DNA of 64,000 bases from Nocardioides marinus (lineage in GTDB: Bacteria; Pseudomonadota; Alphaproteobacteria; Rhodobacterales; Rhodobacteraceae): assembly GCA_019801415.1 (NCBI GenBank), contig JAHVJD010000008.1, forward strand, positions 62,001 to 126,000, written 5' to 3'. The translations under genes were made by a program, and so were the position numbers. Shown piece after piece: positions 1 through 64,000 of this stretch. The stretch's first letter is position 1, and the number at the start of each line of letters is the position of its first letter. The notes below the pieces were generated by a model, which worked only from the letters and a program-made list of their open reading frames with translations, did not search any database and had not been told where the DNA came from.

Positions 1-89
1 ACGAAACAGCCAAGCGGCGCCGCCGCCAGCGCCACCCCGATGCCGGCAAGAGCGGCGCGGATCAGAAAATCGTCAAGCAAGCCCATCAT
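1..89 (-). CDS. znuB: Zinc ABC transporter permease ZnuB, N-terminal fragment
   Basis: Only the first ~29 codons are in the window; the gene runs off the left edge. The visible translation begins MMGLLDDFLIRAALAG and turns hydrophobic, as expected for the first membrane segment of a ZnuB-type permease, which forms the inner-membrane channel for Zn2+. Its ATG (at 89 or 86) overlaps the znuC stop codon, so the two are translationally coupled. The assignment rests mostly on context (zur-znuC-znuB order). Confidence 0.75.
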   Translation of the reverse strand, partial: MMGLLDDFLIRAALAGIGVALAAAPLGCF

Positions 90-844
90 TCCGCTGCCTC
101 GTGGTGGTGATCATGCGCGCAGTCGTGGCCATCGTGATCATGGCTGTGGTTGTGTTCGTGCCGGTAGAGCGCCAGCGCGCCCTGGGTGCCGGTGCCGAAC
201 AGGGCACGGTATTCCGGGGCCGAGGCGACATGCTCCGGCGCACCCTCGCAGCAGACATGACCGTTGAGGCAGATCACCCGGTCGGAGGCCGCCATCACAA
301 CATGCAGCTCGTGGCTGACCATCAGCACCGCGCAGCCGAGGTCCTGGCGGACCTTCTCGATGCGCTGGTAAAAGGCGGCGGAGCCGGGTTGGTCGAGACC
401 CTGGGTGGCCTCGTCGAGGATCAGGAGCTGCGGATCGCACAGCAGCGCCCGCGCCAGCAGTACCCGCTGGAACTGGCCGCCGGACAGATCCGCCATCTGG
501 CGGGCCGCCAGGTTGCCGGCACCTGCCTGCTCCAGCGCCTCGGCCGCGCGGCGGTCGCTGACGCGCTGCGGCAGGCTGAGAAAGCGGCGCACCGTCAGCG
601 GCAGCGTCGGGTCGATATGCAGCTTTTGCGGCACATAGCCGATGCGCAGCCCCGGCGCGCGGCGCACCGCGCCGGCCGTGGCGCGCTGCGCGCCGATGAT
701 GCTGCGCAGAAGCGTGGACTTGCCGGAGCCGTTGGGGCCGACCACGGTGACGATTTCGCCCGGGTCGATGTTCAGGCTGACCTTTGACAACACCGTGTTG
801 CCGCCGTGGCGCACGCTGAGGTCTTGCAGGGAAATCAGGCTCAT
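86..844 (-). CDS. znuC: Zinc ABC transporter ATP-binding protein ZnuC
   Basis: Cytoplasmic ATPase that powers Zn2+ import with ZnuA and ZnuB; 252 aa from the chosen start. Visible ABC motifs are Walker A (VGPNGSGKST, about residues 34-43), signature LSGGQ and Walker B (LLILDEATQGLD). The C-terminus is a His-rich tail (HEHNHSHDHDGHD...HDHHH), unlike most ABC ATPases and probably metal-binding. I chose the ATG at 844 over an upstream start at 865 because its ATGA overlaps the zur stop. It is the middle gene of zur-znuC-znuB, divergent from znuA. Confidence 0.93.
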   Translation of the reverse strand: MSLISLQDLSVRHGGNTVLSKVSLNIDPGEIVTVVGPNGSGKSTLLRSIIGAQRATAGAVRRAPGLRIGYVPQKLHIDPTLPLTVRRFLSLPQRVSDRRAAEALEQAGAGNLAARQMADLSGGQFQRVLLARALLCDPQLLILDEATQGLDQPGSAAFYQRIEKVRQDLGCAVLMVSHELHVVMAASDRVICLNGHVCCEGAPEHVASAPEYRALFGTGTQGALALYRHEHNHSHDHDGHDCAHDHHHEAAE

Positions 845-1323
845 GCCGGGGGTTCCTGCTGGCATTTGGGGCAGAGGCCCTCGGCCTCGACCACGGCGCG
901 TTCGATCACGAAACCCGCTTCCCGCGCCGCCTGTCCCAACTGGCCCTGAGAAGGTTCGCGCCGGGTTTCCGCCACCGCGTCACAGGCGCGGCAGATCAGA
1001 AAGGAGGCCGCATGATTTTCCCCCGGATGGGCGCAGGCGATGAATGCATTCAACCGCTCGATCTTGTGCGCAAAGCCGTTCTTTACCAGGAAATCCAGCG
1101 CCCGATAGGCGACGGGCGGCTGCGATCCCAGCCCCTCTTCACGCAGACGGTCCAGTATTTCATAGGCCCCCATCGCGCGGTGTTCCTGCAGCAGGATTTC
1201 CAACACCCGCCGCCGCACCGGGGTGAACTGCAGCCCGTTCAGACGACAGTGGCTGTCGACGGCAGCAATGCAGTCCTGGATGCAATTGCTGTGATTGTGC
1301 GGGGCAAAGCCGATGGACTCCAT
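841..1323 (-). CDS. zur: Fur-family zinc uptake regulator Zur
   Basis: Zn2+-responsive repressor of the Fur family, 160 aa. The N-terminal winged helix carries FTPVRRRVLEILL and PPVAYRALDFLVKNG. The dimerisation half has a His-containing metal region (CAHPGENHAASF) and two CxxC pairs, CRAC and CPKC, for the structural zinc. The ATG at 1323 follows AAAGGATC; an earlier TTG at 1344 is less likely. First gene of zur-znuCB, divergent from znuA across a short region with Zur-like boxes, so probably autoregulated. Confidence 0.9.
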   Translation of the reverse strand: MESIGFAPHNHSNCIQDCIAAVDSHCRLNGLQFTPVRRRVLEILLQEHRAMGAYEILDRLREEGLGSQPPVAYRALDFLVKNGFAHKIERLNAFIACAHPGENHAASFLICRACDAVAETRREPSQGQLGQAAREAGFVIERAVVEAEGLCPKCQQEPPA

Positions 1324-1358
1324 GGATGATGATCCTTTGGGCAAAAGATTTGCCTCTT

Positions 1359-1376
1359 GATATGTTATGTTATGAC
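1359..1376. promoter_or_regulatory. Putative Zur box 1
   Basis: GATATGTTATGTTATGAC lies between the divergent zur and znuA starts and resembles the AT-rich alphaproteobacterial Zur palindrome (core ATGTTATAACAT). Symmetry is imperfect; read by eye only. Confidence 0.45.
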
Positions 1377-1390
1377 GTTTATCAAGCGCG

Positions 1391-1409
1391 TGATGTTATA
1401 AGATTACAT
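1391..1409. promoter_or_regulatory. Putative Zur box 2
   Basis: TGATGTTATAAGATTACAT ends 9 bases before the chosen znuA start. Its ATGTTATAA half matches the Zur core; the right half is degenerate. Position over the znuA leader fits repression when zinc is replete. Confidence 0.5.
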
Positions 1410-1418
1410 AGGGCCGAT

Positions 1419-2582
1419 ATGCGGATTGCAGGTATGAAAAAGATGGGCGTGGCAGCGGTGGCTTTGCTGGCAGGCGCCGGGGGCTCCTGGGCTGAGGCGC
1501 CGCAGGTGGCGACAGATATCGCTCCGGTTCATGGTTTGGTGGCGCGCGTGATGCAGGGAGTGGGTGAACCTGCCCTGGTGGTGCCTCCGGGGGCTTCGCC
1601 GCATGGTTACGCGTTGCGCCCTTCCGAAGCGCGCGCGCTGGACCAGGCGGACCTGGTGTTCTGGATGGGGGAGTCGTTGACCCCTTGGTTGGCCGGCCCG
1701 CTGGAAGAGCTGGCCGCCGATGCGCACCGGATCGAGCTTCTGGAAGTCGATGGCACCACTGTCCTGTCCTTCCGTGAAGGGGCGCGTTTCGAGGCCCATG
1801 ACCATGGTGGCGAAGATGGGCATGACGATCACGGGAAGGCGCACGACGATCACGGCCATGACGACCATGAAGGCCATGATCACGGTGGGCATGACCATGA
1901 TAGCCACGACCATGGGGCGCAGGACGAGGCCGGTCATGCCGGGCACGGCCATGGTCACGACGACCACGAAGCGCATGATCACGAAGAGCATGACCACGAA
2001 GAACATGGCCAATCTGGCGAAGACCACGATGCGCATCGCGACCACGGGGACCACGATGGCCATGATCACAGTGGAGCCGATCCGCATGCATGGCTCTTGC
2101 CGGCCAATGCGCAGGTCTGGCTGGATGTGATCGCCGCCGAGTTGGCGGAGCATGACCCGGACAACGCCGCAGCCTACCGGGCCAATGCCGACGCGGCGAA
2201 GCAGGAGATTGCTGAAACCGTCGCCAGTGTCTCGGCGGAGCTGGAGCCGTTCCGCTCGAAGCACTTCATCGTCTTCCACGATGCTTATCAGTATTTCGAG
2301 CAAGGCTTCGGCCTTGCCGCCGCGGGCGCCATTTCGCTGGGGGACGCGGACAAGCCGAGCCCGGCCCGGATTGCCGAAATTCGCGAGGTTGTGGCGGAGC
2401 GCAACGTGAGCTGCGTATTTTCCGAGCCTCAGTTCAATCCGGGGCTGGTTGCCACGGTATTGGAGGGGACCGGTGCCGGTACGGCGGTGCTGGATCCGCT
2501 CGGAGCCAACCTTGAGCCGGGGCCGCAGTTTTACCCGTCTCTGTTGCAGCAGCTGGGTCGTGCAATCGCCGCGTGTGACTGA
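1419..2582 (+). CDS. znuA: Periplasmic zinc-binding protein ZnuA with very long His-rich loop
   Basis: Periplasmic Zn2+ receptor of the ZnuABC importer (cluster A-I binding protein), 387 aa, longer than usual because of a His/Asp-rich loop. An N-terminal signal peptide (MKKMGVAAVALLAGAGGSWA) is followed by the zinc-site motifs PVHGLV and PHGYALRPSEA. The loop, about residues 125-223, holds some 30 His in under 100 residues as repeated HDH/HDDH units. DPHAWL, VFHDAYQYFEQ and a C-terminal Cys pair (NVSCVF, IAACD) follow. The ATG at 1419 has AGGG 5 bases upstream; ATG 1434 is an alternative. Divergent from zur. Confidence 0.93.
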   Translation: MRIAGMKKMGVAAVALLAGAGGSWAEAPQVATDIAPVHGLVARVMQGVGEPALVVPPGASPHGYALRPSEARALDQADLVFWMGESLTPWLAGPLEELAADAHRIELLEVDGTTVLSFREGARFEAHDHGGEDGHDDHGKAHDDHGHDDHEGHDHGGHDHDSHDHGAQDEAGHAGHGHGHDDHEAHDHEEHDHEEHGQSGEDHDAHRDHGDHDGHDHSGADPHAWLLPANAQVWLDVIAAELAEHDPDNAAAYRANADAAKQEIAETVASVSAELEPFRSKHFIVFHDAYQYFEQGFGLAAAGAISLGDADKPSPARIAEIREVVAERNVSCVFSEPQFNPGLVATVLEGTGAGTAVLDPLGANLEPGPQFYPSLLQQLGRAIAACD

Positions 2583-2595
2583 TTTGAACCATCAA

Positions 2596-2622
2596 GGGCG
2601 GGCCCATGTGGCCCGCTCTTTA
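2596..2622. terminator. Terminator between znuA and amaA
   Basis: A 9-bp stem (GGGCGGGCC / GGCCCGCTC) with a 5-base loop is followed by TTTAT. It lies between the convergent ends of znuA and amaA and overlaps the amaA stop codon. Confidence 0.8.
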
Positions 2623-3891
2623 TCTGTTGCTGACCATATGGGTCAGCGTCGCACCCGTTTCATAATAGAGACTGCGTAGACCGGCACAGGGAATTGCGTG
2701 GTCTTGGATCGGGGAGACCGGGAGCACCGACGGGTCGCCGTTAAGCAGAGCTTCGGCAATTGCGTTGCCGAACAGGGTGCCGGGGCCAATGCCGCGGCCG
2801 GAATAGCCGAAGCAGGCGTAACCGCTTCCCAGATCGAGAATTTTGGGCAGATGTTCCGTGGTCATGGCGATGCGTCCATGCCAGTAGCTGCGCAGGGGGA
2901 CGTCTCGCAGGTTGGGGAACAGGTCGGCCAACTTGCGGGCCAGCCAGCTGCGGTGCAGGGCGCTGCCGAAATGGTCCAGCGCGCCCATGCCGCCGATGAT
3001 CAGCCGCCCGGCCATGTCCAGCCGCCAGGAGGACATCACCAGCGCCGTGTCCCAGCAGCCCTCGCCGCCCGGCAGGAGCTGCGCGCGCAGATCGTCGGGC
3101 AGCGGATCGGTGGCGGCCTGGAAATAATGCACCGGGATCAGCTGTGGCGCGTCATATCCGGGGATGGCGCGGGCATAGGCATTGGTTGCCATGATCAACT
3201 GGCGGGCGCGGATTTCGCCGCGCGGGGTGCTGATGCGCCAGCCCTCCGCCGTGCGCGTCAGGCCGGTGGCGGGGGTGTTGCAGGCGATCTGCGCCCCGGC
3301 CTCTGCCGCGGCGCGGGCGAGGCCGCGGGCATAGGCCATCGGCTGGATGGTGCCGGCACGCGGGTCGAACAGGGCGCCGTGCACGGCCTGGCTGCCGACA
3401 CGGGCCTGCGCGTCGGCGCTGTCCAGCAGCTCCACCGGGGCGCCGATGGCGCGCAGCTGGGCGTGGCGGCGGCGCAAATCCTTCATGCCGGAGGGCGCAT
3501 GGGCGCAGTGCAGCGTGCCGCGGGGCACCGGCTCGCAGTTGATGCGGTGCTTTTCGATCCGCGAGAACACCAGGGCGGGGGCGCCGGCCAGCAGGGCAGA
3601 CAGGCGGTTGCCGGCATCGGCGCCGAGATGGGCGTTGATGTCCTCGGGCGGCAGCCAGAGGCCCGCGTTCACCAGCCCGACATTGCGGCCGGAGCCGCCG
3701 CTGCCGATCTCTGCCGCCTCGATCAGCTGCACCGAGGCGCCGAGTTCCGCCGCCCGCAGGGCTGCCGAGCAGCCCGTATAGCCGCCGCCGATGACGGCAA
3801 GATCGACCGTCGCCTCCCCGGTGAGTTCCGGGCAGGCGGGGGTTTCCCGGCAGGTTTGGTGCCAGAGGCAGGAAGCCAGATCAGATGTCAA
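2620..3891 (-). CDS. amaA: FAD-dependent oxidoreductase, probable L-pipecolate oxidase
   Basis: DAO-family flavoenzyme of 423 aa with the dinucleotide-binding motif VIGGGYTGCSAA near the N-terminus, followed by LIEAAEIGSGGSGRN and a C-terminal FGYSGRGIGPGTLFG typical of DadA/PuuB-type amine oxidases. It overlaps the preceding piperideine-6-carboxylate dehydrogenase-like gene by 11 bases, the order of amaB-amaA in Pseudomonas, where AmaA oxidises L-pipecolate to piperideine-6-carboxylate. No ATG is usable: I chose TTG at 3891 because AGGGGA precedes it; TTG 3909 is an alternative. A gamma-glutamylputrescine oxidase-like role cannot be excluded. Confidence 0.65.
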   Translation of the reverse strand: MTSDLASCLWHQTCRETPACPELTGEATVDLAVIGGGYTGCSAALRAAELGASVQLIEAAEIGSGGSGRNVGLVNAGLWLPPEDINAHLGADAGNRLSALLAGAPALVFSRIEKHRINCEPVPRGTLHCAHAPSGMKDLRRRHAQLRAIGAPVELLDSADAQARVGSQAVHGALFDPRAGTIQPMAYARGLARAAAEAGAQIACNTPATGLTRTAEGWRISTPRGEIRARQLIMATNAYARAIPGYDAPQLIPVHYFQAATDPLPDDLRAQLLPGGEGCWDTALVMSSWRLDMAGRLIIGGMGALDHFGSALHRSWLARKLADLFPNLRDVPLRSYWHGRIAMTTEHLPKILDLGSGYACFGYSGRGIGPGTLFGNAIAEALLNGDPSVLPVSPIQDHAIPCAGLRSLYYETGATLTHMVSNR

Positions 3892-5383
3892 ATTTGATCC
3901 CCTGAGCAAGCGGCAGCTCGCGTGAGTAGTTCACCGTGTTGGTCTGCCGGCGCATGTAACCTTTCCAGGCGTCGGACCCGCTTTCGCGGCCGCCGCCGGT
4001 TTCCTTCTCGCCCCCGAAGGCGCCGCCGATTTCAGCGCCGGAGGGGCCGATGTTCACATTGGCAATACCGCAGTCGGAGCCCGCTGCCGAGAGGAAATAT
4101 TCGGTTTCGCGCACGTCGGTCGAGAAGATGCAGGAGCTGAGGCCCTGGGGCACTTCGTTCTGCATTTCAATGGCTTGGTCGAGGTCGGTATATTTCACCA
4201 CGTAGAGGATCGGGGCGAAGGTTTCGCTGTGCATGATGGCGGATTGGCCGGGCATTTCGACAATCGCCGGATGCACATAGGCGGCATCCGGGTGGCTGTC
4301 CGCCAGCGCCTGCGCGCCGCCGTGCACGGTGCCGCCCTCGGCCTTGGCCTGCTCCAGCGCGGAGGTCATGGCGTCCAATGCGGCGCGGTCGATCAGCGGG
4401 CCGACCAGGGTGCCGTCGGCCAGCGGGTCGCCGATGGGCAGGCCCTCGTAGGCCTTGATCAGGCGCGGGATCAGCGCGTCGTAGATGTCTTCGTGCACGA
4501 TCAGGCGGCGCAAGCTGGTGCAGCGTTGGCCGGCGGTGCCGACGGCAGAAAACACGATGGCGCGCAGGGCCATTTCCAGATCGGCCGAGGGGGCGACGAT
4601 CATCGCGTTGTTGCCGCCGAGCTCCAGAATGGTGCGGCCCAGACGTTTGGACATATCCGCCGCAACCGCCTTGCCCATCGGCACCGAGCCGGTGGCGGAG
4701 ATGATGGCAACGTCTTTCGACGCGGTCAGCGCCTCGCCCAGATCACGTTCGCCGATCAGCACCTGGATGAGGCCATCGGGCGCGTCGTCGCCAAAGGCGG
4801 CCATGGCGCGCTCGCAGATTTTCTGCACCGCCAGCGCGGTCAGCGGGGTTTTCTCCGACGGTTTCCAGATCACCGGATCGCCGCAGACCAGCGCAAGTGC
4901 CGCGTTCCAGCACCAGGGCGCGACGGGGAAGTTGAAGGCGGTGATGATGCCGCAGGTGCCCATCGGGTGCCATGTTTCGCGCATCGCGTGACCGGGGCGT
5001 TCCGAGGCGATGGTAAGGCCATAGAGCTGGCGTGACAGGCCGACGGCGAAATCGCAGATGTCGATCATCTCCTGCACTTCGCCCAGGCCCTCCTGGTAGA
5101 TCTTGCCGCATTCCAGCGTCACCAGGCGGCCCAGGTTTTCCTTTTCGCGGCGCAGCTCCTCGCCCAGCAGGCGCACCAGCTCACCCCGGCGCGGGGCGGG
5201 CACCGTGCGCCATGCGTGGAAGGCCTGTTTGGCGGCGGCGATCTGCGCCTCGGCCTCTGCCGGGGTTTGCATTTTCAGGCGGGCGATTTCGCTGCCGTCC
5301 ACCGGCGTGGTGACGGCGAGGCTGCCGCCGGTCAGCTCGGCATCGGTCAGGCCGGCCGCGGCGAGGATGTCGGAATGGGTCAT
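3881..5383 (-). CDS. amaB: ALDH7-type dehydrogenase, probable L-piperideine-6-carboxylate dehydrogenase
   Basis: NAD(P)-dependent aldehyde dehydrogenase, 500 aa. Visible catalytic residues are Asn151 (FNFPVAP), Glu254 (LELGGNN) and Cys288 (GQRCTSLRR), with the ALDH7/antiquitin-like C-terminus FGGEKETGGGRESGSDAWKG. The family oxidises alpha-aminoadipate semialdehyde/piperideine-6-carboxylate to alpha-aminoadipate in lysine breakdown. The ATG at 5383 has AAGGAT upstream. It is the first gene of a two-gene operon with the flavoprotein and is divergent from two LysR genes likely to control it. Confidence 0.75.
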   Translation of the reverse strand: MTHSDILAAAGLTDAELTGGSLAVTTPVDGSEIARLKMQTPAEAEAQIAAAKQAFHAWRTVPAPRRGELVRLLGEELRREKENLGRLVTLECGKIYQEGLGEVQEMIDICDFAVGLSRQLYGLTIASERPGHAMRETWHPMGTCGIITAFNFPVAPWCWNAALALVCGDPVIWKPSEKTPLTALAVQKICERAMAAFGDDAPDGLIQVLIGERDLGEALTASKDVAIISATGSVPMGKAVAADMSKRLGRTILELGGNNAMIVAPSADLEMALRAIVFSAVGTAGQRCTSLRRLIVHEDIYDALIPRLIKAYEGLPIGDPLADGTLVGPLIDRAALDAMTSALEQAKAEGGTVHGGAQALADSHPDAAYVHPAIVEMPGQSAIMHSETFAPILYVVKYTDLDQAIEMQNEVPQGLSSCIFSTDVRETEYFLSAAGSDCGIANVNIGPSGAEIGGAFGGEKETGGGRESGSDAWKGYMRRQTNTVNYSRELPLAQGIKFDI

Positions 5384-5537
5384 GTGGTGATCCTTCGTGG
5401 TGCGAGGGCGCGCCATGAGGAAAAATTCTGAAAGATCCCCCGGCTTGGCGCGCCGGATATCGGTATGCTATAGAAATTGCACCACCCGCGCGGGATTGCT
5501 AATGAAAGTAATTCCTGCCGCTATGAGTTAATATCAT

Positions 5538-6431
5538 ATGATTGCGCCGCGCCGTTTCCTGCCATCGATCCCGTCTCTGCTGGCGCTGGAGGCGGTGGAC
5601 CGGCTCGGCAGCGCCTCGGCTGCGGCGGAGGATCTGTCGCTGACGCAAAGCGCCGTCAGCCGCCAGCTGAAGCAGCTGGAGGAGCAGATGGGGGTCGACC
5701 TGATCGCGCGCGACCAGATGCGGATGCAGCTGACCCCGGCGGGGGCCGGTTTTGCGCGCGAGGCGCGGGCGATCCTGACCCGGCTGGCGCAGGCCTCGGT
5801 CAAGTTGCGGGCCAACCCGGATGGCGGCAGCTTTACCCTGTCGATTCTGCCATCCTTCGGGCTGCACTGGCTGGCGCCGCGGCTGCGGGATTTTGCGGCG
5901 CAGCACCCCGGCATCACCGTCAACCTGCACACCCACAACCTGCCGTTCAGCTTTGATGCGGGCAGTGCGCAGGCGGCGATCCATTACGGGGTGCGGGACT
6001 GGCCGGGGGTCGAATACATGCCCTTGATGCCGAAACACGTGCTGCCGGTCTGTGCGCCGGGGCTGATGGCGGCGCCGGCACAGAGCCCGGCGGCGTTGCT
6101 GGAATTTCCGCTGCTGCATCTGGAAACCCATCCGGACTGCTGGGAGCAGTGGTTCACCCTGCATGACGTCGCTGCACCCAAGCTGAAGGGGATGCTGTTC
6201 GACCAGTCCTCGGCGATGACGCAAGGGGCGGTGCATGGGCTGGGGGTGGCGCTACTGCCGGATTTCCTGGCCGAGAACGAGATCGCCCAGGGGCGGCTGA
6301 TGCTGGCAATGCAAGGTCCGGCGGTCAGCCTTGGCGAGTATTTCCTGGTCTGGCCTGCCGAACATGCGGAGGACTACCCGTTGATAAAATTCCGCGAATG
6401 GCTGGCAGCGCAGCTGCAGCAGGAGGCCTGA
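5538..6431 (+). CDS. LysR-family regulator, GcvA-like (first of tandem pair)
   Basis: 297 aa. The N-terminal helix-turn-helix (SASAAAEDLSLTQSAVSRQLKQLEEQMG, split over residues 27-55) is followed by a type 2 periplasmic-binding effector domain. It is divergent from amaBA with a 154-base shared promoter region, so it probably controls that operon, perhaps with pipecolate or lysine as effector. One base separates its stop from the next LysR start. Confidence 0.85.
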   Translation: MIAPRRFLPSIPSLLALEAVDRLGSASAAAEDLSLTQSAVSRQLKQLEEQMGVDLIARDQMRMQLTPAGAGFAREARAILTRLAQASVKLRANPDGGSFTLSILPSFGLHWLAPRLRDFAAQHPGITVNLHTHNLPFSFDAGSAQAAIHYGVRDWPGVEYMPLMPKHVLPVCAPGLMAAPAQSPAALLEFPLLHLETHPDCWEQWFTLHDVAAPKLKGMLFDQSSAMTQGAVHGLGVALLPDFLAENEIAQGRLMLAMQGPAVSLGEYFLVWPAEHAEDYPLIKFREWLAAQLQQEA

Positions 6432-6432
6432 G

Positions 6433-7320
6433 ATGCGGCTGCCGAGCCTGACCCATCTGCGCTGCTTTGAAAGTGCCGCGCGCCATCAAAGCTTTACCGC
6501 CGCCGGCGAGGAGCTGGGCCTGACCCAGAGCGCCGTCAGCAAGAAGGTGAAGGAGCTGGAGGCGGATCTCGGGTTTGACCTGTTCCAGCGCGCGGGCCGC
6601 GGCGTGGTGCTGACGGCGGCGGGGCAGAGCCTGGCGGCGGATCTGGAGCAGGATCTGGCCGGACTGCGCGCCACGCTTCACAAGGCGGCGGCAGCGGGGG
6701 CGGGGCGCTCTGCGCTGCGGCTGGCGGTGCTGCCGGGCTTTGCCAACCATTGGCTGATCCCGCGGCTGCCGGATTTCTTTGCCCGCCACCCGGAGGTGGA
6801 GCTGAGCTTCTCGACCCGGCTCGAGCCGTTTGATTTTGCGCGGGAAAACTTTGATCTGGCGGTGCATTTCGGGTTGGACAACTGGCCCGGCACCCAGATG
6901 ACGCCGTTGTTCGGCGAGGAAATGGTGCCGGTCTGCGCGCCGGGCTTTCATGCGGCGCATGATCTGCAGCAGCCGGCCGCTGTGGCGCAGGCACCGTTGC
7001 TGCATCTGGACAGCCGGGCGGGGGCCTGGGCGGAATGGTTCGAGCGCGCGGGCCTGGACGGGCCACCGCGGCAGGACGGGCGGTATTTTGACCAGCATTC
7101 CATGGTGATAGCCGCCGCCGCTGCCGGGCTGGGCGCGGCGATCGTGCCCTATGACATGGTGGCGCGCGACATAGCCGCCGGACGCCTGCTGCGCATCGAT
7201 GGCCCGGCGCTGGTGTCGCGCAAGAAGTATTTTCTGGTGCGCCCGCAGGGGCCGCTGACGGAAGCCGGGCAGAAGCTGGAGCATTGGATGCGCAGGCAGC
7301 TGCGCAGCCGCCCGGAGTGA
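6433..7320 (+). CDS. LysR-family regulator, GcvA-like (second of tandem pair)
   Basis: 295 aa; HTH region HQSFTAAGEELGLTQSAVSKK followed by a substrate-binding domain. It closely resembles the preceding LysR in architecture and motifs (LPGFANHWLIPRLPDF here, LPSFGLHWLAPRLRDF there), which suggests tandem duplication with divergence. AGGAGG ends 7 bases before its ATG and lies inside the previous gene, so the pair is co-transcribed. The effector is unknown. Confidence 0.85.
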   Translation: MRLPSLTHLRCFESAARHQSFTAAGEELGLTQSAVSKKVKELEADLGFDLFQRAGRGVVLTAAGQSLAADLEQDLAGLRATLHKAAAAGAGRSALRLAVLPGFANHWLIPRLPDFFARHPEVELSFSTRLEPFDFARENFDLAVHFGLDNWPGTQMTPLFGEEMVPVCAPGFHAAHDLQQPAAVAQAPLLHLDSRAGAWAEWFERAGLDGPPRQDGRYFDQHSMVIAAAAAGLGAAIVPYDMVARDIAAGRLLRIDGPALVSRKKYFLVRPQGPLTEAGQKLEHWMRRQLRSRPE

Positions 7321-7445
7321 CGGGGGCCGCCCGCGGCGTCTGATGCCATGCTGGAATGAATGCCGTCGCAAAGGGCAGGTTTTCCGGTCGAGGGCTTTCG
7401 CGCCACTCTGGCAGGAACGCAAATCCAGCAAAGGAGCCTTTCGCC

Positions 7446-8654
7446 ATGGCCCAGTTCCGCCGCGCCCGCCGTCTTGATCCCATCAAGGTGTCCGAAATCC
7501 TGACCATCGGCGCCCGCGCGGCCGAGATGAAGCGGCAGGGCGCGCCGGTGATCATCCTGGGCGCGGGGGAGCCGGATTTTGACACGCCGGAGCACATCAA
7601 GACCGCCGCGGCGGCGGCCATGCAGGCGGGCGAGACGAAGTACACCGCGCTTGGCGGCTCGGACGCGCTGAAACAGGCGGTCCGGGAGAAGTTCAGGCGG
7701 GACAACGGGCTGGACTACGGACCGGAGGAGATCATCGCGGGCACCGGCGCCAAGGAGATCCTGTTCGATGCCTTCATGGCCAGCCTTGATCCCGGCGACG
7801 AGGTGATCATTCCGACGCCTTACTGGACCTCTTATGCCGATATTATCCGCATTGCGGGCGGCGAGCCGGTGCTGGTGCCCTGCGGCGATGACACCGGCTT
7901 CCGGCTGACGGCGGAGAAGCTGGAGGCGGCGATCACGCCGCGCACCCGCTGGCTGCTGCTGAATTCGCCCTCGAACCCGGCGGGGGCGGGCTATGGCGCG
8001 GCGGACTACCGGCCGCTGCTGGAGGTGCTGCTGCGGCATCCGGAGGTCTGGCTGATGGCGGATGACATGTATGAGCATATTACCTACGGCGGTTTTGAGT
8101 TCGTAACCCCGGCGCAGCTGGAGCCGCGGCTGAAGGAGCGGATCCTGACCGTCAACGGCGTCTCCAAGGCCTATGCGATGACCGGCTGGCGGCTGGGCTA
8201 TGCGGGCGGGCCGCGCGATCTGATCGCGGCGATGAAAGTGGTGCAGTCGCAGTCGACCTCGCATCCCTCGTCGATCAGCCAGGCGGCGGCCGTGGCGGCG
8301 CTGACCGGTCCGCAGGATGTGCTGGCCGAGCGGCGCACCAGCTTCCAGGCGCGGCGCGATCTGGTGGTGGAGGCGCTGAACGGCATGGAGGGCATCAGCT
8401 GCCCGGTGCCGGAGGGCGCGTTCTATACATTCGCAAACTGTGCAGGCGTGTTGGGCAAGCGCACGCCGGAGGGCAGTGTGCTGGAAACGGACGCGGATTT
8501 CTGCGCCTATCTGCTGGAGCAGCACCATGTGGCGGTGGTGCCGGGGCGGGCCTTTGGCATTTCGCCCTATTTCCGGATCTCCTACGCCACATCCGAGGCC
8601 GAGCTGCGCCAGGCGCTGGACCGGATCGCAACCGCGGTTGCGGCGCTGGCCTGA
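7446..8654 (+). CDS. Class I/II pyridoxal-phosphate aminotransferase (AspAT-like)
   Basis: 402 aa fold-type I transaminase. Visible residues are Asn177 (NSPSNPAG), the AD-D-M-Y cluster at 205-209 that binds the cofactor ring, and the Schiff-base Lys241 in GVSKAYAMTGWRLGY. It fits the aspartate aminotransferase subfamily, but substrate cannot be read from sequence. The ATG at 7446 follows AAGGAG; the open frame extends 30 codons further upstream without a good ribosome site. It stands alone, convergent with ridA, 125 bases after the LysR pair. Confidence 0.85.
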   Translation: MAQFRRARRLDPIKVSEILTIGARAAEMKRQGAPVIILGAGEPDFDTPEHIKTAAAAAMQAGETKYTALGGSDALKQAVREKFRRDNGLDYGPEEIIAGTGAKEILFDAFMASLDPGDEVIIPTPYWTSYADIIRIAGGEPVLVPCGDDTGFRLTAEKLEAAITPRTRWLLLNSPSNPAGAGYGAADYRPLLEVLLRHPEVWLMADDMYEHITYGGFEFVTPAQLEPRLKERILTVNGVSKAYAMTGWRLGYAGGPRDLIAAMKVVQSQSTSHPSSISQAAAVAALTGPQDVLAERRTSFQARRDLVVEALNGMEGISCPVPEGAFYTFANCAGVLGKRTPEGSVLETDADFCAYLLEQHHVAVVPGRAFGISPYFRISYATSEAELRQALDRIATAVAALA

Positions 8655-8701
8655 GCCGGAGCGGCCCCGCGGCGAGGCGGGGCCGACTGGTCTGCGCGGG
8701 A

Positions 8702-9103
8702 TCAATCCAGCGGCTTGTAGACCACGGCGTCGATCTCGACCTTGGCGTCGACCATGATTTGCGAGCGCACGGTGGAGCGCGCCGGGCCGCCGTTGGGGAA
8801 GTAGCTGGCATAGACCCGGTTGAAGGTCCAGAAGTCGCGCGGATCATCGAGCCAGACGCCGACCTTGGCGATGTCGTCGAGGGTACAGTCGGCCAGTGCC
8901 AGGGCGGCTTTCAGGTTTTCCATGGTGCGGCGGGTCTGGCTTTCGATGCCGCCGGGCTCAATCTCGCCGTTTTCCTTCATCGCGACCTGGCCGGAGATAT
9001 AGACGAAATCGCCGGCCCGCACGGCCGGGGCGAAGGGCAGGGGCTGGCCGCCTGCGCCGGTGCGATCGTCGCCGTAGCGGATGACTTTCTTTTCGCTGCT
9101 CAT
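8702..9103 (-). CDS. ridA: RidA/YjgF-family enamine/imine deaminase
   Basis: 133 aa, close to the usual 125-135 aa. The conserved core includes VYISGQVAM and the active-site Arg in GGPARSTVRSQIMV, which in RidA anchors the carboxylate of 2-aminoacrylate-type intermediates. The ATG at 9103 has AGGACC upstream. Last gene of the dctQ-dctM-dctP-mlrC-PLP enzyme-ridA run. RidA hydrolyses the reactive enamine/imine released by PLP dehydratases, which fits the D-serine dehydratase-like gene immediately upstream. Confidence 0.88.
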   Translation of the reverse strand: MSSEKKVIRYGDDRTGAGGQPLPFAPAVRAGDFVYISGQVAMKENGEIEPGGIESQTRRTMENLKAALALADCTLDDIAKVGVWLDDPRDFWTFNRVYASYFPNGGPARSTVRSQIMVDAKVEIDAVVYKPLD

Positions 9104-9149
9104 GTTCAGAGGTCCTTTTGTTCTGATGGGTTTGTTCGAGTGGGTGGGG

Positions 9150-10205
9150 TCACCAGACCTGGCCGCGGGCGGCGACCGGGCAGGGGCCAAGGTGCTCCCT
9201 GCCGCGGATCAGCTGCACCTCGTCCAGCATGTTGGTGACCACGCAGACGTGGTTCGGGATGATGCGCAGGCGGTCGCCGACCTGCAGGTTGATGGCATCG
9301 GCGGTCAGCACGCCGTGTTCTTCGGAGAGGCCCGCGATATGGATGTCGGGGCGGCCCAGCACATGGCCGTGGCCGCCGAGCCCTAGCAGATCGGAGGTCA
9401 GCACCTTGCTGCCGGCATCAATCACCGCGCGGCCCTCGCTGGGCACCGAGATCACCGTGACCAGCACGCTGAGGGCACAGTCGTCCCAGCTGCAGGTGCC
9501 ACGGACCTGGAGCGAGCGGTCGTTGAAGACATAGGTGCCGATGCGGTATTCGGTGGCGATGCCGACCTCTTGGGCCTGCCACATGCCGGGGGAGCCGCCG
9601 TTGGAGATGGTCGGCACCTCCAGCCCTGCGGCTTCGATCAGCGATTTGGCCTCAACCAGCCAGCGCTGCACCTCAGCCTCTGCGCCGACGGGCGGATAGG
9701 TCATCAGCCCGCCGAAGGCGAGGCCGGGCTGCTGGCTGATGTATTGCGCCAGATCGCGGGCGGCCTCGGGCGTGGCGACGCCGCAGCGGGCGGCGCCGGT
9801 GTCGCATTCCACCAGCACTGTCAGCGCATTGGGGCTGTCGGCAAAGGCGCCGGACAGGCCGTCGACGGTGGCGGTGTTGTCGGCGACCACGGTCAGGCGC
9901 ACACGCTCGGCCAATGCGCGCAGGCGCGCCAGTTTGGTGTCGCCCAGAATGTTGAAGGTGATCAGCACGTCATCAATGCCGCCCTCGGTGATCATCGCCT
10001 CGGCTTCGCTGATCTTTTGGCAGGTGATGCCGATGGCGCCGGCGTCGAGCTGGCGCTTGGCGATCATCGGCAGCTTGTGGGTCTTGATATGCGGGCGCAG
10101 CTTCAGCCCGTGCTGGTTGCAATGGGCCTGGAAGCGGTCGATGTTGGCCTCGGCAATGTCGAGATCCACCAGCACGGCGGGGGTGTCGATCTGCGGGAAG
10201 GTCAT
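9150..10205 (-). CDS. D-serine dehydratase / D-threonine aldolase-like PLP enzyme
   Basis: 351 aa, alanine-racemase-like N-terminal barrel plus D-serine dehydratase-like C-terminal domain. The cofactor lysine is probably Lys41 in RPHIKTHK. The C-terminal metal site reads PNHVCVV (His319, Cys321): His-x-Cys is the zinc pair of eukaryotic D-serine dehydratases, whereas D-threonine aldolases have His-Cys-Asp, as the BhcC paralogue at 56378-57541 does. I therefore favour dehydratase over aldolase chemistry. Start ATG overlaps the mlrC stop (ATGA). RidA follows, consistent with an aminoacrylate product. The substrate is unknown. Confidence 0.8.
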   Translation of the reverse strand: MTFPQIDTPAVLVDLDIAEANIDRFQAHCNQHGLKLRPHIKTHKLPMIAKRQLDAGAIGITCQKISEAEAMITEGGIDDVLITFNILGDTKLARLRALAERVRLTVVADNTATVDGLSGAFADSPNALTVLVECDTGAARCGVATPEAARDLAQYISQQPGLAFGGLMTYPPVGAEAEVQRWLVEAKSLIEAAGLEVPTISNGGSPGMWQAQEVGIATEYRIGTYVFNDRSLQVRGTCSWDDCALSVLVTVISVPSEGRAVIDAGSKVLTSDLLGLGGHGHVLGRPDIHIAGLSEEHGVLTADAINLQVGDRLRIIPNHVCVVTNMLDEVQLIRGREHLGPCPVAARGQVW

Positions 10206-11671
10206 GCGTGTTCTGCCTCCTTGAAGGGGTCCGCGACGATCGGCCAAAGGGGGCGGGTCAGGCGGGTGTAGCGGGTCTCGGCGGGGTTGTTGGGGTAGGG
10301 GCCATCCACCGCGGCATAGAGAATGTCGGCGGCGACGGGGGCGAAGGCGCCGTGAAAGTGGTTGGTGGATTTCACCGCAACCACCTGTTTTGCTGCGATA
10401 TCTATGCCAAGGTTGGTGAAGAGATCGGGGGAAAAGGTCTGCGCGCGGTTGGAGTTCAGCACCACGGCGATGCCGTTCACGTCGATCACCGCGCAGTCGC
10501 CCAGCGGCACGATGGAGGCGCCGAAGCTTTGCACCGCATCCTTGGCGACGCGCAGGACGGTGACGGTGGCATCGATGGGATCACCGGCATGGGCCGAGGT
10601 CTTGCCGCCGAAGCGCAGGTCCAGCTCCGCGCCTTCGCCGGCGGCGTGGCACAGGCGCACCGCCATCGGGTCCCAGATGGTGCCAAGCGCCATCGAGGTG
10701 ACGCCCATGTCCAGCGCGGCGCGCAGCAGGATGGTGGAATCGCCGGCCACGCCACCGCCGGGATTGTCCCAGACATCGGCCACCACGACCGGGCCGGTCT
10801 CCGCCATGCAGGCCTGTTCCAGCGCCTGTGTCACGGTCAGGAATTTGGGTTTGGTGGTGCCGCGGAAGGAATGCAGCTCCAACCCCAGTTCGCGCGCGAG
10901 CGCATCGCCCGCAGGTTGGTTGCCGTCGGTGATGACGATGGTCTTGGCGCCGAGATCGGGGGAGTCGCCCGCCATGAAGCCGTGAATGGCAGAGATCGAC
11001 AGCGCGGTGCCGTCTGCCTCCAGCGCGCACATCTTGTCGACGAAGCCGCGCATCGGGTGGCGGCTGGTGGGCAGCACCTCCATCATGCGGACGTCAAACA
11101 CGGAGAGTTTGGGGTCGATCTCGCCACGGGCGGCGCGCAGGGTCAGGTCGACGCAGGCCTCGCCGGTCTCGACGAAATCGGTGTGGGGGAATTCCTTGAA
11201 CACGGTGATGATGTCCGCGTTAGCCACGCGTTTTTCACTGAGGTGGCTGTGCGGGTCAAAGGTGACGCCGATGCGCACGTCCGGCCCGGCGATCTGGCGC
11301 ACGGATTCGATCAGCACGCCCTCGCAATCAACGCAGCCATCGGCGATCATGGCGCCGTGCAGCCCCAGCACCACCGCGTCCACCGGCAGGGCGGCGCGCA
11401 GCTGCTCCAGCACCTCGTCACGCAGCCGCGCCCAGGTGCGGGCGTTGACTAGCCCGCCGGGCTCGGCCCAGGTGGCGGTGCCCTCGATCAGTTCGACCTC
11501 GCCTGCCGCCGCGCGCTTGCGCAGGGCGGGGAAGACGGCGCTGCACAGGGTCGGGGTCTCCGGGTGGTCGCCGGGGGCGGCGTAGAAGCTTTGGGCAAAG
11601 TCCGAGAAATCGGTCCGCAGCGGCGAGAACGTGTTGGTTTCAGTGGCAATCGAGGCGCAGAAGACCCGCAT
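10202..11671 (-). CDS. MlrC-like M81-family metallohydrolase
   Basis: 489 aa. N-terminal DUF1485-type domain (FCASIATETNTFSP, VLGLHGAMIADGCVDCEG, TFDPHSHLSE) and C-terminal MlrC domain (VVADVWDNPGGGVAGDST, VKSTNHFHGAF) match the microcystinase C family, which hydrolyses peptide or amide bonds; most members have unknown substrates. Conserved Asp/His residues suggest a metal site. The ATG at 11671 follows AAAGGACC; the frame is open 62 codons further upstream but without support. It sits between a TRAP binding protein and a D-amino-acid-type PLP enzyme, suggesting that it trims an imported amide to an amino acid. Confidence 0.82.
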   Translation of the reverse strand: MRVFCASIATETNTFSPLRTDFSDFAQSFYAAPGDHPETPTLCSAVFPALRKRAAAGEVELIEGTATWAEPGGLVNARTWARLRDEVLEQLRAALPVDAVVLGLHGAMIADGCVDCEGVLIESVRQIAGPDVRIGVTFDPHSHLSEKRVANADIITVFKEFPHTDFVETGEACVDLTLRAARGEIDPKLSVFDVRMMEVLPTSRHPMRGFVDKMCALEADGTALSISAIHGFMAGDSPDLGAKTIVITDGNQPAGDALARELGLELHSFRGTTKPKFLTVTQALEQACMAETGPVVVADVWDNPGGGVAGDSTILLRAALDMGVTSMALGTIWDPMAVRLCHAAGEGAELDLRFGGKTSAHAGDPIDATVTVLRVAKDAVQSFGASIVPLGDCAVIDVNGIAVVLNSNRAQTFSPDLFTNLGIDIAAKQVVAVKSTNHFHGAFAPVAADILYAAVDGPYPNNPAETRYTRLTRPLWPIVADPFKEAEHA

Positions 11672-11700
11672 GGTTCGGTCCTTTGGTCGGGGAATTCGGG

Positions 11701-11754
11701 CAGGCGCAAAAGGACGCCTGCCCAGGGTGCCCGGCCCGCAAACGCGCGGGCCGG
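11701..11754 (-). terminator. Intercistronic GC-rich hairpins between dctP and mlrC
   Basis: Two hairpins in the dctP-mlrC gap: CCGGCCCGC (11731-11739) with GCGGGCCGG (11746-11754), and CAGGCG (11701-11706) with CGCCTG (11715-11720). Neither has a clear U-tract; more likely an mRNA-stabilising or attenuating structure that keeps the binding protein more abundant than the enzymes. Confidence 0.4.
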
Positions 11755-11762
11755 CGCAGAGG

Positions 11763-12800
11763 TCAGTCGAGGTAGGCGGAAGCGTTGGCCGCGGCGACCT
11801 GTTCCTTGAACTTGGCCAGCAGCTCACCGGCGCGGGCGTCCATGTTCTCGGCCACATGGGCCTCGAACGCGGGCTGCGCTGCGGCGGCCATGGCGGCGCG
11901 CTGCTCGGCAGTCAGGGCGGTGACCTTGATCTTGTCCATCAGCCCGCCAAGGCCGCGGTCCGAGGCCTCGATCACGCGGGACAGACCGCGGCTGGCAGTG
12001 ACGCAGTTCTCGGCGGCGGTGTGCAGGGTGGCCTGCTCAGCCTCGCTCAGACCTTCGTAGAAGGCGCGGTTGATCATGAAGGTGTAGGGCGAGAACAGGT
12101 GGTTGGTCAGGGTCAGGTGTTCCTGTACCTCGGCGAAGTTCGCGAATGAGATGATCGGAACCGGGTTCATCTGGCCGTCGATCACGCCGGTCTGCAGGCC
12201 GGAGTAGACCTCACCCCAGGACAGGGGATAGGCTTCGGCACCCAGCGACTGCATGATTTTCTGATGCGAGGGCAGGGTCATGGTGCGGATGCGGATGCCC
12301 TCGAAATCTTCGAGATTGGCAATCGGGCGCTTGGAGTTGGTGACCGCAAAGAAACCGCCGGTGTCCGGGAAGCCCAGCACCACAACATCACCCAGCTCTG
12401 CTTCGATGTCGGCGGCCAGTTCCTTGCCGAATGGGCCGTCGAAGACCTCATAGGTGGAGGCGTTGCCGTTGAAGGCAAAAGGCAGGTTCAAGACGTCGAT
12501 GCGCGGGTAGTAGCTGGCCAGCGCGCCGGTGGAGGTCAGCGTGGCCTGGATGATGCCGTCGCGCACCTGCTGCACATGTTCCGCAGCCGAGCCGAGCTGG
12601 TTGGAGCCGAAGACCTCAACCGTGACGGAGCCGTTGGTGTCGGCGGTGACGATGTTTGAGAACACGGCGGTGCAGGCGTGGGCCGGGTTCTCAAACGGGT
12701 CGGTCTTGTTGTCGTGGCCGAACTTGATGACGCCGCCCGCCGATGCGGTGGTTGCGGTCAGCGTTGCCGCGACGGTCAGGCCCTTGATGAGAGTGTTCAT
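11763..12800 (-). CDS. dctP: TRAP transporter solute-binding protein (DctP)
   Basis: 345 aa periplasmic receptor with an N-terminal signal peptide (MNTLIKGLTVAATLTATTASA) and the DctP fold: VQQVRDGIIQATLTSTGALA, LPFAF, the carboxylate-binding Arg region IRIRTMTLPSHQ and SWGEVYSGLQTGVIDGQMNP. TRAP receptors usually bind organic acids, including amino-acid-like and acylated acids, through a conserved Arg. GGAGGAA precedes the ATG. It is third in the operon after dctQ and dctM. Confidence 0.9.
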   Translation of the reverse strand: MNTLIKGLTVAATLTATTASAGGVIKFGHDNKTDPFENPAHACTAVFSNIVTADTNGSVTVEVFGSNQLGSAAEHVQQVRDGIIQATLTSTGALASYYPRIDVLNLPFAFNGNASTYEVFDGPFGKELAADIEAELGDVVVLGFPDTGGFFAVTNSKRPIANLEDFEGIRIRTMTLPSHQKIMQSLGAEAYPLSWGEVYSGLQTGVIDGQMNPVPIISFANFAEVQEHLTLTNHLFSPYTFMINRAFYEGLSEAEQATLHTAAENCVTASRGLSRVIEASDRGLGGLMDKIKVTALTAEQRAAMAAAAQPAFEAHVAENMDARAGELLAKFKEQVAAANASAYLD

Positions 12801-12834
12801 GGATTCCTCCTTGTTGGATTTGATTTGGTTTTGG

Positions 12835-14118
12835 TTATTGGGCAAAGCCGAGCATCCGGGGCAGCAGCAGGGCCGCGTCCTCCCAGAAGGCAAAGACAAA
12901 CAGGATGGCGACCTCGGCCAGCAGGAAGGGCATCAGCTTCATCGAGATGCGCTCCAGCTTTTCGCCGGTGACGGAGGACAGCACGAAGAGGCAGGCGCCC
13001 ACCGGTGGTGTCATCAGCGAGATATTTAGCGCCAGCACAAAGATGATGCCTGCGTGGATCGGCTCCAGCCCGACCTGTTCGGTCAGCGGCACCAGCACCG
13101 GCGCGAGGATGATCAGGATGGCGGTGATGTCCATCACCATGCCGACAATCAGCAGCAATCCGATGATGATGGCGATCACCGCATAGCGGTTGTCCGACAG
13201 GCCCAGCACGGTTTCCGCGATCAGCTGCGGGATGCGCTCGAAACTCATCCACCAGCCGAGAATGCCGGCAAAGGCGATGATGACAAAGATCACCCCGGTG
13301 ATGCGCGCGGTGCGCACCAGCATGCCGTAGAAGCCCCGCAGGGTCAGGGTGCGGTAGACAAAGACGCCGATGAAGATGGCATAGGCAACGGCGATCGATG
13401 CGGCCTCTGTCGGGGTGACGATGCCGCCCAGGATGCCGCCGAGGATGATGATGGGCATGGCGAGCGCGGTGAGGGAGGACAGGAAGGTGTCCCAGATCTC
13501 GCGGGGGGTGGCGCCGCGGATGGCCTTGGGCAGGTTCTCGCGCTTGCCGCCGATGGCGATGACGCCCATGCAGACCAGGCAGATCACCAGACCGGGCAGG
13601 ATGCCTGCCGCGAACAGCCCGGCAATCGACACGCCCATCAGCGAGCCATAGACCACCATCAGGCCCGAGGGCGGGATGGTCGGGCCGATGATCGACCCGG
13701 CGGCGGTGACCGCACAGGCGTAGTCGCGCTTGTAACCTTCCTTGACCATCGCGGGCACCAACGTGCGGCCAAAGGCGGCGGCGTCGGCGGTGGCGGATCC
13801 GGTCAGCCCGGCAAAGAATACCGAGGCCAGCATGTTGGTATGCGCCAGCCCGCCGCGGAACCGGCCGACCAGCACCTGCGCCAGCTTGACCAGCCGCCCG
13901 GTGATGCCGATGTCGTTCATGATCTCACCCGCCAGGATGAAGAAGGGCATCGCGAGGAAAGGGAAGATGTTCAGCCCGTTGAAGATCTTGCTGGGACCGA
14001 TGGCAAGGAAGCTGGTGCCGCCCATGTCGATCAGGCCGACGACGCCGGCAAGGCCGATGGCAAATCCGATCGGCATGCCGAACAGGATGAGGACAACAAA
14101 TGCGATCGCGGCGATCAT
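12835..14118 (-). CDS. dctM: TRAP transporter large permease (DctM)
   Basis: 427 aa, strongly hydrophobic throughout with roughly a dozen membrane segments and DctM family features (FFILAGEIMNDIGITGRLV, SGSATADAAAFGRTLVPAM, GSIIGPTIPPSG). It moves substrate with Na+. Its ATG overlaps the dctQ stop (ATGA) and AGGAGGAAA precedes it; the frame continues upstream inside dctQ but that part is a shadow. Confidence 0.92.
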   Translation of the reverse strand: MIAAIAFVVLILFGMPIGFAIGLAGVVGLIDMGGTSFLAIGPSKIFNGLNIFPFLAMPFFILAGEIMNDIGITGRLVKLAQVLVGRFRGGLAHTNMLASVFFAGLTGSATADAAAFGRTLVPAMVKEGYKRDYACAVTAAGSIIGPTIPPSGLMVVYGSLMGVSIAGLFAAGILPGLVICLVCMGVIAIGGKRENLPKAIRGATPREIWDTFLSSLTALAMPIIILGGILGGIVTPTEAASIAVAYAIFIGVFVYRTLTLRGFYGMLVRTARITGVIFVIIAFAGILGWWMSFERIPQLIAETVLGLSDNRYAVIAIIIGLLLIVGMVMDITAILIILAPVLVPLTEQVGLEPIHAGIIFVLALNISLMTPPVGACLFVLSSVTGEKLERISMKLMPFLLAEVAILFVFAFWEDAALLLPRMLGFAQ

Positions 14119-14636
14119 GGTGTTTCCTCCTCGAGGCGATCGTTGAAGGGCGGGTTGTCGATGTGGCTGCCCATGTCGCGCATCAGCACCAGCGCCAGCT
14201 GCACCGCGGCCAGCGCGGCAGAAACCGGGATGGCGGCATAGAAGGGCGCAAGGCTGACGCCGAAGATCATCGCCTGCCGCGGTGCGCCGCTGGCGGCAAA
14301 GCCGATGCCGAACCACAGCACGTAAAGGAACAGGGCCAGCGCCAGGAGATCCATGCAGATCAGTGCCGCATGGCGCAGCCCCGTGGGCAACGCCAGCACA
14401 AAGGCGGTCAGCCCGATGTGGTCGCGCCGCGCAATGCCGGAGGACACCGCCAGCATTGCCGCCCAGATCATCAGGTAGCGGGCCAGAACCTCGGGCCAGG
14501 GTAGCTGCCAGTGGAAATAATAGCGGTCAATCACCCCCAGCCAGACATCCAGCACCAGCGCCAGCATCAGGGCGGCGACGATGGCTTCGACGGCTGAGTT
14601 GATTTTGATGCTGGCGGTTTCGGCCCATTTCCGCAT
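14115..14636 (-). CDS. dctQ: TRAP transporter small permease (DctQ)
   Basis: 173 aa with four predicted membrane helices, the size and layout of DctQ; the motif GVIDRYYFHWQLPWPEVLARYLM is split around residues 32-54 and contains the family's conserved E-x-x-A-R-Y. Start ATG 14636 follows AGGGGAGG. First gene of the TRAP-mlrC-PLP-ridA operon, reading away from the RpiR regulator. Confidence 0.9.
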   Translation of the reverse strand: MRKWAETASIKINSAVEAIVAALMLALVLDVWLGVIDRYYFHWQLPWPEVLARYLMIWAAMLAVSSGIARRDHIGLTAFVLALPTGLRHAALICMDLLALALFLYVLWFGIGFAASGAPRQAMIFGVSLAPFYAAIPVSAALAAVQLALVLMRDMGSHIDNPPFNDRLEEETP

Positions 14637-14659
14637 CGCTCGCCTCCCCTGAGCTTGCT

Positions 14660-14674
14660 TGTACTTGAAGTACA
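14660..14674. promoter_or_regulatory. Operator-like palindrome 1 (RpiR candidate)
   Basis: TGTACTTGAAGTACA is a perfect 7-1-7 palindrome 24 bases upstream of dctQ. Two related elements at 14712-14726 and 14784-14798 lie in the same divergent region. Confidence 0.65.
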
Positions 14675-14711
14675 TATAACTCAGGTTGGGAGCATGAAAT
14701 CAACATAATTT

Positions 14712-14726
14712 TGTTACTGAGGTACG
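14712..14726. promoter_or_regulatory. Operator-like element 2 (RpiR candidate)
   Basis: TGTTACTGAGGTACG matches element 1 at 10 of 15 positions, keeping TGT, the central TGA and TAC. Confidence 0.55.
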
Positions 14727-14783
14727 TATTTTCGACAAATGCCTGAAAAGCCACCTTAGATTTTTGTCGGTTTGACCCGAAAA

Positions 14784-14798
14784 TGTATCTGAGTTACG
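14784..14798. promoter_or_regulatory. Operator-like element 3 (RpiR candidate)
   Basis: TGTATCTGAGTTACG lies 27 bases before the rpiR-type start and matches element 1 at TGTA, central TGA and TAC; a position suited to autoregulation. Confidence 0.55.
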
Positions 14799-14825
14799 TT
14801 TCTCGGTGTAACCAAGGAGACCGCC

Positions 14826-15758
14826 GTGACCGACGAAACCATTGCTTCTACCGCTGACGGGCTGCCTCCGAAGAAGGGTATTTCGGGCACAGCGGACGTG
14901 ATTTCCTCGCTGCGTCGCCATGACGGACAGCTGCCGACGCAGGAGCAGAAGGTGGCCGATTTCGTCAAGGCGCATCTGGAGCAGATCAGCGCCATGACCA
15001 TCGCCGAGCTGGCGGGGCAGTGCGATGTCAGCACCCCGACGGTGATCCGCTTCTGTCGGACGCTCGGCTGCGACGGGTTTCGCGAGTTCAAGCTGCGGCT
15101 GGCGCAGAACCTTGCGGTCAGCCAGCAGTATCTGACCGCCAAGCCGCTGCCCGAACAGGTGCGCGGCGATACGGCGATCGATCAGATCCTCGGCGCGCTA
15201 TATGCCTCGGCCAGCGCCATGCAGCAGCAGATCGATGCAGAGGCGATGGAGCGCGCCAAGGCGGCCCTGCTGGAGACCCGGCATCTGGTTTTCGCGGGCA
15301 TTGGCGGCGGCTCTTCCAATGTTGCGCAGGAGGCGGCGAACCGGTTCTTCCGGCTGGGGATCCCGGCGGTGTCGACCAGCGACAGCTACATCCTGCAGAT
15401 GCGCGCGGCGACGCTGAAGGCGGGGGATGTGCTGTTCCTGATCTCGGCCAGCGGCGAGGCGGATGCCATCGTCGGTGCGGCAGAGATTGCCGGCGGCTAT
15501 GGCGCCACCACGGTCTGCATCACCAAGCCGGGCACCCGGCTGGCCCATGCCTGCACGGTGCCGATCCTGCTGGACCTGCCGGAGGACCGGGACATCCACA
15601 AGCCCACCGCCTCGCGCTATATTCACATGATCGTGGTCGATGCGCTGGCGATGGCGGTGGCGCAGGCGATGGATGAAACCACCGAGAACCTGCGCCGCAT
15701 CCGCGCGTCGCTCACCGCTTATCACGGGCGCACCGGGCCACAGCCACTGGGCGACTGA
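14826..15758 (+). CDS. RpiR/MurR-family regulator (HTH-SIS)
   Basis: 310 aa. N-terminal HTH_6 domain (TIAELAGQCDVSTPTVIRFCRTLGC, split over residues ~58-83) and a C-terminal SIS domain (VFAGIGGGSSNVAQEAANRF, FLISASGEADAIV) that usually senses phosphosugars. GTG start at 14826 preceded by AAGGAGA. Divergent from the TRAP operon and flanked by three operator-like repeats, so it is the likely regulator of that operon; the effector would be the transported compound or a derivative. Confidence 0.88.
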   Translation: MTDETIASTADGLPPKKGISGTADVISSLRRHDGQLPTQEQKVADFVKAHLEQISAMTIAELAGQCDVSTPTVIRFCRTLGCDGFREFKLRLAQNLAVSQQYLTAKPLPEQVRGDTAIDQILGALYASASAMQQQIDAEAMERAKAALLETRHLVFAGIGGGSSNVAQEAANRFFRLGIPAVSTSDSYILQMRAATLKAGDVLFLISASGEADAIVGAAEIAGGYGATTVCITKPGTRLAHACTVPILLDLPEDRDIHKPTASRYIHMIVVDALAMAVAQAMDETTENLRRIRASLTAYHGRTGPQPLGD

Positions 15759-15779
15759 GGCCGCGCGCGCTGGGGCTGC

Positions 15780-16250
15780 TCAGAACGCGCCGGGGGCGCA
15801 TTGCAGGCAGACCAGCCCTTCGCTGCGCCAGAAATCAACCACGCTGGCGCGGTCGTCAAAGACGATCCAGGGATCGAACCCGTCGAGCCGCATCTGCTGC
15901 AGCAGGTCGCGCTTCACGTCCGGGTCGCTCAGCTCGTCGGCATCGCCGGGGCGCAGGTAGATGCCATCAAAGGGCAGATCGTTCGCCTCCAGCCAGGCCA
16001 CGGTCTGCGCCACCCAGCCTGCGGGGCGGCCTGAACACAGCACGATCTGCTCGCCGCCGGCCTTCAGCTGCCGCAGCACCCGGGCCACCGGCGCGATCAC
16101 GGCGGTTTCCGCCATGGCGTCGTGGAAAGCGTCCCAGTGTTTTTCCGGCCCGTGCACCAGCGGGCCGAGCCGCTCGGCGTCGAATTCGGCCAGCGTGCCG
16201 TCGATGTCGAAGACGGCGCAGGGGCGGCGGGCGGGGGTGTCAAAGCTCAT
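15780..16250 (-). CDS. HAD-superfamily phosphatase (PNKP-like)
   Basis: 156 aa. Motif I is FDIDGTLAEF (nucleophile Asp in DxDGT), motif II VLCSGRP, and the C-terminal motif IVFDDRASVVDFWR carries the DD pair. This small, cap-poor layout resembles the phosphatase domain of polynucleotide kinase/phosphatase. The ATG at 16250 lies inside the histidine phosphatase gene (11-base overlap). Last gene of the ABC importer-hydrolase operon; with two other hydrolases it suggests dephosphorylation of an imported ester. Confidence 0.75.
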   Translation of the reverse strand: MSFDTPARRPCAVFDIDGTLAEFDAERLGPLVHGPEKHWDAFHDAMAETAVIAPVARVLRQLKAGGEQIVLCSGRPAGWVAQTVAWLEANDLPFDGIYLRPGDADELSDPDVKRDLLQQMRLDGFDPWIVFDDRASVVDFWRSEGLVCLQCAPGAF

Positions 16251-16809
16251 CAATCTCTTCCTTGTGGGTCAGGGGGGTGCCGCCGGGGAGCGGGCGGTAA
16301 TGGATGGCGCGCGCGTTGGGGGCGCGCTGTCCGACGTCCGGCTGGCCGGTCAGCAGGCGGGTCGCGCGGATGACGCCGGAGTGGCAGACGATCACCGGCA
16401 GGGCAGGGCCTGCCTGCCGGATGCAGTCGGTCAGCGCGGCATGAACGCGCAGGATCATCTCAGCCCAGCCCTCGCCGTTGTCTGGTGTGTCCTCGCGCCG
16501 GGGCAGTTCGGCCAGGGGGCGGCCTTCGAAAATGCCCCAGTCGCGTTCGCGCAGACCGTCCAGCACAGTTGCAGGACAGTGGGAAAAGCCAAGCGCCGCG
16601 GTTTCGCGGGCCCGGGCCATCGGGCTGGTGAACAGGGCCAGTGGCTGGGGCCACTCGCGGTCCGCGAGGGCGCGGGCCTGCTCGCGGCCAGCCTCCGTCA
16701 GTGCCACATCCAGACGCCCGGCGATGAGGCCCGCGCGGTTGGCCGTGGTCTCGCCGTGGCGGATCAGGCAGAAGGCGCGGGCGGGCAGGGCTGGCAGCGG
16801 CCCGGTCAC
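16240..16809 (-). CDS. Histidine phosphatase family protein
   Basis: 189 aa. The catalytic LIRHGETTANRAGLIAGRLD signature (phospho-histidine in RHG) is near residue 17, with a second His in VIVCHSGVIRA, typical of phosphoglycerate-mutase-like/CobC phosphatases. GTG start at 16809 overlaps the stop of the MBL gene (GTGA). It removes phosphate from small molecules; the substrate is unknown. Tightly coupled with the MBL and HAD genes. Confidence 0.82.
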   Translation of the reverse strand: MTGPLPALPARAFCLIRHGETTANRAGLIAGRLDVALTEAGREQARALADREWPQPLALFTSPMARARETAALGFSHCPATVLDGLRERDWGIFEGRPLAELPRREDTPDNGEGWAEMILRVHAALTDCIRQAGPALPVIVCHSGVIRATRLLTGQPDVGQRAPNARAIHYRPLPGGTPLTHKEEIDEL

Positions 16810-17876
16810 AGCGGCACCGTTTCATGCAGGAACACCTGGGCGTCAAAGCCCGGTTCCACGAGGTAATCCTCGGGCAGGGTGCAGAAAGCGGGGGCAAAGC
16901 GTTTGGCACCGAGGCGGCGGATCATCGCGATCTGGTCCGGCAGCGGCGGATGCACGTTCCAGCGGCAGAAATGCCCGCCCTCGACCGCCTCGATACCGCG
17001 GGCATGGGCGGTCATGTGGCCGGTGAAGATCACATGCGCATCGCGCCCCAACCGGCCGCTTTCGCGCCAGGCGCGCACATAGGCCCAAGCCGCGCCGCCG
17101 TCGGCGTTGGGGGTGTCGCAGATCAGAAAGCGGGCCGCGTCCAGCGGGCCGCGCTCCAGGAGCGGCGCGATCTCCTGCGCGCCGGGGGCAACGCCGCCGG
17201 AGGCGAGGGCAGCGCGCAGGGCGGCGGCGCATTCGGGGTCCAGCAGCACCGCCTCGGGTCCGAAGCGGCGCATCAGGTGCAGCGCCAGTTCGCCTGCGCG
17301 GCCCGAGGGCGGCACCGGCAGCAGGATCTGGCCCTCCAGCCGGTCGATCAGCGCGTCGAGATCGGCCAGCCGCTGCGCCTGCGGCACCGGGTTCAGGTGG
17401 TAGGAGCAGTCGATGATCGCGGTCTCGGCGGGCGGCGGCGCGTCAAAGGCGAACCAGGCGGATTCCTCTGACCAGTCGCCGGAATAAAACAGCCCGCCGC
17501 CGAGGTCGAAGTGGAACCACACGCCGCCAAGCGCATGGCCGTTGCGCCCGGTGGTGAGGCGTACGCCGTCCAGCAGGATCTCGCCCTGTTCCGGCAGCTC
17601 CTGCACCCGGGCCGAGGGCGGCAGCGCCTGCGCGGTGCGGCGGGTGGCATAGATCGGCAGGCCGGCTTCCACCGCGTAAGCGGCGCCGCCGATGTGGTCG
17701 ATATGGTCATGGGTAACAAAGACGGCATCGGCGCCCTCCAGCCAGGCGGGGTCGAAATTGGCGTTGGCCTCGGGCCCGAAGCCGCAGTCCAAGAGCCAGC
17801 GGCGGCGGCCGGTGTCGAGGCGCATCGCGGCGGGGCCCTTGTCTCCGATGCCGGAGAGAACGGTGATGGTGCTCAT
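16806..17876 (-). CDS. MBL-fold metallohydrolase
   Basis: 356 aa. The dinuclear zinc motif THDHIDHIGG is near residue 55, followed by downstream metal ligands (YSGDWS, DCSYH) and a late FTGHMTAHARG. The size and FYSGD/TGH pattern resemble beta-CASP or phosphodiesterase-type MBL enzymes rather than beta-lactamases. Position 14 bases downstream of the ABC ATPase suggests that it opens an imported phosphodiester or cyclic ester, but this is inference. Confidence 0.75.
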   Translation of the reverse strand: MSTITVLSGIGDKGPAAMRLDTGRRRWLLDCGFGPEANANFDPAWLEGADAVFVTHDHIDHIGGAAYAVEAGLPIYATRRTAQALPPSARVQELPEQGEILLDGVRLTTGRNGHALGGVWFHFDLGGGLFYSGDWSEESAWFAFDAPPPAETAIIDCSYHLNPVPQAQRLADLDALIDRLEGQILLPVPPSGRAGELALHLMRRFGPEAVLLDPECAAALRAALASGGVAPGAQEIAPLLERGPLDAARFLICDTPNADGGAAWAYVRAWRESGRLGRDAHVIFTGHMTAHARGIEAVEGGHFCRWNVHPPLPDQIAMIRRLGAKRFAPAFCTLPEDYLVEPGFDAQVFLHETVPL

Positions 17877-17890
17877 GTGGTGTCTCCGGA

Positions 17891-18934
17891 TCAGGCGGCG
17901 GCGAAGGCCCAGGGCGGCGTCAGGGTCAGCCCGATCTGGCTGCCGGGTGCGTAGCGGGTCAGGCTTTGGGCGACCAGCGCGTCGCCGGTGGTGGCGACCA
18001 GGTCCAGCCGGTAGCGACCGCCGAGATAGGTGGCGCGGGCGACCTGGGCGCGGATGTCGCCGGTTTCCGCAATGGCGAGGTTTTCCGGCCTGAGGCAGGC
18101 CAGTGTCGGGCTGGGGCTGTCGGTTTTTACCGGCAGGCGGGTGCCCAGCAGGCTGGCCTCGCAGCTGGTGCCGCTGTGCTGGGGGCCGGACAGCGGCACC
18201 ACGGTTCCATCGCCGATGAACTCGGCCACAAAGCGGCTGCGGGGGCGGGCATAGAGTGCCTCGGGCGTGTCGAGCTGCACGATCCGGCCCTCGTTCATCA
18301 CCGCGATGCGGTCGGCCATTGCCATTGCCTCGGCCTGGTCGTGGGTGACATAGACCATCGTCGCGCCGGTGCGCTGGTGGAAATCGCAGAACACTTCCTG
18401 CATCGAGGCGCGCAGGGCGACGTCGAGATTGGCCAGCGGCTCATCCAGCAGCACGGCGGTCGGGTCCGAGACCAGGCAGCGCGCCAGCGCCACCCGCTGC
18501 CGCTGGCCGCCCGACAGATCCGAGGGCATGCGGTCGGCGTAAGGCTGCAGCGCGGTGGCTGCCAGCGCGGCGTCGATGCGGGCCTCGCGCTCGGCCCTTG
18601 GCAGTTTGCGGATCTCCAGCGGGTAGCCGACGTTGCGGCGCACGGTCATATGCGGCCACAAGGCGTAGGACTGGAACACGAAGCCGATGTTGCGGTCCTC
18701 CGGTGCGGCGTGGCGGCCGGTGGCGGCATTGGCCACCTCCTGCGCGCCGATGTGAATGCTGCCTTCGCTCGGCTGCTCGAAGCCGGCGAGCAGCCGCAAC
18801 AGGGTGGACTTGCCGCAGCCGGAAGGGCCGAGAAGGGCGAGGAACTCGCCGTTTTCCACCGTGGTGGAGACGGATTGCAGCGCAGCGGTCTTGCCGAAAT
18901 GCTTGGCAAGACCGGTGAGGGTCAGCTCTGCCAT
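17891..18934 (-). CDS. ABC transporter ATP-binding protein (FbpC/PotA type)
   Basis: 347 aa. Walker A GPSGCGKST (about residues 35-43), signature LSGGQRQRVALARCL, Walker B VLLDEPLANLD, H-loop VTHDQAEAMAMAD, and a C-terminal TOBE regulatory region (LRPENLAIAETG). The start at 18934 follows AAAGGAG and overlaps the permease end by 13 bases; the frame continues upstream only as a shadow. It energises the adjacent permease for binding-protein-dependent uptake. Confidence 0.9.
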   Translation of the reverse strand: MAELTLTGLAKHFGKTAALQSVSTTVENGEFLALLGPSGCGKSTLLRLLAGFEQPSEGSIHIGAQEVANAATGRHAAPEDRNIGFVFQSYALWPHMTVRRNVGYPLEIRKLPRAEREARIDAALAATALQPYADRMPSDLSGGQRQRVALARCLVSDPTAVLLDEPLANLDVALRASMQEVFCDFHQRTGATMVYVTHDQAEAMAMADRIAVMNEGRIVQLDTPEALYARPRSRFVAEFIGDGTVVPLSGPQHSGTSCEASLLGTRLPVKTDSPSPTLACLRPENLAIAETGDIRAQVARATYLGGRYRLDLVATTGDALVAQSLTRYAPGSQIGLTLTPPWAFAAA

Positions 18935-20628
18935 GGGACAACTCCTTTGGGCAGGTGGCGGGAGGTCAGCTGGATCACCGCCATCAGGAACATGACGACC
19001 AGCACGATGGTCATGGCCACGGCTGACGCCATCACCGTCTCGCCGCTGTCGTCGAGGTTGAAGATCACCACGCCCAGCGTCTCGGTGCCCGAGGACCACA
19101 GGAGCGCCGAGACGGTGAGCTCGTTGAAGGCGGTGAGGAACACCAGGATCGCGCCGGCCGCGGCGGCAGGGGCCGAGAGCGGCAGGATGATGTCGCGCAG
19201 CCGCCGCCACAGTGGTGCGCCGACGGCGCGGGCGGCCTCGTCCATGGCGGGATCGAGCTGGCGCAGGCTCGACTGCACGGGGCGGAACATCACCGCAAGG
19301 AAGCGCGCAAGATAGGCAAGGAAGATGATCCAGATGGTGCCGTAGAGCGTGGCCTCCGTGAACGGCAGGTTGATCAGCAGGAGGATCATCGCGATCGCCA
19401 GCACCACGCCGGGCAGCGCATAGGGCAGGTCCAGCAGGCTGTCGAACAGCTGCCCCGCGCGGGTCTTGTGCCGTTCCATCAGCCAGGCCAGCGGCAGGCA
19501 CAGGGCCATCAGCAGCGCCGCCGCCCCGGCCGACAGCAGGAAGGAGTTCACGAAGGCGCGTCGGGTGGCAGGCTGGCGGAACAGCGCCTCGTGCCAGCCG
19601 TCCAGCGAGAGGGTGTCGAGCCGCAGGGGCACGCCGTAGGCCGGCACCAGGGAGGTCGCCAGCAGGCCCGCCATCGGCAGCACCAGGATGGCGGCGATCA
19701 TCAGCCACAGCGCGATCTCGACCGGCAGCCGGGCGCGGCCCAAGGGGATCATCAGCGCGCGGCCACCGGCGCCGGTCAGGTGCAACCGCTGGCGGCGGTG
19801 GAAGAAGCGCTGCAGCAGGATGCCCGCGATGGCGACGGCGCCGATCAGCATGGCCAGCACCGCAACCTCGGCCAGCACCGCGGTGCCAAGTCCCGCCAGC
19901 CGCTGGTAGATCAGCGTCGGCAGGGTGGCATAGCCTGCCGGAATGCCCAGCATCGCCGGGATGCCGAAATTGCCGAGCGCGGTGACAAAGGTGATCGCGA
20001 TGCCGCCCAGCAGGCTGGGCAGGGTCAGCGGCAGCACCACCTGCCACCAGATCCGCAGCCCGCGGGCGCCGGAAATGCGCGCGGCTTCTACCGCGTCCTG
20101 CGGGATCGCGCGCAGCCCGGCGCGCAGGGTCAGAAAAATGATGGAGGTGTGCTGGATGCCGAGCAGGAGGATGATGCCGCCGGGGGAATACAGAGGCTGC
20201 GGCGCGCCGAGCGGCGGTGCGAGGCCCAGGGTCTTGAGAAACACCGACGACGGGCCCATCACCTGGGTCCAGGACAGGGCGGTGATCTGCGGCGGGATCA
20301 TCATCGGGATCATCAGGCAGAACACCAGCGCCGCCTTGCGCCGCAGGTCGGTGAGAGCCACAAGGAAGGCAAAGACGCCGCCGATCAGCACGGAAATCAA
20401 GGTTCCGAGCCCCGCTGTCACCAGCGAATGCCACAGCGCCGAGCGGGTGGCGGGCTTGGCCAGAACCTCGGCCAGAAATCCGGGATTGAGGCCGCCGCCA
20501 GCGGTCAGCCCCTCGTGGAACAGCCGGGCGACCGGCGCCAGGGTGACCAGGATGGCCAGCCCCAGAACCAGCGTCAGCAGCCGGCCCTCGGACCGGCTGC
20601 TGCTGGGATATGCGATCGCGCGTGTCAT
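18922..20628 (-). CDS. ABC transporter permease, two fused TM domains (FbpB-like)
   Basis: 568 aa with two tandem permease domains, each ending in an EAA-type loop: EAARISGARGLRIWWQVVLP (first half) and DEAARAVGAPLWRRLRDIILP (second half). This duplicated architecture is typical of ferric iron, thiamine and phosphonate-type importers, where one polypeptide replaces a heterodimer. The ATG overlaps the binding-protein stop (ATGA). Confidence 0.9.
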   Translation of the reverse strand: MTRAIAYPSSSRSEGRLLTLVLGLAILVTLAPVARLFHEGLTAGGGLNPGFLAEVLAKPATRSALWHSLVTAGLGTLISVLIGGVFAFLVALTDLRRKAALVFCLMIPMMIPPQITALSWTQVMGPSSVFLKTLGLAPPLGAPQPLYSPGGIILLLGIQHTSIIFLTLRAGLRAIPQDAVEAARISGARGLRIWWQVVLPLTLPSLLGGIAITFVTALGNFGIPAMLGIPAGYATLPTLIYQRLAGLGTAVLAEVAVLAMLIGAVAIAGILLQRFFHRRQRLHLTGAGGRALMIPLGRARLPVEIALWLMIAAILVLPMAGLLATSLVPAYGVPLRLDTLSLDGWHEALFRQPATRRAFVNSFLLSAGAAALLMALCLPLAWLMERHKTRAGQLFDSLLDLPYALPGVVLAIAMILLLINLPFTEATLYGTIWIIFLAYLARFLAVMFRPVQSSLRQLDPAMDEAARAVGAPLWRRLRDIILPLSAPAAAAGAILVFLTAFNELTVSALLWSSGTETLGVVIFNLDDSGETVMASAVAMTIVLVVMFLMAVIQLTSRHLPKGVVPWQS

Positions 20629-21593
20629 TCGGCGCCGAAGAGCTCTGCGAATTTCGCCTTGTTCGCGTCGGCGTCCTGCAGCGCCTGCGCCGGGTCAAAG
20701 GCCATCAGCTTGATCTCTTCGCGGGCCGGGAAGCCCTCGGGCACGCCCATGCCGTTGCGGGCCGGGATGTACCCCATGTCCAGCACCAGCTGCTGGCCCT
20801 GCTGCGACAGCACGAAGTCGACGAATTTCTGCGCCGCATCGACGTTCTTGGCGGTCTCGAGGATCGCCACCGGTTCTGTGACATAGGAGACGCCCTCTTC
20901 GGGGAAGACGAATTCCACCGGCGAGCCGTCAGCCTTGTTACGAATGGCGAGGAAGTCGACGACCACGCCATAGGGCTTCTCGCCGGAGGCGACCGCCTTG
21001 AAGGTGCCACCGTTGCCGCCCTGGGCGCGGGCCTCGTTGGCGGCGAGATCGCCGTAGTAGTCCCAGCCCAGCTTGTCGTCGCCGGTCAGGGTCGCGAGGT
21101 GGATCAGTGCTGCGCCGGAGTAGAGCGGCGAGGGCATCGCCAGCTGGCCCTTCAGCGACGGATCGGCCAGATCGCCCCAGGAGGTCGGCTGGCTGGCGGC
21201 GCCGGTGTTGTAGACGATGCCGGTGGTGATCAGCTTGGTCGAGTGATAGTAGCCATCGGCGCTGTAGAGCGCCGGGTCATAGGCCTGTGCCTCGGGCGAC
21301 TGGTAGGCCTTGAGGTGGCCGGCCTGCGCCATGCCTTCCAGTGTCACGGTGTCTGCGATCAGCAGCACGTCGGGCTGCGGGTTGCCGGCCTCGATCTCGG
21401 CGGTGAGCCGGGCCATCAGCTTGGTGGTGCCGTCGCGCACCCAGTCGACCTCAATGCCCGGGTGGGCGGCCATGAAGGCGTCGACGGTCTTTTGCGCGTC
21501 GGCGTTGGGCTGCGAGGTATAAAGAGTCAAAGTGTCGGCCAGGGGCGCCGTAGCGACCAGAGCCAGCGTGGCGGCAGACAGAAGGGTTTTCAT
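20625..21593 (-). CDS. ABC transporter substrate-binding protein (family 1, FbpA/PhnS-like)
   Basis: 322 aa periplasmic receptor; signal peptide MKTLLSAATLALVATAPLA, then LTLYTSQPNADAQKTVDAF, typical of the Fe3+/thiamine/2-aminoethylphosphonate binding-protein group. GGAG precedes the ATG. No obvious iron-binding Tyr pair at the usual C-terminal position could be assigned. First gene of the ABC-MBL-phosphatase-HAD operon. The three co-transcribed hydrolases argue for a phosphorylated organic solute rather than iron. Confidence 0.85.
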   Translation of the reverse strand: MKTLLSAATLALVATAPLADTLTLYTSQPNADAQKTVDAFMAAHPGIEVDWVRDGTTKLMARLTAEIEAGNPQPDVLLIADTVTLEGMAQAGHLKAYQSPEAQAYDPALYSADGYYHSTKLITTGIVYNTGAASQPTSWGDLADPSLKGQLAMPSPLYSGAALIHLATLTGDDKLGWDYYGDLAANEARAQGGNGGTFKAVASGEKPYGVVVDFLAIRNKADGSPVEFVFPEEGVSYVTEPVAILETAKNVDAAQKFVDFVLSQQGQQLVLDMGYIPARNGMGVPEGFPAREEIKLMAFDPAQALQDADANKAKFAELFGAE

Positions 21594-21612
21594 CGGAAAT
21601 CTCCGGTTTTGG

Positions 21613-21626
21613 CTTTCGTACGAAAG
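21613..21626. promoter_or_regulatory. Perfect palindrome, candidate DeoR operator
   Basis: CTTTCGTACGAAAG is a perfect 14-bp palindrome, 19 bases upstream of the binding-protein start in the divergent region shared with the DeoR gene. TTTCG/CGAAA arms are common in GlpR/DeoR-type operators. Confidence 0.6.
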
Positions 21627-21758
21627 TGTGCGTGCCGCCGTTATTCCCCGAGTCTGAAAAGGTTTTGTGACAGTTTCCCAACAATATTATTATCTTGCCC
21701 GCCTGGACTATGGCCTGCTACCCGAGGGGGCGGCAGGGCTATTTTCAAAGGAAAGCGG

Positions 21759-22571
21759 ATGCGCAAGCAGGACATGACCCGGCGACGCGATGCCATCATC
21801 GCGCTGTTGTGCGAGGCGGAAGAACTGTCTGCAGCCGCGCTTGCGGCGCGGTTGGGCGTTTCGGTGCAGACGATCCGCAGTGATCTGCGTCAGTTGGATG
21901 AGGCTGCATTGGTGCAGCGGCGCAACGGGGGGGTGCGGCTGCGCCAGCCCTCGGAAAATATCGGGTATGCGCCCAGGGCCAGCTTGGCGCGGGCAGAAAA
22001 GCAGCAGATCGCCATGGCGGTGCGCGACCTTGTCCCCAATGGTGCCCGGATCGCGCTTGGCACCGGCACCACGGTGGAGACCTGTGCGCGCATGCTGGCG
22101 GCCAGCCGTGCAGATTTGTTCATCGCCACCAACAGCATACATGCCGCCATCGCCTTGCAGTCAGCGGAGGGGGCTGAAGTGGTGCTTTCCGGTGGTACGC
22201 TGCGTCTTCGTGATCTTGACGTGATCGGCGCGGCATCGGTGACGTTCTTCAGCAGCTTCCTCGTTGACCTCGCGGTCTTCAGTTGTGGAGGGCTATCACC
22301 CTGCGGTGCGGTTCTGGACTACAACACTGAGGAAGTCGCGGCCCGCTCAGCCATCGCCGCCTGCGCGCGGCGCACGGTTTTGGTCATGGATGCCAGCAAG
22401 CTCGGCAAGGCATTGCCGTGTCGCAAAGGCATGGTGTGGGAGTATGACGTTGTCGTGACCGGGGCGGACCTGCCTGAAGAGGTTCAGCAGCAGTGCCGGG
22501 CATCGGGATGCGACGTGATCCGCGTGGGACCAGACCGAGCGGCGACAAACAGCGATGCGGAGCATGTATGA
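21759..22571 (+). CDS. DeoR/GlpR-family transcriptional regulator
   Basis: 270 aa. N-terminal DeoR helix-turn-helix (LSAAALAARLGVSVQTIRSDLRQLDE, split over residues ~23-48), then a DeoR C-terminal sensor domain (IALGTGTTVETCARML, LSGGTLRLRDLDVIGAAS, VLVMDASKLGK) that binds phosphorylated metabolites. AAAGGAAAG precedes the ATG at 21759; the much longer open frame upstream is antisense shadow. Divergent from the ABC-hydrolase operon and its presumed repressor. Confidence 0.88.
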   Translation: MRKQDMTRRRDAIIALLCEAEELSAAALAARLGVSVQTIRSDLRQLDEAALVQRRNGGVRLRQPSENIGYAPRASLARAEKQQIAMAVRDLVPNGARIALGTGTTVETCARMLAASRADLFIATNSIHAAIALQSAEGAEVVLSGGTLRLRDLDVIGAASVTFFSSFLVDLAVFSCGGLSPCGAVLDYNTEEVAARSAIAACARRTVLVMDASKLGKALPCRKGMVWEYDVVVTGADLPEEVQQQCRASGCDVIRVGPDRAATNSDAEHV

Positions 22572-22740
22572 TTGTTTGGTTGGGATGAGGTCTGTTCCTC
22601 GTTGACTATTGGAGAGTGCGTGCCATCAGGCTCCTCCAGCGTAGAATTACAATTATGTTAAATGATGTAGCGGCAGGCCAGCGGTTATGCGGTTCACTTT
22701 CTCAGAAGCGTTTGGAAGATTTCCCTTTCCCTGATGCGAA

Positions 22741-22771
22741 GCATCCCCGGCACCAATGATGCCGGGGATGC
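22741..22771. terminator. Strong hairpin between deoR and SSS symporter
   Basis: Perfect 12-bp stem GCATCCCCGGCA / TGCCGGGGATGC with a 7-base loop, between the convergent ends of the DeoR gene and the symporter. No long T-run, but position fits a bidirectional terminator. The rest of the 226-base gap shows nothing else. Confidence 0.65.
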
Positions 22772-22797
22772 AGATCCACTTTGACGAACGGCTTGGC

Positions 22798-24279
22798 TCA
22801 ACCAGCCTTCACCGGTGCTGCCGGAACGGCGGTCGACCTTGACGAGACAAAGCCTTCGGTCACTTCGTCACTGGGTCGGGTCAGAAGGCTGACACCGACG
22901 AATAGCAGCGTCGACACCGGCAGGCCCAGAATGCCCGCGTTGTAGCCGAACAGCTTGTTGCCGGTCAGATACATCGCGATCACGAACAGCCCGCCACCCG
23001 CAATCGAGACCAGCGCACCGGCGGCCGTGCCGCGCTTCCAGAAGAAGGCGCCGACAATGGCGGGCACGGTCACCACCAGCCCGGCCGAGGCCGCAACCGA
23101 CAGGATCGAGATCAGGCTCAGCTCCAGCGCGGCGAAGCCGAGGGCGAGGACGGAGATCACCGGGATAACCAGCTTGCCGATCCACAGCTGGCGGTGATCG
23201 GACTGGTCGCCGCTGACATTGCCGTAAACATCGCGCGCCAGCATCGACGACAGCGTCAGCAGGATTGAATCGATGGTGGATACGGCCGCGGCCAGAATAC
23301 CGACCATCACGATCACTCCCAGTACCGGCGGCACGAAATCAGAGGCCAGCAGCACCGAGGTCGCGAGATCCGCGCGCTCCAGTTCCGGGAAGGCGACGAA
23401 GGCCGAGAAGCCCCAGATTACCGACACCAGCGTGTAGATCAGGCCAAAGCACAGGAAGATCAGCAGCATCCGTCGCAGCGCGGCCTTGGATTCCGGCATG
23501 AACAGGCGCTGGCTGACCTGCGGGTTGGAGATCGAGAAGAAGAACCACGGAATGGTCAGCCCGATGAAGGTTTGCAGGCTGAACAATCCCGGTCCCGGCA
23601 CCGTCAGCATCTCGGGTTTGCGTTCGGCGACCGTTTCGAACATGCCGGTGAAGCCGCCCAGCTCGCTGACGACCAGGATGGCCACGATGGAGGAGGCAAC
23701 GATCATCACCAGCGCCTGCAGGCTGTCGGTCCACATGACCGAACGGATGCCCGCCACATAGGAAAAGAAGATCGCCAGCGCGGTTGCAATCAGCAGCCCG
23801 GTGCCAAAGGAAATCGCGCCGTCCGACATGCCGGACACCAGATAGCCCACACCAGAGAGCTGCACTGCGGAATACGGGATCAGGAAGATGCAGCTGACGA
23901 TCGCCGCCGCGATCGCAACCCAGCGGCTGCCGTAGCGCGCGCCCAGCATCTCCGACGGGGTGACGAACCCGTATTTCTTGCCCGCCGCCCAGAAGCGCGG
24001 GCCGAAGATGGCGACCAGCGACACGCCGGCGAAATAGACGATCTCGAACCCCAGCGCGCCGACGCCGCCCTTGTAGGTGAGCCCGGCAAGGCCGACCATC
24101 ATGAAGGCGGAATAGGTGGTGGCCGAATAGCTGAGTGCGGAGACCACGCCGCCCATGCTGCGGCCGCCGAGGAAGTAATCCGACATTGTGGTGGATTTGC
24201 CCGCCCGCGACAGGATAGCGACGATGATGGAGATCACCACATAGGCGGCGATGCCGTACCAGATGAAAGACTGGCTCAT
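22798..24279 (-). CDS. Sodium:solute symporter (SSS family)
   Basis: 493 aa membrane protein with about 13 hydrophobic segments and SSS landmarks (DYFLGGRSMGG, SALSYSATTYSAFMMVG, GILAAAVSTIDSILLTLSSM). It imports a solute with Na+. The ATG overlaps the stop of the 61-aa membrane protein (ATGA), the arrangement of symporters paired with a DUF3311 subunit. It lies just downstream of nicF in the nic cluster, so nicotinate or a related acid is the best guess, but substrate is not readable. Confidence 0.85.
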   Translation of the reverse strand: MSQSFIWYGIAAYVVISIIVAILSRAGKSTTMSDYFLGGRSMGGVVSALSYSATTYSAFMMVGLAGLTYKGGVGALGFEIVYFAGVSLVAIFGPRFWAAGKKYGFVTPSEMLGARYGSRWVAIAAAIVSCIFLIPYSAVQLSGVGYLVSGMSDGAISFGTGLLIATALAIFFSYVAGIRSVMWTDSLQALVMIVASSIVAILVVSELGGFTGMFETVAERKPEMLTVPGPGLFSLQTFIGLTIPWFFFSISNPQVSQRLFMPESKAALRRMLLIFLCFGLIYTLVSVIWGFSAFVAFPELERADLATSVLLASDFVPPVLGVIVMVGILAAAVSTIDSILLTLSSMLARDVYGNVSGDQSDHRQLWIGKLVIPVISVLALGFAALELSLISILSVAASAGLVVTVPAIVGAFFWKRGTAAGALVSIAGGGLFVIAMYLTGNKLFGYNAGILGLPVSTLLFVGVSLLTRPSDEVTEGFVSSRSTAVPAAPVKAG

Positions 24280-24461
24280 TCCTCGTCCTCCGTGAAAGAG
24301 GCGGTGGCCAGCGCGTTCAGCACGATGATGGCCACCCCCGCAAGGGTCCAGAAAAGAAAGGCACCGGTCCAGCTCGGCGTGTCGCCAAGCAGGCCGTAAG
24401 GCACGGCGTAACAGGCCAGAATGACCAGCCCCACCAGCCACAGGGATACTGTACGTAGCAT
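24276..24461 (-). CDS. Small membrane subunit paired with SSS symporter (DUF3311-like)
   Basis: 61 aa with two hydrophobic segments (LWLVGLVILACYAVPYGLL and GAFLFWTLAGVAIIVLNALA) and an acidic tail FTEDEE. Length, topology and ATGA coupling to the symporter match DUF3311 accessory proteins, whose role is not established. ATG at 24461 has a GGGAG-like site upstream. Confidence 0.75.
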   Translation of the reverse strand: MLRTVSLWLVGLVILACYAVPYGLLGDTPSWTGAFLFWTLAGVAIIVLNALATASFTEDEE

Positions 24462-24545
24462 TGTTCTGCGCTCCCGTTGGATCGTTGAGTTATGTTAGAG
24501 GATGCTTTGCTGCACCGCTTGTTGTTTGGGTCTGCCGCATCCGGC

Positions 24546-24567
24546 CTGCGGGCGCTGACGCCCGCAG
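24546..24567. terminator. Hairpin between nicF and the symporter pair
   Basis: Perfect 9-bp stem CTGCGGGCG / CGCCCGCAG with a 4-base loop, 11 bases past the nicF stop, no U-tract. May reduce read-through from nicF into the symporter genes. Confidence 0.5.
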
Positions 24568-24577
24568 ATGACACGGC

Positions 24578-25201
24578 TCAGGCCAGGCTGTCGAGCCAGT
24601 CCTCGATATCGGCGGCGTCGGTGACGTCCGCGTATTTCTGGTTCATGTCGTAAAGGTTCGCGTCATGTGGTGCTTGCGCCCGGTCAGCGCAGCAGTCCCG
24701 TGGCACCAGAACGTTGAATCCGGATTGCACCGCATCGACCACGGTGGCGCGTACGCAGCCAGAGGTGGTCGCGCCGGTGACGATCACCGTATCCACCCCT
24801 GCTCCGGTCAGCAGCCCCGCCAGATTGGTGCCGTGAAAAGCAGAAGCGCCGTGTTTGACAATCACCGGATCTGCCGCCGCGATACCCGTGGCGGCGTCGA
24901 TTTCCACCAGGCGGCTGCCCGCGGCAAGGGCCGCCATTCCGGCGGCCTTTTTCAGCCAGGGCAGCGCTTCACGCTCCCAGGGCTGAAAGGCGATGGTGGT
25001 ATAGATCACCGGCAGACCCATGGCGCGTGCCTTGTCCGTCAGCCGTCGGGTCGCGGCAATCTGCGCGGACATGTCAGCGGCGGTCGGGTATTGCGTGTCG
25101 GTGAACCCGTAGGAGAAATCCACCACCACGATGGCGGGCCGGGTGCCGCGCGGCACCGGCTGGCCAAAGCCCGCATCCGAATAGACCTGTTCCTGAGACA
25201 T
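24578..25201 (-). CDS. nicF: Maleamate amidohydrolase NicF
   Basis: Isochorismatase-like cysteine hydrolase, 207 aa, converting maleamate to maleate and ammonia in the lower nicotinate pathway. The catalytic triad is visible as Asp in VVVDFSYGF, Lys in VIVKHGASAF and Cys in TTSGCVRATVVDA, with the family cis-peptide region VTGATTSG. GGGGAGGGGG precedes the ATG. Last of the nicE-nicD-nicX-nicF run. On sequence alone it could be N-carbamoylsarcosine amidase; the nic neighbours decide. Confidence 0.88.
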   Translation of the reverse strand: MSQEQVYSDAGFGQPVPRGTRPAIVVVDFSYGFTDTQYPTAADMSAQIAATRRLTDKARAMGLPVIYTTIAFQPWEREALPWLKKAAGMAALAAGSRLVEIDAATGIAAADPVIVKHGASAFHGTNLAGLLTGAGVDTVIVTGATTSGCVRATVVDAVQSGFNVLVPRDCCADRAQAPHDANLYDMNQKYADVTDAADIEDWLDSLA

Positions 25202-25222
25202 GCTGCCCCCTCCCCCGCGGCC

Positions 25223-26254
25223 TCAGCCGCGCTCCATCTGCATTTCCTTCACCACCAGATCGCCGTCGATCACGATCGGCTCGTCATCCAGGAACAGCGA
25301 ACAGCCGCGCATCGGGATGTCGAGGTGGCAGGCGGTGTCGTTCGGTCCGCCCAATTCGTTGTTGGGGCCGGTCGAGAACATCACGTTGCCATAAAAACTG
25401 CGCGGCTCCATGCCCATGCCGCCGGGGAATTCGCCCGGGGTCATACCGTGCCATTTGGCATTGGGGTTCATGCCCCATCCGACATGGCTCATCCCCATGC
25501 CGCGCGGATCATTGAAGGCCTGCATGTAGGATTTCACCAGTTCCGCATCCAGCCCGCCGCGGATGTCGGTGATCCAGCCCTTCTCGATGGTGTAGGTGAT
25601 CGGGTCGCGCACATACATGTTCTGCGGCAGCAGCACGTCGCCCGGCGCCACCACGATGGTGCCGTCCACGCCGTCATCGTCGCCGCCGGTAAAGACAAAG
25701 CCCGAGGGCCAGTGGTCCCAGCGGCCCGGCGTGTCGGTGCAGGCATATTCGGCCACGGTCTCATAGGTATTGAGCTTGTAGGTCACGTCGGTGCCATGCG
25801 GCGAGGTGATCCGCATCACCTTGGCGCGCGACAGGTAGTCCGCACCGATCTCCACCTTCTCGCGCAGTTCCTGGCTGGGCAGCATCCGCGCCAGCAGCTC
25901 CGGCGGCTCCACCGCGGTCAGGACGCGGGTTCCGGCCGCCTGGATCGCCATCTGCTCGGGGCTGAACAGCAGGAAGATGCAGTCGATCAGCATGTCGCAG
26001 TTCTTCAGCGCCTCCACCGCATCGGGCATGGCTGCCAAACCGGTCTCGCCCACCGCCCAGGCCCCGGCGACCGGCGGCGCGGGCAGGCGCATGTGGTACA
26101 TGTTGGCGCCGAGGATCCGGCCTGCCGCCATGAAGGCATCGGCATAATCCAGACGCTCGTTGCCCTGTGTCAGCACGACCAGGCGCTCGTCCTTCTGCAC
26201 GCCGGACATTTTCAGCTGATGTACGCAGATTTCGGTAAAGCTCTGATGGTCCAT
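25223..26254 (-). CDS. nicX: 2,5-dihydroxypyridine 5,6-dioxygenase NicX
   Basis: 343 aa iron-dependent ring-cleavage dioxygenase that turns 2,5-dihydroxypyridine into N-formylmaleamate. It belongs to the unusual M29-aminopeptidase-like family. The metal ligands expected from Pseudomonas NicX (His, His, Asp) are seen in GMSHVGWGMNP (about residue 263) and CHLDIPMRG (about 316-318). The ATG at 26254 follows AGGGAGAA; a GTG one codon upstream is possible. It sits between nicD and nicF with short gaps. Confidence 0.9.
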   Translation of the reverse strand: MDHQSFTEICVHQLKMSGVQKDERLVVLTQGNERLDYADAFMAAGRILGANMYHMRLPAPPVAGAWAVGETGLAAMPDAVEALKNCDMLIDCIFLLFSPEQMAIQAAGTRVLTAVEPPELLARMLPSQELREKVEIGADYLSRAKVMRITSPHGTDVTYKLNTYETVAEYACTDTPGRWDHWPSGFVFTGGDDDGVDGTIVVAPGDVLLPQNMYVRDPITYTIEKGWITDIRGGLDAELVKSYMQAFNDPRGMGMSHVGWGMNPNAKWHGMTPGEFPGGMGMEPRSFYGNVMFSTGPNNELGGPNDTACHLDIPMRGCSLFLDDEPIVIDGDLVVKEMQMERG

Positions 26255-26280
26255 CACGTTTCTCCCTGAAGTCGTGTTTG

Positions 26281-27063
26281 TTATGCGGTGAAGTCGAGAA
26301 CGGCGGCGAGGAACCCCTCGAGGTCGTCCCAGGGGATCATGTGACCTGCGCCGGGTACGATGCGCTGTTCGATCTTCGGGTTCAGCTCTGCCACCTCGGC
26401 CTGGTCATCTGCATCCACAACCGTCGCGCCCCCGGCGATCACCAGCCGTGCGGGCTTGCCGATCTTGGGGATGTCCTGGTGGATGTCGTCGGTGTGGAAG
26501 CCGTCAAAGGCGGTGCGGATCGCGCCCCAGTGACAGGTGTGCAGCCATTCGGCGCGCAAGGCCAGTTGCTCCTCGGTCCAGGTCGGGCAATAGGCGCGCA
26601 TATCCTCCGCCGAGCAGCCCTGTGCCGCCATCACGATGCTGTCGCCATACCACGGCCATTTCGACGGGTAGGCGCGGCGCATCGGGCCGCTCATTGGCGG
26701 GTCCACCAGGATATACCCGGCAAAAGGCGCCGCATCGCGGGCGTTGGCGCGGATCGCGATCCGAGCGCCCATCGAATGGCCCATGACCACGGGGTTGTTC
26801 ATCTGCCGCGCCAGCGCGATTGCGTCATCGGCCAGCGCGTCCAGCGTGTAGTCGAGGTCTCCGGTTTCCGACAGCCCGCGCCCGCGCACGTCCAGCACGT
26901 GAACGTCGAACCGTTCTGCCAGCCGCTCGGCGACAAAGCCCCAGGTGATCGCGGGGGAAGTAATGCCCGGAATGACGAGGAGTTCCGGCGCGCCCTCGGG
27001 GCCCGCGTAGCGGATCAGGTGCTGGCGGATGCCATTTGCGTGAACGTTGTATCCGAATGCCAT
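26281..27063 (-). CDS. nicD: N-formylmaleamate deformylase NicD
   Basis: Alpha/beta hydrolase of 260 aa that cleaves N-formylmaleamate to maleamate and formate. Visible: oxyanion region VIPGITSPAITWG, nucleophile elbow GHSMGAR, and late catalytic His in VPGAGHMIPWDD. The ATG at 27063 follows GAGGGAGG; the frame extends 29 codons upstream into nicE as shadow. Eleven bases separate it from nicE. Confidence 0.9.
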   Translation of the reverse strand: MAFGYNVHANGIRQHLIRYAGPEGAPELLVIPGITSPAITWGFVAERLAERFDVHVLDVRGRGLSETGDLDYTLDALADDAIALARQMNNPVVMGHSMGARIAIRANARDAAPFAGYILVDPPMSGPMRRAYPSKWPWYGDSIVMAAQGCSAEDMRAYCPTWTEEQLALRAEWLHTCHWGAIRTAFDGFHTDDIHQDIPKIGKPARLVIAGGATVVDADDQAEVAELNPKIEQRIVPGAGHMIPWDDLEGFLAAVLDFTA

Positions 27064-27074
27064 GTGCGCCTCCC

Positions 27075-27824
27075 TCAATACGCGCCGGACAGCAGGGTGC
27101 CGCCGCCGGGAACGCGGGTGTCGAGCTTCAGCGCCTTCAGCATCTGCCATGTGGTGGCGATGGCCGCGGTCAGCACCGGCTTGCCCACTTGTGCCTCGAC
27201 GGTGGACACCGCCGGCAGCGAGGGCATCTGCACGCAGGCCGACAGCACCACGGCATCAACATCGCTGGTGTCCATTTCTGACACGATGCCGGGCAGGTTC
27301 ATCGGGTCATGCGCTGCCACGGCGAGGTTGTCGGAAATCTCCAGTGCGCGCCACGTCACCACCTCGATGCCCTCGTTGCGGATGTATTCCACCACCATTT
27401 CGGTCAGTGGCTTCATATAGGGGGCGACCACAGCGATTTTCTTGGCGCCGATGGCTTGGATGCCTTCGACGAGAGCACCGGCAGAGGTCACCACCGGGGC
27501 CGCCGCCTCGTTCGACTTGGTCACGCCGTGCAGGCGTTCCTGCGACACGCGGTGATAGCCGTGGCCCATCGACATGATCGCCACCAGGCAGGCGTAGCCC
27601 ATCACATCGACCTTGGCGTCCGACAGTTCTAAAGCACAGCGGTCGCTGTCGGCATCCATCTTTGCCAGTTCTTCCTTGGTCACATGCTTCATCCGCATCC
27701 GCGAGGAGTGGAAGGTGAACCGCTCCGGCGCGATGGCCTCCCGCGCCCGCAGCAGCGCCGGGATTTCGGTCTCCATCGTGATGTTGGAACTGGGGACGAT
27801 CTGGCCGATCCGATAGGGTTTCAT
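27075..27824 (-). CDS. nicE: Maleate isomerase NicE
   Basis: Asp/Glu racemase superfamily member, 249 aa, isomerising maleate to fumarate, the last step of nicotinate breakdown. The two catalytic cysteines are in MGYACLVA and VVLSACVQMPS, with N-terminal IGQIVPSSNITMETE typical of maleate cis-trans isomerases. ATG 27824 chosen; a GTG three codons upstream is possible. First gene of nicE-D-X-F, preceded by an inverted repeat. Confidence 0.9.
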   Translation of the reverse strand: MKPYRIGQIVPSSNITMETEIPALLRAREAIAPERFTFHSSRMRMKHVTKEELAKMDADSDRCALELSDAKVDVMGYACLVAIMSMGHGYHRVSQERLHGVTKSNEAAAPVVTSAGALVEGIQAIGAKKIAVVAPYMKPLTEMVVEYIRNEGIEVVTWRALEISDNLAVAAHDPMNLPGIVSEMDTSDVDAVVLSACVQMPSLPAVSTVEAQVGKPVLTAAIATTWQMLKALKLDTRVPGGGTLLSGAY

Positions 27825-27840
27825 GTCCTGCACCTGTTTG

Positions 27841-27882
27841 TGTACGAATTATTTCATGTGTAGGATTTTGTTCGTACAGAAA
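27841..27882. promoter_or_regulatory. nicE operator region with inverted repeat
   Basis: TGTACGAA (27841-27848) and TTCGTACA (27871-27878) are perfect 8-bp inverted repeats 22 bases apart, directly upstream of nicE. The right arm is part of TTTGTTCGTACAGAAA (27867-27882), which shares TTTGT, AC and AAA at the same spacing with elements before nicA and nicC. Confidence 0.55.
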
Positions 27883-28138
27883 CAAGTTTAAAAAATGCAC
27901 CTTTTGCAAACTTGCATTATTTCAAGTGTTTAGGTTCTATCTGGATGAAGAGAGGACGCGAAATGCGCTTGAAAGCTACGCTGACACATCTGATTATCGG
28001 ACGCGCACTGCGTCCTAAGCCTGCCGCGCGAATGCAGGCGCGAATCGCGACCGGGCTCAGGGTCGGACCCCGGTCGAATTGCCGAATCTCGCAGATGCTA
28101 TTTGTGACTTTAGCCGCACGTCAGCCGTGCGCGGAGGG
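27883..28138. other. Gene-free stretch between nicE and nicR
   Basis: No convincing gene. An open frame on the + strand runs through it but has no good ribosome site and overlaps nicR antisense. Hairpin-forming segments are visible: GGACGC/GCGTCC near 27990-28020 and CGACCGGG/CCCGGTCG near 28050-28078, perhaps part of nicR termination. Confidence 0.4.
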
Positions 28139-28603
28139 TCAGCAGAGCTTTGCCAGCAGCCGCAAGAACGTTTCGCTCTCGCGTTTGGTTAATGGCGCCA
28201 GTGTTGCTTCCGAGATGCCCATCACCACTGGCAGCGCCTCCTGGATGAGGGCGCGGCCCTTCTCAGTCGAGCGCAGCATGTAGCGGCGCTTGTCTTCAGT
28301 ATCGCGTTCAGTGGTCACCAGCCCCTGGGCTTGCAGCCGCGAGACCACGCCCTTGGTGGTCGCCGCGTCCATTGCAACCAGACGACCCAGCGCGTTCTGC
28401 GAAATTGGGCCCGTCACCTGCACCAGGCGGAACAGCATCGAAAACTGGGTCGCTGTCAGCCCGCCGATCATCCGCTCCGTGAAAATCGTCTGGTGCCGCT
28501 GATAGGCCTTGCGCAGCAAGAAGCCCACCTGCTCGTCCAGCACGTATTCCGTCGCGGTCTGCGCTGTTTTACCGGAGGTCTCTTCGTGGTGGCGCGGCGG
28601 CAT
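28139..28603 (-). CDS. nicR: MarR-family regulator NicR
   Basis: 154 aa winged-helix repressor of the MarR family (LTATQFSMLFRLVQ, ISQNALGRLVAMDAATTKGVVSRLQAQGLV, DTEDKRRYMLRSTEKG). In Pseudomonas NicR represses nic genes and is relieved by 6-hydroxynicotinate. ATG 28603 follows GGAG; a TTG at 28618 is possible. Divergent from nicAB and upstream of the nicEDXF run, where it can reach both promoters. Confidence 0.82.
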   Translation of the reverse strand: MPPRHHEETSGKTAQTATEYVLDEQVGFLLRKAYQRHQTIFTERMIGGLTATQFSMLFRLVQVTGPISQNALGRLVAMDAATTKGVVSRLQAQGLVTTERDTEDKRRYMLRSTEKGRALIQEALPVVMGISEATLAPLTKRESETFLRLLAKLC

Positions 28604-28814
28604 TTGCAGGCACTCCAATGTTATCTGTCTGCTTCACCGTTTACATGGCTGCGCCACGGAGGCAACCTTGCCGCAGGGGGCTGGGCTTTGTTCGGAGAGA
28701 TTTCTTCGCGTTTTCAGACTGTTTGCGTGCCCACATTTTAGACATTCCCTTAAGATGGCGGGCCAATGCCGGGAAAATGCAGTGGTCGACCATTGCGCTA
28801 CGCCGAAAAACTTG

Positions 28815-28830
28815 TTTGTATACACCCAAA
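28815..28830. promoter_or_regulatory. Candidate operator before nicA
   Basis: TTTGTATACACCCAAA in the 286-base nicR-nicA region matches TTTGTTAGCACACAAA before nicC at 12 of 16 positions. Likely NicR site by position; nothing else was recognised in this gap. Confidence 0.5.
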
Positions 28831-28889
28831 AATACCAGGGGCGCGGCGATCCGCAGGACACGCTGCACACGACAAGGGAGGCTCTCTGC

Positions 28890-29432
28890 ATGGCGGAGAC
28901 GGCAAAAACACTGCATCTGCAGGTCAATGGCACGGGGCACGACCTGTTGGTCGACCCGCACCGCACGCTGCTTGACATCCTGCGCAGCGAATTGGGCCTG
29001 AAGGGGCCGAAATACGGCTGCGGCATGGCCCAGTGCGGCGCCTGTACGGTTCTGGTGGACGGTGCCCCGGCGCGGGCCTGCGTCATGCGCGCGGGGCAGG
29101 TCAGAGGTCGCGAAGTTACGACATTGGAGGGGCTCGCGGATCGTGAAACCGGCGCCCTGCACCCGGTTCAGGCGGGCTTCGTGGCTGAGGAAGGCGCGCA
29201 ATGCGGCTACTGTCTGAACGGCATGGTGATGAGTGCAGTGGCGCTGCTGAGGCAGGAGCCGCAGCCGGATGCGGCGCGCATCCGGGCAGCCTTGACCCAT
29301 AACCTTTGTCGCTGCGGTACCCATAAGGAAATCATCGCGTCGGTACAGCACGCGGCGCGGCTGATGGCCGCCGCCAAGGCACAGCCCGCCACTGCGCCCG
29401 TACCCAAGACCGCAAAGGCGCATCCCGCATGA
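28890..29432 (+). CDS. nicA: Nicotinate dehydrogenase small subunit NicA ([2Fe-2S])
   Basis: 180 aa iron-sulfur subunit of the two-component nicotinate hydroxylase that makes 6-hydroxynicotinate. Plant-type cluster motif YGCGMAQCGACTVL and C-terminal cluster motifs CGYCLNG and LCRCGTH give two [2Fe-2S] centres; an Ala/Pro-rich tail follows. ATG 28890 follows AAGGGAGG; the upstream extension of the frame is not supported. Its stop overlaps the nicB start (ATGA). Confidence 0.92.
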   Translation: MAETAKTLHLQVNGTGHDLLVDPHRTLLDILRSELGLKGPKYGCGMAQCGACTVLVDGAPARACVMRAGQVRGREVTTLEGLADRETGALHPVQAGFVAEEGAQCGYCLNGMVMSAVALLRQEPQPDAARIRAALTHNLCRCGTHKEIIASVQHAARLMAAAKAQPATAPVPKTAKAHPA

Positions 29433-32400
29433 CCGACCTCCCCTTTGGCAGCCTGTCGATCCACCGCGAGACGGACGCCGGGCGTGAAATCTTCGTCACC
29501 TTCGACAGCAGTGGCGTGCTGACCGCCTTTAACGGGCATGTGGATCTGGGTACTGGCATCCAGACCGCCCTGGCTCAGATCGTCGCCGAAGAGGCCGGAC
29601 TGCCGCTCAGCCGCGTGCAGGTCGTCCTCGGGGACACCAACCGCACCCCCGACCAGGGGCCGACCATCGCCTCGGAAACCATCCAGGTGACCGCTGTTCC
29701 CCTGCGCGCGGCCGCTGCCCAACTGCGCCAGGAGCTTACCCGGCGCGGTGCCCGGCGGCTGAACGCGCCGAATGACGGCGTGGCCTTGCGCGATGGCCGG
29801 ATCCTCTGGAAGGACACCGCCGTCTCCTACGAGGCTTTGCTCGAGGGCCGCGAAGAATTCTTGCCGCTCGATCTGTCCGCCCCGGTGAAATCGCCTGCGG
29901 ATTACTCCATTGTCGGCCAGAAGACCGCGCGGCAGGATCTACCTGCCAAGGTCACCGGCCAGCATACCTACATCCACGACGTTGATGTGCCCGGCATGAT
30001 CCATGGCCATGTGATCCGCCCGCCCTATACCGGGCGCGACAGCGGCCCCTTCATCGGCACCAGCCTGATTGGCTGGGACGAGACCGCCGTGCAGCACATG
30101 CCCGGTTTCATTGCGGTGGTGCGGCAGGGTGATTTTCTCGGCGTTGCTGCAGAGCGCGCCGATCAGGCGCAGGCCATCGCCGAGGCGCTGCCGGTGCAGT
30201 GGCGCCAGCCGCCCGCGGCGCCAGACCTAAGCGACCTGCGACATGCGATCCGCAACCAGCCCTCGACCCCGCGCGCGCTGGACCGGAGCGGCGATTTCGA
30301 ACGCGGCATGGCCGAGTCCGAAACCACCCTGTCACGCACCTATGTCTGGCCCTATCATCTGCACGGTTCTATCGGGCCGTCTTGCGCGGTGGCCGATTGG
30401 AACGGCGGCGCGCCGGTGGTCTGGTCCGGCAGCCAGAACCCCCACATGCTGCGCGGCGACCTTGCGACACTGACTGGCCTTGCGCCCGAAGACATCGAGA
30501 TCCGGCGCTACCAGGCGGCGGGCTGTTACGGGCGAAACTGCGCCGATGATGTTTGTGGCGATGCGCTGCTGATGGCGCGCGCTCTGGGCCGTCCGGTGCG
30601 GGTGCAGCTGACCCGGTCGCAGGAACACCTGTGGGAGCCGAAGGGCGCCGCCCAGCTGATGGACATTTCCGGCGGCCTGAAGGGCGGGGCGCTGCACGCC
30701 TACAGCCTCGACACCTGGTATCCCTCGAACCGTGGGCCCAACCTTGCGCTGCTGCTGACCGGGGCCGTCTCGCCGGAACCGCGCCCCTCGGACATGGGTG
30801 ACCGCACCACGGTGCCGCCCTACCGCATCCCGCATAAGCGCATCACCGTGCATGACATGGCGCCAATCGTGCGCGCCGCCTGGATGCGCGGCGTCTCAGC
30901 CCTGCCCAACACCTTCGCCCACGAAAGCTTCATCGACGAAATGGCGCATGAGGCAGGCGCGGATCCGGTTGCCTTCCGCCTGCAGCACATTGACGATCCC
31001 CGCGCCGCCGAGCTGATCCGGCGCACCGCCGAGGCCGCCGGCTGGGACGCCCGCGAGAAACCCCGTCTGCGCCGTGAGGGGCGGATGGCCTATGGGACCG
31101 GCTTTGCCTATGCCACCTATGTCCACGGCCCCTTCCCCGGCACCGCAGCCGCGGCCGCTGCCTGGGTCTGCGACGTCGCCGTCGACATGGAGACCGGCGA
31201 GGTCACCCTTACCCGTGTCTTTGTCGGTCAGGACCAGGGCCTGGTCATCAACCCCGACGGGGTGCGCCATCAGATCCATGGCAACGTCAACCAGACCGCG
31301 GGCCGGGTGCTGAAGGAAGAAGTCAGCTTTGACGAGATCACGGTGACACCGCAAAGCTGGGCCACCTATCCGATCAGCACCTTTCCCGAGGTGCCCGAGA
31401 TCGAAACCATGCTGATGGAACGTCCGGATGAACCGGCACTGGGCGTAGGCGAGAGCGCCGCAGTGCCCTCTGCCGCCGCCATCGCCAATGCGATCTACGA
31501 CGCCACCGGCGTGCGCATGCGCGAGGCGCCCTTTACCCCGGAGCGGATGCGCGACGCGTTGGGGATTGCTCCGCACGATATGGGGACCTCCGCCTTGCCC
31601 GCCCCTGCCCCGGCGCGAAAACGGCGCAAACCGCGAATGCTGGCGATGGCTGCGGCCCTTGGCGGCGCGCTGACCGCGGGCGCGGTTGCCCTTCCGATGG
31701 CCCGCGCGATCCCCGCAGGGGCCGCCCCCGGCGCGGCCAGCTTCTCGGCAGAGCTGCTGGAGCGCGGTGCGCAGGTTTTTGCCGCCGGCAACTGCGCCAC
31801 CTGCCACACTGCAGACGGCGGTGTGCCAAATGCCGGCGGCCGCCCGGTGGAAACGCCTTTTGGCACCATCTATACAACCAACCTGACCCCGGATCCGGAC
31901 ACCGGTCTTGGAGGGTGGAGCTTCACTGCCTTTGACCGCGCCATGCGCCAGGGGATCAGCCGCGACGGTCACAACCTCTACCCGGCCTTTCCCTATACAT
32001 CCTTCGCCAAGATGAGCGGCGAGGACATGTATGCGCTCTATGGCTATCTGCAGACCCTGCCGCCGGTGCAGGCAGAGGCGCCTAGAGCGCAGATGGTCTT
32101 CCCGGCAAACCTTCGCGCCAGCAATGCGGTCTGGAATGCGCTCTTCCACCGCCCGGAGGCACTTGCCGCCGATCCCGCCCAGTCCGAAGAATGGAACCGC
32201 GGCCGCTACCTGGTAGAGAGCGTCGGCCATTGCAGCGCCTGCCACACGCCGCGCAACGCGCTGGGGGCAGAAAAGACCGGCCCGGCAGCGCTGTCCGGCG
32301 CGATGATCAAAGGATGGTTTGCACCGGCGCTGGCCGGAGAGGCCGCAGGCGCGCGCGGCTGGGACGCCGACAGTCTCTATAGCTACCTGCGCGAAGGCGT

Positions 32401-32848
32401 CGCGCCGGGGCGCGCGGCGGCGTCGGGACCGATGGCCGATGTGGTCGAAAGCCTCGCCACGGTGCCGGATGGCGATATCCGCGCCATTGCGACCTATCTG
32501 GCGTCTCAGGTCAGTGGCGCCGCGGCACCCGCCCCTGCCCCCCCGGTGCTGCCTGCCGCGCCGGACACCACTCACCGCCTGTTCGAAAGCGCCTGCGCTA
32601 CCTGCCACGAACCGGCGCTGTCCGGTACCGTGACGGCGGCGCATGTGCCGCTAGGCCAGTCCGCGGCGGTGCGCGCACCCTCGCCCGAAACGATGAAGAC
32701 CGTAATCCGCGACGGGTTGACGGCACCGATGAGCCACGATCTGCGCGACATGCCGGCCTTCGGTGGCGAGCTGAGCGAAACACAGATCGAATCACTCACC
32801 TCCTATGTCCGCGCCCGCTATGCACCGGACCTGCCGCAGTGGGATTGA
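29429..32848 (+). CDS. nicB: Nicotinate dehydrogenase large subunit NicB (molybdopterin + cytochrome c)
   Basis: 1139 aa. Residues ~1-720 form the xanthine-dehydrogenase-like molybdopterin domain (FNGHVDLGTGIQTALAQIVAEE, split; AAGCYGRNCADDV; ALGVGESAAVPSAAAIANAIYDATG, split). A basic patch and membrane segment follow at ~730-757, then a cytochrome c region with three CxxCH haem sites: CATCH near 789, CSACH near 935 and CATCH near 1056. This is the NicB architecture of Pseudomonas putida, sending electrons from nicotinate to the respiratory chain. It needs molybdenum cofactor. Confidence 0.93.
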   Translation: MTDLPFGSLSIHRETDAGREIFVTFDSSGVLTAFNGHVDLGTGIQTALAQIVAEEAGLPLSRVQVVLGDTNRTPDQGPTIASETIQVTAVPLRAAAAQLRQELTRRGARRLNAPNDGVALRDGRILWKDTAVSYEALLEGREEFLPLDLSAPVKSPADYSIVGQKTARQDLPAKVTGQHTYIHDVDVPGMIHGHVIRPPYTGRDSGPFIGTSLIGWDETAVQHMPGFIAVVRQGDFLGVAAERADQAQAIAEALPVQWRQPPAAPDLSDLRHAIRNQPSTPRALDRSGDFERGMAESETTLSRTYVWPYHLHGSIGPSCAVADWNGGAPVVWSGSQNPHMLRGDLATLTGLAPEDIEIRRYQAAGCYGRNCADDVCGDALLMARALGRPVRVQLTRSQEHLWEPKGAAQLMDISGGLKGGALHAYSLDTWYPSNRGPNLALLLTGAVSPEPRPSDMGDRTTVPPYRIPHKRITVHDMAPIVRAAWMRGVSALPNTFAHESFIDEMAHEAGADPVAFRLQHIDDPRAAELIRRTAEAAGWDAREKPRLRREGRMAYGTGFAYATYVHGPFPGTAAAAAAWVCDVAVDMETGEVTLTRVFVGQDQGLVINPDGVRHQIHGNVNQTAGRVLKEEVSFDEITVTPQSWATYPISTFPEVPEIETMLMERPDEPALGVGESAAVPSAAAIANAIYDATGVRMREAPFTPERMRDALGIAPHDMGTSALPAPAPARKRRKPRMLAMAAALGGALTAGAVALPMARAIPAGAAPGAASFSAELLERGAQVFAAGNCATCHTADGGVPNAGGRPVETPFGTIYTTNLTPDPDTGLGGWSFTAFDRAMRQGISRDGHNLYPAFPYTSFAKMSGEDMYALYGYLQTLPPVQAEAPRAQMVFPANLRASNAVWNALFHRPEALAADPAQSEEWNRGRYLVESVGHCSACHTPRNALGAEKTGPAALSGAMIKGWFAPALAGEAAGARGWDADSLYSYLREGVAPGRAAASGPMADVVESLATVPDGDIRAIATYLASQVSGAAAPAPAPPVLPAAPDTTHRLFESACATCHEPALSGTVTAAHVPLGQSAAVRAPSPETMKTVIRDGLTAPMSHDLRDMPAFGGELSETQIESLTSYVRARYAPDLPQWD

Positions 32849-32862
32849 CGCCCGGTGCAATC

Positions 32863-32878
32863 TTTGTATGTATAAAAA
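32863..32878. promoter_or_regulatory. Weak nic operator-like element after nicB
   Basis: TTTGTATGTATAAAAA keeps the TTTGT-N6-nnAAA spacing of the other nic elements; weaker than the site at 32985. Confidence 0.3.
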
Positions 32879-32984
32879 CAAATATTCCTTCCCCTTCAAC
32901 CGCCCTGTTTCACACGAAAACAGGGCGGTTTGCATTGAAACCTGCATTTTTCCCATTTCTTTAATCTGGACCGGCGGCAGAATA

Positions 32985-33000
32985 TTTGTTAGCACACAAA
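32985..33000. promoter_or_regulatory. Candidate operator before nicC
   Basis: TTTGTTAGCACACAAA has perfect 5-bp arms (TTTGT/ACAAA) around six bases, 30 bases upstream of nicC, and matches the nicA element at 12 of 16 positions. Confidence 0.5.
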
Positions 33001-33015
33001 CAATCAAATTCGTGA

Positions 33016-34173
<1,158 letters not shown>

Positions 34174-34198
34174 GTCTCCACCCTTCCTGCCAAACAAG

Positions 34199-34225
34199 CG
34201 GCCGCCCTTCCGGGTGGCCGTTTTT
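34199..34225 (+). terminator. Rho-independent terminator after nicC
   Basis: Nine-bp stem CGGCCGCCC / GGGTGGCCG (one G-T pair), 4-base TTCC loop, followed by TTTTT. Confidence 0.9.
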
Positions 34226-34706
34226 GGTATGAACAACAGTCGCTGAGAAACTTGGCCAAGGGTGCAAAGCTTGGCTGCGGGCTAGCGTCGCCCAAGGCTG
34301 ACGTCGGGTCCGCCATTGACGATCAATTGCGGACAATGCCCAAATTCGGCAAACGACCTGAGCCTCGCAAAACATGACGTCGCCGAAATACATGCAACAC
34401 CACTGCCAAATTCCAGCCGAGACTCCATGCTGCATCTCGGAATTGTGATCTTGTTCACAGGATTTTCTTTTTACATGGATTAAGCACCATGCGGTCAGTG
34501 CTGGAGCCGTCTGCCGGCCGGGGAAAGATTTTGCCAAACATGCGTGAAACCGTTCTCCCCGTGGCATCATGTCTTGATGATGCCGACAGTTTAGCCCCCC
34601 TGCCCCGTCCCGAAGCGGGATATGGGGATCGGCCTGATGCATGATACGCGGCCTCGAACCAAATAGTTTGCGCGTGACGTACCCGCGCCCGGAAAGAGAG
34701 ACATAG
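34226..34706. other. 480-base gap before the RND operon
   Basis: No supportable gene on either strand. The part nearest the RND operon should hold its promoter. A small hairpin (CCCG/CGGG inside CCCC/GGGG, ~34600-34627) is visible; no operator or regulator gene was recognised. Confidence 0.5.
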
Positions 34707-35747
34707 ATGCTTTGGAAGAATAGTTTAACCCTGATCTTGGGAGTGTTTCTTCTCTCATCCGCAGCCTTGGCCCAGGAGCCCGTCAAGCCTGTCAAACTGA
34801 TGACAGCCACGTCTCAAGCCCTTCTGCTGGAACGGCAATTCTTTGGTCAAGTCGCCGCCAAACAGACAGTGGACCTGGCCTTTCAGGTCAGCGGGCAGAT
34901 ACTGAAATACCCGGTATCCGAGGGAGGAACGGTGGCCAAAGGTGACCTGATCGCCGAGCTGGATCTTGAGCCGTTTGAACTGCAACTGGAACAGGCCCGC
35001 TTGCGCAAGGAGCAGGCTGACCGGACCGTGGCGCGTCTGGAAAAACTGACCGGGACTGTCAGCCAGGTATCGATCGACGACGCCGAAACCGAAGCGGGTC
35101 TTGCCCGGGTGGCGTTGCGCGATGCCGAATACGCCCTCGAGCACGCCACATTGAACGCCCCGTTTGACGGCCTTGTCTCGCGCCGGGAGGTGGAACAATT
35201 CACCACGATCAGCGCCGGCACCCCGGTGGTGCGTCTCCATGACATGTCGGAACTGCACATCAAGGTCGACGTGCCGGAGATCCTGTTTCAGCAGGCCGAT
35301 AAAAGCGACGTCGTGACGATCTCCGCGCAGTTTCCCGGCCAGTCGACCGAATACCCCCTGGAAATGCTGGAATACGATGCCGAGGCCAGCAGCATCGGCC
35401 AAACCTACCGGGTGACCCTGCGTCTTGATCCACCCGCCGACCGTCAGATCCTGCCCGGCGCGTCAGCAACCGTCAACGTGCGGGTCGACACAGGGAGTGC
35501 GGCAATCCGGGTACCGGCCACCGCCCTTGTGGCAGACACGGATGGTCGCACGGGCGTCATGGTGTTTTCTCCGACCGGAGCCTCTGAAGGTACCGTCACC
35601 TGGACCCCGGTTCAGGTCGAGGCAACACAGAACGGTGATTTCCGGATCACCGACGGTCTCAGCGGCGGCGAGGAAATCGTGCTGACCGGGGGCGGCGCGC
35701 TGAAGGATGGCCAAGCGGTCAGCCGCTTCACCGGCTTTGGAAACTGA
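34707..35747 (+). CDS. RND efflux periplasmic adaptor (membrane fusion protein)
   Basis: 346 aa HlyD/AcrA-type adaptor. N-terminal signal peptide ends at AALAQEP; a lipoyl-like half is split around an alpha-hairpin (LDLEPFELQLEQARLRKEQADRT region), then LNAPFDGLVSRREVEQF and a beta-barrel segment. It links the inner-membrane RND pump to an outer-membrane channel. Ten bases before the RND gene, same operon. No TetR- or TolC-type gene adjoins it. Confidence 0.88.
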   Translation: MLWKNSLTLILGVFLLSSAALAQEPVKPVKLMTATSQALLLERQFFGQVAAKQTVDLAFQVSGQILKYPVSEGGTVAKGDLIAELDLEPFELQLEQARLRKEQADRTVARLEKLTGTVSQVSIDDAETEAGLARVALRDAEYALEHATLNAPFDGLVSRREVEQFTTISAGTPVVRLHDMSELHIKVDVPEILFQQADKSDVVTISAQFPGQSTEYPLEMLEYDAEASSIGQTYRVTLRLDPPADRQILPGASATVNVRVDTGSAAIRVPATALVADTDGRTGVMVFSPTGASEGTVTWTPVQVEATQNGDFRITDGLSGGEEIVLTGGGALKDGQAVSRFTGFGN

Positions 35748-35757
35748 GGGCAGACTG

Positions 35758-38700
35758 ATGGACATTGCACGCGGGTCGATCAACCGGCCGCTTTACACTT
35801 GGATCATCATGCTGACCGCGTTGTTGGGTGGGATCTGGGGCTTTCTCAACCTTGGGCGGCTCGAAGATCCGGCCTTCACCATCAAGTCCGCCGTCATCTC
35901 GACCCAGTATCCCGGTGCCAGCAGCGAACAGGTGGCCCTGGAAGTCTCTGAACCGCTGGAATCCGCGATTCAGAAGATGGGACAGGTAAAACGCATCACT
36001 TCGGTCAACCGCCCGGGGCACTCCCTGATCGAAGTCGAAATGCAGGACACCTACGACGGCACCGAATTGCCCGCTATCTGGACCGAGCTGCGCGCGGAAA
36101 TCCGCGATGCGGCCAGACAGCTGCCAGAGGGCGTCAGCCAGCCTTTTGTCAACGATGGTTTCGGCGATGTCTTTGGCCTGTTCTATGCCGTGACCGCGGA
36201 AGGTTACACGGACGCCGAGAAACACGAGCTGGCCACGTTTCTGCGACGCGAACTGCTGACCGTAGACGGGGTGGCGGATGTTGAGATCGCAGGCCTGCCG
36301 CAAGAGGCCATTTTCGTCGAACCCAGAATGGCGATTGCCGTGAACCAGAACATTCCGATCGACGCGATCGGCAATGCCCTTGCAACCGCCAATTCGGTTC
36401 GCTCTGCAGGTCGGCTGGATGCAGGTCCGTCTGACACAAGGCTGAACGCACCCGAAGGTTCAGACTCCGTCAGCGCCATCCAGGGTCTGGCGATCGGCTG
36501 GCAAGGCGAGGTCATCAACGTTGTCGACATGGCAGATGTCCATCGTGGCCGCATTGACGATCCCGACCTGATCATTCGCTATGACGGTGTCGAAGCCTTC
36601 ACGCTTGGCATTGCCGGTCTTTCCTCGGAAAACATCGTGGAAGTTGGCAAGAAGGTCGATGCCAAGCTGGCGGAACTGGACGGACAGATCCCCTACGGTG
36701 TTGAACTCAAACCAATCTATCAACAACATGTGGTTGTCGAGCAGGCCTCCAACGATTTCCTTGTGAATTTGGCGATGTCGGTGACCATCGTGGTGGTGGT
36801 GCTGGCGCTGTTCATGGGCTGGCGCGCCGCCGTGGTAGTGGGCAGCACATTGCTGCTGACGGTTGTGGGTACCCTGCTCTTCATGAATCTCTTCTCGATC
36901 GAGATGGAGCGGATTTCGCTGGGCGCGCTGATCATTGCCATGGGCATGCTGGTCGACAATGCCATTGTGGTTGCCGAAGGGATGCAGATCGCGATGTCGC
37001 GCGGCCGAAACTCCCGCGAAGCGGCTCACGAGGCAGCGGCCAAAACGCAAATCCCGCTGCTGGGCGCGACCGTCATCGGCATCATGGCCTTTGCCGGGAT
37101 CGGTCTCAGCCCCGATGCCTCGGGCGAGTTCCTGTTCTCGCTGTTTGCCGTCATCGCGATTTCCCTGCTTCTCAGCTGGCTGCTGGCGCTGACCGCGACG
37201 CCGCTGCTGGGGCATTACTTCTTTAAACAAGGGGCGGAGGGCGGCAAGGACGCCTATGGCGGGCTGCTGTTTCGTGCCTATGGGGCCGTATTGCGTGCAT
37301 CGTTGAAGCTGCGCTGGCTGGTGGTTGCCGGGCTTGCGGGCATCACCGTGGTCTGTTTCGTCGGTTTTGGCCAGGTCCGGCAGCAGTTCTTCCCGGACTC
37401 CAACACGCCGCTGTTCTTCGTCCACTACAAGTTGCCGCAAGGCACATCGATCCAGACAACCAGCGCGCATCTGAAAGTCTTTGAAGATTGGCTGGCCGAG
37501 CGGGACGATGTGGTCTCGGTCGCCTCCTTCGCGGGCCAGGGCGCCACGCGTTTCATGTTGACCTATTCGGCCGAGAAGCCCAATCCCAGCTATGGTCATT
37601 TGATCATTCGCACCGAGACCCTGGACGCGATCCCGCCACTTCAGGCGGAGTTGGAAGCCTTTGGTCAGGCGCAGTTCCCCGAGGGCGAATTCCGCACCAA
37701 GCGGCTTGTCTTCGGTCCGGGCGGGGGCGACCCGATCCAGGTACGGTTTTCCGGACCGGATCCCAAGGTGTTGCGCGAGCTGGGCCGTGAAGCCATCGAA
37801 CGGCTTGAAGCCGCCTCTCCCAATATCCTGATGCCGCGACATGACTGGCGCGAGCAGGAGGTTGCGCTGAAGCCGATCTACGCGACCGATCGCGCGCAGA
37901 CCGCCGGTGTTACCCGAGAAAACATCGCGGATGCGCTGCAGTTTTCGACCGACGGTTTACAGATGGGCGTCTTCCGTGAGCGTGACCGGCAGATCCCGAT
38001 CGTGGTACGTCGCGCGCCTGAACAGACCTACAACATCTATGATCAAGTCGTGTTCTCCGCGTCCTCGGGCAGCACTGTCCCGCTGGAACAGATGATCGAC
38101 GGAATTGACGTGGTGGTCGAAAATACCCTCGTCCACCGCCGCGACCGGGTCCCAACCCTGACGGTCGGGGCCGACATTCCACCGGATATGACCGCCGCAA
38201 CGGTCTTTGCCGAGGTGAAGGACGCCATCGAGGCAATGGAGATCCCGCCGGGCTACATGATGGAATGGGGCGGTGAACATGAAAGCTCTGGCGATGCAAA
38301 CGAAAGCCTTGGCAAACAGTTGCCGGTCACGCTGTTGATCATGGTTCTGATTTCGGTGTTGCTGTTCAACGCCCTGCGCCAGCCGATTATCATCTGGCTG
38401 TTGGTGCCGATGTCGGTGAACGGCGTGGTCATTGGTCTTTTGGGCACCGGCTTTCCCTTCACCTTCACAGCGCTTCTGGGCCTGCTCAGCCTGTCAGGCA
38501 TGCTGATCAAGAACGGCATCGTACTGGTCGAGGAAATCGACCTGGTGCGTGAAACCGGCAAGCCGCTGCGGGAGGCCATTGTCGAGGCGTCGGTCTCGCG
38601 CTTGCGCCCCGTTATGCTGGCCGCAGTGACCACCATTCTTGGTATGGCGCCGCTGCTGACGGATGCTTTCTTTGTCTCCATGGCCATCACGATCATGGGC

Positions 38701-38808
38701 GGCCTCGCCTTTGCCACCGTGCTGACCCTGGTCGCTGCGCCGGTGTTCTACCTGATCTTCTTTGCGCGGGATGAAAAGCGCGAGGCGCGAGCAGTGGCCA
38801 CTGCGTGA
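35758..38808 (+). CDS. RND-family efflux transporter permease
   Basis: 1016 aa, the usual RND length, with 12 expected membrane helices and two large periplasmic loops. Visible: N-terminal INRPLYTWIIMLTALLGG, LGALIIAMGMLVDNAIVVAEG in TM4 with the proton-relay Asp, and LLSLSGMLIKNGIVLVEEI in TM10-11. It exports hydrophobic compounds by proton antiport; substrate unknown. ATG 35758 with GAGGG upstream fits RND N-termini. No outer-membrane partner is encoded nearby. Confidence 0.92.
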   Translation: MDIARGSINRPLYTWIIMLTALLGGIWGFLNLGRLEDPAFTIKSAVISTQYPGASSEQVALEVSEPLESAIQKMGQVKRITSVNRPGHSLIEVEMQDTYDGTELPAIWTELRAEIRDAARQLPEGVSQPFVNDGFGDVFGLFYAVTAEGYTDAEKHELATFLRRELLTVDGVADVEIAGLPQEAIFVEPRMAIAVNQNIPIDAIGNALATANSVRSAGRLDAGPSDTRLNAPEGSDSVSAIQGLAIGWQGEVINVVDMADVHRGRIDDPDLIIRYDGVEAFTLGIAGLSSENIVEVGKKVDAKLAELDGQIPYGVELKPIYQQHVVVEQASNDFLVNLAMSVTIVVVVLALFMGWRAAVVVGSTLLLTVVGTLLFMNLFSIEMERISLGALIIAMGMLVDNAIVVAEGMQIAMSRGRNSREAAHEAAAKTQIPLLGATVIGIMAFAGIGLSPDASGEFLFSLFAVIAISLLLSWLLALTATPLLGHYFFKQGAEGGKDAYGGLLFRAYGAVLRASLKLRWLVVAGLAGITVVCFVGFGQVRQQFFPDSNTPLFFVHYKLPQGTSIQTTSAHLKVFEDWLAERDDVVSVASFAGQGATRFMLTYSAEKPNPSYGHLIIRTETLDAIPPLQAELEAFGQAQFPEGEFRTKRLVFGPGGGDPIQVRFSGPDPKVLRELGREAIERLEAASPNILMPRHDWREQEVALKPIYATDRAQTAGVTRENIADALQFSTDGLQMGVFRERDRQIPIVVRRAPEQTYNIYDQVVFSASSGSTVPLEQMIDGIDVVVENTLVHRRDRVPTLTVGADIPPDMTAATVFAEVKDAIEAMEIPPGYMMEWGGEHESSGDANESLGKQLPVTLLIMVLISVLLFNALRQPIIIWLLVPMSVNGVVIGLLGTGFPFTFTALLGLLSLSGMLIKNGIVLVEEIDLVRETGKPLREAIVEASVSRLRPVMLAAVTTILGMAPLLTDAFFVSMAITIMGGLAFATVLTLVAAPVFYLIFFARDEKREARAVATA

Positions 38809-38862
38809 CCTCTTGTCTGCAGCCCGTAGAGCAAGGAATGCAGACAAAATCCTAAACTGATG

Positions 38863-38894
38863 ACTGCCACCTGCCGGTCTCCGCAGGTGGCAGT
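38863..38894. terminator. Perfect 12-bp hairpin after RND gene
   Basis: ACTGCCACCTGC / GCAGGTGGCAGT with an 8-base loop, 55 bases past the RND stop; no T-run follows. Confidence 0.6.
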
Positions 38895-38934
38895 TGCGTT
38901 GGGGTGAAGCCAGCAAGGAATACCTGTACTCAGG

Positions 38935-38976
38935 CAAGCATGGCAGCCGCTTGTTGCAGCGGCTGCCGCTTGCGTT
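38935..38976. terminator. Second hairpin between RND and guaD
   Basis: CAAGC..GGCAGCCGCT pairs with AGCGGCTGCC..GCTTG across a 6-base loop, then CGTTTT on the + strand. It separates the convergent RND and guaD genes. Confidence 0.7.
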
Positions 38977-38984
38977 TTCGCTGA

Positions 38985-40289
38985 TCAAGAAACCGGCTTC
39001 ATGGGTTTCCCTGCCACGTAGGTCTGTGCGATGGCGCGGTCGTCGCCCAGCATCTGCAGAACGAACAGCTCCTCGGACAGGGTCTCGGCGCGCTGCATGC
39101 GCAAGTCCATCGCCGGGGTGGCGCGGGCGTCCAGCACCACGATGTCGGCCTCGGTCCCGGCTTCCAGCGTGCCGATCTTGTCCTCCAGCCCCAAGGCCTG
39201 GGCGTTGCCGCGGGTGATCCAGTGGAAGGCGCGCAAAGGGTGCAGTTTCTGGTTCTGCAATTGCAGGATCTTGTAGCCCTCGTTCAGGGTCTGCAGCATG
39301 GAATAGCTGGTGCCGGCGCCGATGTCGGTGGCGATGGCATTGGTGATGCCACGGTCGCGCAGGCCCGCATCATCGAACAGCCCGCTGCCGAGGAACAGGT
39401 TCGAGGTCGGACAGAACACCGGCTTGGCGCCGGTCTCCGCCAGCGCATCGATCTCGCGCGGCTGCAGGTGAATCGAATGGCCCAAGAGCATCTTTTCGGT
39501 CAGCAGCCCGTTGGATTGGTAGACATCCAGATAGTCGCGCGCCTGCGGGTAAAGCTCTGCCGTGTAGGCGATTTCGTCATGGTTCTCAGACAGATGGGTC
39601 TGCACGTAGCACTCGGGGTGTTCCTGCACCAGCGCGCCCGCCATCTCGAGCTGCGCCGGGGTCGAGGTGATGGCGAAGCGCGGCGTGATCGCATACATCC
39701 CGCGACCCTGGCCGTGGTATCGGGCGATTAGCGCCTTGCTGTCGTCATAGCCGCCGACCGGGGTGTCCAGCAGGCCGTCGGGGGCGTTGCGGTCCATCAT
39801 CACCTTGCCGCCGATCATCCGCATGTCGCGCGCGGCGGCGGCGTCGAAATAGGCCTCGGCCGAGGCCTTGTGGACCGAGCAGTAGGCCACCGCGGTGGTG
39901 GTGCCATGGGCCGTCAGCAGGTCCATGAAGTGCCCGGCCATCTCGGCGCTGTGGGCGCCATCGGCAAAGCGGGTTTCTTCCGGGAATGTGTAATTGTTCA
40001 GCCAGTCCAAGAGCTGCGAACCCCAGCTGGCGGTGACCTGCACCTGCGGGAAATGCAGGTGGGTGTCGATGAAGCCGGCCATCAGGATATGGGGGCGGTG
40101 GTCGATCACCTCTGCCTGCGGGGCCTGCCGGGCCAGCTCGCCATAGCTGCCCTTGGCCAGGATCATGCCGTCTGCAACCAGCAGCGCGCCGTCCTCGATG
40201 TAGTCATAGGCGCCGGTGTCCTCGGGGTCCTGCGGTTCGGCGAAAAAATCCAGCACTCGCCCGCGTAGCAGCGTCTGTTTTGGTGTCAT
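38985..40289 (-). CDS. guaD: Guanine deaminase GuaD
   Basis: 434 aa amidohydrolase converting guanine to xanthine plus ammonia. Zinc-site motifs are GFIDTHLHFPQ, VQTHLSEN, LGHSIHL and the late Asp in ATDIGAGTSYSML; FCPTSNLFLGSGLFD is typical of guanine deaminase. Length matches E. coli GuaD. ATG 40289 follows AAGGAC. It follows the NCS2 permease and the xdh genes on the same strand, feeding xanthine to xanthine dehydrogenase. Confidence 0.93.
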   Translation of the reverse strand: MTPKQTLLRGRVLDFFAEPQDPEDTGAYDYIEDGALLVADGMILAKGSYGELARQAPQAEVIDHRPHILMAGFIDTHLHFPQVQVTASWGSQLLDWLNNYTFPEETRFADGAHSAEMAGHFMDLLTAHGTTTAVAYCSVHKASAEAYFDAAAARDMRMIGGKVMMDRNAPDGLLDTPVGGYDDSKALIARYHGQGRGMYAITPRFAITSTPAQLEMAGALVQEHPECYVQTHLSENHDEIAYTAELYPQARDYLDVYQSNGLLTEKMLLGHSIHLQPREIDALAETGAKPVFCPTSNLFLGSGLFDDAGLRDRGITNAIATDIGAGTSYSMLQTLNEGYKILQLQNQKLHPLRAFHWITRGNAQALGLEDKIGTLEAGTEADIVVLDARATPAMDLRMQRAETLSEELFVLQMLGDDRAIAQTYVAGKPMKPVS

Positions 40290-40352
40290 GTCCTTGAAGT
40301 CCTTGGGTTTCGGGTCGGGGGCGCGGGGCCCCCGACCCTGTGTCATGAGGGG

Positions 40353-41939
40353 TTATTCGCCCGCCGGAAGATGCGGCGCGCGGGGCTGTGTGTCGTCCTG
40401 CGTGCGCTCTTCCGCTTTGTGGAAGAGCGGGTAGATGAACAGGAAGCCCGCCGCGATCAGGTAGCCGAGCGCGATGCCGCTGAACTCGGGCCAGTGCAGG
40501 CTGGCGGAGTGGATCACGCCGACCAGCGACATCAGCGCCGCGGCCAGGGCAAAGCCGCCCGCGTTGCGGAAGTCGCCGTCGATGACACTGGCGACGATGG
40601 CGCCCCAGATCAGCCCGGTCAGGATCGCGCCCTGGCTGAGCGCCAGATGGCCTTCGTAATGCGCGCCCTGCTGCAACAGCGCCGCGGTCAGCTCAGGATC
40701 GCCCAGCTGTGCCATGCCGGTGGCGCCCAATGCGCCCAGGGCCCCGGCCAGCGCGCCCCATTTGATCACCAAGAAGGCCGAGACATGCGGCATCATCGCG
40801 ATGGTTACGGCGGCGATGTGGTCGGTCTTCACCGAATGCGCGGTATTGGTCACGAGGCTGAGGGCGACAAACACCAGCACCGGCGCGGCGGCGGCCACGG
40901 GGATCAGGTTGTTGAGGAAGGCCAAGAGGCCAAAGAAGGCGGCAAAGGGGATCACCAGGCCGACGCCGATTATGTAGCCGGAACGCGCGCCCATCCGCTT
41001 GTAGGCAGGGTGGCCGATGTAGGCTGTGGTCGGGAAGGGCGAGCCGAACACCGCGCCGATCATGGTGCCGACGCCGTCGGTCACCTGGCAGAGACCGACC
41101 GGGTAATGGTCGCCTGCCGCTTCGGCGCTCTCGACGTTGTTCATGGTCTCGATGAAGTTGTAGATCTGCACCGGCACCAGCACCAGGAACAGCTCAGGGT
41201 TCGCGAACAGATGCTGGATGCCCGCGATCAGGTCGCCGAAGTAGGGGATTGGCAGGTAGACGCCAACGCCGTCGAAGGAGACCGAGGCCTCGCCCATGCC
41301 AAGCGCCACTACGGTGCCGACGATCAGCGCCAGAAGGCCTGCCGGGATGTTGAACGGCAGCCGGTGGCGGCCGACCAGACCCCAGAGGATGATGATCATC
41401 GAGGCAAAACCGATGAAGGGGTTCTCGAAAATCGTGGCCAGCGGCACGGTGCCGATGAACACCAGCGCAATGCCGCAGAGCGTACCGAGCATGCCCGCAC
41501 GCGGGGTCACCCGCTTGAGCCACGGGCCGACGATGGCGCCCATCGCGGCGACGATGCCGCCCATGAAGCCCGCGCCGATGCCCACCTGCCAGGCCAGCAT
41601 GGCGTCATTGGTGGACCAGTAGATCGGGCCGATCACCCCGAACAGGTAGACGAACATCACCGGGGTCGAGATGCCGTAGGGCAGCGCGGTGACGTCGCGC
41701 CCCTGTTTCTCGGCCACGTGCTTGGCCATCCAGGTGTAGACCGCGATGCCCGCCAGAATGGCCACCGCCGCGCCCGGCACGATGCGGCCAAAGACGATGT
41801 CCGCTGGCATCTGGAACACGAACTGGCAGATGCCCGAAAGCACGATCAGGTTGATCAGGTTGTCGGTGAACAAGGCCCAGAATGCACTGAAGTCATTCCG
41901 CGCAAAGAAATTGTAGCTGTAGCTCCGCCCTGTGGTCAT
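40353..41939 (-). CDS. NCS2-family nucleobase permease
   Basis: 528 aa with about 12-14 hydrophobic segments. IGHPAYKRMGARSGYIIG and QIYNFIETMNNVESAEAAGDHYPV (split) are seen in NCS2 xanthine/uracil/azaguanine permease relatives. Start ATG 41939 follows AGGAGG. Placed between guaD and xdhC, so a purine base such as guanine, xanthine or hypoxanthine is the likely substrate; family membership alone does not fix it. Confidence 0.85.
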   Translation of the reverse strand: MTTGRSYSYNFFARNDFSAFWALFTDNLINLIVLSGICQFVFQMPADIVFGRIVPGAAVAILAGIAVYTWMAKHVAEKQGRDVTALPYGISTPVMFVYLFGVIGPIYWSTNDAMLAWQVGIGAGFMGGIVAAMGAIVGPWLKRVTPRAGMLGTLCGIALVFIGTVPLATIFENPFIGFASMIIILWGLVGRHRLPFNIPAGLLALIVGTVVALGMGEASVSFDGVGVYLPIPYFGDLIAGIQHLFANPELFLVLVPVQIYNFIETMNNVESAEAAGDHYPVGLCQVTDGVGTMIGAVFGSPFPTTAYIGHPAYKRMGARSGYIIGVGLVIPFAAFFGLLAFLNNLIPVAAAAPVLVFVALSLVTNTAHSVKTDHIAAVTIAMMPHVSAFLVIKWGALAGALGALGATGMAQLGDPELTAALLQQGAHYEGHLALSQGAILTGLIWGAIVASVIDGDFRNAGGFALAAALMSLVGVIHSASLHWPEFSGIALGYLIAAGFLFIYPLFHKAEERTQDDTQPRAPHLPAGE

Positions 41940-41972
41940 GGCGGCCTCCTCCTGTCAAAGAGGACGCAGTCC

Positions 41973-42866
41973 TTAGCGGCTGATTTCCTCAGCCGTGTCT
42001 CCCCCTGCGTCCGGTTGGCTGCCCGATTTGGGCAGGTCAATGCTCCGTGATGGAGCGGACGCGGCAGGTTCATAGGTCAGATCAGCGATCACCTCTGCGG
42101 CCACGAAGGCCGCGATGACGCTGGGCCGCTTGTCGCGGCTACCGCTTGCCCCGATGGGGCAGATGAGACGGTCAGTTGCCAGACCGTCGCAATGGTCCCG
42201 GCACCAGCGGCGGAATTTCTCCCGCTTGGTTGCCGATCCGATCAGCCCGACATAGCCCGCATCGCCGCGCTGCAGGGCAGCGGAGGCAAGCAGGAAGTCG
42301 AGCGCGTGATCGTGGGTGAGGACGACAAAGGCGCTGCCCGCAGGGGCGGTGGCGATGTCGATCTCGGGAATGGCGCTTTGGCGGATCTCCACATCCGCGT
42401 TGCACAGGGCCAGCTCCTCGGCACGCTGGTCGATCAGGATGCAGCGCACCGGCAGGTGCTGGAACAGATCCGCCAGCGCGCGGCCGACGTGGCCTGCGCC
42501 CATCACGTAGACATGCGGCAGGGCAGCCTGCGCTGCCTGCTCCTCGGCGAGGGCGCTGTCGCGGTCAGCCTGGCGCATCTGCGACAGCGTCACTTCCACC
42601 CGTCCGCCGCAGCACTGGCCAATTTCCGGCCCCAATGGCACGTCCAGCGTGTCGCTGATGACATGGGTTTGCAGCATCCGCCGGGCGTGGTCGATGGCGA
42701 TGTATTCCAGCTGGCCGCCGCCGATGGTGCCCCACAGGCCTTCCGCCGCCACATACATGCAGGTGCCGACCTCGCGCGGGGAAGACCCCCGCACGCGGCT
42801 GAGGCGCACCTGCACCACATGTTTGTGGCTGGACAGGAAGTCCTGAAGGGTGGCGCGGCGGTGCAT
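41973..42866 (-). CDS. xdhC: Xanthine dehydrogenase accessory protein XdhC
   Basis: 297 aa cofactor-maturation protein that binds molybdenum cofactor, promotes its sulfuration and inserts it into XdhB. N-terminal XdhC/CoxI domain (VRLSRVRGSSPREVGTCMYV, GTIGGGQLEY) and C-terminal Rossmann-like domain (VYVMGAGHVGRALADLF, YVGLIGSATKREKF). A proline/serine-rich tail ends it. Three bases separate it from xdhB. Confidence 0.93.
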   Translation of the reverse strand: MHRRATLQDFLSSHKHVVQVRLSRVRGSSPREVGTCMYVAAEGLWGTIGGGQLEYIAIDHARRMLQTHVISDTLDVPLGPEIGQCCGGRVEVTLSQMRQADRDSALAEEQAAQAALPHVYVMGAGHVGRALADLFQHLPVRCILIDQRAEELALCNADVEIRQSAIPEIDIATAPAGSAFVVLTHDHALDFLLASAALQRGDAGYVGLIGSATKREKFRRWCRDHCDGLATDRLICPIGASGSRDKRPSVIAAFVAAEVIADLTYEPAASAPSRSIDLPKSGSQPDAGGDTAEEISR

Positions 42867-42869
42867 GGC

Positions 42870-45188
42870 TCAGCCCTGCCCCTTGAGGGTTTCGATCGCC
42901 ATCAGCACGCGTTCGGGCGTGGCGGGCGCATCGAGGCGCGGGCAGTGCTTGTAATCCGCTGTGCTGGCCACCGCCATCGACAGCGCCTCGAACACCGAGA
43001 TCCCCAGCATGAAGGGCGGCTCGCCCACGGCCTTGGACCGCTTGATGGTGCGCTCCTTGTTGACGGACCATTCCGCCAGCCGGGTGTTGAAGATGCGCGG
43101 CCGGTCAGAGGCCAGCGGGATCTTGTAGGTCGACGGCGCGTGGGTGCGCAGGCGTCCTTCCTTGTCCCACCACAGTTCTTCGGTGGTGAGCCAGCCCATG
43201 CCCTGGATGAAGGCGCCCTCGACCTGGCCCTTGTCCAGGATCGGGTTCAGCGAGCGGCCCACGTCATGCAGGATGTCGGTGCGCTCGACCCGGTATTCCC
43301 CGGTCAGCGTGTCGACCGACACTTCTGAGCAGGCGGCGCCATAGGCGTAGTAGAAGAACGGCCGACCCTTGCCCGCGGCGCGGTCCCAGTGGATCTTCGG
43401 GGTCTTGTAGAAGCCCGCCGCCGACAGGTGGACGCGGGCCATGTAGGCTTCCTTCACCAGCGCGTCGAAGGTGACGACCTCGCCGCCGATGCGCACACGG
43501 TTGGGCAGGAATTCGACCTCGGCCTCCGGCACGCCGTATTTCTCGGCTGCGAATGTGGTCAGCCGGGCGACGATCTGTTCTGCCGCGTCCAGGGCGGCCA
43601 TGCCGTTCAGGTCCGAGCCGGACGAAGCCGCGGTGGCGGAGGTGTTCGGCACTTTCTCGGTGGTGGTCTTGGTGATCTTGATGCGCTCGAAATCAACCTG
43701 GAAGGCATCGGCCACCACTTGTGCCACCTTGGTGTTGAGGCCCTGCCCCATCTCGGTGCCGCCGTGGTTCAGATGGATCGAACCGTCGTTGTAGACGTGG
43801 ATCAGCGCCCCCGCCTGATTATACCAGGTCGCGGTGAAGGAGATGCCGAATTTCACCGGGGTCAGGGCAATACCCTTCTTGATGATCTTCGACTCCTTGT
43901 TGAAGGCGATGATCTCCTCGCGGCGCTTGCGGTACTCGGCGCTTTCCTCCAGCTCGCCGACCAGACGGTCGAGAATGTTGTCCTCCACCTTCTGGTGGTA
44001 GGGGGTGAGGTCGCGGCCTTCCTCGCCGTAGAAGTTCGCCTTGCGCACATCCAGCGGGTCCTTGCCGAGGGCATAGGCGATCTCTTCGATCATCCGCTCG
44101 GCGACGATCACCCCCTGCGGGCCGCCAAAGCCGCGGAACGCGGTGTTGGAGACGGTATTCGTCTTCATCGGGCGGCTTTTCAGCAGCACGTTGGGGTAGA
44201 AATAGGCGTTGTCGGCGTGGAACAGCGCGCGGTCGGTCACTGGCCCGGACAGGTCGGAGGAATACCCGCAACGCGCGGCAAAGCCGCCCTCGACCGCCTG
44301 GATGCGGCCCGCGTCGTCAAAGGCGACATCGTAATCCACCACGAAATCGTGGCGCTTGCCGGTGGCGGTCATGTCCTGATCGCGGTCGGGGCGGATCTTG
44401 ACCGGGCGGTTCAGTTTCTTCGCGGCGATTGCGGCCACCGCGCAGAACAGGTTCATCTGGCTTTCCTTGCCACCGAAGCCGCCGCCCATCCGGCGCACGT
44501 TGACGGTCACGGCGTTGTTGGGCACGCCCAGGACATGCGCCACCATATGCTGCGCCTCGCTGGGGTGCTGGGTGGAGCAGTTGACGATCACATCCTCGTC
44601 CTCGCCGGGGAGGGCAAAGGCGATGTGGCCTTCCAGATACATGTGGTCCTGGCCGCCGATGCTCATCCGGGCCTGGATGCGGTGGGCGGCGGCCTTCCGG
44701 CCGACCTCGACGTCGCCGCGCTCCAGCTTCAGCGGGTCGGTGACCATCGGATAGCCTGCCTCCTGCGCCTCGACCGGGTCCAGCGCGTGCGGCAGCACTT
44801 CGTAATCGACGTTCGCCAGTTCAGCGGCACGGCGGGCAGCGTCGCGGGTTTCGGCGATCACCGCGAACAGCGGCTGGCCGTGGAATTCGACCTTCTCAGT
44901 CGGGAACACCGGCTCATCCTGCTTGCCTGTGGGGCTGATGTCGTTGACGCCGGGCACATCCTCGGCGGTCAGTACATCCACCACACCTGGGGCGGCGCGC
45001 ACGGCAGACAGGTCGATGCCCTTGATCCGGGCGTGGGCCACGGTCGAGACGCCCAGGTAAGCGTGCAACGTGCCGACGGGTTCGGCGATGTCGTCGGTGT
45101 ATTCGGCGCGGCCGGTGACGTGCTTGATGGCGCTGTCGTGCTGGCGGTCCTGATGCACGGCGCCGCTGATGGTCTGATGGTCTTTCAT
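42870..45188 (-). CDS. xdhB: Xanthine dehydrogenase molybdopterin subunit XdhB
   Basis: 772 aa catalytic subunit that hydroxylates hypoxanthine/xanthine to urate. Motifs: VTGRAEYTDDIAEPVGTLHA near the N-terminus, RRMGGGFGGKESQ, AFRGFGGPQGVIVAE, LNHGGTEMGQGLNTKVAQ and the late VGEPPFMLG with the expected active-site Glu one residue along (GE). Size matches Rhodobacter capsulatus XDHB. GAGGAG precedes the ATG. Second in xdhA-xdhB-xdhC. Confidence 0.95.
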   Translation of the reverse strand: MKDHQTISGAVHQDRQHDSAIKHVTGRAEYTDDIAEPVGTLHAYLGVSTVAHARIKGIDLSAVRAAPGVVDVLTAEDVPGVNDISPTGKQDEPVFPTEKVEFHGQPLFAVIAETRDAARRAAELANVDYEVLPHALDPVEAQEAGYPMVTDPLKLERGDVEVGRKAAAHRIQARMSIGGQDHMYLEGHIAFALPGEDEDVIVNCSTQHPSEAQHMVAHVLGVPNNAVTVNVRRMGGGFGGKESQMNLFCAVAAIAAKKLNRPVKIRPDRDQDMTATGKRHDFVVDYDVAFDDAGRIQAVEGGFAARCGYSSDLSGPVTDRALFHADNAYFYPNVLLKSRPMKTNTVSNTAFRGFGGPQGVIVAERMIEEIAYALGKDPLDVRKANFYGEEGRDLTPYHQKVEDNILDRLVGELEESAEYRKRREEIIAFNKESKIIKKGIALTPVKFGISFTATWYNQAGALIHVYNDGSIHLNHGGTEMGQGLNTKVAQVVADAFQVDFERIKITKTTTEKVPNTSATAASSGSDLNGMAALDAAEQIVARLTTFAAEKYGVPEAEVEFLPNRVRIGGEVVTFDALVKEAYMARVHLSAAGFYKTPKIHWDRAAGKGRPFFYYAYGAACSEVSVDTLTGEYRVERTDILHDVGRSLNPILDKGQVEGAFIQGMGWLTTEELWWDKEGRLRTHAPSTYKIPLASDRPRIFNTRLAEWSVNKERTIKRSKAVGEPPFMLGISVFEALSMAVASTADYKHCPRLDAPATPERVLMAIETLKGQG

Positions 45189-45200
45189 CGCAAATTCTCC

Positions 45201-46664
45201 TCAGGCGACGGCCAGCCGGACGGCGCCGGGCTTGTCCGCATCGTTTTCCAGGTAGAAGCGGCGCAGCAGGTTGCTGGCAGTCAGGCTGCGGTACTCGGCC
45301 GAGGCGCGCCAGTCGCTGAGCGGGGTGAAATCCTGTTTCACCGCCTCGGCGGCGGCGTCGAACGCGGCTTCGCCCCAGGGCTGGCCGACCAGCGCCGCCT
45401 CGGCGCCCGCGGCGCGTTTCGGGGTGGCCGCCATGCCGCCAAAGGCAATGCGTGCGGCGGTGATGGTGCCGTCGGCAACCGTCACGCTGATCCCTGCCGC
45501 GACCGAGGAGATATCCTCGTCCCGGCGCTTGGAGATCTTGTAGGCGGCGTCGATTTGCCCGGCCGCGGCGCGCGGGATGCGGATCGAGGCGACGAAATCG
45601 CCCGGTTCGCGGTCCTGCTTGCCGTAGTCGATGAAGAAGTCCTCAAGCGGCAGCGTGCGCGCGCCGTCTTTCTTCTGCAGCGTCACCTCGGCCCCCAGCG
45701 CGATCAGCACCGGCGGGGTGTCCCCAATGGGCGAGCCGTTGGCGATGTTGCCGCCGATGGTGCCCATGTTGCGCACCTGCCAGCCGGCGATACGGTCCCA
45801 GTATTCGACCAGGTGCGGGAAGGCCTCGCGGATGGCGGCCTCGCTTTCGGTGTAGGTGACGCCGGCGCCGATGGTCAGCGCTTCGTCAGTGAGCTCGATT
45901 GCCTTCAGATCCTCAAGGTGGGAGACGAAGACCACCGGCGAGATCGGCTTCATGAACTTGGTGACCCACAGGCCCACGTCGGTGGAGCCTGCGACGATGG
46001 TGGCCTTGGGGTTTTCGGCCAGAACCTCGGCCAGATCCGCCACGTCCAGCGGCAGGATGGCGCGGTCGTCCTCGGGGCCGGTGACGACGCGGGTCCTGGG
46101 CTGGATCGCCTTCAGCTGTGCTGTCAGGGCCGCACGCTCGGTGTTGAGGTAGTCGTTGGCGGGCGTGCCGTACTGGTTCACCGCAAGTGCGGCCTTCACG
46201 ATCGGCTCATATCCGGTGCAGCGGCAGAGGTTGCCCTGCACGGCGGTTTCGACCTGTGTCTCAGTCGGCTGCGGGGTCTGCATCCACAGCGCGTAAAGCG
46301 ACATCACGAAGCCGGGGGTGCAGAAGCCGCACTGGCTGCCGTGGTAATCGACCATCGCCTGCTGCACCGGGTGCAGTCGGCCCTTGGGGCCGGAGAGGTG
46401 CTCGACCGTGATCACGTGGCAGCCGTTCAGCGAGGCGAGGAAGCGGATGCAGGCATTGACCGTTTCAAACCGCAGCGCGCCGTCCTGCAGACGGCCCACC
46501 AGCACGGTGCAGGCACCGCAATCGCCCTCGGCACAGCCTTCCTTGGTGCCGGTCAGTCGCTGCTCCAGCCGCAGGAAATCCAACAGGGTCGTGGTCGCCT
46601 TCACGTCCTTGACCGCAACCTCCCGCCCGTTCAGCACTAGGCGAATGTCGTTTTGATGTTCCAT
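45201..46664 (-). CDS. xdhA: Xanthine dehydrogenase iron-sulfur/FAD subunit XdhA
   Basis: 487 aa. N-terminal [2Fe-2S] domains show CAEGDCGACTVL, CGFCTPGFVMSLYA and LCRCTGYEPIV; the following FAD domain has IVAGSTDVGLWVTK and MGTIGGNIANGSPIGD. It passes electrons from the Mo centre to NAD+. ATG 46664 follows GGAGG; the frame extends 28 codons further without support. First gene of xdhABC, divergent from a LysR gene. Confidence 0.95.
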   Translation of the reverse strand: MEHQNDIRLVLNGREVAVKDVKATTTLLDFLRLEQRLTGTKEGCAEGDCGACTVLVGRLQDGALRFETVNACIRFLASLNGCHVITVEHLSGPKGRLHPVQQAMVDYHGSQCGFCTPGFVMSLYALWMQTPQPTETQVETAVQGNLCRCTGYEPIVKAALAVNQYGTPANDYLNTERAALTAQLKAIQPRTRVVTGPEDDRAILPLDVADLAEVLAENPKATIVAGSTDVGLWVTKFMKPISPVVFVSHLEDLKAIELTDEALTIGAGVTYTESEAAIREAFPHLVEYWDRIAGWQVRNMGTIGGNIANGSPIGDTPPVLIALGAEVTLQKKDGARTLPLEDFFIDYGKQDREPGDFVASIRIPRAAAGQIDAAYKISKRRDEDISSVAAGISVTVADGTITAARIAFGGMAATPKRAAGAEAALVGQPWGEAAFDAAAEAVKQDFTPLSDWRASAEYRSLTASNLLRRFYLENDADKPGAVRLAVA

Positions 46665-46759
46665 CTGGCCTCCAAAGTCGTCGCTAGACAGCATGATCTG
46701 CGTTGCTGCATTTTTACACTTTCCGACTGCCACGGTTAACGGCTGCATTCGCGAAAGGC

Positions 46760-46778
46760 TTTCAACACCCTGTTGAAA
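46760..46778. promoter_or_regulatory. LysR-type operator candidate, xdhA/LysR region
   Basis: TTTCAACACCCTGTTGAAA: TTTCA-N9-TGAAA, with 7-bp perfect arms TTTCAAC/GTTGAAA. The same TTTCA-N9-TGAAA occurs at 51115-51133 before uraH/puuE. Further small inverted repeats (AGGCT/AGCCT, GCCTGT/ACAGGC) follow at 46785-46810. Confidence 0.6.
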
Positions 46779-46883
46779 ATGTTTAGGCTAAAGCCTGTCG
46801 GAACAGGCTGTATCAGCGGCAGTGTCCGCGCAATGCGGATTTCCCCTACCGCCGTCAAAATGCCCCGCAAAGGACTGTTATCT

Positions 46884-47801
46884 ATGTCGTATCTCGAATC
46901 TCTGCGCGTTTTCGTCCGGGTCGTCGAACTGGGCAGCATCACCTCTGGCGGGCGGGATCTGCGGCTGACGCCCGCGGTCGCGAGCAAGCGCATCAAGGAG
47001 TTGGAAAAACATCTGGGCGTGCGCCTTTTCAATCGTACCACACGATCACTGACCCCGACAGAGGTGGGGCAGCTGTTTTACGGCGAGGCCAAGAAGGTGC
47101 TCGAATCAATCGAGGAGGCCGAGACGGTGGTGGCGCATTTCTCCGAGGCGCCGCGCGGGGTGATCCGGGTGACTGCGCCCCTGGGCGTGGGACGCCGCAT
47201 CATCGCGCCCTTGGTGCCCGGATTCGCCGAGGCCTATCCCGCCACCGAGATCCGCATGCGGATGTCCGACCGCAAGGTGGACATCCTGGCGGACGGGCTG
47301 GATGTGGCCTTCTTCATCGGCACACCGCATGATTCCACGTTGAAGATGCGCAAGATCGCCGATTGCAGCCGTGTACTGTGTGCCGCGCCGAGCTATCTTG
47401 ACCGCCACGGCACGCCGCAGACGCCCGAGGATCTGTTGAGCGGTCACAACTGCCTGCTGCTGCGCTATCCGCGCTCGCCGGAATACTTCTGGACGCTGAT
47501 GACTGCGGACGGCCCGCGCAAGCTGGAGGTCGCGGGACGCTTTGATGCCGACGACAGCGATGTGCTGACCGCCTGGGCGCTGGACGGGCACGGGATCGTC
47601 AACAAGCCGCGGTTCGACGTGGCGCAGCACCTGCGCAGCGGCGCGCTGGTGGAGATCTTGCCCGACACCCCGCCGGAGCCGACGGTGTTCGGTTGTCTCT
47701 ATCCGCATCGCAAATTGCAGGATCCCAAGATCCGGCTGTTCGTGGATTACGCGGTCAAGCACGGCATGGCCGCGTTCCGTCGGATCGAGGCTGGCACCTA
47801 G
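46884..47801 (+). CDS. LysR-family regulator of purine catabolism (paralogue 1)
   Basis: 305 aa. N-terminal HTH with ITSGGRDLRLTPAVASKRIKELEKHLGVRLFN (split) and an effector domain with GRRIIAPLVPGFAEAYPATEIRMRMSDRKVDILADGLD (split). It is clearly related to the LysR at 49691-50599, with the same segments nearly word for word. ATG 46884 follows AAAGGA. Divergent from xdhABC, so likely its activator; effector perhaps xanthine or urate. Confidence 0.87.
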   Translation: MSYLESLRVFVRVVELGSITSGGRDLRLTPAVASKRIKELEKHLGVRLFNRTTRSLTPTEVGQLFYGEAKKVLESIEEAETVVAHFSEAPRGVIRVTAPLGVGRRIIAPLVPGFAEAYPATEIRMRMSDRKVDILADGLDVAFFIGTPHDSTLKMRKIADCSRVLCAAPSYLDRHGTPQTPEDLLSGHNCLLLRYPRSPEYFWTLMTADGPRKLEVAGRFDADDSDVLTAWALDGHGIVNKPRFDVAQHLRSGALVEILPDTPPEPTVFGCLYPHRKLQDPKIRLFVDYAVKHGMAAFRRIEAGT

Positions 47802-47851
47802 ACCCCATCACGGCCCGTCCGCGCTGGCGGGTGCGGCTCGCGCTGAACGCG

Positions 47852-48055
47852 TCAGCAGCGGCCGGGGTTTTCCTTGCAATAGATCACGTTGGCGGCGGCC
47901 CCGACAGCTGCGCCTGCGGCGACATTGCCGTCAAGAATGGCCGCTCCGGCGGCGCCAGCACCGGCGCCGTAGACCAGCTGCTCGCCGGTGGTATCGCCGC
48001 AAGCGGCAAGGGTGGCGCAGAGGGCGAACCCGATTGCGATTGTCTTTGTGTACAT
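47852..48055 (-). CDS. Small lipoprotein, glycine/alanine-rich
   Basis: 67 aa with a type II signal peptide: MYTKTIAIGFALCATLAAC, lipobox LAAC, then a GA-rich repeat (GAGAGAAGAAILDGNVAAGAAVGAAANV) of glycine-zipper type and a C-terminal Cys pair (YCKENPGRC). GAAGGAGG sits at ideal spacing before the ATG. Predicted anchored in a membrane; function unknown. Also found alone between regulators, with no obvious operon. Confidence 0.7.
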   Translation of the reverse strand: MYTKTIAIGFALCATLAACGDTTGEQLVYGAGAGAAGAAILDGNVAAGAAVGAAANVIYCKENPGRC

Positions 48056-48272
48056 TTGCGACCTCCTTCGTCTGCCCCGATCCCGGCGAGGCCGCTGCCG
48101 CGGGTATGGGCATGGCCATCTGGCAGGAGTGGGGCGTGGTGACCCGCGCCGTCCGGAGCGTGAGGCAACCGAGGCAACGGCGCGCTTCCTTTTGAAACAC
48201 TAGCATATTTTGCCGAAGATTGCTTGTGTCGGGCTGCAGACCAGAAACGGCGCGCTCGGCGGACGCACAAAG

Positions 48273-48299
48273 AAAAACCCCGCCGTGCCAGGCGGGGTT
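48273..48299 (-). terminator. Rho-independent terminator after puuD
   Basis: On the - strand AACCCCGCC / GGCGGGGTT (9 bp, 6-base loop) followed by TTTTT, 26 bases past the puuD stop. The gap from here to the lipoprotein (48056-48272) shows nothing else. Confidence 0.9.
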
Positions 48300-48325
48300 C
48301 TGAATTGGCGTGTTCTGCGGTCGCG

Positions 48326-49585
48326 TCAGTTCGCGGCAAGCGCAAACGGCAGATCCTTGGAGGCGCTGGCGTACCAGCGGCGGATCAGCGCGCGCTCGTC
48401 CTCCTCCATGTGGGTCACGTTGGCGGGGGGCATGGCCACGGTGGCGCCGGCCTGGAGGTAGATCTCCTTGGCGTATTTCGCGACGTCGGCCGGGGTTTCC
48501 AGCAGCACGTTCTTGGGCGCGCGGCGGATGCCGTCGTAATAGGGCTCGCGCGCGTGGCACATGGCGCAGCGGCCGGGCACGACATTCATCACGTCCTCGA
48601 AATGCTGGTTGCTGGCGAAGACCTGTTCGCTCTTGGTCAGCTCCCGCGCCTCGGATTCTTCGTAGCTGTCCTGCTGCAGCGGCGCCTGGCTGAGGGCCAT
48701 GATGCCGATGAACAGGATCGCGGTGACCGGCCAGGTCCAGGTCGGGTTAGAGGTGCCCGCGTGGTTGCTGTTGAAGTAGTGGCGGATGGTCACGCCCATC
48801 AGGAACACCAGCGCCGCGATCAGCCAGTTGTACTCGGTGGCGAAGGCCAGCGGGTAGTGGTTGGACAGCATCAGGAACACAACCGGCAGCGTCAGGTAGT
48901 TGTTGTGGGTCGAGCGCAGCTTGGCGATCTTGCCGTACTTGGCATCCGGGGTGCGGCCTTCCTGCAGGTCCTTCACCACGATGCGCTGGTTCGGCATGAT
49001 GATGAAAAACACGTTTGCCGTCATGATGGTAGCCGTAAAGGCACCCAGGTGCAGCATCACCGCGCGGCCGGTGAAGATCTGGTTGTAGCCCCAGCCCATG
49101 GCGACCAGCAGCACGAACAGCAGCACCATCAGCACCGTCGGCTTTTCCCCCAAGGGCGATTTGCACAGGAAGTCATAGACCAGCCAGCCGATGCTGAGCG
49201 ATGCGCCGGAGATGAGGATACCCTGCCACAGGGCGAGATCCGCCTTGCTGGAGTCGATCAGGTACAGCTCGCCGCCGGCCCAATAGACGATCATCAGAAG
49301 CCCTGCCCCCGACAGCCATGTGGCGTAGCTTTCCCATTTGAACCAGGTCAGGTGCTCCGGCATGTTTTCCGGCGCCACCAGGTATTTCTGGATGTGATAG
49401 AAACCGCCGCCGTGGACCTGCCATTCCTCGCCATGCGCGCCGACCGGCAGGTGCGGAACCTTCCGCAGGCCAAGGTCAAGCGCGACAAAGTAGAAAGACG
49501 ACCCGATCCAGGCAATGGCGGTGATGACGTGAAGCCAGCGGACCGCAAAGCCCAGCCAGTCCCACATGATCACAAGCTCTTCCAT
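48326..49585 (-). CDS. puuD: Urate hydroxylase/oxidase PuuD (membrane, cytochrome c domain)
   Basis: 419 aa integral-membrane urate oxidase. About eight hydrophobic segments (e.g. FAVRWLHVITAIAWIGSSFYFV) precede a C-terminal cytochrome c domain with haem site CAMCH in VPGRCAMCHAREPYYDG. PuuD converts urate to 5-hydroxyisourate, passing electrons to the respiratory chain instead of making H2O2. ATG 49585 follows GAGGAGAG. Divergent from a LysR gene. No soluble uricase was seen in the window. Confidence 0.92.
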   Translation of the reverse strand: MEELVIMWDWLGFAVRWLHVITAIAWIGSSFYFVALDLGLRKVPHLPVGAHGEEWQVHGGGFYHIQKYLVAPENMPEHLTWFKWESYATWLSGAGLLMIVYWAGGELYLIDSSKADLALWQGILISGASLSIGWLVYDFLCKSPLGEKPTVLMVLLFVLLVAMGWGYNQIFTGRAVMLHLGAFTATIMTANVFFIIMPNQRIVVKDLQEGRTPDAKYGKIAKLRSTHNNYLTLPVVFLMLSNHYPLAFATEYNWLIAALVFLMGVTIRHYFNSNHAGTSNPTWTWPVTAILFIGIMALSQAPLQQDSYEESEARELTKSEQVFASNQHFEDVMNVVPGRCAMCHAREPYYDGIRRAPKNVLLETPADVAKYAKEIYLQAGATVAMPPANVTHMEEDERALIRRWYASASKDLPFALAAN

Positions 49586-49690
49586 TGTTCTCTCCTCATA
49601 AGCTTTGGCAAGGACACTAGAGCATGCCGCTATTTTCATGTATTAGGTAAAAAGTCCAAGCTGTTTCAAAATAACTCGAAGAATATCCGC

Positions 49691-50599
49691 ATGGCTTATC
49701 TCGACAATATCCGCACCTTTGTCCGGGTCTATGAACTTGGCAACATGTCGGCCGCTGCGCGCGACATGCGGATCTCGGCAGCGGTGGCATCCTCGCGGAT
49801 TTCGCAGCTGGAGGAGCATCTGAACGTGCGGCTGTTCCAGCGCACCACGCGATTGTTGAACCCGACCGAGCAGGGCAACCTGTTCTACCGCGGTGCGGTC
49901 AAGATCCTGGAGGCGGTGGACGAGGCAGAGGCCGACATCAGCAGCGTCACCCAGACGCCGCGCGGCACGCTGTATGTGGCCGCCCCCCTGGGGCTGGGGC
50001 GGCGGCTGATTGCGCCGGCGGTGCCGAAGTTCAAGGAAGCCTATCCGCTGATCTCGATCCGGTTGCGGCTGTCGGACCGCAAGCTGGATCTGGCGGCCGA
50101 GGGGCTGGATGCCTCTTTTTTCCTCGGCGTGCCCGAAGATTCAAACCTGCGCATCCGCAAGATCGCCGATTGCCCGCGGGTGCTGTGTGCCTCGCCGGAG
50201 TATATCCGCAAGCGCGGCCAGCCGAAAAACAGCGACGAGCTGAAGACGGATGCGCATGACTGTCTCAATCTGCGCTATCCCGGTGCGCCGGAGTTCCAGT
50301 GGCCGCTGCGCAGCGGGGACGGGGTCAAGCGGGTGACGGTGACGGGCCCGTTCGAATCGGACCATGGCGATGTGCTGACCAGCTGGGCGCTGGAGGGACA
50401 CGGGATCATCCTGAAGCCGGTTTTTGAAATCTCCGAGCACCTGGCCTCGGGCCGGCTGGTGCCGGTGCTGGAACAGGAGCCGCCGGTGCCGATCCAGATG
50501 GCCTGCCTTTACGTCCACCGCCGCCACCAGGACCCGAAGGTGCGGCTGTTCATGGACTTCATGGTGGATCACATCCAGGCATCGCTGCCGCAGGAATAA
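49691..50599 (+). CDS. LysR-family regulator of purine catabolism (paralogue 2)
   Basis: 302 aa; starts MAYLDNIRTFVRVYELGNMS, with HTH AAARDMRISAAVASSRISQL and effector-domain motifs matching the LysR at 46884 (GLGRRLIAPAVPKFKEAYP, LRLSDRKLDLAAEGLDA). The open frame extends hundreds of codons upstream antisense to puuD, but the ATG at 49691 aligns with the paralogue. Divergent from puuD and convergent with uraH; likely controls urate oxidation. Confidence 0.87.
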   Translation: MAYLDNIRTFVRVYELGNMSAAARDMRISAAVASSRISQLEEHLNVRLFQRTTRLLNPTEQGNLFYRGAVKILEAVDEAEADISSVTQTPRGTLYVAAPLGLGRRLIAPAVPKFKEAYPLISIRLRLSDRKLDLAAEGLDASFFLGVPEDSNLRIRKIADCPRVLCASPEYIRKRGQPKNSDELKTDAHDCLNLRYPGAPEFQWPLRSGDGVKRVTVTGPFESDHGDVLTSWALEGHGIILKPVFEISEHLASGRLVPVLEQEPPVPIQMACLYVHRRHQDPKVRLFMDFMVDHIQASLPQE

Positions 50600-50627
50600 A
50601 AAGCCCGCCCCGGTTGCCCAGGGCGGG
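50598..50627 (-). terminator. Terminator after uraH
   Basis: CCCGCCC / GGGCGGG with a 10-base loop, followed on the - strand by a CTTTTTATT run; lies between convergent uraH and LysR and abuts the LysR stop. Confidence 0.8.
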
Positions 50628-50677
50628 AACCGCCGGCCAGAGCCAAGCGGGAGGAGAGCGATGTTGGAAGAGCTGGT

Positions 50678-51034
50678 TCAGCTGCCGCGGTAGGTGGAAT
50701 AGCCGTAGGGCGACAGCAGCAGCGGCACGTGATAGTGGCTGTCCGCCTCGCTGATGCCAAAGCGCAGCGGCACTTCGTCGAGGAACAGCGGATCGGCCCC
50801 GGCCTGGCCGGTGGCGCGCAGGTAATCGCCTGCATGGAACACCAGCTCATAGGTGCCGGTGGTGAATTCGGCGGCGGGCAGGATCTGCTCGTCAGTGCGG
50901 CCGTCGTCATTGGTGGTCAGGCTGCGCAGATGGGTGCGCTCAGTGCCTTCGATCCGGTAGAGATCGATTTTCAGCCCTTCTGCCGGGCAGCCGCGGGCGG
51001 TGTCCAGAACATGGGTGGTCAGAAATCCGGCCAT
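50678..51034 (-). CDS. uraH: 5-hydroxyisourate hydrolase UraH
   Basis: 118 aa transthyretin-related enzyme hydrolysing 5-hydroxyisourate (the PuuD product) to OHCU. N-terminal [16 protein letters not shown], central [26 protein letters not shown] and the C-terminal YRGS signature carry the catalytic His/Arg/His set and separate it from true transthyretins. ATG 51034 with AAGGAGG; an ATG six codons earlier is less likely. Divergent from puuE-uraD. Confidence 0.95.
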
Positions 51035-51114
51035 GCCAGCCTCCTTAGTCATGAAGTTTGGTCAAATATGCGCCGTCCGAGGCCGACCATACAGAAGGAA
51101 AGGCCAAAAAGTTC

Positions 51115-51133
51115 TTTCAAAAATTTACTGAAA
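51115..51133. promoter_or_regulatory. LysR-type operator candidate, uraH/puuE region
   Basis: TTTCAAAAATTTACTGAAA: the same TTTCA-N9-TGAAA frame as at 46760-46778 before xdhA. Lies mid-way in the divergent uraH/puuE promoter region. Confidence 0.6.
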
Positions 51134-51185
51134 GCCCGGAGCGATTATTTTGTTCTATAACTAGGAAAAAGACAGGAGACCTGAC

Positions 51186-52601
51186 GTGACGCGATACCCT
51201 CGTGATTTGCGCGGTTACGGTGCATCCGCACCCGATCCGCAGTGGCCCAACGGGGCCAAGGCCGCCGTGCAATTTGTCCTCAACTACGAAGAAGGCGGTG
51301 AAAACTGTGTTCTGCACGGGGACGCCGCATCCGAGGCGTTTTTGTCCGACATCCCCGGTGCGGCGCAATGGCCGGGCCAGCGCCACTGGAACATGGAATC
51401 GATCTATGAATACGGCAGCCGTGCCGGATTCTGGCGGCTGCACCGGCTGTTCACCGGCGCGGGCATCCCGGTGACCATCTACGGTGTTGCCACCGCCCTT
51501 GCGCGCTCGCCCGAGCAGGTGCAGGCGATGAAGGATGCCGATTGGGAGATTGCCTCGCACGGTCTGAAATGGGTCGAGCACAAGGACATGCCCGAGGAAG
51601 AGGAGCGCGCCGCCATCGCCGAGGCCGTCCGCCTGCACACCGAGGTTGTGGGTGAGCGCCCGCGCGGCTGGTACACCGGCCGCTGCAGCGCCAACACCGT
51701 GCGCCTTGTCGCCGAAGAGGGCGGGTTCGACTACATCTCGGATACTTACGACGACGACCTGCCCTATTGGCTGGACGTGAACGGGCGCGATCAACTGATC
51801 ATCCCCTACACGCTGGAAGCCAATGACATGCGCTTTGCCAATTCGCCGGGCTGGATCACGGGCGAGCATTTCTTCCAGTACCTGAAAGATGCCTTCGACG
51901 TGATCTATGCCGAGGGCGAGGCCGGGGCGCCGAAGATGATGACCATCGGTCTTCACTGCCGCCTGGTGGGGCGTCCGGGCAAGATTGCCGGGCTGAAGCG
52001 CTTCATCGACTATATCCAGGGGATCGAGGGCGTCTGGTGCCCGCGCCGCATCGACATTGCCGAGCATTGGGCGGCGACCCATCCGCCGCAGACGCGCCTG
52101 CGCCCCAGCCGGATGGCACGCGACGAATTCGTGGCGACGTTCGGCTCGATCTTCGAGCATTCGCCCTGGATCGCCGACCGTGCCTTTGATCTGGAGCTGG
52201 GTCCCGCGCATGACTGCGCCGCAGGTGTCCACAACGCGCTGTGCCGGATCTTCCGCACCGCCAGCGACGAAGAACGCCTGGGCGTGCTGACCGCGCACCC
52301 GGATCTGGCGGGCAAGCTGGCCGCCGCAGGCCGTCTGACCGCCGAGAGCACCGCGGAACAGTCCAGCGCCGGACTGGATATGCTGACGGATGAGGAGCGC
52401 GAGACCTTCACCCGGCTCAACACCGACTATGTGGAAAAGCACGGCTTTCCCTTCATCATCGCGGTGCGCGACCACACCAAGGCCTCGATCATGGAGGCCT
52501 TCGACCGCCGGATCGGCAACGACCGCGCGACCGAGTTCGACGAGGCCTGCCGCCAGGTGGAGCGTATCGCCCAGTTCCGCCTGCAGGACCTGCTGCCATG
52601 A
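51186..52601 (+). CDS. puuE: Fusion: allantoinase PuuE + OHCU decarboxylase UraD
   Basis: 471 aa, two enzymes in one chain. Residues ~1-305 are a polysaccharide-deacetylase-type allantoinase (VQFVLNYEEGGENCVLHGD, EIASHGLKWVEH, RPRGWYTGRCSANT), which opens allantoin to allantoate. Residues ~310-471 are an OHCU decarboxylase domain (FVATFGSIFEHSPWIADRA, LTAHPDLAGKLA, SIMEAFDRRIGN), which makes S-allantoin from OHCU. The fusion couples consecutive steps. GTG start at 51186 follows AGGAGA. Overlaps allA by 4 bases. Confidence 0.93.
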   Translation: MTRYPRDLRGYGASAPDPQWPNGAKAAVQFVLNYEEGGENCVLHGDAASEAFLSDIPGAAQWPGQRHWNMESIYEYGSRAGFWRLHRLFTGAGIPVTIYGVATALARSPEQVQAMKDADWEIASHGLKWVEHKDMPEEEERAAIAEAVRLHTEVVGERPRGWYTGRCSANTVRLVAEEGGFDYISDTYDDDLPYWLDVNGRDQLIIPYTLEANDMRFANSPGWITGEHFFQYLKDAFDVIYAEGEAGAPKMMTIGLHCRLVGRPGKIAGLKRFIDYIQGIEGVWCPRRIDIAEHWAATHPPQTRLRPSRMARDEFVATFGSIFEHSPWIADRAFDLELGPAHDCAAGVHNALCRIFRTASDEERLGVLTAHPDLAGKLAAAGRLTAESTAEQSSAGLDMLTDEERETFTRLNTDYVEKHGFPFIIAVRDHTKASIMEAFDRRIGNDRATEFDEACRQVERIAQFRLQDLLP

Positions 52602-53089
52602 GCCGTGAGCTGATCGCAGCGCCGCTGACAGCGGCGGCGTTTGCGCCCTTTGGCGATGTGATCGAGGTCACCGGTGCGCCGGACAAGATCATCAACCAGG
52701 GCATGTGCGGTCGTCACCACGACCGCGCAACGCTCGACTTTGGCCCCGGCGGGCGGGCGGGTATCAGCCTGTTCGACGCCAAGGCCCGGCAGCTGCCCTA
52801 TACGCTCGACATGGTGGAGCGGCACCCGGAGGGCAGCCAGGCCTTCGTGCCGGTCAGCGGCGTGCCGATGCTGGTGGTGGTGGCCGAGGACGCGGATGGC
52901 GTCCCGGTCAATCCGCAGGCCTTCATCAGCCAGCCGGGTCAGTCGATCAACCTGCACCGCGGAACCTGGCACGGGGTTCTGGCCCCGCTGGGTGCGCCCG
53001 GCCAATACATCGTCGTCGACCGCATCGGCGATACCCCGAACCTGGAGGAACACTGGTTCGAGGACCCATTTACGGTGGTTTCAGGCTGA
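52598..53089 (+). CDS. allA: Ureidoglycolate lyase AllA
   Basis: 163 aa, cupin-like enzyme splitting ureidoglycolate into glyoxylate and urea; length matches E. coli AllA. Motifs: APLTAAAFAPFGDVIEV, MVERHPEGSQAFVPVSG, and INLHRGTWHGVLAPLG (all conserved in the family). Start overlaps the puuE-uraD stop (ATGA). The glyoxylate it makes is the substrate of the bhc cycle 3-7 kb downstream. Confidence 0.95.
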   Translation: MSRELIAAPLTAAAFAPFGDVIEVTGAPDKIINQGMCGRHHDRATLDFGPGGRAGISLFDAKARQLPYTLDMVERHPEGSQAFVPVSGVPMLVVVAEDADGVPVNPQAFISQPGQSINLHRGTWHGVLAPLGAPGQYIVVDRIGDTPNLEEHWFEDPFTVVSG

Positions 53090-53170
53090 GGTCCTCGGCC
53101 TGACCACACAAACCGAAGCCGCCATAAAAACAAGAAGCGGCAAGATCCCCATGACCGACAGGAGACCCCC

Positions 53171-54607
53171 ATGGCCGATACTTCCATCGGGACGCCAGAA
53201 CAGCTGCGCGATCCCAATTACACCCCCCCTTTGCACAAGGCGATTCCGCTGGGAATCCAGCACGTGCTCGCCATGTTCGTCTCGAACGTGACACCGGCGA
53301 TCATCGTGGCGGGCGCGGCCGGTTTCGGCTTTGGCTCCAACTCGCCGGATTTTCCGGAACTGCTCTACCTGATCCAGATGTCGATGCTGTTCGCCGGTAT
53401 CGCCACCCTGTTGCAGACCCTCACCCTGGGGCCGATCGGCTCGGCGCTGCCGATTGTTCAGGGCACGTCGTTTGCTTTCCTGCCAATCATGATCCCGCTG
53501 GTTGCGGGCAAGGGCGTTGACGGTCTCGCCGCCCTGTTCACCGGCGTCATCGTCGGCGGTATCTTCCACGGCCTTCTGGGGACGGTGATCGGCAAGATCC
53601 GCTTTGCCCTGCCGCCGCTGGTCACTGGCCTCGTGGTCACCATGATCGGTCTGGCGCTGGTCAAGGTCGGCATCCAGTACGCCGCAGGCGGTGTGCCTGC
53701 GATCGGCACTCCGGAATATGGCTCGCTGCTGAACTGGTCCGCCGCGCTGGTGGTGATCGTGGTCACCCTGGGGCTCAAGTTCTTCACCAAGGGGATGCTG
53801 TCAGTCTCGGCGGTGCTGCTGGGGCTGATCGTGGGCTATGTCTACGCGCTGATGGTCGGCATGCTGAGCTTCGAGGCGATCTCCGGCTCTTGGGAGCGCG
53901 CTGCCGCCTTTGCCCTGCCGCAGCCGTTCAAATACGGGGTCGAATTCTCGGCGGCCGCCATCATAGGTTTCTGCCTGATGAGCTTTGTCTCGGCGGTGGA
54001 GACCGTGGGCGATGTGTCCGGCGTGACCAAGGGGGGCGCGGGCCGCGAAGCCACCGAGGAGGAAATCGCAGGCGCCACCTATGCCGATGGTGTCGGCACC
54101 GCCTTTGCGGGTCTGTTCGGCGCTTTCCCCAACACCTCGTTCAGCCAGAACGTGGGCCTGATCGCCATGACCGGTGTGATGAGCCGCCACGTGGTGACCT
54201 GCGGCGCGATCTTCCTGATCATCTGCGGGCTGGTTCCGAAGGTGGGCGCGGTGATCCGCACGGTGCCGATCGAAGTGCTGGGCGGCGGCGTGATCGTGAT
54301 GTTCGGCATGGTGGTCGCGGCAGGTGTCTCGATGCTGTCGGACGTGGACTGGAACCGCCGCAACATGGTGATCTTCGCCATTGCGCTCTCCATCGGCCTT
54401 GGCCTGCAGCTGGAGCCGGGCGCGTTGCAGCACATGCCGGATACAGCGCGCATCCTGCTGACCAGCGGTCTGCTGCCGGCGGCGCTGATTGCCATCGTGC
54501 TGAACCTCCTGCTGCCGCAGGATCTGGCGGGTGAAGCCACCGAGGAAGTCTCGGGCGGGCTGAGCGGGCATGGCCGCGGATCGCTACCACAGGAAGACCG
54601 CGCCTGA
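53171..54607 (+). CDS. NCS2-family uric acid/xanthine permease
   Basis: 478 aa with about 14 hydrophobic segments. Family signatures: GTSFAFLPIMIPLV in TM3 (the conserved residue after TM3), and the TM8-10 region GFCLMSFVSAVETVGDVSG with TSFSQNVGLIAMTGVMSRHV (split) carrying the substrate Glu and the NxG motif. AGGAGA precedes the ATG. Co-directional with puuE and allA, so urate or another purine intermediate is the likely cargo. Confidence 0.88.
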   Translation: MADTSIGTPEQLRDPNYTPPLHKAIPLGIQHVLAMFVSNVTPAIIVAGAAGFGFGSNSPDFPELLYLIQMSMLFAGIATLLQTLTLGPIGSALPIVQGTSFAFLPIMIPLVAGKGVDGLAALFTGVIVGGIFHGLLGTVIGKIRFALPPLVTGLVVTMIGLALVKVGIQYAAGGVPAIGTPEYGSLLNWSAALVVIVVTLGLKFFTKGMLSVSAVLLGLIVGYVYALMVGMLSFEAISGSWERAAAFALPQPFKYGVEFSAAAIIGFCLMSFVSAVETVGDVSGVTKGGAGREATEEEIAGATYADGVGTAFAGLFGAFPNTSFSQNVGLIAMTGVMSRHVVTCGAIFLIICGLVPKVGAVIRTVPIEVLGGGVIVMFGMVVAAGVSMLSDVDWNRRNMVIFAIALSIGLGLQLEPGALQHMPDTARILLTSGLLPAALIAIVLNLLLPQDLAGEATEEVSGGLSGHGRGSLPQEDRA

Positions 54608-54636
54608 GCCAGGCCGGAAGGCAACCAAAAACAGAA

Positions 54637-54664
54637 AGCCGGCCCGTGCTCGGGCCGGCTTTTT
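54637..54664. terminator. Terminator between permease and urea channel genes
   Basis: Perfect 10-bp stem AGCCGGCCCG / CGGGCCGGCT with 4-base loop, followed by TTTT on the + strand and an AAA stretch on the other side; serves convergent genes. Confidence 0.9.
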
Positions 54665-54674
54665 CCGTGGGGGG

Positions 54675-55187
54675 TTACAAGGTAATCCCGTGCAGCACTG
54701 CCAGCCCCGGCAGCCAGCCGGTGAAGACCCCGCAGAACAGAGTGGCGACGCTGGTCAGCCGGGCGCTGCCGCGGCGCAGGGCGAGGTTCAGGAAATACAG
54801 GAACCACAGCCCGGCCCAGGCCGCCCAGCAGGCCGCGAGCCACAGATCGAAGATCCCCTCGGCCTGCGCCAGCACCCGCAGGGCCATCGGCGCCGCGGTC
54901 AGCGCCACGAGACCGCTGAACCAGCCCAGACCCTCGCCGCTGGAGCCGGTTGCCCGGTTGTAGGCGACCCACAGGTAGGTGGTGCCGAACAGCAGCGTCA
55001 TGCCCGCATCCAGCAGATCGGCAGGCTGGCCCGCGGCCAGCGCGGTCAGCAGCACGATGGCAAAGAACACCAGCGCCGCCACCGCATTGATCAGGATGAT
55101 TTCCCGGTCCTGGATACGGCCCGTCTGCCAGATGCCGTTCAGGCACAGCACCACGCCCACCACCAGCAGGCTCAGTCCAAGATACAT
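54675..55187 (-). CDS. AmiS/UreI-family urea/amide channel
   Basis: 170 aa with six hydrophobic segments (MYLGLSLLVVGVVLCLNGIW, AAGQPADLLDAGMTLLFGTTYLWVAYN split, GWLPGLAVLHGITL). Pattern and size match AmiS/UreI proton-gated urea or short-chain amide channels. Placed beside allA and allE, whose pathway can release urea, it probably moves urea across the inner membrane. No urease genes are in the window. ATG 55187 with GGAG upstream; an earlier ATG (55226) is less likely. Confidence 0.82.
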   Translation of the reverse strand: MYLGLSLLVVGVVLCLNGIWQTGRIQDREIILINAVAALVFFAIVLLTALAAGQPADLLDAGMTLLFGTTYLWVAYNRATGSSGEGLGWFSGLVALTAAPMALRVLAQAEGIFDLWLAACWAAWAGLWFLYFLNLALRRGSARLTSVATLFCGVFTGWLPGLAVLHGITL

Positions 55188-55204
55188 GTTTGGAGACTCC
55201 CAAG

Positions 55205-55237
55205 AAAAAGCAGGAGAGAGGTACACCTCTCTCCTGC
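55205..55237 (-). terminator. Terminator after bhcD
   Basis: 13-bp inverted repeat GCAGGAGAGAGGT / ACCTCTCTCCTGC followed on the - strand by TTTTTC. Confidence 0.9.
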
Positions 55238-55282
55238 CGATCCGCTACGCGGATAATTGCAGAAAATGTTTCTGGCTGGGGC

Positions 55283-56248
55283 TTAGAAATCGACCTCGAT
55301 GGCGATGCCCTTTTCCACCGCGACCTCAACAACAGAGGCCGCGACGGCCAGATCCTGAAGCCCGACGCCGGTGCCGTCGAACAGGGTGATCTGGTCGTCA
55401 GACGTGCGGCCCGGGTTGGTGCCGTTGATGACCGCGCCGATCTGGGCGACGTCTGCCTCCTGGATCAGACCCTGCGCCACCGCGTGCTGCGCCTCGCCGA
55501 TGGAGACCGACTGCGCGACCTCGTCGGTGAAGACGTCGGCCTTGACCAGCAGCTGTGGGTCGACTTCCTGCTTGCCTTTGGTGTCGGTGCCCATGCAGGC
55601 GATATGGGTGCCGGGGCTGACCTGATCGGCCTTCAGGATCGCATCGAAGGACGAGGTGATCGAGATGATCACATCCGCTTCGCGCATGCCGTCCAGCTCA
55701 ACCGCCTCGAACAGCACGCCAGCCTCGTCGGCCACCTCCTGCAGGTTCGGCAGCATCTCCGGATGCAGGTTCCAGCCGATCACTTTTTCAAACTCGCGCT
55801 GCTCCAGCGCGGCGCGTAGCTGGAACTTGGCCTGATGGCCCGCACCGATCATGCCGATCACCTTGGCGTCCTTGCGGGCCAGATGCTTGATCGAGACAGA
55901 GGACGCCGCCGCCGTGCGCAGCGCGGTCAGGAGGTTGCCGCCCACCATCGCCTTCACCTTGCCGGTGTCGGGATCGAACAGGAAGACAGTGGACTGGTGG
56001 TTGATCAGTCCGCGCTTTTCCAGGTTGTTCGGCCAGTATCCACCGGCCTTCAGGCCCAGCGTCAGGCCCGCGCGGTCAAAGCCGCCCTTGAAGCCGTAGA
56101 GCGCATCTTCGTGGCCGATGGCCTCGCGCACCACGGGGAAGTTGTAGGCGTCGCCCGCGGCCATCGCCGCAAAGACCTTTTCGACCGCATCGAAGGACGC
56201 ATCGCGGGTCACCAGGTCGGCAATCGCTTTTTCCGGAACGATATACAT
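55283..56248 (-). CDS. bhcD: Iminosuccinate reductase BhcD
   Basis: 321 aa, ornithine cyclodeaminase/mu-crystallin family. NAD(P)H-binding motif VIGMIGAGHQAKFQ at residues ~130-143. In the beta-hydroxyaspartate cycle it reduces iminosuccinate to L-aspartate, closing the amino-donor loop. GAGGAGAAA precedes the ATG. Last in bhcA-B-C-D order. A hairpin with a T-run lies between bhcC and this gene. Confidence 0.92.
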   Translation of the reverse strand: MYIVPEKAIADLVTRDASFDAVEKVFAAMAAGDAYNFPVVREAIGHEDALYGFKGGFDRAGLTLGLKAGGYWPNNLEKRGLINHQSTVFLFDPDTGKVKAMVGGNLLTALRTAAASSVSIKHLARKDAKVIGMIGAGHQAKFQLRAALEQREFEKVIGWNLHPEMLPNLQEVADEAGVLFEAVELDGMREADVIISITSSFDAILKADQVSPGTHIACMGTDTKGKQEVDPQLLVKADVFTDEVAQSVSIGEAQHAVAQGLIQEADVAQIGAVINGTNPGRTSDDQITLFDGTGVGLQDLAVAASVVEVAVEKGIAIEVDF

Positions 56249-56324
56249 GTCTGTTTCTCCTCAGCAGTTGGCGCAGCCCTTGGCCGGGGTGCTGCCAAGC
56301 TGGAAATCGTTGTTGCACGGCCCC

Positions 56325-56361
56325 AAAAAAGCCGGCGGAGGGCGGCATGCGCACCTCCGCC
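56325..56361 (-). terminator. Intercistronic terminator-like hairpin between bhcC and bhcD
   Basis: On the - strand GGCGGAGG / CCTCCGCC (8 bp, 12-base loop) followed by GGCTTTTTTGG. It sits inside the operon, so read-through to bhcD would be partial unless bhcD has its own promoter. Confidence 0.7.
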
Positions 56362-56377
56362 AGTCTGGGGGTCGTTC

Positions 56378-57541
56378 TTAGTAGGCCTTGCCGCGGGCCG
56401 AGACGGGCCAGACGCATTCGACCTTGCCGCCCCGCACGCCGACGTACCAGTCATGCACGTTGGCGGTGGGGTCGCAGTGGCCGGGCACCAGGCGCAGCTT
56501 GTCGCCGACTTTCAGCGCACCGGTCGGGTCGGATACCACGCCATGCTCGTCCGAGCATTTGATGTATTCCACGTCGTCGCGGCCAAAGATGAAGGGCAGG
56601 CCGCTGTCCACGGATTGCGCCTTGAGGCCGGCATCGACGATGGCCTTGTCTGCCTTGGCGTGGCTCATCACCTGGGTCAGCAGGAAGAAGGCGTTTTCCC
56701 ACTCGCCCTGGTCGATGCGGTTGCCGTCCTTGTCCAGAATGCGGCCATAGTCCGCGTCCATGAAGGCGTAGGAGCCGCACTGCAGCTCGTTGTAAACGCC
56801 CGAGTTCGACTCGAAATAGTAGGACCCGGTGCCGCCGCCGGAGACCAGCTCGCACTCGATGCCTTCCTTCTTCAAGCCTTCGACCGCATCGGCAACCTGC
56901 GCGATGGCGATGTCCAGCTTGGCCTTGCGGTCCTCGTAGCTGTCCATGTGCTGCATGGCGCCCTGATAGGCCTGGATGCCGGTGAACTTGAGGTTTTCTG
57001 CCGCGTTCACGGCCTTGGCGATTTCTACAACCGCTTCGGTGGTGGTCACGCCGCAGCGGCCCGCGCCGCAGTCGATCTCGACAAAGACTTCCAGCTCGGT
57101 GCCGTGCTTTTGCGCCGCTGCCGACAGGTCGGCCACGTTGTCGATGTCATCAACGCAGACGATGGTGCGCGCGCCCAGCTTTGGCAGGCGGGCGAGACGG
57201 TCGATCTTCAGCGGGTCGCGGACCTGGTTGGAGACCAGGATGTCCTTGATGCCGCCGCGGGCAAAAACCTCAGCCTCGGAGACCTTCTGGCAGCAGACGC
57301 CAACCGCGCCGCCGAGTTTTTCCTGCAGCTTGGCCACATCCACTGACTTGTGCATCTTGCCGTGCACCCGGTGGCGCATGCCGTGCGCCTTGGCGTAATC
57401 GCCCATCTTCTTGATGTTGCGCTCCAGCGCGTCCAGGTCGAGGACCAGCGCCGGGGTCTGGATGTCGGCCTCGTCCATGCCCGGTACCGCCGGGACGTCA
57501 TAGCCGACTTCGAGCTGATCAAAATTTGTCTGTGCGTTCAT
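56378..57541 (-). CDS. bhcC: Beta-hydroxyaspartate aldolase BhcC
   Basis: 387 aa D-threonine-aldolase-family enzyme joining glycine and glyoxylate to erythro-beta-hydroxyaspartate. PLP lysine is probably Lys62 in HRVHGKMHK; the metal site is His355-Cys-Asp357 in VPGHCDPTANVHD, the aldolase-type pattern. Preceded by GGGGAAC. Second paralogue of this fold in the window (other at 9150-10205 with His-x-Cys). Confidence 0.94.
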   Translation of the reverse strand: MNAQTNFDQLEVGYDVPAVPGMDEADIQTPALVLDLDALERNIKKMGDYAKAHGMRHRVHGKMHKSVDVAKLQEKLGGAVGVCCQKVSEAEVFARGGIKDILVSNQVRDPLKIDRLARLPKLGARTIVCVDDIDNVADLSAAAQKHGTELEVFVEIDCGAGRCGVTTTEAVVEIAKAVNAAENLKFTGIQAYQGAMQHMDSYEDRKAKLDIAIAQVADAVEGLKKEGIECELVSGGGTGSYYFESNSGVYNELQCGSYAFMDADYGRILDKDGNRIDQGEWENAFFLLTQVMSHAKADKAIVDAGLKAQSVDSGLPFIFGRDDVEYIKCSDEHGVVSDPTGALKVGDKLRLVPGHCDPTANVHDWYVGVRGGKVECVWPVSARGKAY

Positions 57542-57557
57542 TGTTTTGTTCCCCAGT

Positions 57558-58511
57558 TTAGCTGTTCATCCAGGGCAGCTTGTCGAGGTCGACATTGCCG
57601 CCGGTGACAATCAGGCCCACGCGTTTGGCCGCGAAGGCGTCCTTGTTTTTCAGAATGGTGGCGAGTGGGACCGCGGAGGACGGCTCCATCACGATCCGCA
57701 GGTGCTTCCAGATCAGCTTCATCGCGTCGATGATCTCCGCGTCCGAGGCGGTGTAGATCTCGCTCACGTGGTTGCTGACGAAATGCCAGGTCAGATCCTT
57801 CAGCGGCACCAGCAGCCCGTCGGCCACGGTTGTGGGCGCATCATCGGCGATGATGTAGCCCGCCTTGAAGCTGCGGTAGGCGTCATCGGCCTGCTCCGGC
57901 TCTGCCGCGATCACCTGGGTTTCCGGCGCCAGGTTGGACAGCGTCAGGCAGGTGCCCGAGATCATGCCGCCGCCGCCAATCGGGGCCACAACCATGTCCA
58001 GACCATCCGTTTGCTCCACGAACTCCTTGGCGCAGGTGCCCTGCCCCGCGATGACGCGGTGGTCATTGTAGGGATGCACGAAATCGCCGCCGGTCTCGGC
58101 CTGCACCTTGGCAAAGGTCTCCTCGCGCGAGGAGGTCGAGGGCTCGCATTCGGTGATCCGCCCGCCGTAGCGGCGCACTGTGTCCTTCTTGGCCTGCGGC
58201 GCGGTGCGCGGCATGACCACGTTGCAGGGAATGCCGCGCAGCATCGCTGCGTAAGACAGGCAGGACGCATGGTTGCCCGAGGAATGCGTCGCGACGCCCT
58301 TCTTCGCCTGTTCCTCATCCAGTCCGAACACCGCGTTGGTGGCACCGCGCACCTTGAAGGCGCCCGGCTCCTGGAAGTTCTCGCATTTGAAGAACAGCTC
58401 TGCCCCGGTCAGCTCATTCAGAAAGGCAGAGGTGCGCACCGGCGTGCGCCGGATGTGCGGCTGAATGCGCTCATGCGCGGCCAGCATGTCCTCGTAGGTC
58501 GGGATATACAT
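57558..58511 (-). CDS. bhcB: Beta-hydroxyaspartate dehydratase BhcB
   Basis: 317 aa fold-type II PLP enzyme (threonine/serine racemase-dehydratase family) converting beta-hydroxyaspartate to iminosuccinate. PLP lysine Lys53 in AFKVRGATNA, glycine loop APIGGGGMISG, and SSGNHAS. I chose the ATG at 58511 (MYIPTYEDML) because AAGGAT sits at good spacing; an ATG five codons earlier overlaps the bhcA stop. Between bhcA and bhcC. Confidence 0.93.
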   Translation of the reverse strand: MYIPTYEDMLAAHERIQPHIRRTPVRTSAFLNELTGAELFFKCENFQEPGAFKVRGATNAVFGLDEEQAKKGVATHSSGNHASCLSYAAMLRGIPCNVVMPRTAPQAKKDTVRRYGGRITECEPSTSSREETFAKVQAETGGDFVHPYNDHRVIAGQGTCAKEFVEQTDGLDMVVAPIGGGGMISGTCLTLSNLAPETQVIAAEPEQADDAYRSFKAGYIIADDAPTTVADGLLVPLKDLTWHFVSNHVSEIYTASDAEIIDAMKLIWKHLRIVMEPSSAVPLATILKNKDAFAAKRVGLIVTGGNVDLDKLPWMNS

Positions 58512-58525
58512 AGCGGTATCCTTCA

Positions 58526-59716
58526 TCAGGCGGCAGCCTTGGCGCTGGAGGCGGTGTTGCCGCGGTAGTAGTCCTGCGCCGCCGCCACGCCAGAGCCCAG
58601 CGGGATGTTCAGGCCAAGGTCGGCCATCACCATTTCGGCGGTTGCGATGCCCGACAGGGCCATCACGTCGGTCAGGCTGCCGAGGTGGCCGATGCGGAAC
58701 ACCTTGCCCGCGACCTCACCCAGGCCGGTGCCGAAGGCGACGCCGTATTTCTCGGCCGCCAGGCTGACGAACTTGTTGGCGTCAAAGCCTTCGGGCGTGC
58801 GGATCGCGCTGACGCTGTCTGAGTAGACGTCCGGCGACACCGCGCACAGCTCCAGCCCCCAGGCGCGGACTGCGGCGCGCACGCCCTCGGCAATCCGGTG
58901 GTGGCGAGCAAAAACGTTCTCCAGCCCTTCGTCCAACAGCATACCACAGGCCATGTTCAGACCGTTCAGCAATCCGACCGACGGCGTGTAGGGGTAGGCG
59001 CTGTTGGCGTAGCCTGCGGCCATGTCCTTGATATCAAAGAAGGTGCGCGGCAGGGTCGCGGTCTTGGCGGCCTCCATTGCCCGTGGCGAGAAGCCGACGA
59101 TGGCGAGGCCCGGCGGCAGCATGAAGCCCTTTTGCGAGCCGGTGACGGCAATGTCGACACCCCATTCGTCCATGCGGAAATCCATCGAGGCGATCGAGGA
59201 CACGCCGTCGACAAACAACAGCGCCGGGTGTCCGGCTGCATCCAGCGCGCGGCGGACGGAGGCGATGTCCGATTTCACACCGGTTGCGGTTTCGTTGTGG
59301 GTGGCCAGAACCACCTTGATCTCGTGCGATGTGTCGGCGGTCAGGATTTCCTCGTAGCGGTCGGCCGGGATGCCCTGCCCCCAGGGGGTTTCAACCACCT
59401 GCACGTCCAGCCCGTGGCGCTGGCACATGTCGATCCAGCGGTGGCTGAACATGCCGTTGCGCGCAGCCAGAACCTTGTCGCCTGCGTTCAGCGTGTTGGT
59501 GATAGCGGTTTCCCAGCCGCCGGTGCCGGTGGACGGGAAGACGAAGATCTCGGCACTCTCACTTTTCAGAACCTTCTTCACACCTTCCAGCGCCGGGTGC
59601 AGGATCTGGCCGAACAGCGGCGAGCGGTGGTCCAGCGTCGGCATGTCCACTGCCTTGCGCAGCGCTTCGGGCATGTTGGTGGGACCGGGAATGAAAACCG
59701 GGTTTTGAAAGCTCAT
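58526..59716 (-). CDS. bhcA: Aspartate-glyoxylate aminotransferase BhcA
   Basis: 396 aa class V aminotransferase (serine-glyoxylate type) that aminates glyoxylate to glycine with L-aspartate as donor. Cofactor lysine Lys196 in TGSQKGFMLPPG; N-terminal FIPGPTNMPEALRKAVDMP and FPSTGTGGWE bind PLP phosphate. AGGAGGG precedes the ATG at 59716. First gene of bhcABCD, divergent from bhcR. By family alone it could be a serine-glyoxylate transaminase; the full cluster decides. Confidence 0.94.
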   Translation of the reverse strand: MSFQNPVFIPGPTNMPEALRKAVDMPTLDHRSPLFGQILHPALEGVKKVLKSESAEIFVFPSTGTGGWETAITNTLNAGDKVLAARNGMFSHRWIDMCQRHGLDVQVVETPWGQGIPADRYEEILTADTSHEIKVVLATHNETATGVKSDIASVRRALDAAGHPALLFVDGVSSIASMDFRMDEWGVDIAVTGSQKGFMLPPGLAIVGFSPRAMEAAKTATLPRTFFDIKDMAAGYANSAYPYTPSVGLLNGLNMACGMLLDEGLENVFARHHRIAEGVRAAVRAWGLELCAVSPDVYSDSVSAIRTPEGFDANKFVSLAAEKYGVAFGTGLGEVAGKVFRIGHLGSLTDVMALSGIATAEMVMADLGLNIPLGSGVAAAQDYYRGNTASSAKAAA

Positions 59717-59788
59717 GTCGTGCCCTCCTGTGGCGATTTCCTGCACCTTAATATGGGGCGGCGCGGAGGGAAATTTTTTTGAAAAAAG

Positions 59789-59823
59789 CTTTCACAAATG
59801 CAAGAAAGTTAGAATTTTTGCAT
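59789..59823. promoter_or_regulatory. Inverted repeats in bhcA/bhcR promoter (BhcR site candidate)
   Basis: CTTTC (59789-59793) and GAAAG (59804-59808) flank ten bases; overlapping it ATGCAA (59798-59803) and TTGCAT (59818-59823) flank 14 bases. The AT-rich divergent region is the expected target of an IclR regulator. Confidence 0.5.
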
Positions 59824-59914
59824 GAATTCAAGTGCTTTAGTTTTTTCACTGTACAGAATGCGTTTTCATAATTATCCATAAGCTGCTGTTTGAATTGCCG
59901 TGGGAGGCTTGGAA

Positions 59915-60730
59915 ATGTCGCAGGCACCGCGTCGCAAGGGGCGCCCCAAAGCGTTCAACGCCAGCAGCCAGCCTGCCACCATCCAGTCGCTGGACCGGGC
60001 GTTGGACGTGCTGGATGCGCTGGCCGGGGCCAGTGGCATGACGCTGACCGAACTTGCTACCGCGCTGGACCAGTCGGCGGCCACCATGTACCGGGTGCTG
60101 TCCACGCTGGAGGCGCGCCAGATCGTCGAGATGGAGCCGCAGACGCAGACCTGGCATATCGGCGCGATGGCCTTCCGCCTCGGCTCTGCCTTCCTGCGGC
60201 GCTCTGGGGTGATCGAACGCGCCCGACCGGTAATGCGCGAGCTGATGGAGGCCACCGGCGAGACCTCCAACCTCGGCATCGAACGCGGTGGTGACGTTAT
60301 GTTCGTGAGCCAGGTGGAAACCCATGAATCGATCCGCGCCTTCTTTCCGCCGGGAACCACGTCGCCGATGCACGCCTCGGGCATCGGCAAGGCATTGCTG
60401 AGCTGTTACGGCGAAGACCAGTTGACCCGGTTCCTGCGCGGCCGCACGCTGGAGCGCTTTACCGCGAAAACCTTGACCTCGGCGGATGCTTTGCGCGCGG
60501 ATCTGGAACAGATCCGCAGTCGTGGTTGGTCCTTCGATGACGAGGAAAAGGCCCCCGGAATGCGCTGCGTCGCGGCGCCTGTCCTGGGCATGCAGGGCGA
60601 GGTGCTGGCGGGGATTTCGGTTTCCGGTCCAACCGCACGGATGCCCGATGGCGGCATCAGCGGAATTGGCACCCTGGTCAAGGAGGCCGCGGCCAAGCTG
60701 TCGCACGGGCTGGGTGCCCCGGCGGGCTGA
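59915..60730 (+). CDS. bhcR: IclR-family regulator BhcR
   Basis: 271 aa. N-terminal IclR HTH (MTLTELATALDQSAATMYRVLSTLE region, split) and C-terminal GAF-like effector domain (TSPMHASGIGKALLSCY, GWSFDDEEKAPGMRCVAAPVLG split). In Paracoccus BhcR controls bhcABCD in response to glyoxylate. ATG 59915 with GGGAGG; an upstream GTG at 59900 is less likely. Divergent from bhcA. Confidence 0.9.
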   Translation: MSQAPRRKGRPKAFNASSQPATIQSLDRALDVLDALAGASGMTLTELATALDQSAATMYRVLSTLEARQIVEMEPQTQTWHIGAMAFRLGSAFLRRSGVIERARPVMRELMEATGETSNLGIERGGDVMFVSQVETHESIRAFFPPGTTSPMHASGIGKALLSCYGEDQLTRFLRGRTLERFTAKTLTSADALRADLEQIRSRGWSFDDEEKAPGMRCVAAPVLGMQGEVLAGISVSGPTARMPDGGISGIGTLVKEAAAKLSHGLGAPAG

Positions 60731-60760
60731 CGGCAGTGTTACGGCGCCGCATGAAAAGAA

Positions 60761-60789
60761 CGCCCCGGAACCATCAAGGGTCCGGGGCG
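60761..60789. terminator. Hairpin between convergent bhcR and allE
   Basis: 9-bp perfect stem CGCCCCGGA / TCCGGGGCG with an 11-base loop; on the - strand TTCTTTTC follows. Confidence 0.7.
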
Positions 60790-60818
60790 CGAAATCTTGG
60801 CTTGTCAGAACTACCGCA

Positions 60819-61649
60819 TCAGCGCTGCGGTGCCAGCGGCATGTGGCGGTTCACATCCTTGTAGAGCAGGTAACGGAACTTGCCCGGTCCGCCGGCATAG
60901 CAGGCCTGCGGGCAGAAGGCGCGTAGCCACATGTAATCGCCGGCCTCGACCTCGACCCAGTCCTGGTTCAGACGGTAGACCGCCTTGCCCTCCAGCACGT
61001 ACAGCCCGTGTTCCATCACATGGGTCTCGGCAAAGGGGATCACCGCGCCGGGTTCAAAAGTGACGATGGTCACATGCATGTCGTGGCGCAGGTCGTTGGG
61101 ATCGACAAAGCGGGTGGTGGCCCATTTGCCCTCGGTGCCCGGCATCGGGGTCGGGTCGACGTGGTTTTCGTTGGTGACAAAGGCGTCGGGCGCGTCCAGA
61201 CCTGCAACCGCCTGATAGGCCTTGCGGATCCAGTGGAACCGCACCGGCGCATCGCTGTTGTTGCGCAGGCTCCAGTCGGCCGCGGGGGGCAGGTAAGCAT
61301 AGCCGCCCTCCTCCAATTCATGCGGTGTTCCGTCGATGGTCAGCGTCATTGCGCCCTGCACCACGAACAGCACCGCCTCGGTGCCGGCTTCGGTTTCCGG
61401 CCGGTCGCTGCCGCCGCCGGGCAGCACCTCGGCAATGTACTGCGAGAAGGTCTCGGCGAAGCCGGACAGCGGGCGCGACAGCACCCAGAAACGGGACTTC
61501 TCCCAGAACGGCAGCAGGCTGGTGACGATGTCGCTCATCGTGCCCTTCGGGATCACCGCGTAGGCGTCGGTGAACATGGCGCGGTCGGTCAGCAACTGTG
61601 TCTGCGGCGGCAGCCCGCCTTCTGGTGCGTAGTAGGATCGTTTGGTCAT
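60819..61649 (-). CDS. allE: (S)-ureidoglycine aminohydrolase AllE
   Basis: 276 aa bicupin that hydrolyses ureidoglycine to ureidoglycolate and ammonia. N-terminal cupin has VLFVVQGAMTLTIDG and ELEEGGYAYLPP; the C-terminal cupin carries the Mn-site pattern FAETHVMEHGLYVLEG with later WLRAFCPQACYAGG. GAAAGG precedes the ATG. It lies past bhcR, so the allantoin genes flank the bhc cluster on both sides. Confidence 0.93.
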   Translation of the reverse strand: MTKRSYYAPEGGLPPQTQLLTDRAMFTDAYAVIPKGTMSDIVTSLLPFWEKSRFWVLSRPLSGFAETFSQYIAEVLPGGGSDRPETEAGTEAVLFVVQGAMTLTIDGTPHELEEGGYAYLPPAADWSLRNNSDAPVRFHWIRKAYQAVAGLDAPDAFVTNENHVDPTPMPGTEGKWATTRFVDPNDLRHDMHVTIVTFEPGAVIPFAETHVMEHGLYVLEGKAVYRLNQDWVEVEAGDYMWLRAFCPQACYAGGPGKFRYLLYKDVNRHMPLAPQR

Positions 61650-61767
61650 CGGCTGCCTTTCCTGCTGAAGTGCTGCCCTATTGATACCCGCCGACTGCGC
61701 GCAACCGAACTTGTTTCCGTATCAAGGATACCTGAAGGATTGTTTTGCTATTTTTGAAGGTGGATCT

Positions 61768-62853
61768 TCACTGGCCCCGCCCGATGTCCACCGGAGCGAT
61801 GGACACGGTCTTGAGCACCGCGTGGCAATCGACACCGGGCGCCAGGTCCAGGGCAGCGGCCGAGCGCCGCGTCACACGCGCGAGCACCCTACCCGCCGGC
61901 GTTCGCAAGGAGACCATCGCCCCTGGCCCGCTGCCGGTGCGAATGTGCTCGACCTGTCCGGGAAGGATATTGAGCGCTGACAGCCCCTCGGGACGCTGGC
62001 GCGACAGGATCACCTCATGCGCGGCGATGCGCACGCGGACGGTGGTACCGGGCGTGCGGTCAATACGCGGCAGAAAAAGCGCCACCCCGCCCGCCTCCAG
62101 CTCGGTCAGACCATCGCTGTGGTGGCAGTGCACGCGCGCTTTCAAAAGCGCGCCGGCAGAGCGGACACCGGTCGGCATGACCTCGGGGTCGGCCAGAACA
62201 TCGGCGGCGGCGCCCTGATGTCGGACCCGGCCATCCTGCATGACGACAACGGTCGTTGCCAGCCGGGCAACCTCGGCTGCCGAATGGCTCACATAAAGGA
62301 TCGGTATGCCGATCTCATCACGCAGCCGCTCGAAATACGGCAGGATCTCCGCCTTGCGCGCCTCGTCCAGGGCTGCCAAAGGCTCATCCGCGAGCAGCAT
62401 CCGCGGCGCTGACAGCAAGGCCCGGCCAATGGCCACCCTCTGTTTTTCGCCGCCAGACAGCAGACCCGGCCGCCGGTGAAGCAGCGACCCTATTCCCAAG
62501 AGCTCCACCACCCGGTCCAGGCTTTCAGGCTTGCTGCCCCGGGGCGCGAATTTCTGTCCATAAAGCAGGTTCTGCCGGACAGTCAGATGCGGAAACAATC
62601 GGGCGTCCTGGAACACATAGCCCATTCGCCGCTTGTGGGGGGGCAGCCAATGGCGTTGATCGGTATCGCCCAGCACCTCGCCATCCACCATGATGCGTGC
62701 GCGATCGGGGCACAGCAGCCCCGCAACCGCCTGCACAACGGTGGTTTTTCCGGTTCCTGAGCGGCCGAAAAGGACCGTGACCCCCAATGGCGCTTCAAAA
62801 CGCACGTCCAGAGAAAAATCGGGCAGACGGTGTTTGAGCTCGACAGACAGCAT
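61768..62853 (-). CDS. modC: Molybdate ABC transporter ATP-binding protein ModC
   Basis: 361 aa. Walker A GRSGTGKTT, signature LSGGEKQRVAIGRALL, Walker B MLLADEPLAALDEARK, and a C-terminal TOBE/Mop domain (from ~residue 290: LSALNILPGQVEHIR, VSLRTPAGRVLARVTRRSAAAL) that binds molybdate and distinguishes ModC. It directly abuts the modB stop (TGAATG). Energises molybdate uptake for molybdenum cofactor. Confidence 0.93.
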   Translation of the reverse strand: MLSVELKHRLPDFSLDVRFEAPLGVTVLFGRSGTGKTTVVQAVAGLLCPDRARIMVDGEVLGDTDQRHWLPPHKRRMGYVFQDARLFPHLTVRQNLLYGQKFAPRGSKPESLDRVVELLGIGSLLHRRPGLLSGGEKQRVAIGRALLSAPRMLLADEPLAALDEARKAEILPYFERLRDEIGIPILYVSHSAAEVARLATTVVVMQDGRVRHQGAAADVLADPEVMPTGVRSAGALLKARVHCHHSDGLTELEAGGVALFLPRIDRTPGTTVRVRIAAHEVILSRQRPEGLSALNILPGQVEHIRTGSGPGAMVSLRTPAGRVLARVTRRSAAALDLAPGVDCHAVLKTVSIAPVDIGRGQ

Positions 62854-63558
62854 TCAGCGTCCTCCGACCCGTGCCGCGACCCGGCGCGCCAGCCATTCAG
62901 ACAGCAGCAAGGCGGCCAGCGCAATTGCGACCGAGATCAGCGTCAATCGCAAGGCCGCGCTTTCGCCGCCGGGCACCTGCAGGAAGGCGTATATCGCGGA
63001 AGGCAACGTCTGGGTCTGGCCCGGAATGTTGGAGACAAATGTGATCGTGGCACCAAATTCGCCCATCGCCTTGGCAAACCCCAAGACCGCCCCGGCCAGC
63101 ACCCCGGGCAGGATGAGCGGCAGGGTCACCGTGATGAACACCCAGGGGCGCGATGCCCCCAGCGTTGCCGCGGCTTCCTCCAGCTTGGGGTCGACCGCCT
63201 CGATCGACAGGCGGATGGCACGTACCATCAGGGGAAATCCCATGATCGCCGCCGCCAGCGCCGCCCCGGTCCAGCGGAAGGCAAATACCACGCCAAATTG
63301 CTGCAAGGCTGCTCCGACGGGTGCCTTGGGCGCGAAGACCATTAACAGCAGATAGCCCGTCACCACCGGCGGCAGGACAAGGGGCAGGTGCACCAAGCCA
63401 TTCAGCAGCTGCTTGCCGCGAAACTGGCGTCGGGCGAGGGCATGTGCGACGAGCAGGGCCAGCGGCAAGGCCGCAAGGGTTGCCCAGAATGACACCCGCA
63501 GCGACAGCTGTACCGCCTGCCATTCCTGCGGGCCGAGCCATGCAGTGACACCGCTCAC
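62854..63558 (-). CDS. modB: Molybdate ABC transporter permease ModB
   Basis: 234 aa with five to six hydrophobic segments, LNGLVHLPLVLPPVVTGYLLL and the EAA loop EEAAATLGASRPWVFITVTLPLILPG (split) typical of ModB. GTG start at 63558 overlaps the modA stop (GTGA). Forms the inner-membrane molybdate channel. Confidence 0.93.
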   Translation of the reverse strand: MSGVTAWLGPQEWQAVQLSLRVSFWATLAALPLALLVAHALARRQFRGKQLLNGLVHLPLVLPPVVTGYLLLMVFAPKAPVGAALQQFGVVFAFRWTGAALAAAIMGFPLMVRAIRLSIEAVDPKLEEAAATLGASRPWVFITVTLPLILPGVLAGAVLGFAKAMGEFGATITFVSNIPGQTQTLPSAIYAFLQVPGGESAALRLTLISVAIALAALLLSEWLARRVAARVGGR

Positions 63559-64000
63559 TTGCGGACCGCTCTGAAACCGTGGCGCAGGAAAATGGCCTGG
63601 CTCTCCCGCCCGCTCAGGAACTTGATGAAGGCCTCTGCTGCCTGCTGCTGGCCCGCGGTCACGGCAGCGATGGGGTAGACGATGGGCGGATGGCTGTCAG
63701 CGGCAAAGGTGGCAACGACGGACACAGTCGGCTCCGCCCGCGCGTCCGTGGCATAAACCACACCCAGCGGGGCCGCGCCCGTGGAGACCAGCGCCAGGGC
63801 TGCGCGCACGTTTGCCGCTTGCGCCACCTTGGGCGCCACAGCATCCCATTGATTGAGCGTGCTCAGCGCCGCCTTGCCGTAGATCCCGGCAGGAACCGCA
63901 TCGACCAACGCCATGGCCAGATGCCGATCGCCCAGCACCTCGGCCAGATCGGTTTGAGCAAGGTCCAACGGCGGGGCGTCAGTGCCATGCGCGATCAGAA
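63555..64000 (-). CDS. modA: Molybdate-binding protein ModA, C-terminal part
   Basis: The gene runs off the right window edge; about 148 C-terminal residues are visible. ALVDAVPAGIYGKAAL, VSTGAAPLGVVYATDA and a C-terminal FIKFLSGRESQAIFLRHGF match periplasmic ModA, which captures molybdate or tungstate. First gene of modA-modB-modC. Confidence 0.9.
   Translation of the reverse strand, partial: LIAHGTDAPPLDLAQTDLAEVLGDRHLAMALVDAVPAGIYGKAALSTLNQWDAVAPKVAQAANVRAALALVSTGAAPLGVVYATDARAEPTVSVVATFAADSHPPIVYPIAAVTAGQQQAAEAFIKFLSGRESQAIFLRHGFRAVRK

Follow-up and report, generated by a model that had tools for sequence, protein, structure and literature searches.

A probable purine-to-C4 catabolic cluster built around a complete beta-hydroxyaspartate cycle in the Rhodobacteraceae

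The beta-hydroxyaspartate cycle, encoded by bhcABCD, is discussed as a marine route for algal glycolate. In Paracoccus denitrificans, the reactions of the enzymes and the response of the regulator BhcR to glyoxylate have been established. There, bhc expression and growth on glyoxylate require BhcR, and a palindromic BhcR site has been proposed to lie upstream of bhcA (PMC11323563). The introduction of that paper already names purine bases and allantoin as possible suppliers of glyoxylate. In the titles, abstracts and passages searched, a link between purine and bhc genes was found nowhere beyond this introductory sentence, and an earlier description is possible. The available part of another study presents glyoxylate carboligase (Gcl) as the partner of allantoin breakdown in Pseudomonas aeruginosa (PMC12694930), and a strain of Donghicola that lacks the aldolase gene is described as using glycolate for energy only (PMC7574528).

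The window, the whole stretch of 64,000 nucleotides that was analysed, was annotated from its open reading frames with NCBIfam models and their cut-offs, and with Pfam where NCBIfam was silent (Table 1). The original prediction of uraH, puuE-uraD, allA, a purine permease, bhcABCD-bhcR and allE was borne out, as all of these were open frames above the NCBIfam cut-off where a model matched, and the gene claimed as a urea channel could be assigned to the AmiS/UreI family. The upstream half of the cluster (guaD, xdhABC and puuD, all on the minus strand) had been missed in that first list. The genes and their family membership are established by this analysis. All enzymes from xanthine to allantoate are encoded in the window (xdhABC, puuD, uraH and puuE-uraD), and the beta-hydroxyaspartate cycle set is complete, with BhcA to BhcD over all four cut-offs and a divergent BhcR. 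The true start of bhcA is probably residue 11. The LysR-type gene beside puuD is a candidate purine regulator. K62, which we take to be the PLP lysine of BhcC, and H355 and D357, presumably its HxD metal site, were identical letters in all 101 BhcC sequences from complete blocks and in all 23 orphan sequences.

Table 1. Positions of the purine and bhc features in the window.
Feature	Positions	Strand	Evidence
guaD, guanine deaminase	38985..40346	-	TIGR02967 553 bits, cut-off 375
xdhC, xanthine dehydrogenase accessory protein	41973..42866	-	TIGR02964 276 bits, cut-off 162
xdhB, xanthine dehydrogenase Mo subunit	42870..45188	-	TIGR02965 1333 bits, cut-off 850
xdhA, xanthine dehydrogenase small subunit	45201..46748	-	TIGR02963 672 bits, cut-off 467
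puuD, membrane urate oxidase	48326..49639	-	Pfam Urate_ox_N 445 bits; no NCBIfam match
LysR-type regulator (start approximate)	49730..50599	+	Pfam LysR_substrate, HTH_1
uraH, 5-hydroxyisourate hydrolase	50678..51052	-	TIGR02962 132 bits, cut-off 87
puuE-uraD fusion, allantoinase and OHCU decarboxylase	51186..52601	+	TIGR03212 529 bits, TIGR03164 214 bits, both above cut-off
allA, ureidoglycolate lyase (releases glyoxylate and urea)	52598..53089	+	NF002952 292 bits, cut-off 260
NCS2 family xanthine-type permease	53171..54607	+	TIGR03173 427 bits, cut-off 414
AmiS/UreI-family channel	54675..55226	-	Pfam AmiS_UreI PF02293 153 bits; no NCBIfam match
bhcD, iminosuccinate reductase	55283..56248	-	NF045643 592 bits, cut-off 500; top PDB match 6rqa
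bhcC, beta-hydroxyaspartate aldolase	56378..57541	-	NF045642 771 bits, cut-off 690; end-to-end alignment with 6qkb
bhcB, beta-hydroxyaspartate dehydratase	57558..58526	-	NF045641 584 bits, cut-off 550
bhcA, aspartate-glyoxylate aminotransferase	58526..59746	-	NF045640 759 bits, cut-off 650, from residue 11
Predicted BhcR operator, TGAAA-N5-TTTCA type	59775..59799	.	BhcR matrix score 34.5, top site of the window
bhcR, IclR-family regulator, divergent from bhcA	59900..60730	+	NF045644 417 bits, cut-off 350
allE, (S)-ureidoglycine aminohydrolase, convergent with bhcR	60819..61649	-	NF008376 539 bits, above cut-off

No gene dedicated to the allantoate step lies in the cluster. The AllE of the window also passed NF040771, named 'bifunctional allantoicase/(S)-ureidoglycine aminohydrolase', with 509 bits against a cut-off of 350. 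Two AllC-type candidates could be found outside the cluster in the same genome, scoring above NF006769 and far below the AllC equivalog TIGR03176, and a search of this genome without a positive control gave no Pfam match for allantoicase. The genome further contained urease, malate synthase G as an alternative glyoxylate outlet, and, on a separate contig, glycolate oxidase genes (glcDE) as an alternative glyoxylate source. The AmiS/UreI gene shares the strand of bhcD and follows it after 56 bp, and therefore probably closes the bhc operon in the lineage of the window; it was a rare bhc neighbour, at 2 of 131 family-draw loci and 6 of 80 named loci.

The window likely carries a purine-to-C4 catabolic cluster, in which the beta-hydroxyaspartate cycle assimilates purine-derived glyoxylate besides glycolate. 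Guanine and xanthine would be converted to urate by guaD and xdhABC, and urate to allantoate by PuuD, UraH, UraD and PuuE. Allantoate could then reach ureidoglycine through an AllC-type enzyme encoded elsewhere or a bifunctional AllE, and ureidoglycolate through AllE, from which AllA would release glyoxylate and urea. Glyoxylate would act on BhcR and lead to expression of bhcABCD-amiS, presumably as one transcript, the cycle would turn two glyoxylates into oxaloacetate, and the channel would move urea, its putative role. Induction of bhc by purines and carbon flux from them are to be expected under this scheme, and purine-derived glyoxylate may be a main physiological input. The original statement that ring carbon is recovered holds for only two of the five purine carbons, C4 and C5, and is otherwise too broad, as the others leave as CO2 and urea; two purines would therefore give one oxaloacetate.

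Conservation of the arrangement was evaluated in a family draw of 246 Rhodobacteraceae genomes, the window's own included. Together with the window it provided 131 bhcC loci, 101 with complete bhcABCD, of which 78 had uncut flanks. A named set, overlapping the family draw, comprised the best 80 matches to the window's BhcC (74 complete). Purine-ureide neighbours were scored as AllE, AllA, UraH, PuuE, UraD or PuuD within about 10 kb of the bhc block. At least one, two and four such genes occurred at 38, 30 and 28 of the 101 complete blocks, at 31, 24 and 23 of the 78 uncut ones, and at 47, 38 and 31 loci of the named set. By our estimate, at least two would be met by chance at about 1% of loci or less in a 4 Mb genome (binomial test); the 24 of 78 uncut blocks thus show that the association is not a chance one. 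The predicted adjacency was therefore retained in relatives, across many genera and several gene orders. The order varied with lineage, the commonest being identical across many loci; variants were allE between uraD and allA (nine loci), xdhA-puuD-uraH-NCS2-[bhc]-puuE-uraD-allE (three Paracoccus), [bhc]-allE-allA-puuE (Ruegeria pomeroyi), allE-allA-[bhc] (Oricola) and xdhCBA-[bhc]-allE (four loci). On the BhcC tree, the purine-linked state changed 23 times, a count inflated by the poor resolution of the tree (48 of 129 inner branches open). AllA and AllE occurred together without a bhc block in seven of ten AllA regions examined from genomes below the bhcC threshold. GlcD or GlcE could be found within reach of bhcC at none of the 131 family-draw and window loci and none of the 80 named loci; the same probes were positive beside bhcC at one of ten class-wide loci (L248). 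Gcl, surveyed by scoring no more than five candidates in each genome, had neither a match at E<=1e-200 nor one above the model cut-off in the 246 family genomes, the window's own included, while the E. coli control was positive. This result and the recurrent association are established here. As purine genes surround bhc in many marine Rhodobacteraceae, purine breakdown very probably feeds the cycle, a role already established for glycolate breakdown.

A link to purines is not a general property of the bhc block, which limits the purine-to-C4 reading. No purine gene was within reach of 63 of the 101 complete blocks (47 of the 78 uncut), and fewer than two were within reach of 54 of the 78. In a class-wide draw of 337 genomes, 47 of them with bhcC above the threshold, none of ten examined bhcC stretches (8-10 kb) contained a purine gene. 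AllA was found in 230 of the 246 family genomes, and its presence was not associated with that of bhcC (121 of 127 bhcC-positive and 109 of 119 bhcC-negative genomes; Fisher p 0.30), six of the 127 bhcC-positive genomes having no AllA match. Purine genes are also not the only recurrent bhc neighbours, an idea that was ruled out by an about equally common family of divergent GAPDH-like genes, the second recurrent neighbour (31 of 121 loci). Two more recurrent families were LysR regulators, all 23 ORFs of one of them coming from purine-linked loci, and others were ABC transporter ATPases.

A matrix for BhcR was built from 78 bhcA-bhcR intergenic regions, including that of the window. The second-best site of the window scored 7.7 and sits between uraH and puuE. 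When 42 uraH-puuE promoters were scored, those of complete-block loci had a median of 4.1 (13 of 28 at 5 or above), and those without bhcC a median of -5.5 (2 of 8). In a test with 30 simple shuffles, nearly all shuffles were beaten by 15 of 28 complete-block and 4 of 8 bhcC-less promoters. The six rows designated 'orphanC' in this comparison include L059, a contig-cut block with bhcD. The promoters carry a conserved element of their own (CTTTC... TTTTTTGAAA), with and without bhc alike, and no clear BhcR operator shared by bhc and purine genes could be recognised across the 42.

Purines might instead be used for nitrogen, with bhc, or bhcC alone, only detoxifying leftover glyoxylate at little net carbon gain. 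Purine catabolism gives far more nitrogen than usable carbon, and purine use does not require bhcC, since AllA was present in 109 of the 119 family genomes in which bhcC was unmatched at threshold. We consider this explanation unlikely, because the full four-enzyme cycle yields a C4 product, beyond what removal needs, and because the genome of the window already has malate synthase G.

Orphan bhcC, without bhcA, bhcB or bhcD alongside, was found at 23 loci, six of them inside purine clusters and five of these directly behind allE; no match to BhcB or BhcD at the thresholds used was found in the six genomes concerned. One such orphan (L115) is nested in a complete-cycle clade beside L052 with supports of 97/88. 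A long open frame suggestive of an AllE-BhcC fusion (L116) was rejected, as the coordinates place the two genes in different frames. Tentatively, a BhcC-type aldolase may itself belong to the purine pathway and be expressed together with AllE. In some genomes without BhcB or BhcD matches it would condense glycine and glyoxylate from purines, with beta-hydroxyaspartate as the product of a short outlet that forms no cycle; part of the diversity of the cycle would then have been shaped inside purine clusters and not by glycolate alone. The allE-bhcC pair is unstudied and offers a new lead. The stronger proposal, that BhcC is the key physiological partner in purine clusters and the remaining cycle secondary there, draws on the same six loci and on L115, but is improbable, as 17 of the 23 orphan loci showed no purine gene in the examined stretch and the window carries the whole cycle.

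Synteny inherited without functional meaning, after a glycolate-serving bhc block landed by chance in an ancestor's purine cluster, would explain the commonest order through one insertion and agrees with the glycolate oxidase genes elsewhere in the genome and with the study of bhc as a glycolate pathway (PMC11323563, available in part), but it is very unlikely given the several clearly different orders in which the genes stay together, the 23 state changes counted on a poorly resolved tree, the lack of glcD/glcE beside bhcC at the 131 loci, and the occurrence of bhcC alone in purine clusters.

If purines feed bhc too, the same four enzymes would connect carbon recovery with dissolved organic nitrogen in a bacterial family that gave no Gcl match in our survey. 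Compared with the glycolate cluster of P. denitrificans, as far as PMC11323563 was available, the window has the same five genes with divergent bhcA and bhcR, a BhcC aligning end to end with 6qkb, and, in front of bhcA, a predicted palindromic BhcR site like the one proposed in that species. The comparison covers the bhc genes themselves. In the window, a cluster that leads from guanine to ureidoglycolate surrounds bhc, a channel gene follows bhcD, and glycolate oxidase genes lie elsewhere in the genome. In the available part of PMC12694930, the P. aeruginosa gcl cluster PA1498-PA1502 likewise passes glyoxylate from allantoin to a net assimilation module, allantoin-induced there, but by a carboligase route to glycerate and pyruvate rather than the beta-hydroxyaspartate cycle. 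A glyoxylate-using module also adjoins the purine degradation cluster in the Rubrobacter xylanophilus operons (PMC4016543, likewise available in part), where the downstream genes lead from glyoxylate to glycerate, in place of bhc, and the allantoate enzyme is different. Closest in layout are two bhc-less purine clusters of the same family (L148 and L149), in which PuuD-UraH-PuuE-UraD-AllA-NCS2-AllE follow the order and strands of the window, whereas the bhc block between permease and allE is present in the window only.

Annotation of the window, which lies on contig 8 of a 20-contig genome of 3.9 Mb, revealed the order guaD, xdhC, xdhB, xdhA, puuD, uraH, puuE-uraD, allA, NCS2 permease, AmiS/UreI channel, bhcD, bhcC, bhcB, bhcA, bhcR, allE. 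PuuD and the channel were called using Pfam, while the other calls exceeded the NCBIfam curated cut-offs. Purine genes around the bhc block, as originally predicted, could be confirmed by these matches in the right half of the cluster; the left half (guaD, xdhCBA, puuD), which that prediction did not cover, completes the route from guanine onward. BhcC shared 98% identity with its counterpart in Leisingera aquaemixtae, 97% with one from a Rhodobacteraceae metagenome bin, and 95–96% with those of two other Leisingera, which places the window in a roseobacter. Since bhcA-B-C-D and amiS run in one direction with no more than about 130 bp between neighbouring genes, the channel gene probably shares a transcript with the cycle genes. 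Such a channel gene was uncommon beside bhc elsewhere (2/131 family-draw loci and 6/80 loci of the named set).

Further features of the window are listed in the table. The 528-amino-acid frame between guaD and xdhC was hydrophobic by eye and had no significant match in Pfam or NCBIfam; similar frames were present in four other loci, and it is perhaps a purine transporter. Past the cluster lies an ABC transporter in which Pfam identified a permease and a TOBE-domain ATPase; it resembles modABC and might supply molybdenum to xanthine dehydrogenase. The second, distant BhcC-family protein scored 203 bits against NF045642, far under the cut-off, carried HVC instead of HCD at its metal site, and served solely as an outgroup.

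Location of features in the window and in surveyed loci (L numbers; GAPDH-like genes occur in others also)
Feature	Sequence	Position	Strand or context
Purine-bhc cluster, guaD to allE	window	38985-61649	
528-amino-acid frame	window	40353-41939	minus
ABC transporter	window	61768-63968	minus
Second BhcC-family protein	window	9150-10247	minus
Predicted BhcR site	window	59775-59799	TGAAA-N5-TTTCA type
uraH-puuE gap	window	51053-51185	
GAPDH-like gene	L084	11610-12611	same strand, after bhcD or orphan bhcC
GAPDH-like gene	L030	11616-12611	same strand, after bhcD or orphan bhcC
GAPDH-like gene	L018	7247-8230	same strand, after bhcD or orphan bhcC
GAPDH-like gene	L126	10647-11672	same strand, after bhcD or orphan bhcC
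glcD, glcE near bhcC	L248	192-5829	
BhcR-like regulator	L146	7829	adjoins allA

The recurrence of this layout was evaluated in 246 Rhodobacteraceae genomes, nearly every one from a different genus, of which 127 contained a BhcC match (E ≤ 1e-120) and 230 an AllA match. Neighbourhoods of up to 20 kb (shorter at contig ends) around 130 of 131 bhcC places, the 131st being the window itself, were annotated using the window proteins as probes. Complete bhcABCD was present at 101 of the 131 loci. At least one, two, and four purine-ureide genes (AllE, AllA, UraH, PuuE, UraD, PuuD) accompanied 38, 30, and 28 of these blocks, and among the 78 whose flanks each extended 8 kb or more the counts were 31, 24, and 23, with 47 having none. 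In the named set, 74/80 loci were complete and the counts were 47, 38, and 31; this set consists of the loci scoring highest against the window's BhcC and is not independent of the family draw, because some contigs, judging by their equal lengths, are shared. Adjacency in related genomes recurs, with at least two such genes at 30 of 101 complete blocks, but not everywhere: 63 blocks had none, and no purine genes were found in ten stretches from a class-wide draw. The bhc-purine layout is real and recurrent in the family.

Gene orders varied considerably. Most frequently, the bhc block lay between the permease and allE. AllA and AllE stood without a bhc block in 7 of 10 AllA regions (not random picks) from genomes under the bhcC threshold, and in nine loci allE separated uraD from allA. 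In three Paracoccus the block was flanked by puuE-uraD-allE at its bhcR end and by NCS2-uraH-puuD-xdhA at its bhcD end; Ruegeria pomeroyi had allE-allA-puuE behind bhcR, Oricola had allE-allA on the bhcD side, and in three Aliiroseovarius and one Roseovarius bhc was flanked by xdhABC and allE. On the BhcC tree, a quickly built one that covered 85 of the 101 rows and in which many branches were weak, the linked state required 23 changes, and this repeated re-formation argues for function, not frozen synteny, behind the neighbourhood. Two loci (L112, L113) carried bhcB-bhcC-bhcD without bhcA or bhcR, in genomes (G153, G090) each having a complete block elsewhere (L021, L056). In three loci of the gammaproteobacterium Marinobacterium (L175, L201, L205), bhcC was 88–89% identical to that of the window, which suggests horizontal transfer.

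The least expected result was an allE-bhcC gene pair. Orphan bhcC, with no adjoining bhcA, bhcB, or bhcD, occurred at 23 loci, some on short stretches, and all 23 proteins kept the presumed catalytic positions. BhcB (E ≤ 1e-80) was found in none of the 22 orphan-bhcC genomes searched, and a BhcD-like match under the cut-off in one (G196, outside purine clusters). Six orphans lay inside purine clusters (L115, L116, L126, L136, L139, L144; allE only in L126), and in five of them bhcC immediately followed allE on the same strand, with start-stop overlap in L136 (ATGA), L144 (GTGA), and possibly L116; the two genes were 29 bp apart in L126 and 123 bp apart in L115. L115 grouped with L052 (supports 97/88) within the clade of complete cycles and the other five fell outside it, thus the arrangement probably has more than one origin. 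L127, an orphan without purine genes, was placed differently by two BhcC trees.

Clustering of neighbouring frames from 121 loci revealed one family other than the purine genes that equalled them in frequency (33 frames, 31 loci) and was found with and without them. It was GAPDH-like but divergent: one member was identified as GAPDH by Pfam, and five others scored 315–351 bits against the GAPDH-I model, all below its cut-off of 367. Thirty of the 33 frames lay on the bhcD side on the bhc strand, typically about 2 kb from bhcC; the gene is absent from the window, where the channel gene occupies its position. The protein may serve gluconeogenesis from oxaloacetate or may be a divergent dehydrogenase.

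The palindrome TGAAA-N5-TTTCA was found exactly in 53 of 98 bhcA-bhcR intergenic regions and with at most one mismatch in 78, compared to none of 98 shuffled regions within one mismatch. In P. denitrificans, bhc expression requires BhcR, which responds to glyoxylate (PMC11323563). If BhcR acts likewise here, purine-derived glyoxylate would induce bhc and a dedicated purine regulator would be unneeded. The second-best BhcR-type site of the window, in the uraH-puuE promoter, scored weakly. The uraH-puuE gap and its equivalents contained a conserved CTTTC...TTTTTTGAAA element, with and without bhc, which is probably a purine-regulator site. In L146, from a genome under the bhcC threshold, the regulator beside allA was BhcR-like (49% identity).

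Between urate and glyoxylate, three of the five ring carbons leave as CO2 and urea. Because just C4 and C5 reach glyoxylate, the two glyoxylates obtained from two purines yield one oxaloacetate. The step with no clearly assigned enzyme in the cluster is that from allantoate to ureidoglycine, which may be performed by an AllC-type enzyme, candidates being present on contigs 2 and 4 of the same genome, or by a bifunctional AllE. Urease and malate synthase G are also encoded in this genome, and glcDE lies on contig 4 (GlcD under its curated cut-off). Probes from this genome detected no GlcD or GlcE within reach of bhcC in the 131 family-draw or 80 named loci. They did detect both genes near bhcC and part of bhcD in L248, a locus outside the family, indicating that the probes work; bhcA and bhcB were undetected in the 10 kb examined there. 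None of the 246 family genomes showed a glyoxylate carboligase match (strict threshold, up to five candidates scored per genome; E. coli control positive). The cluster is best read as a purine-to-C4 pathway whose cycle is shared with glycolate. Its component parts were already known; the merged purine-bhc cluster is new as far as our literature search reached.
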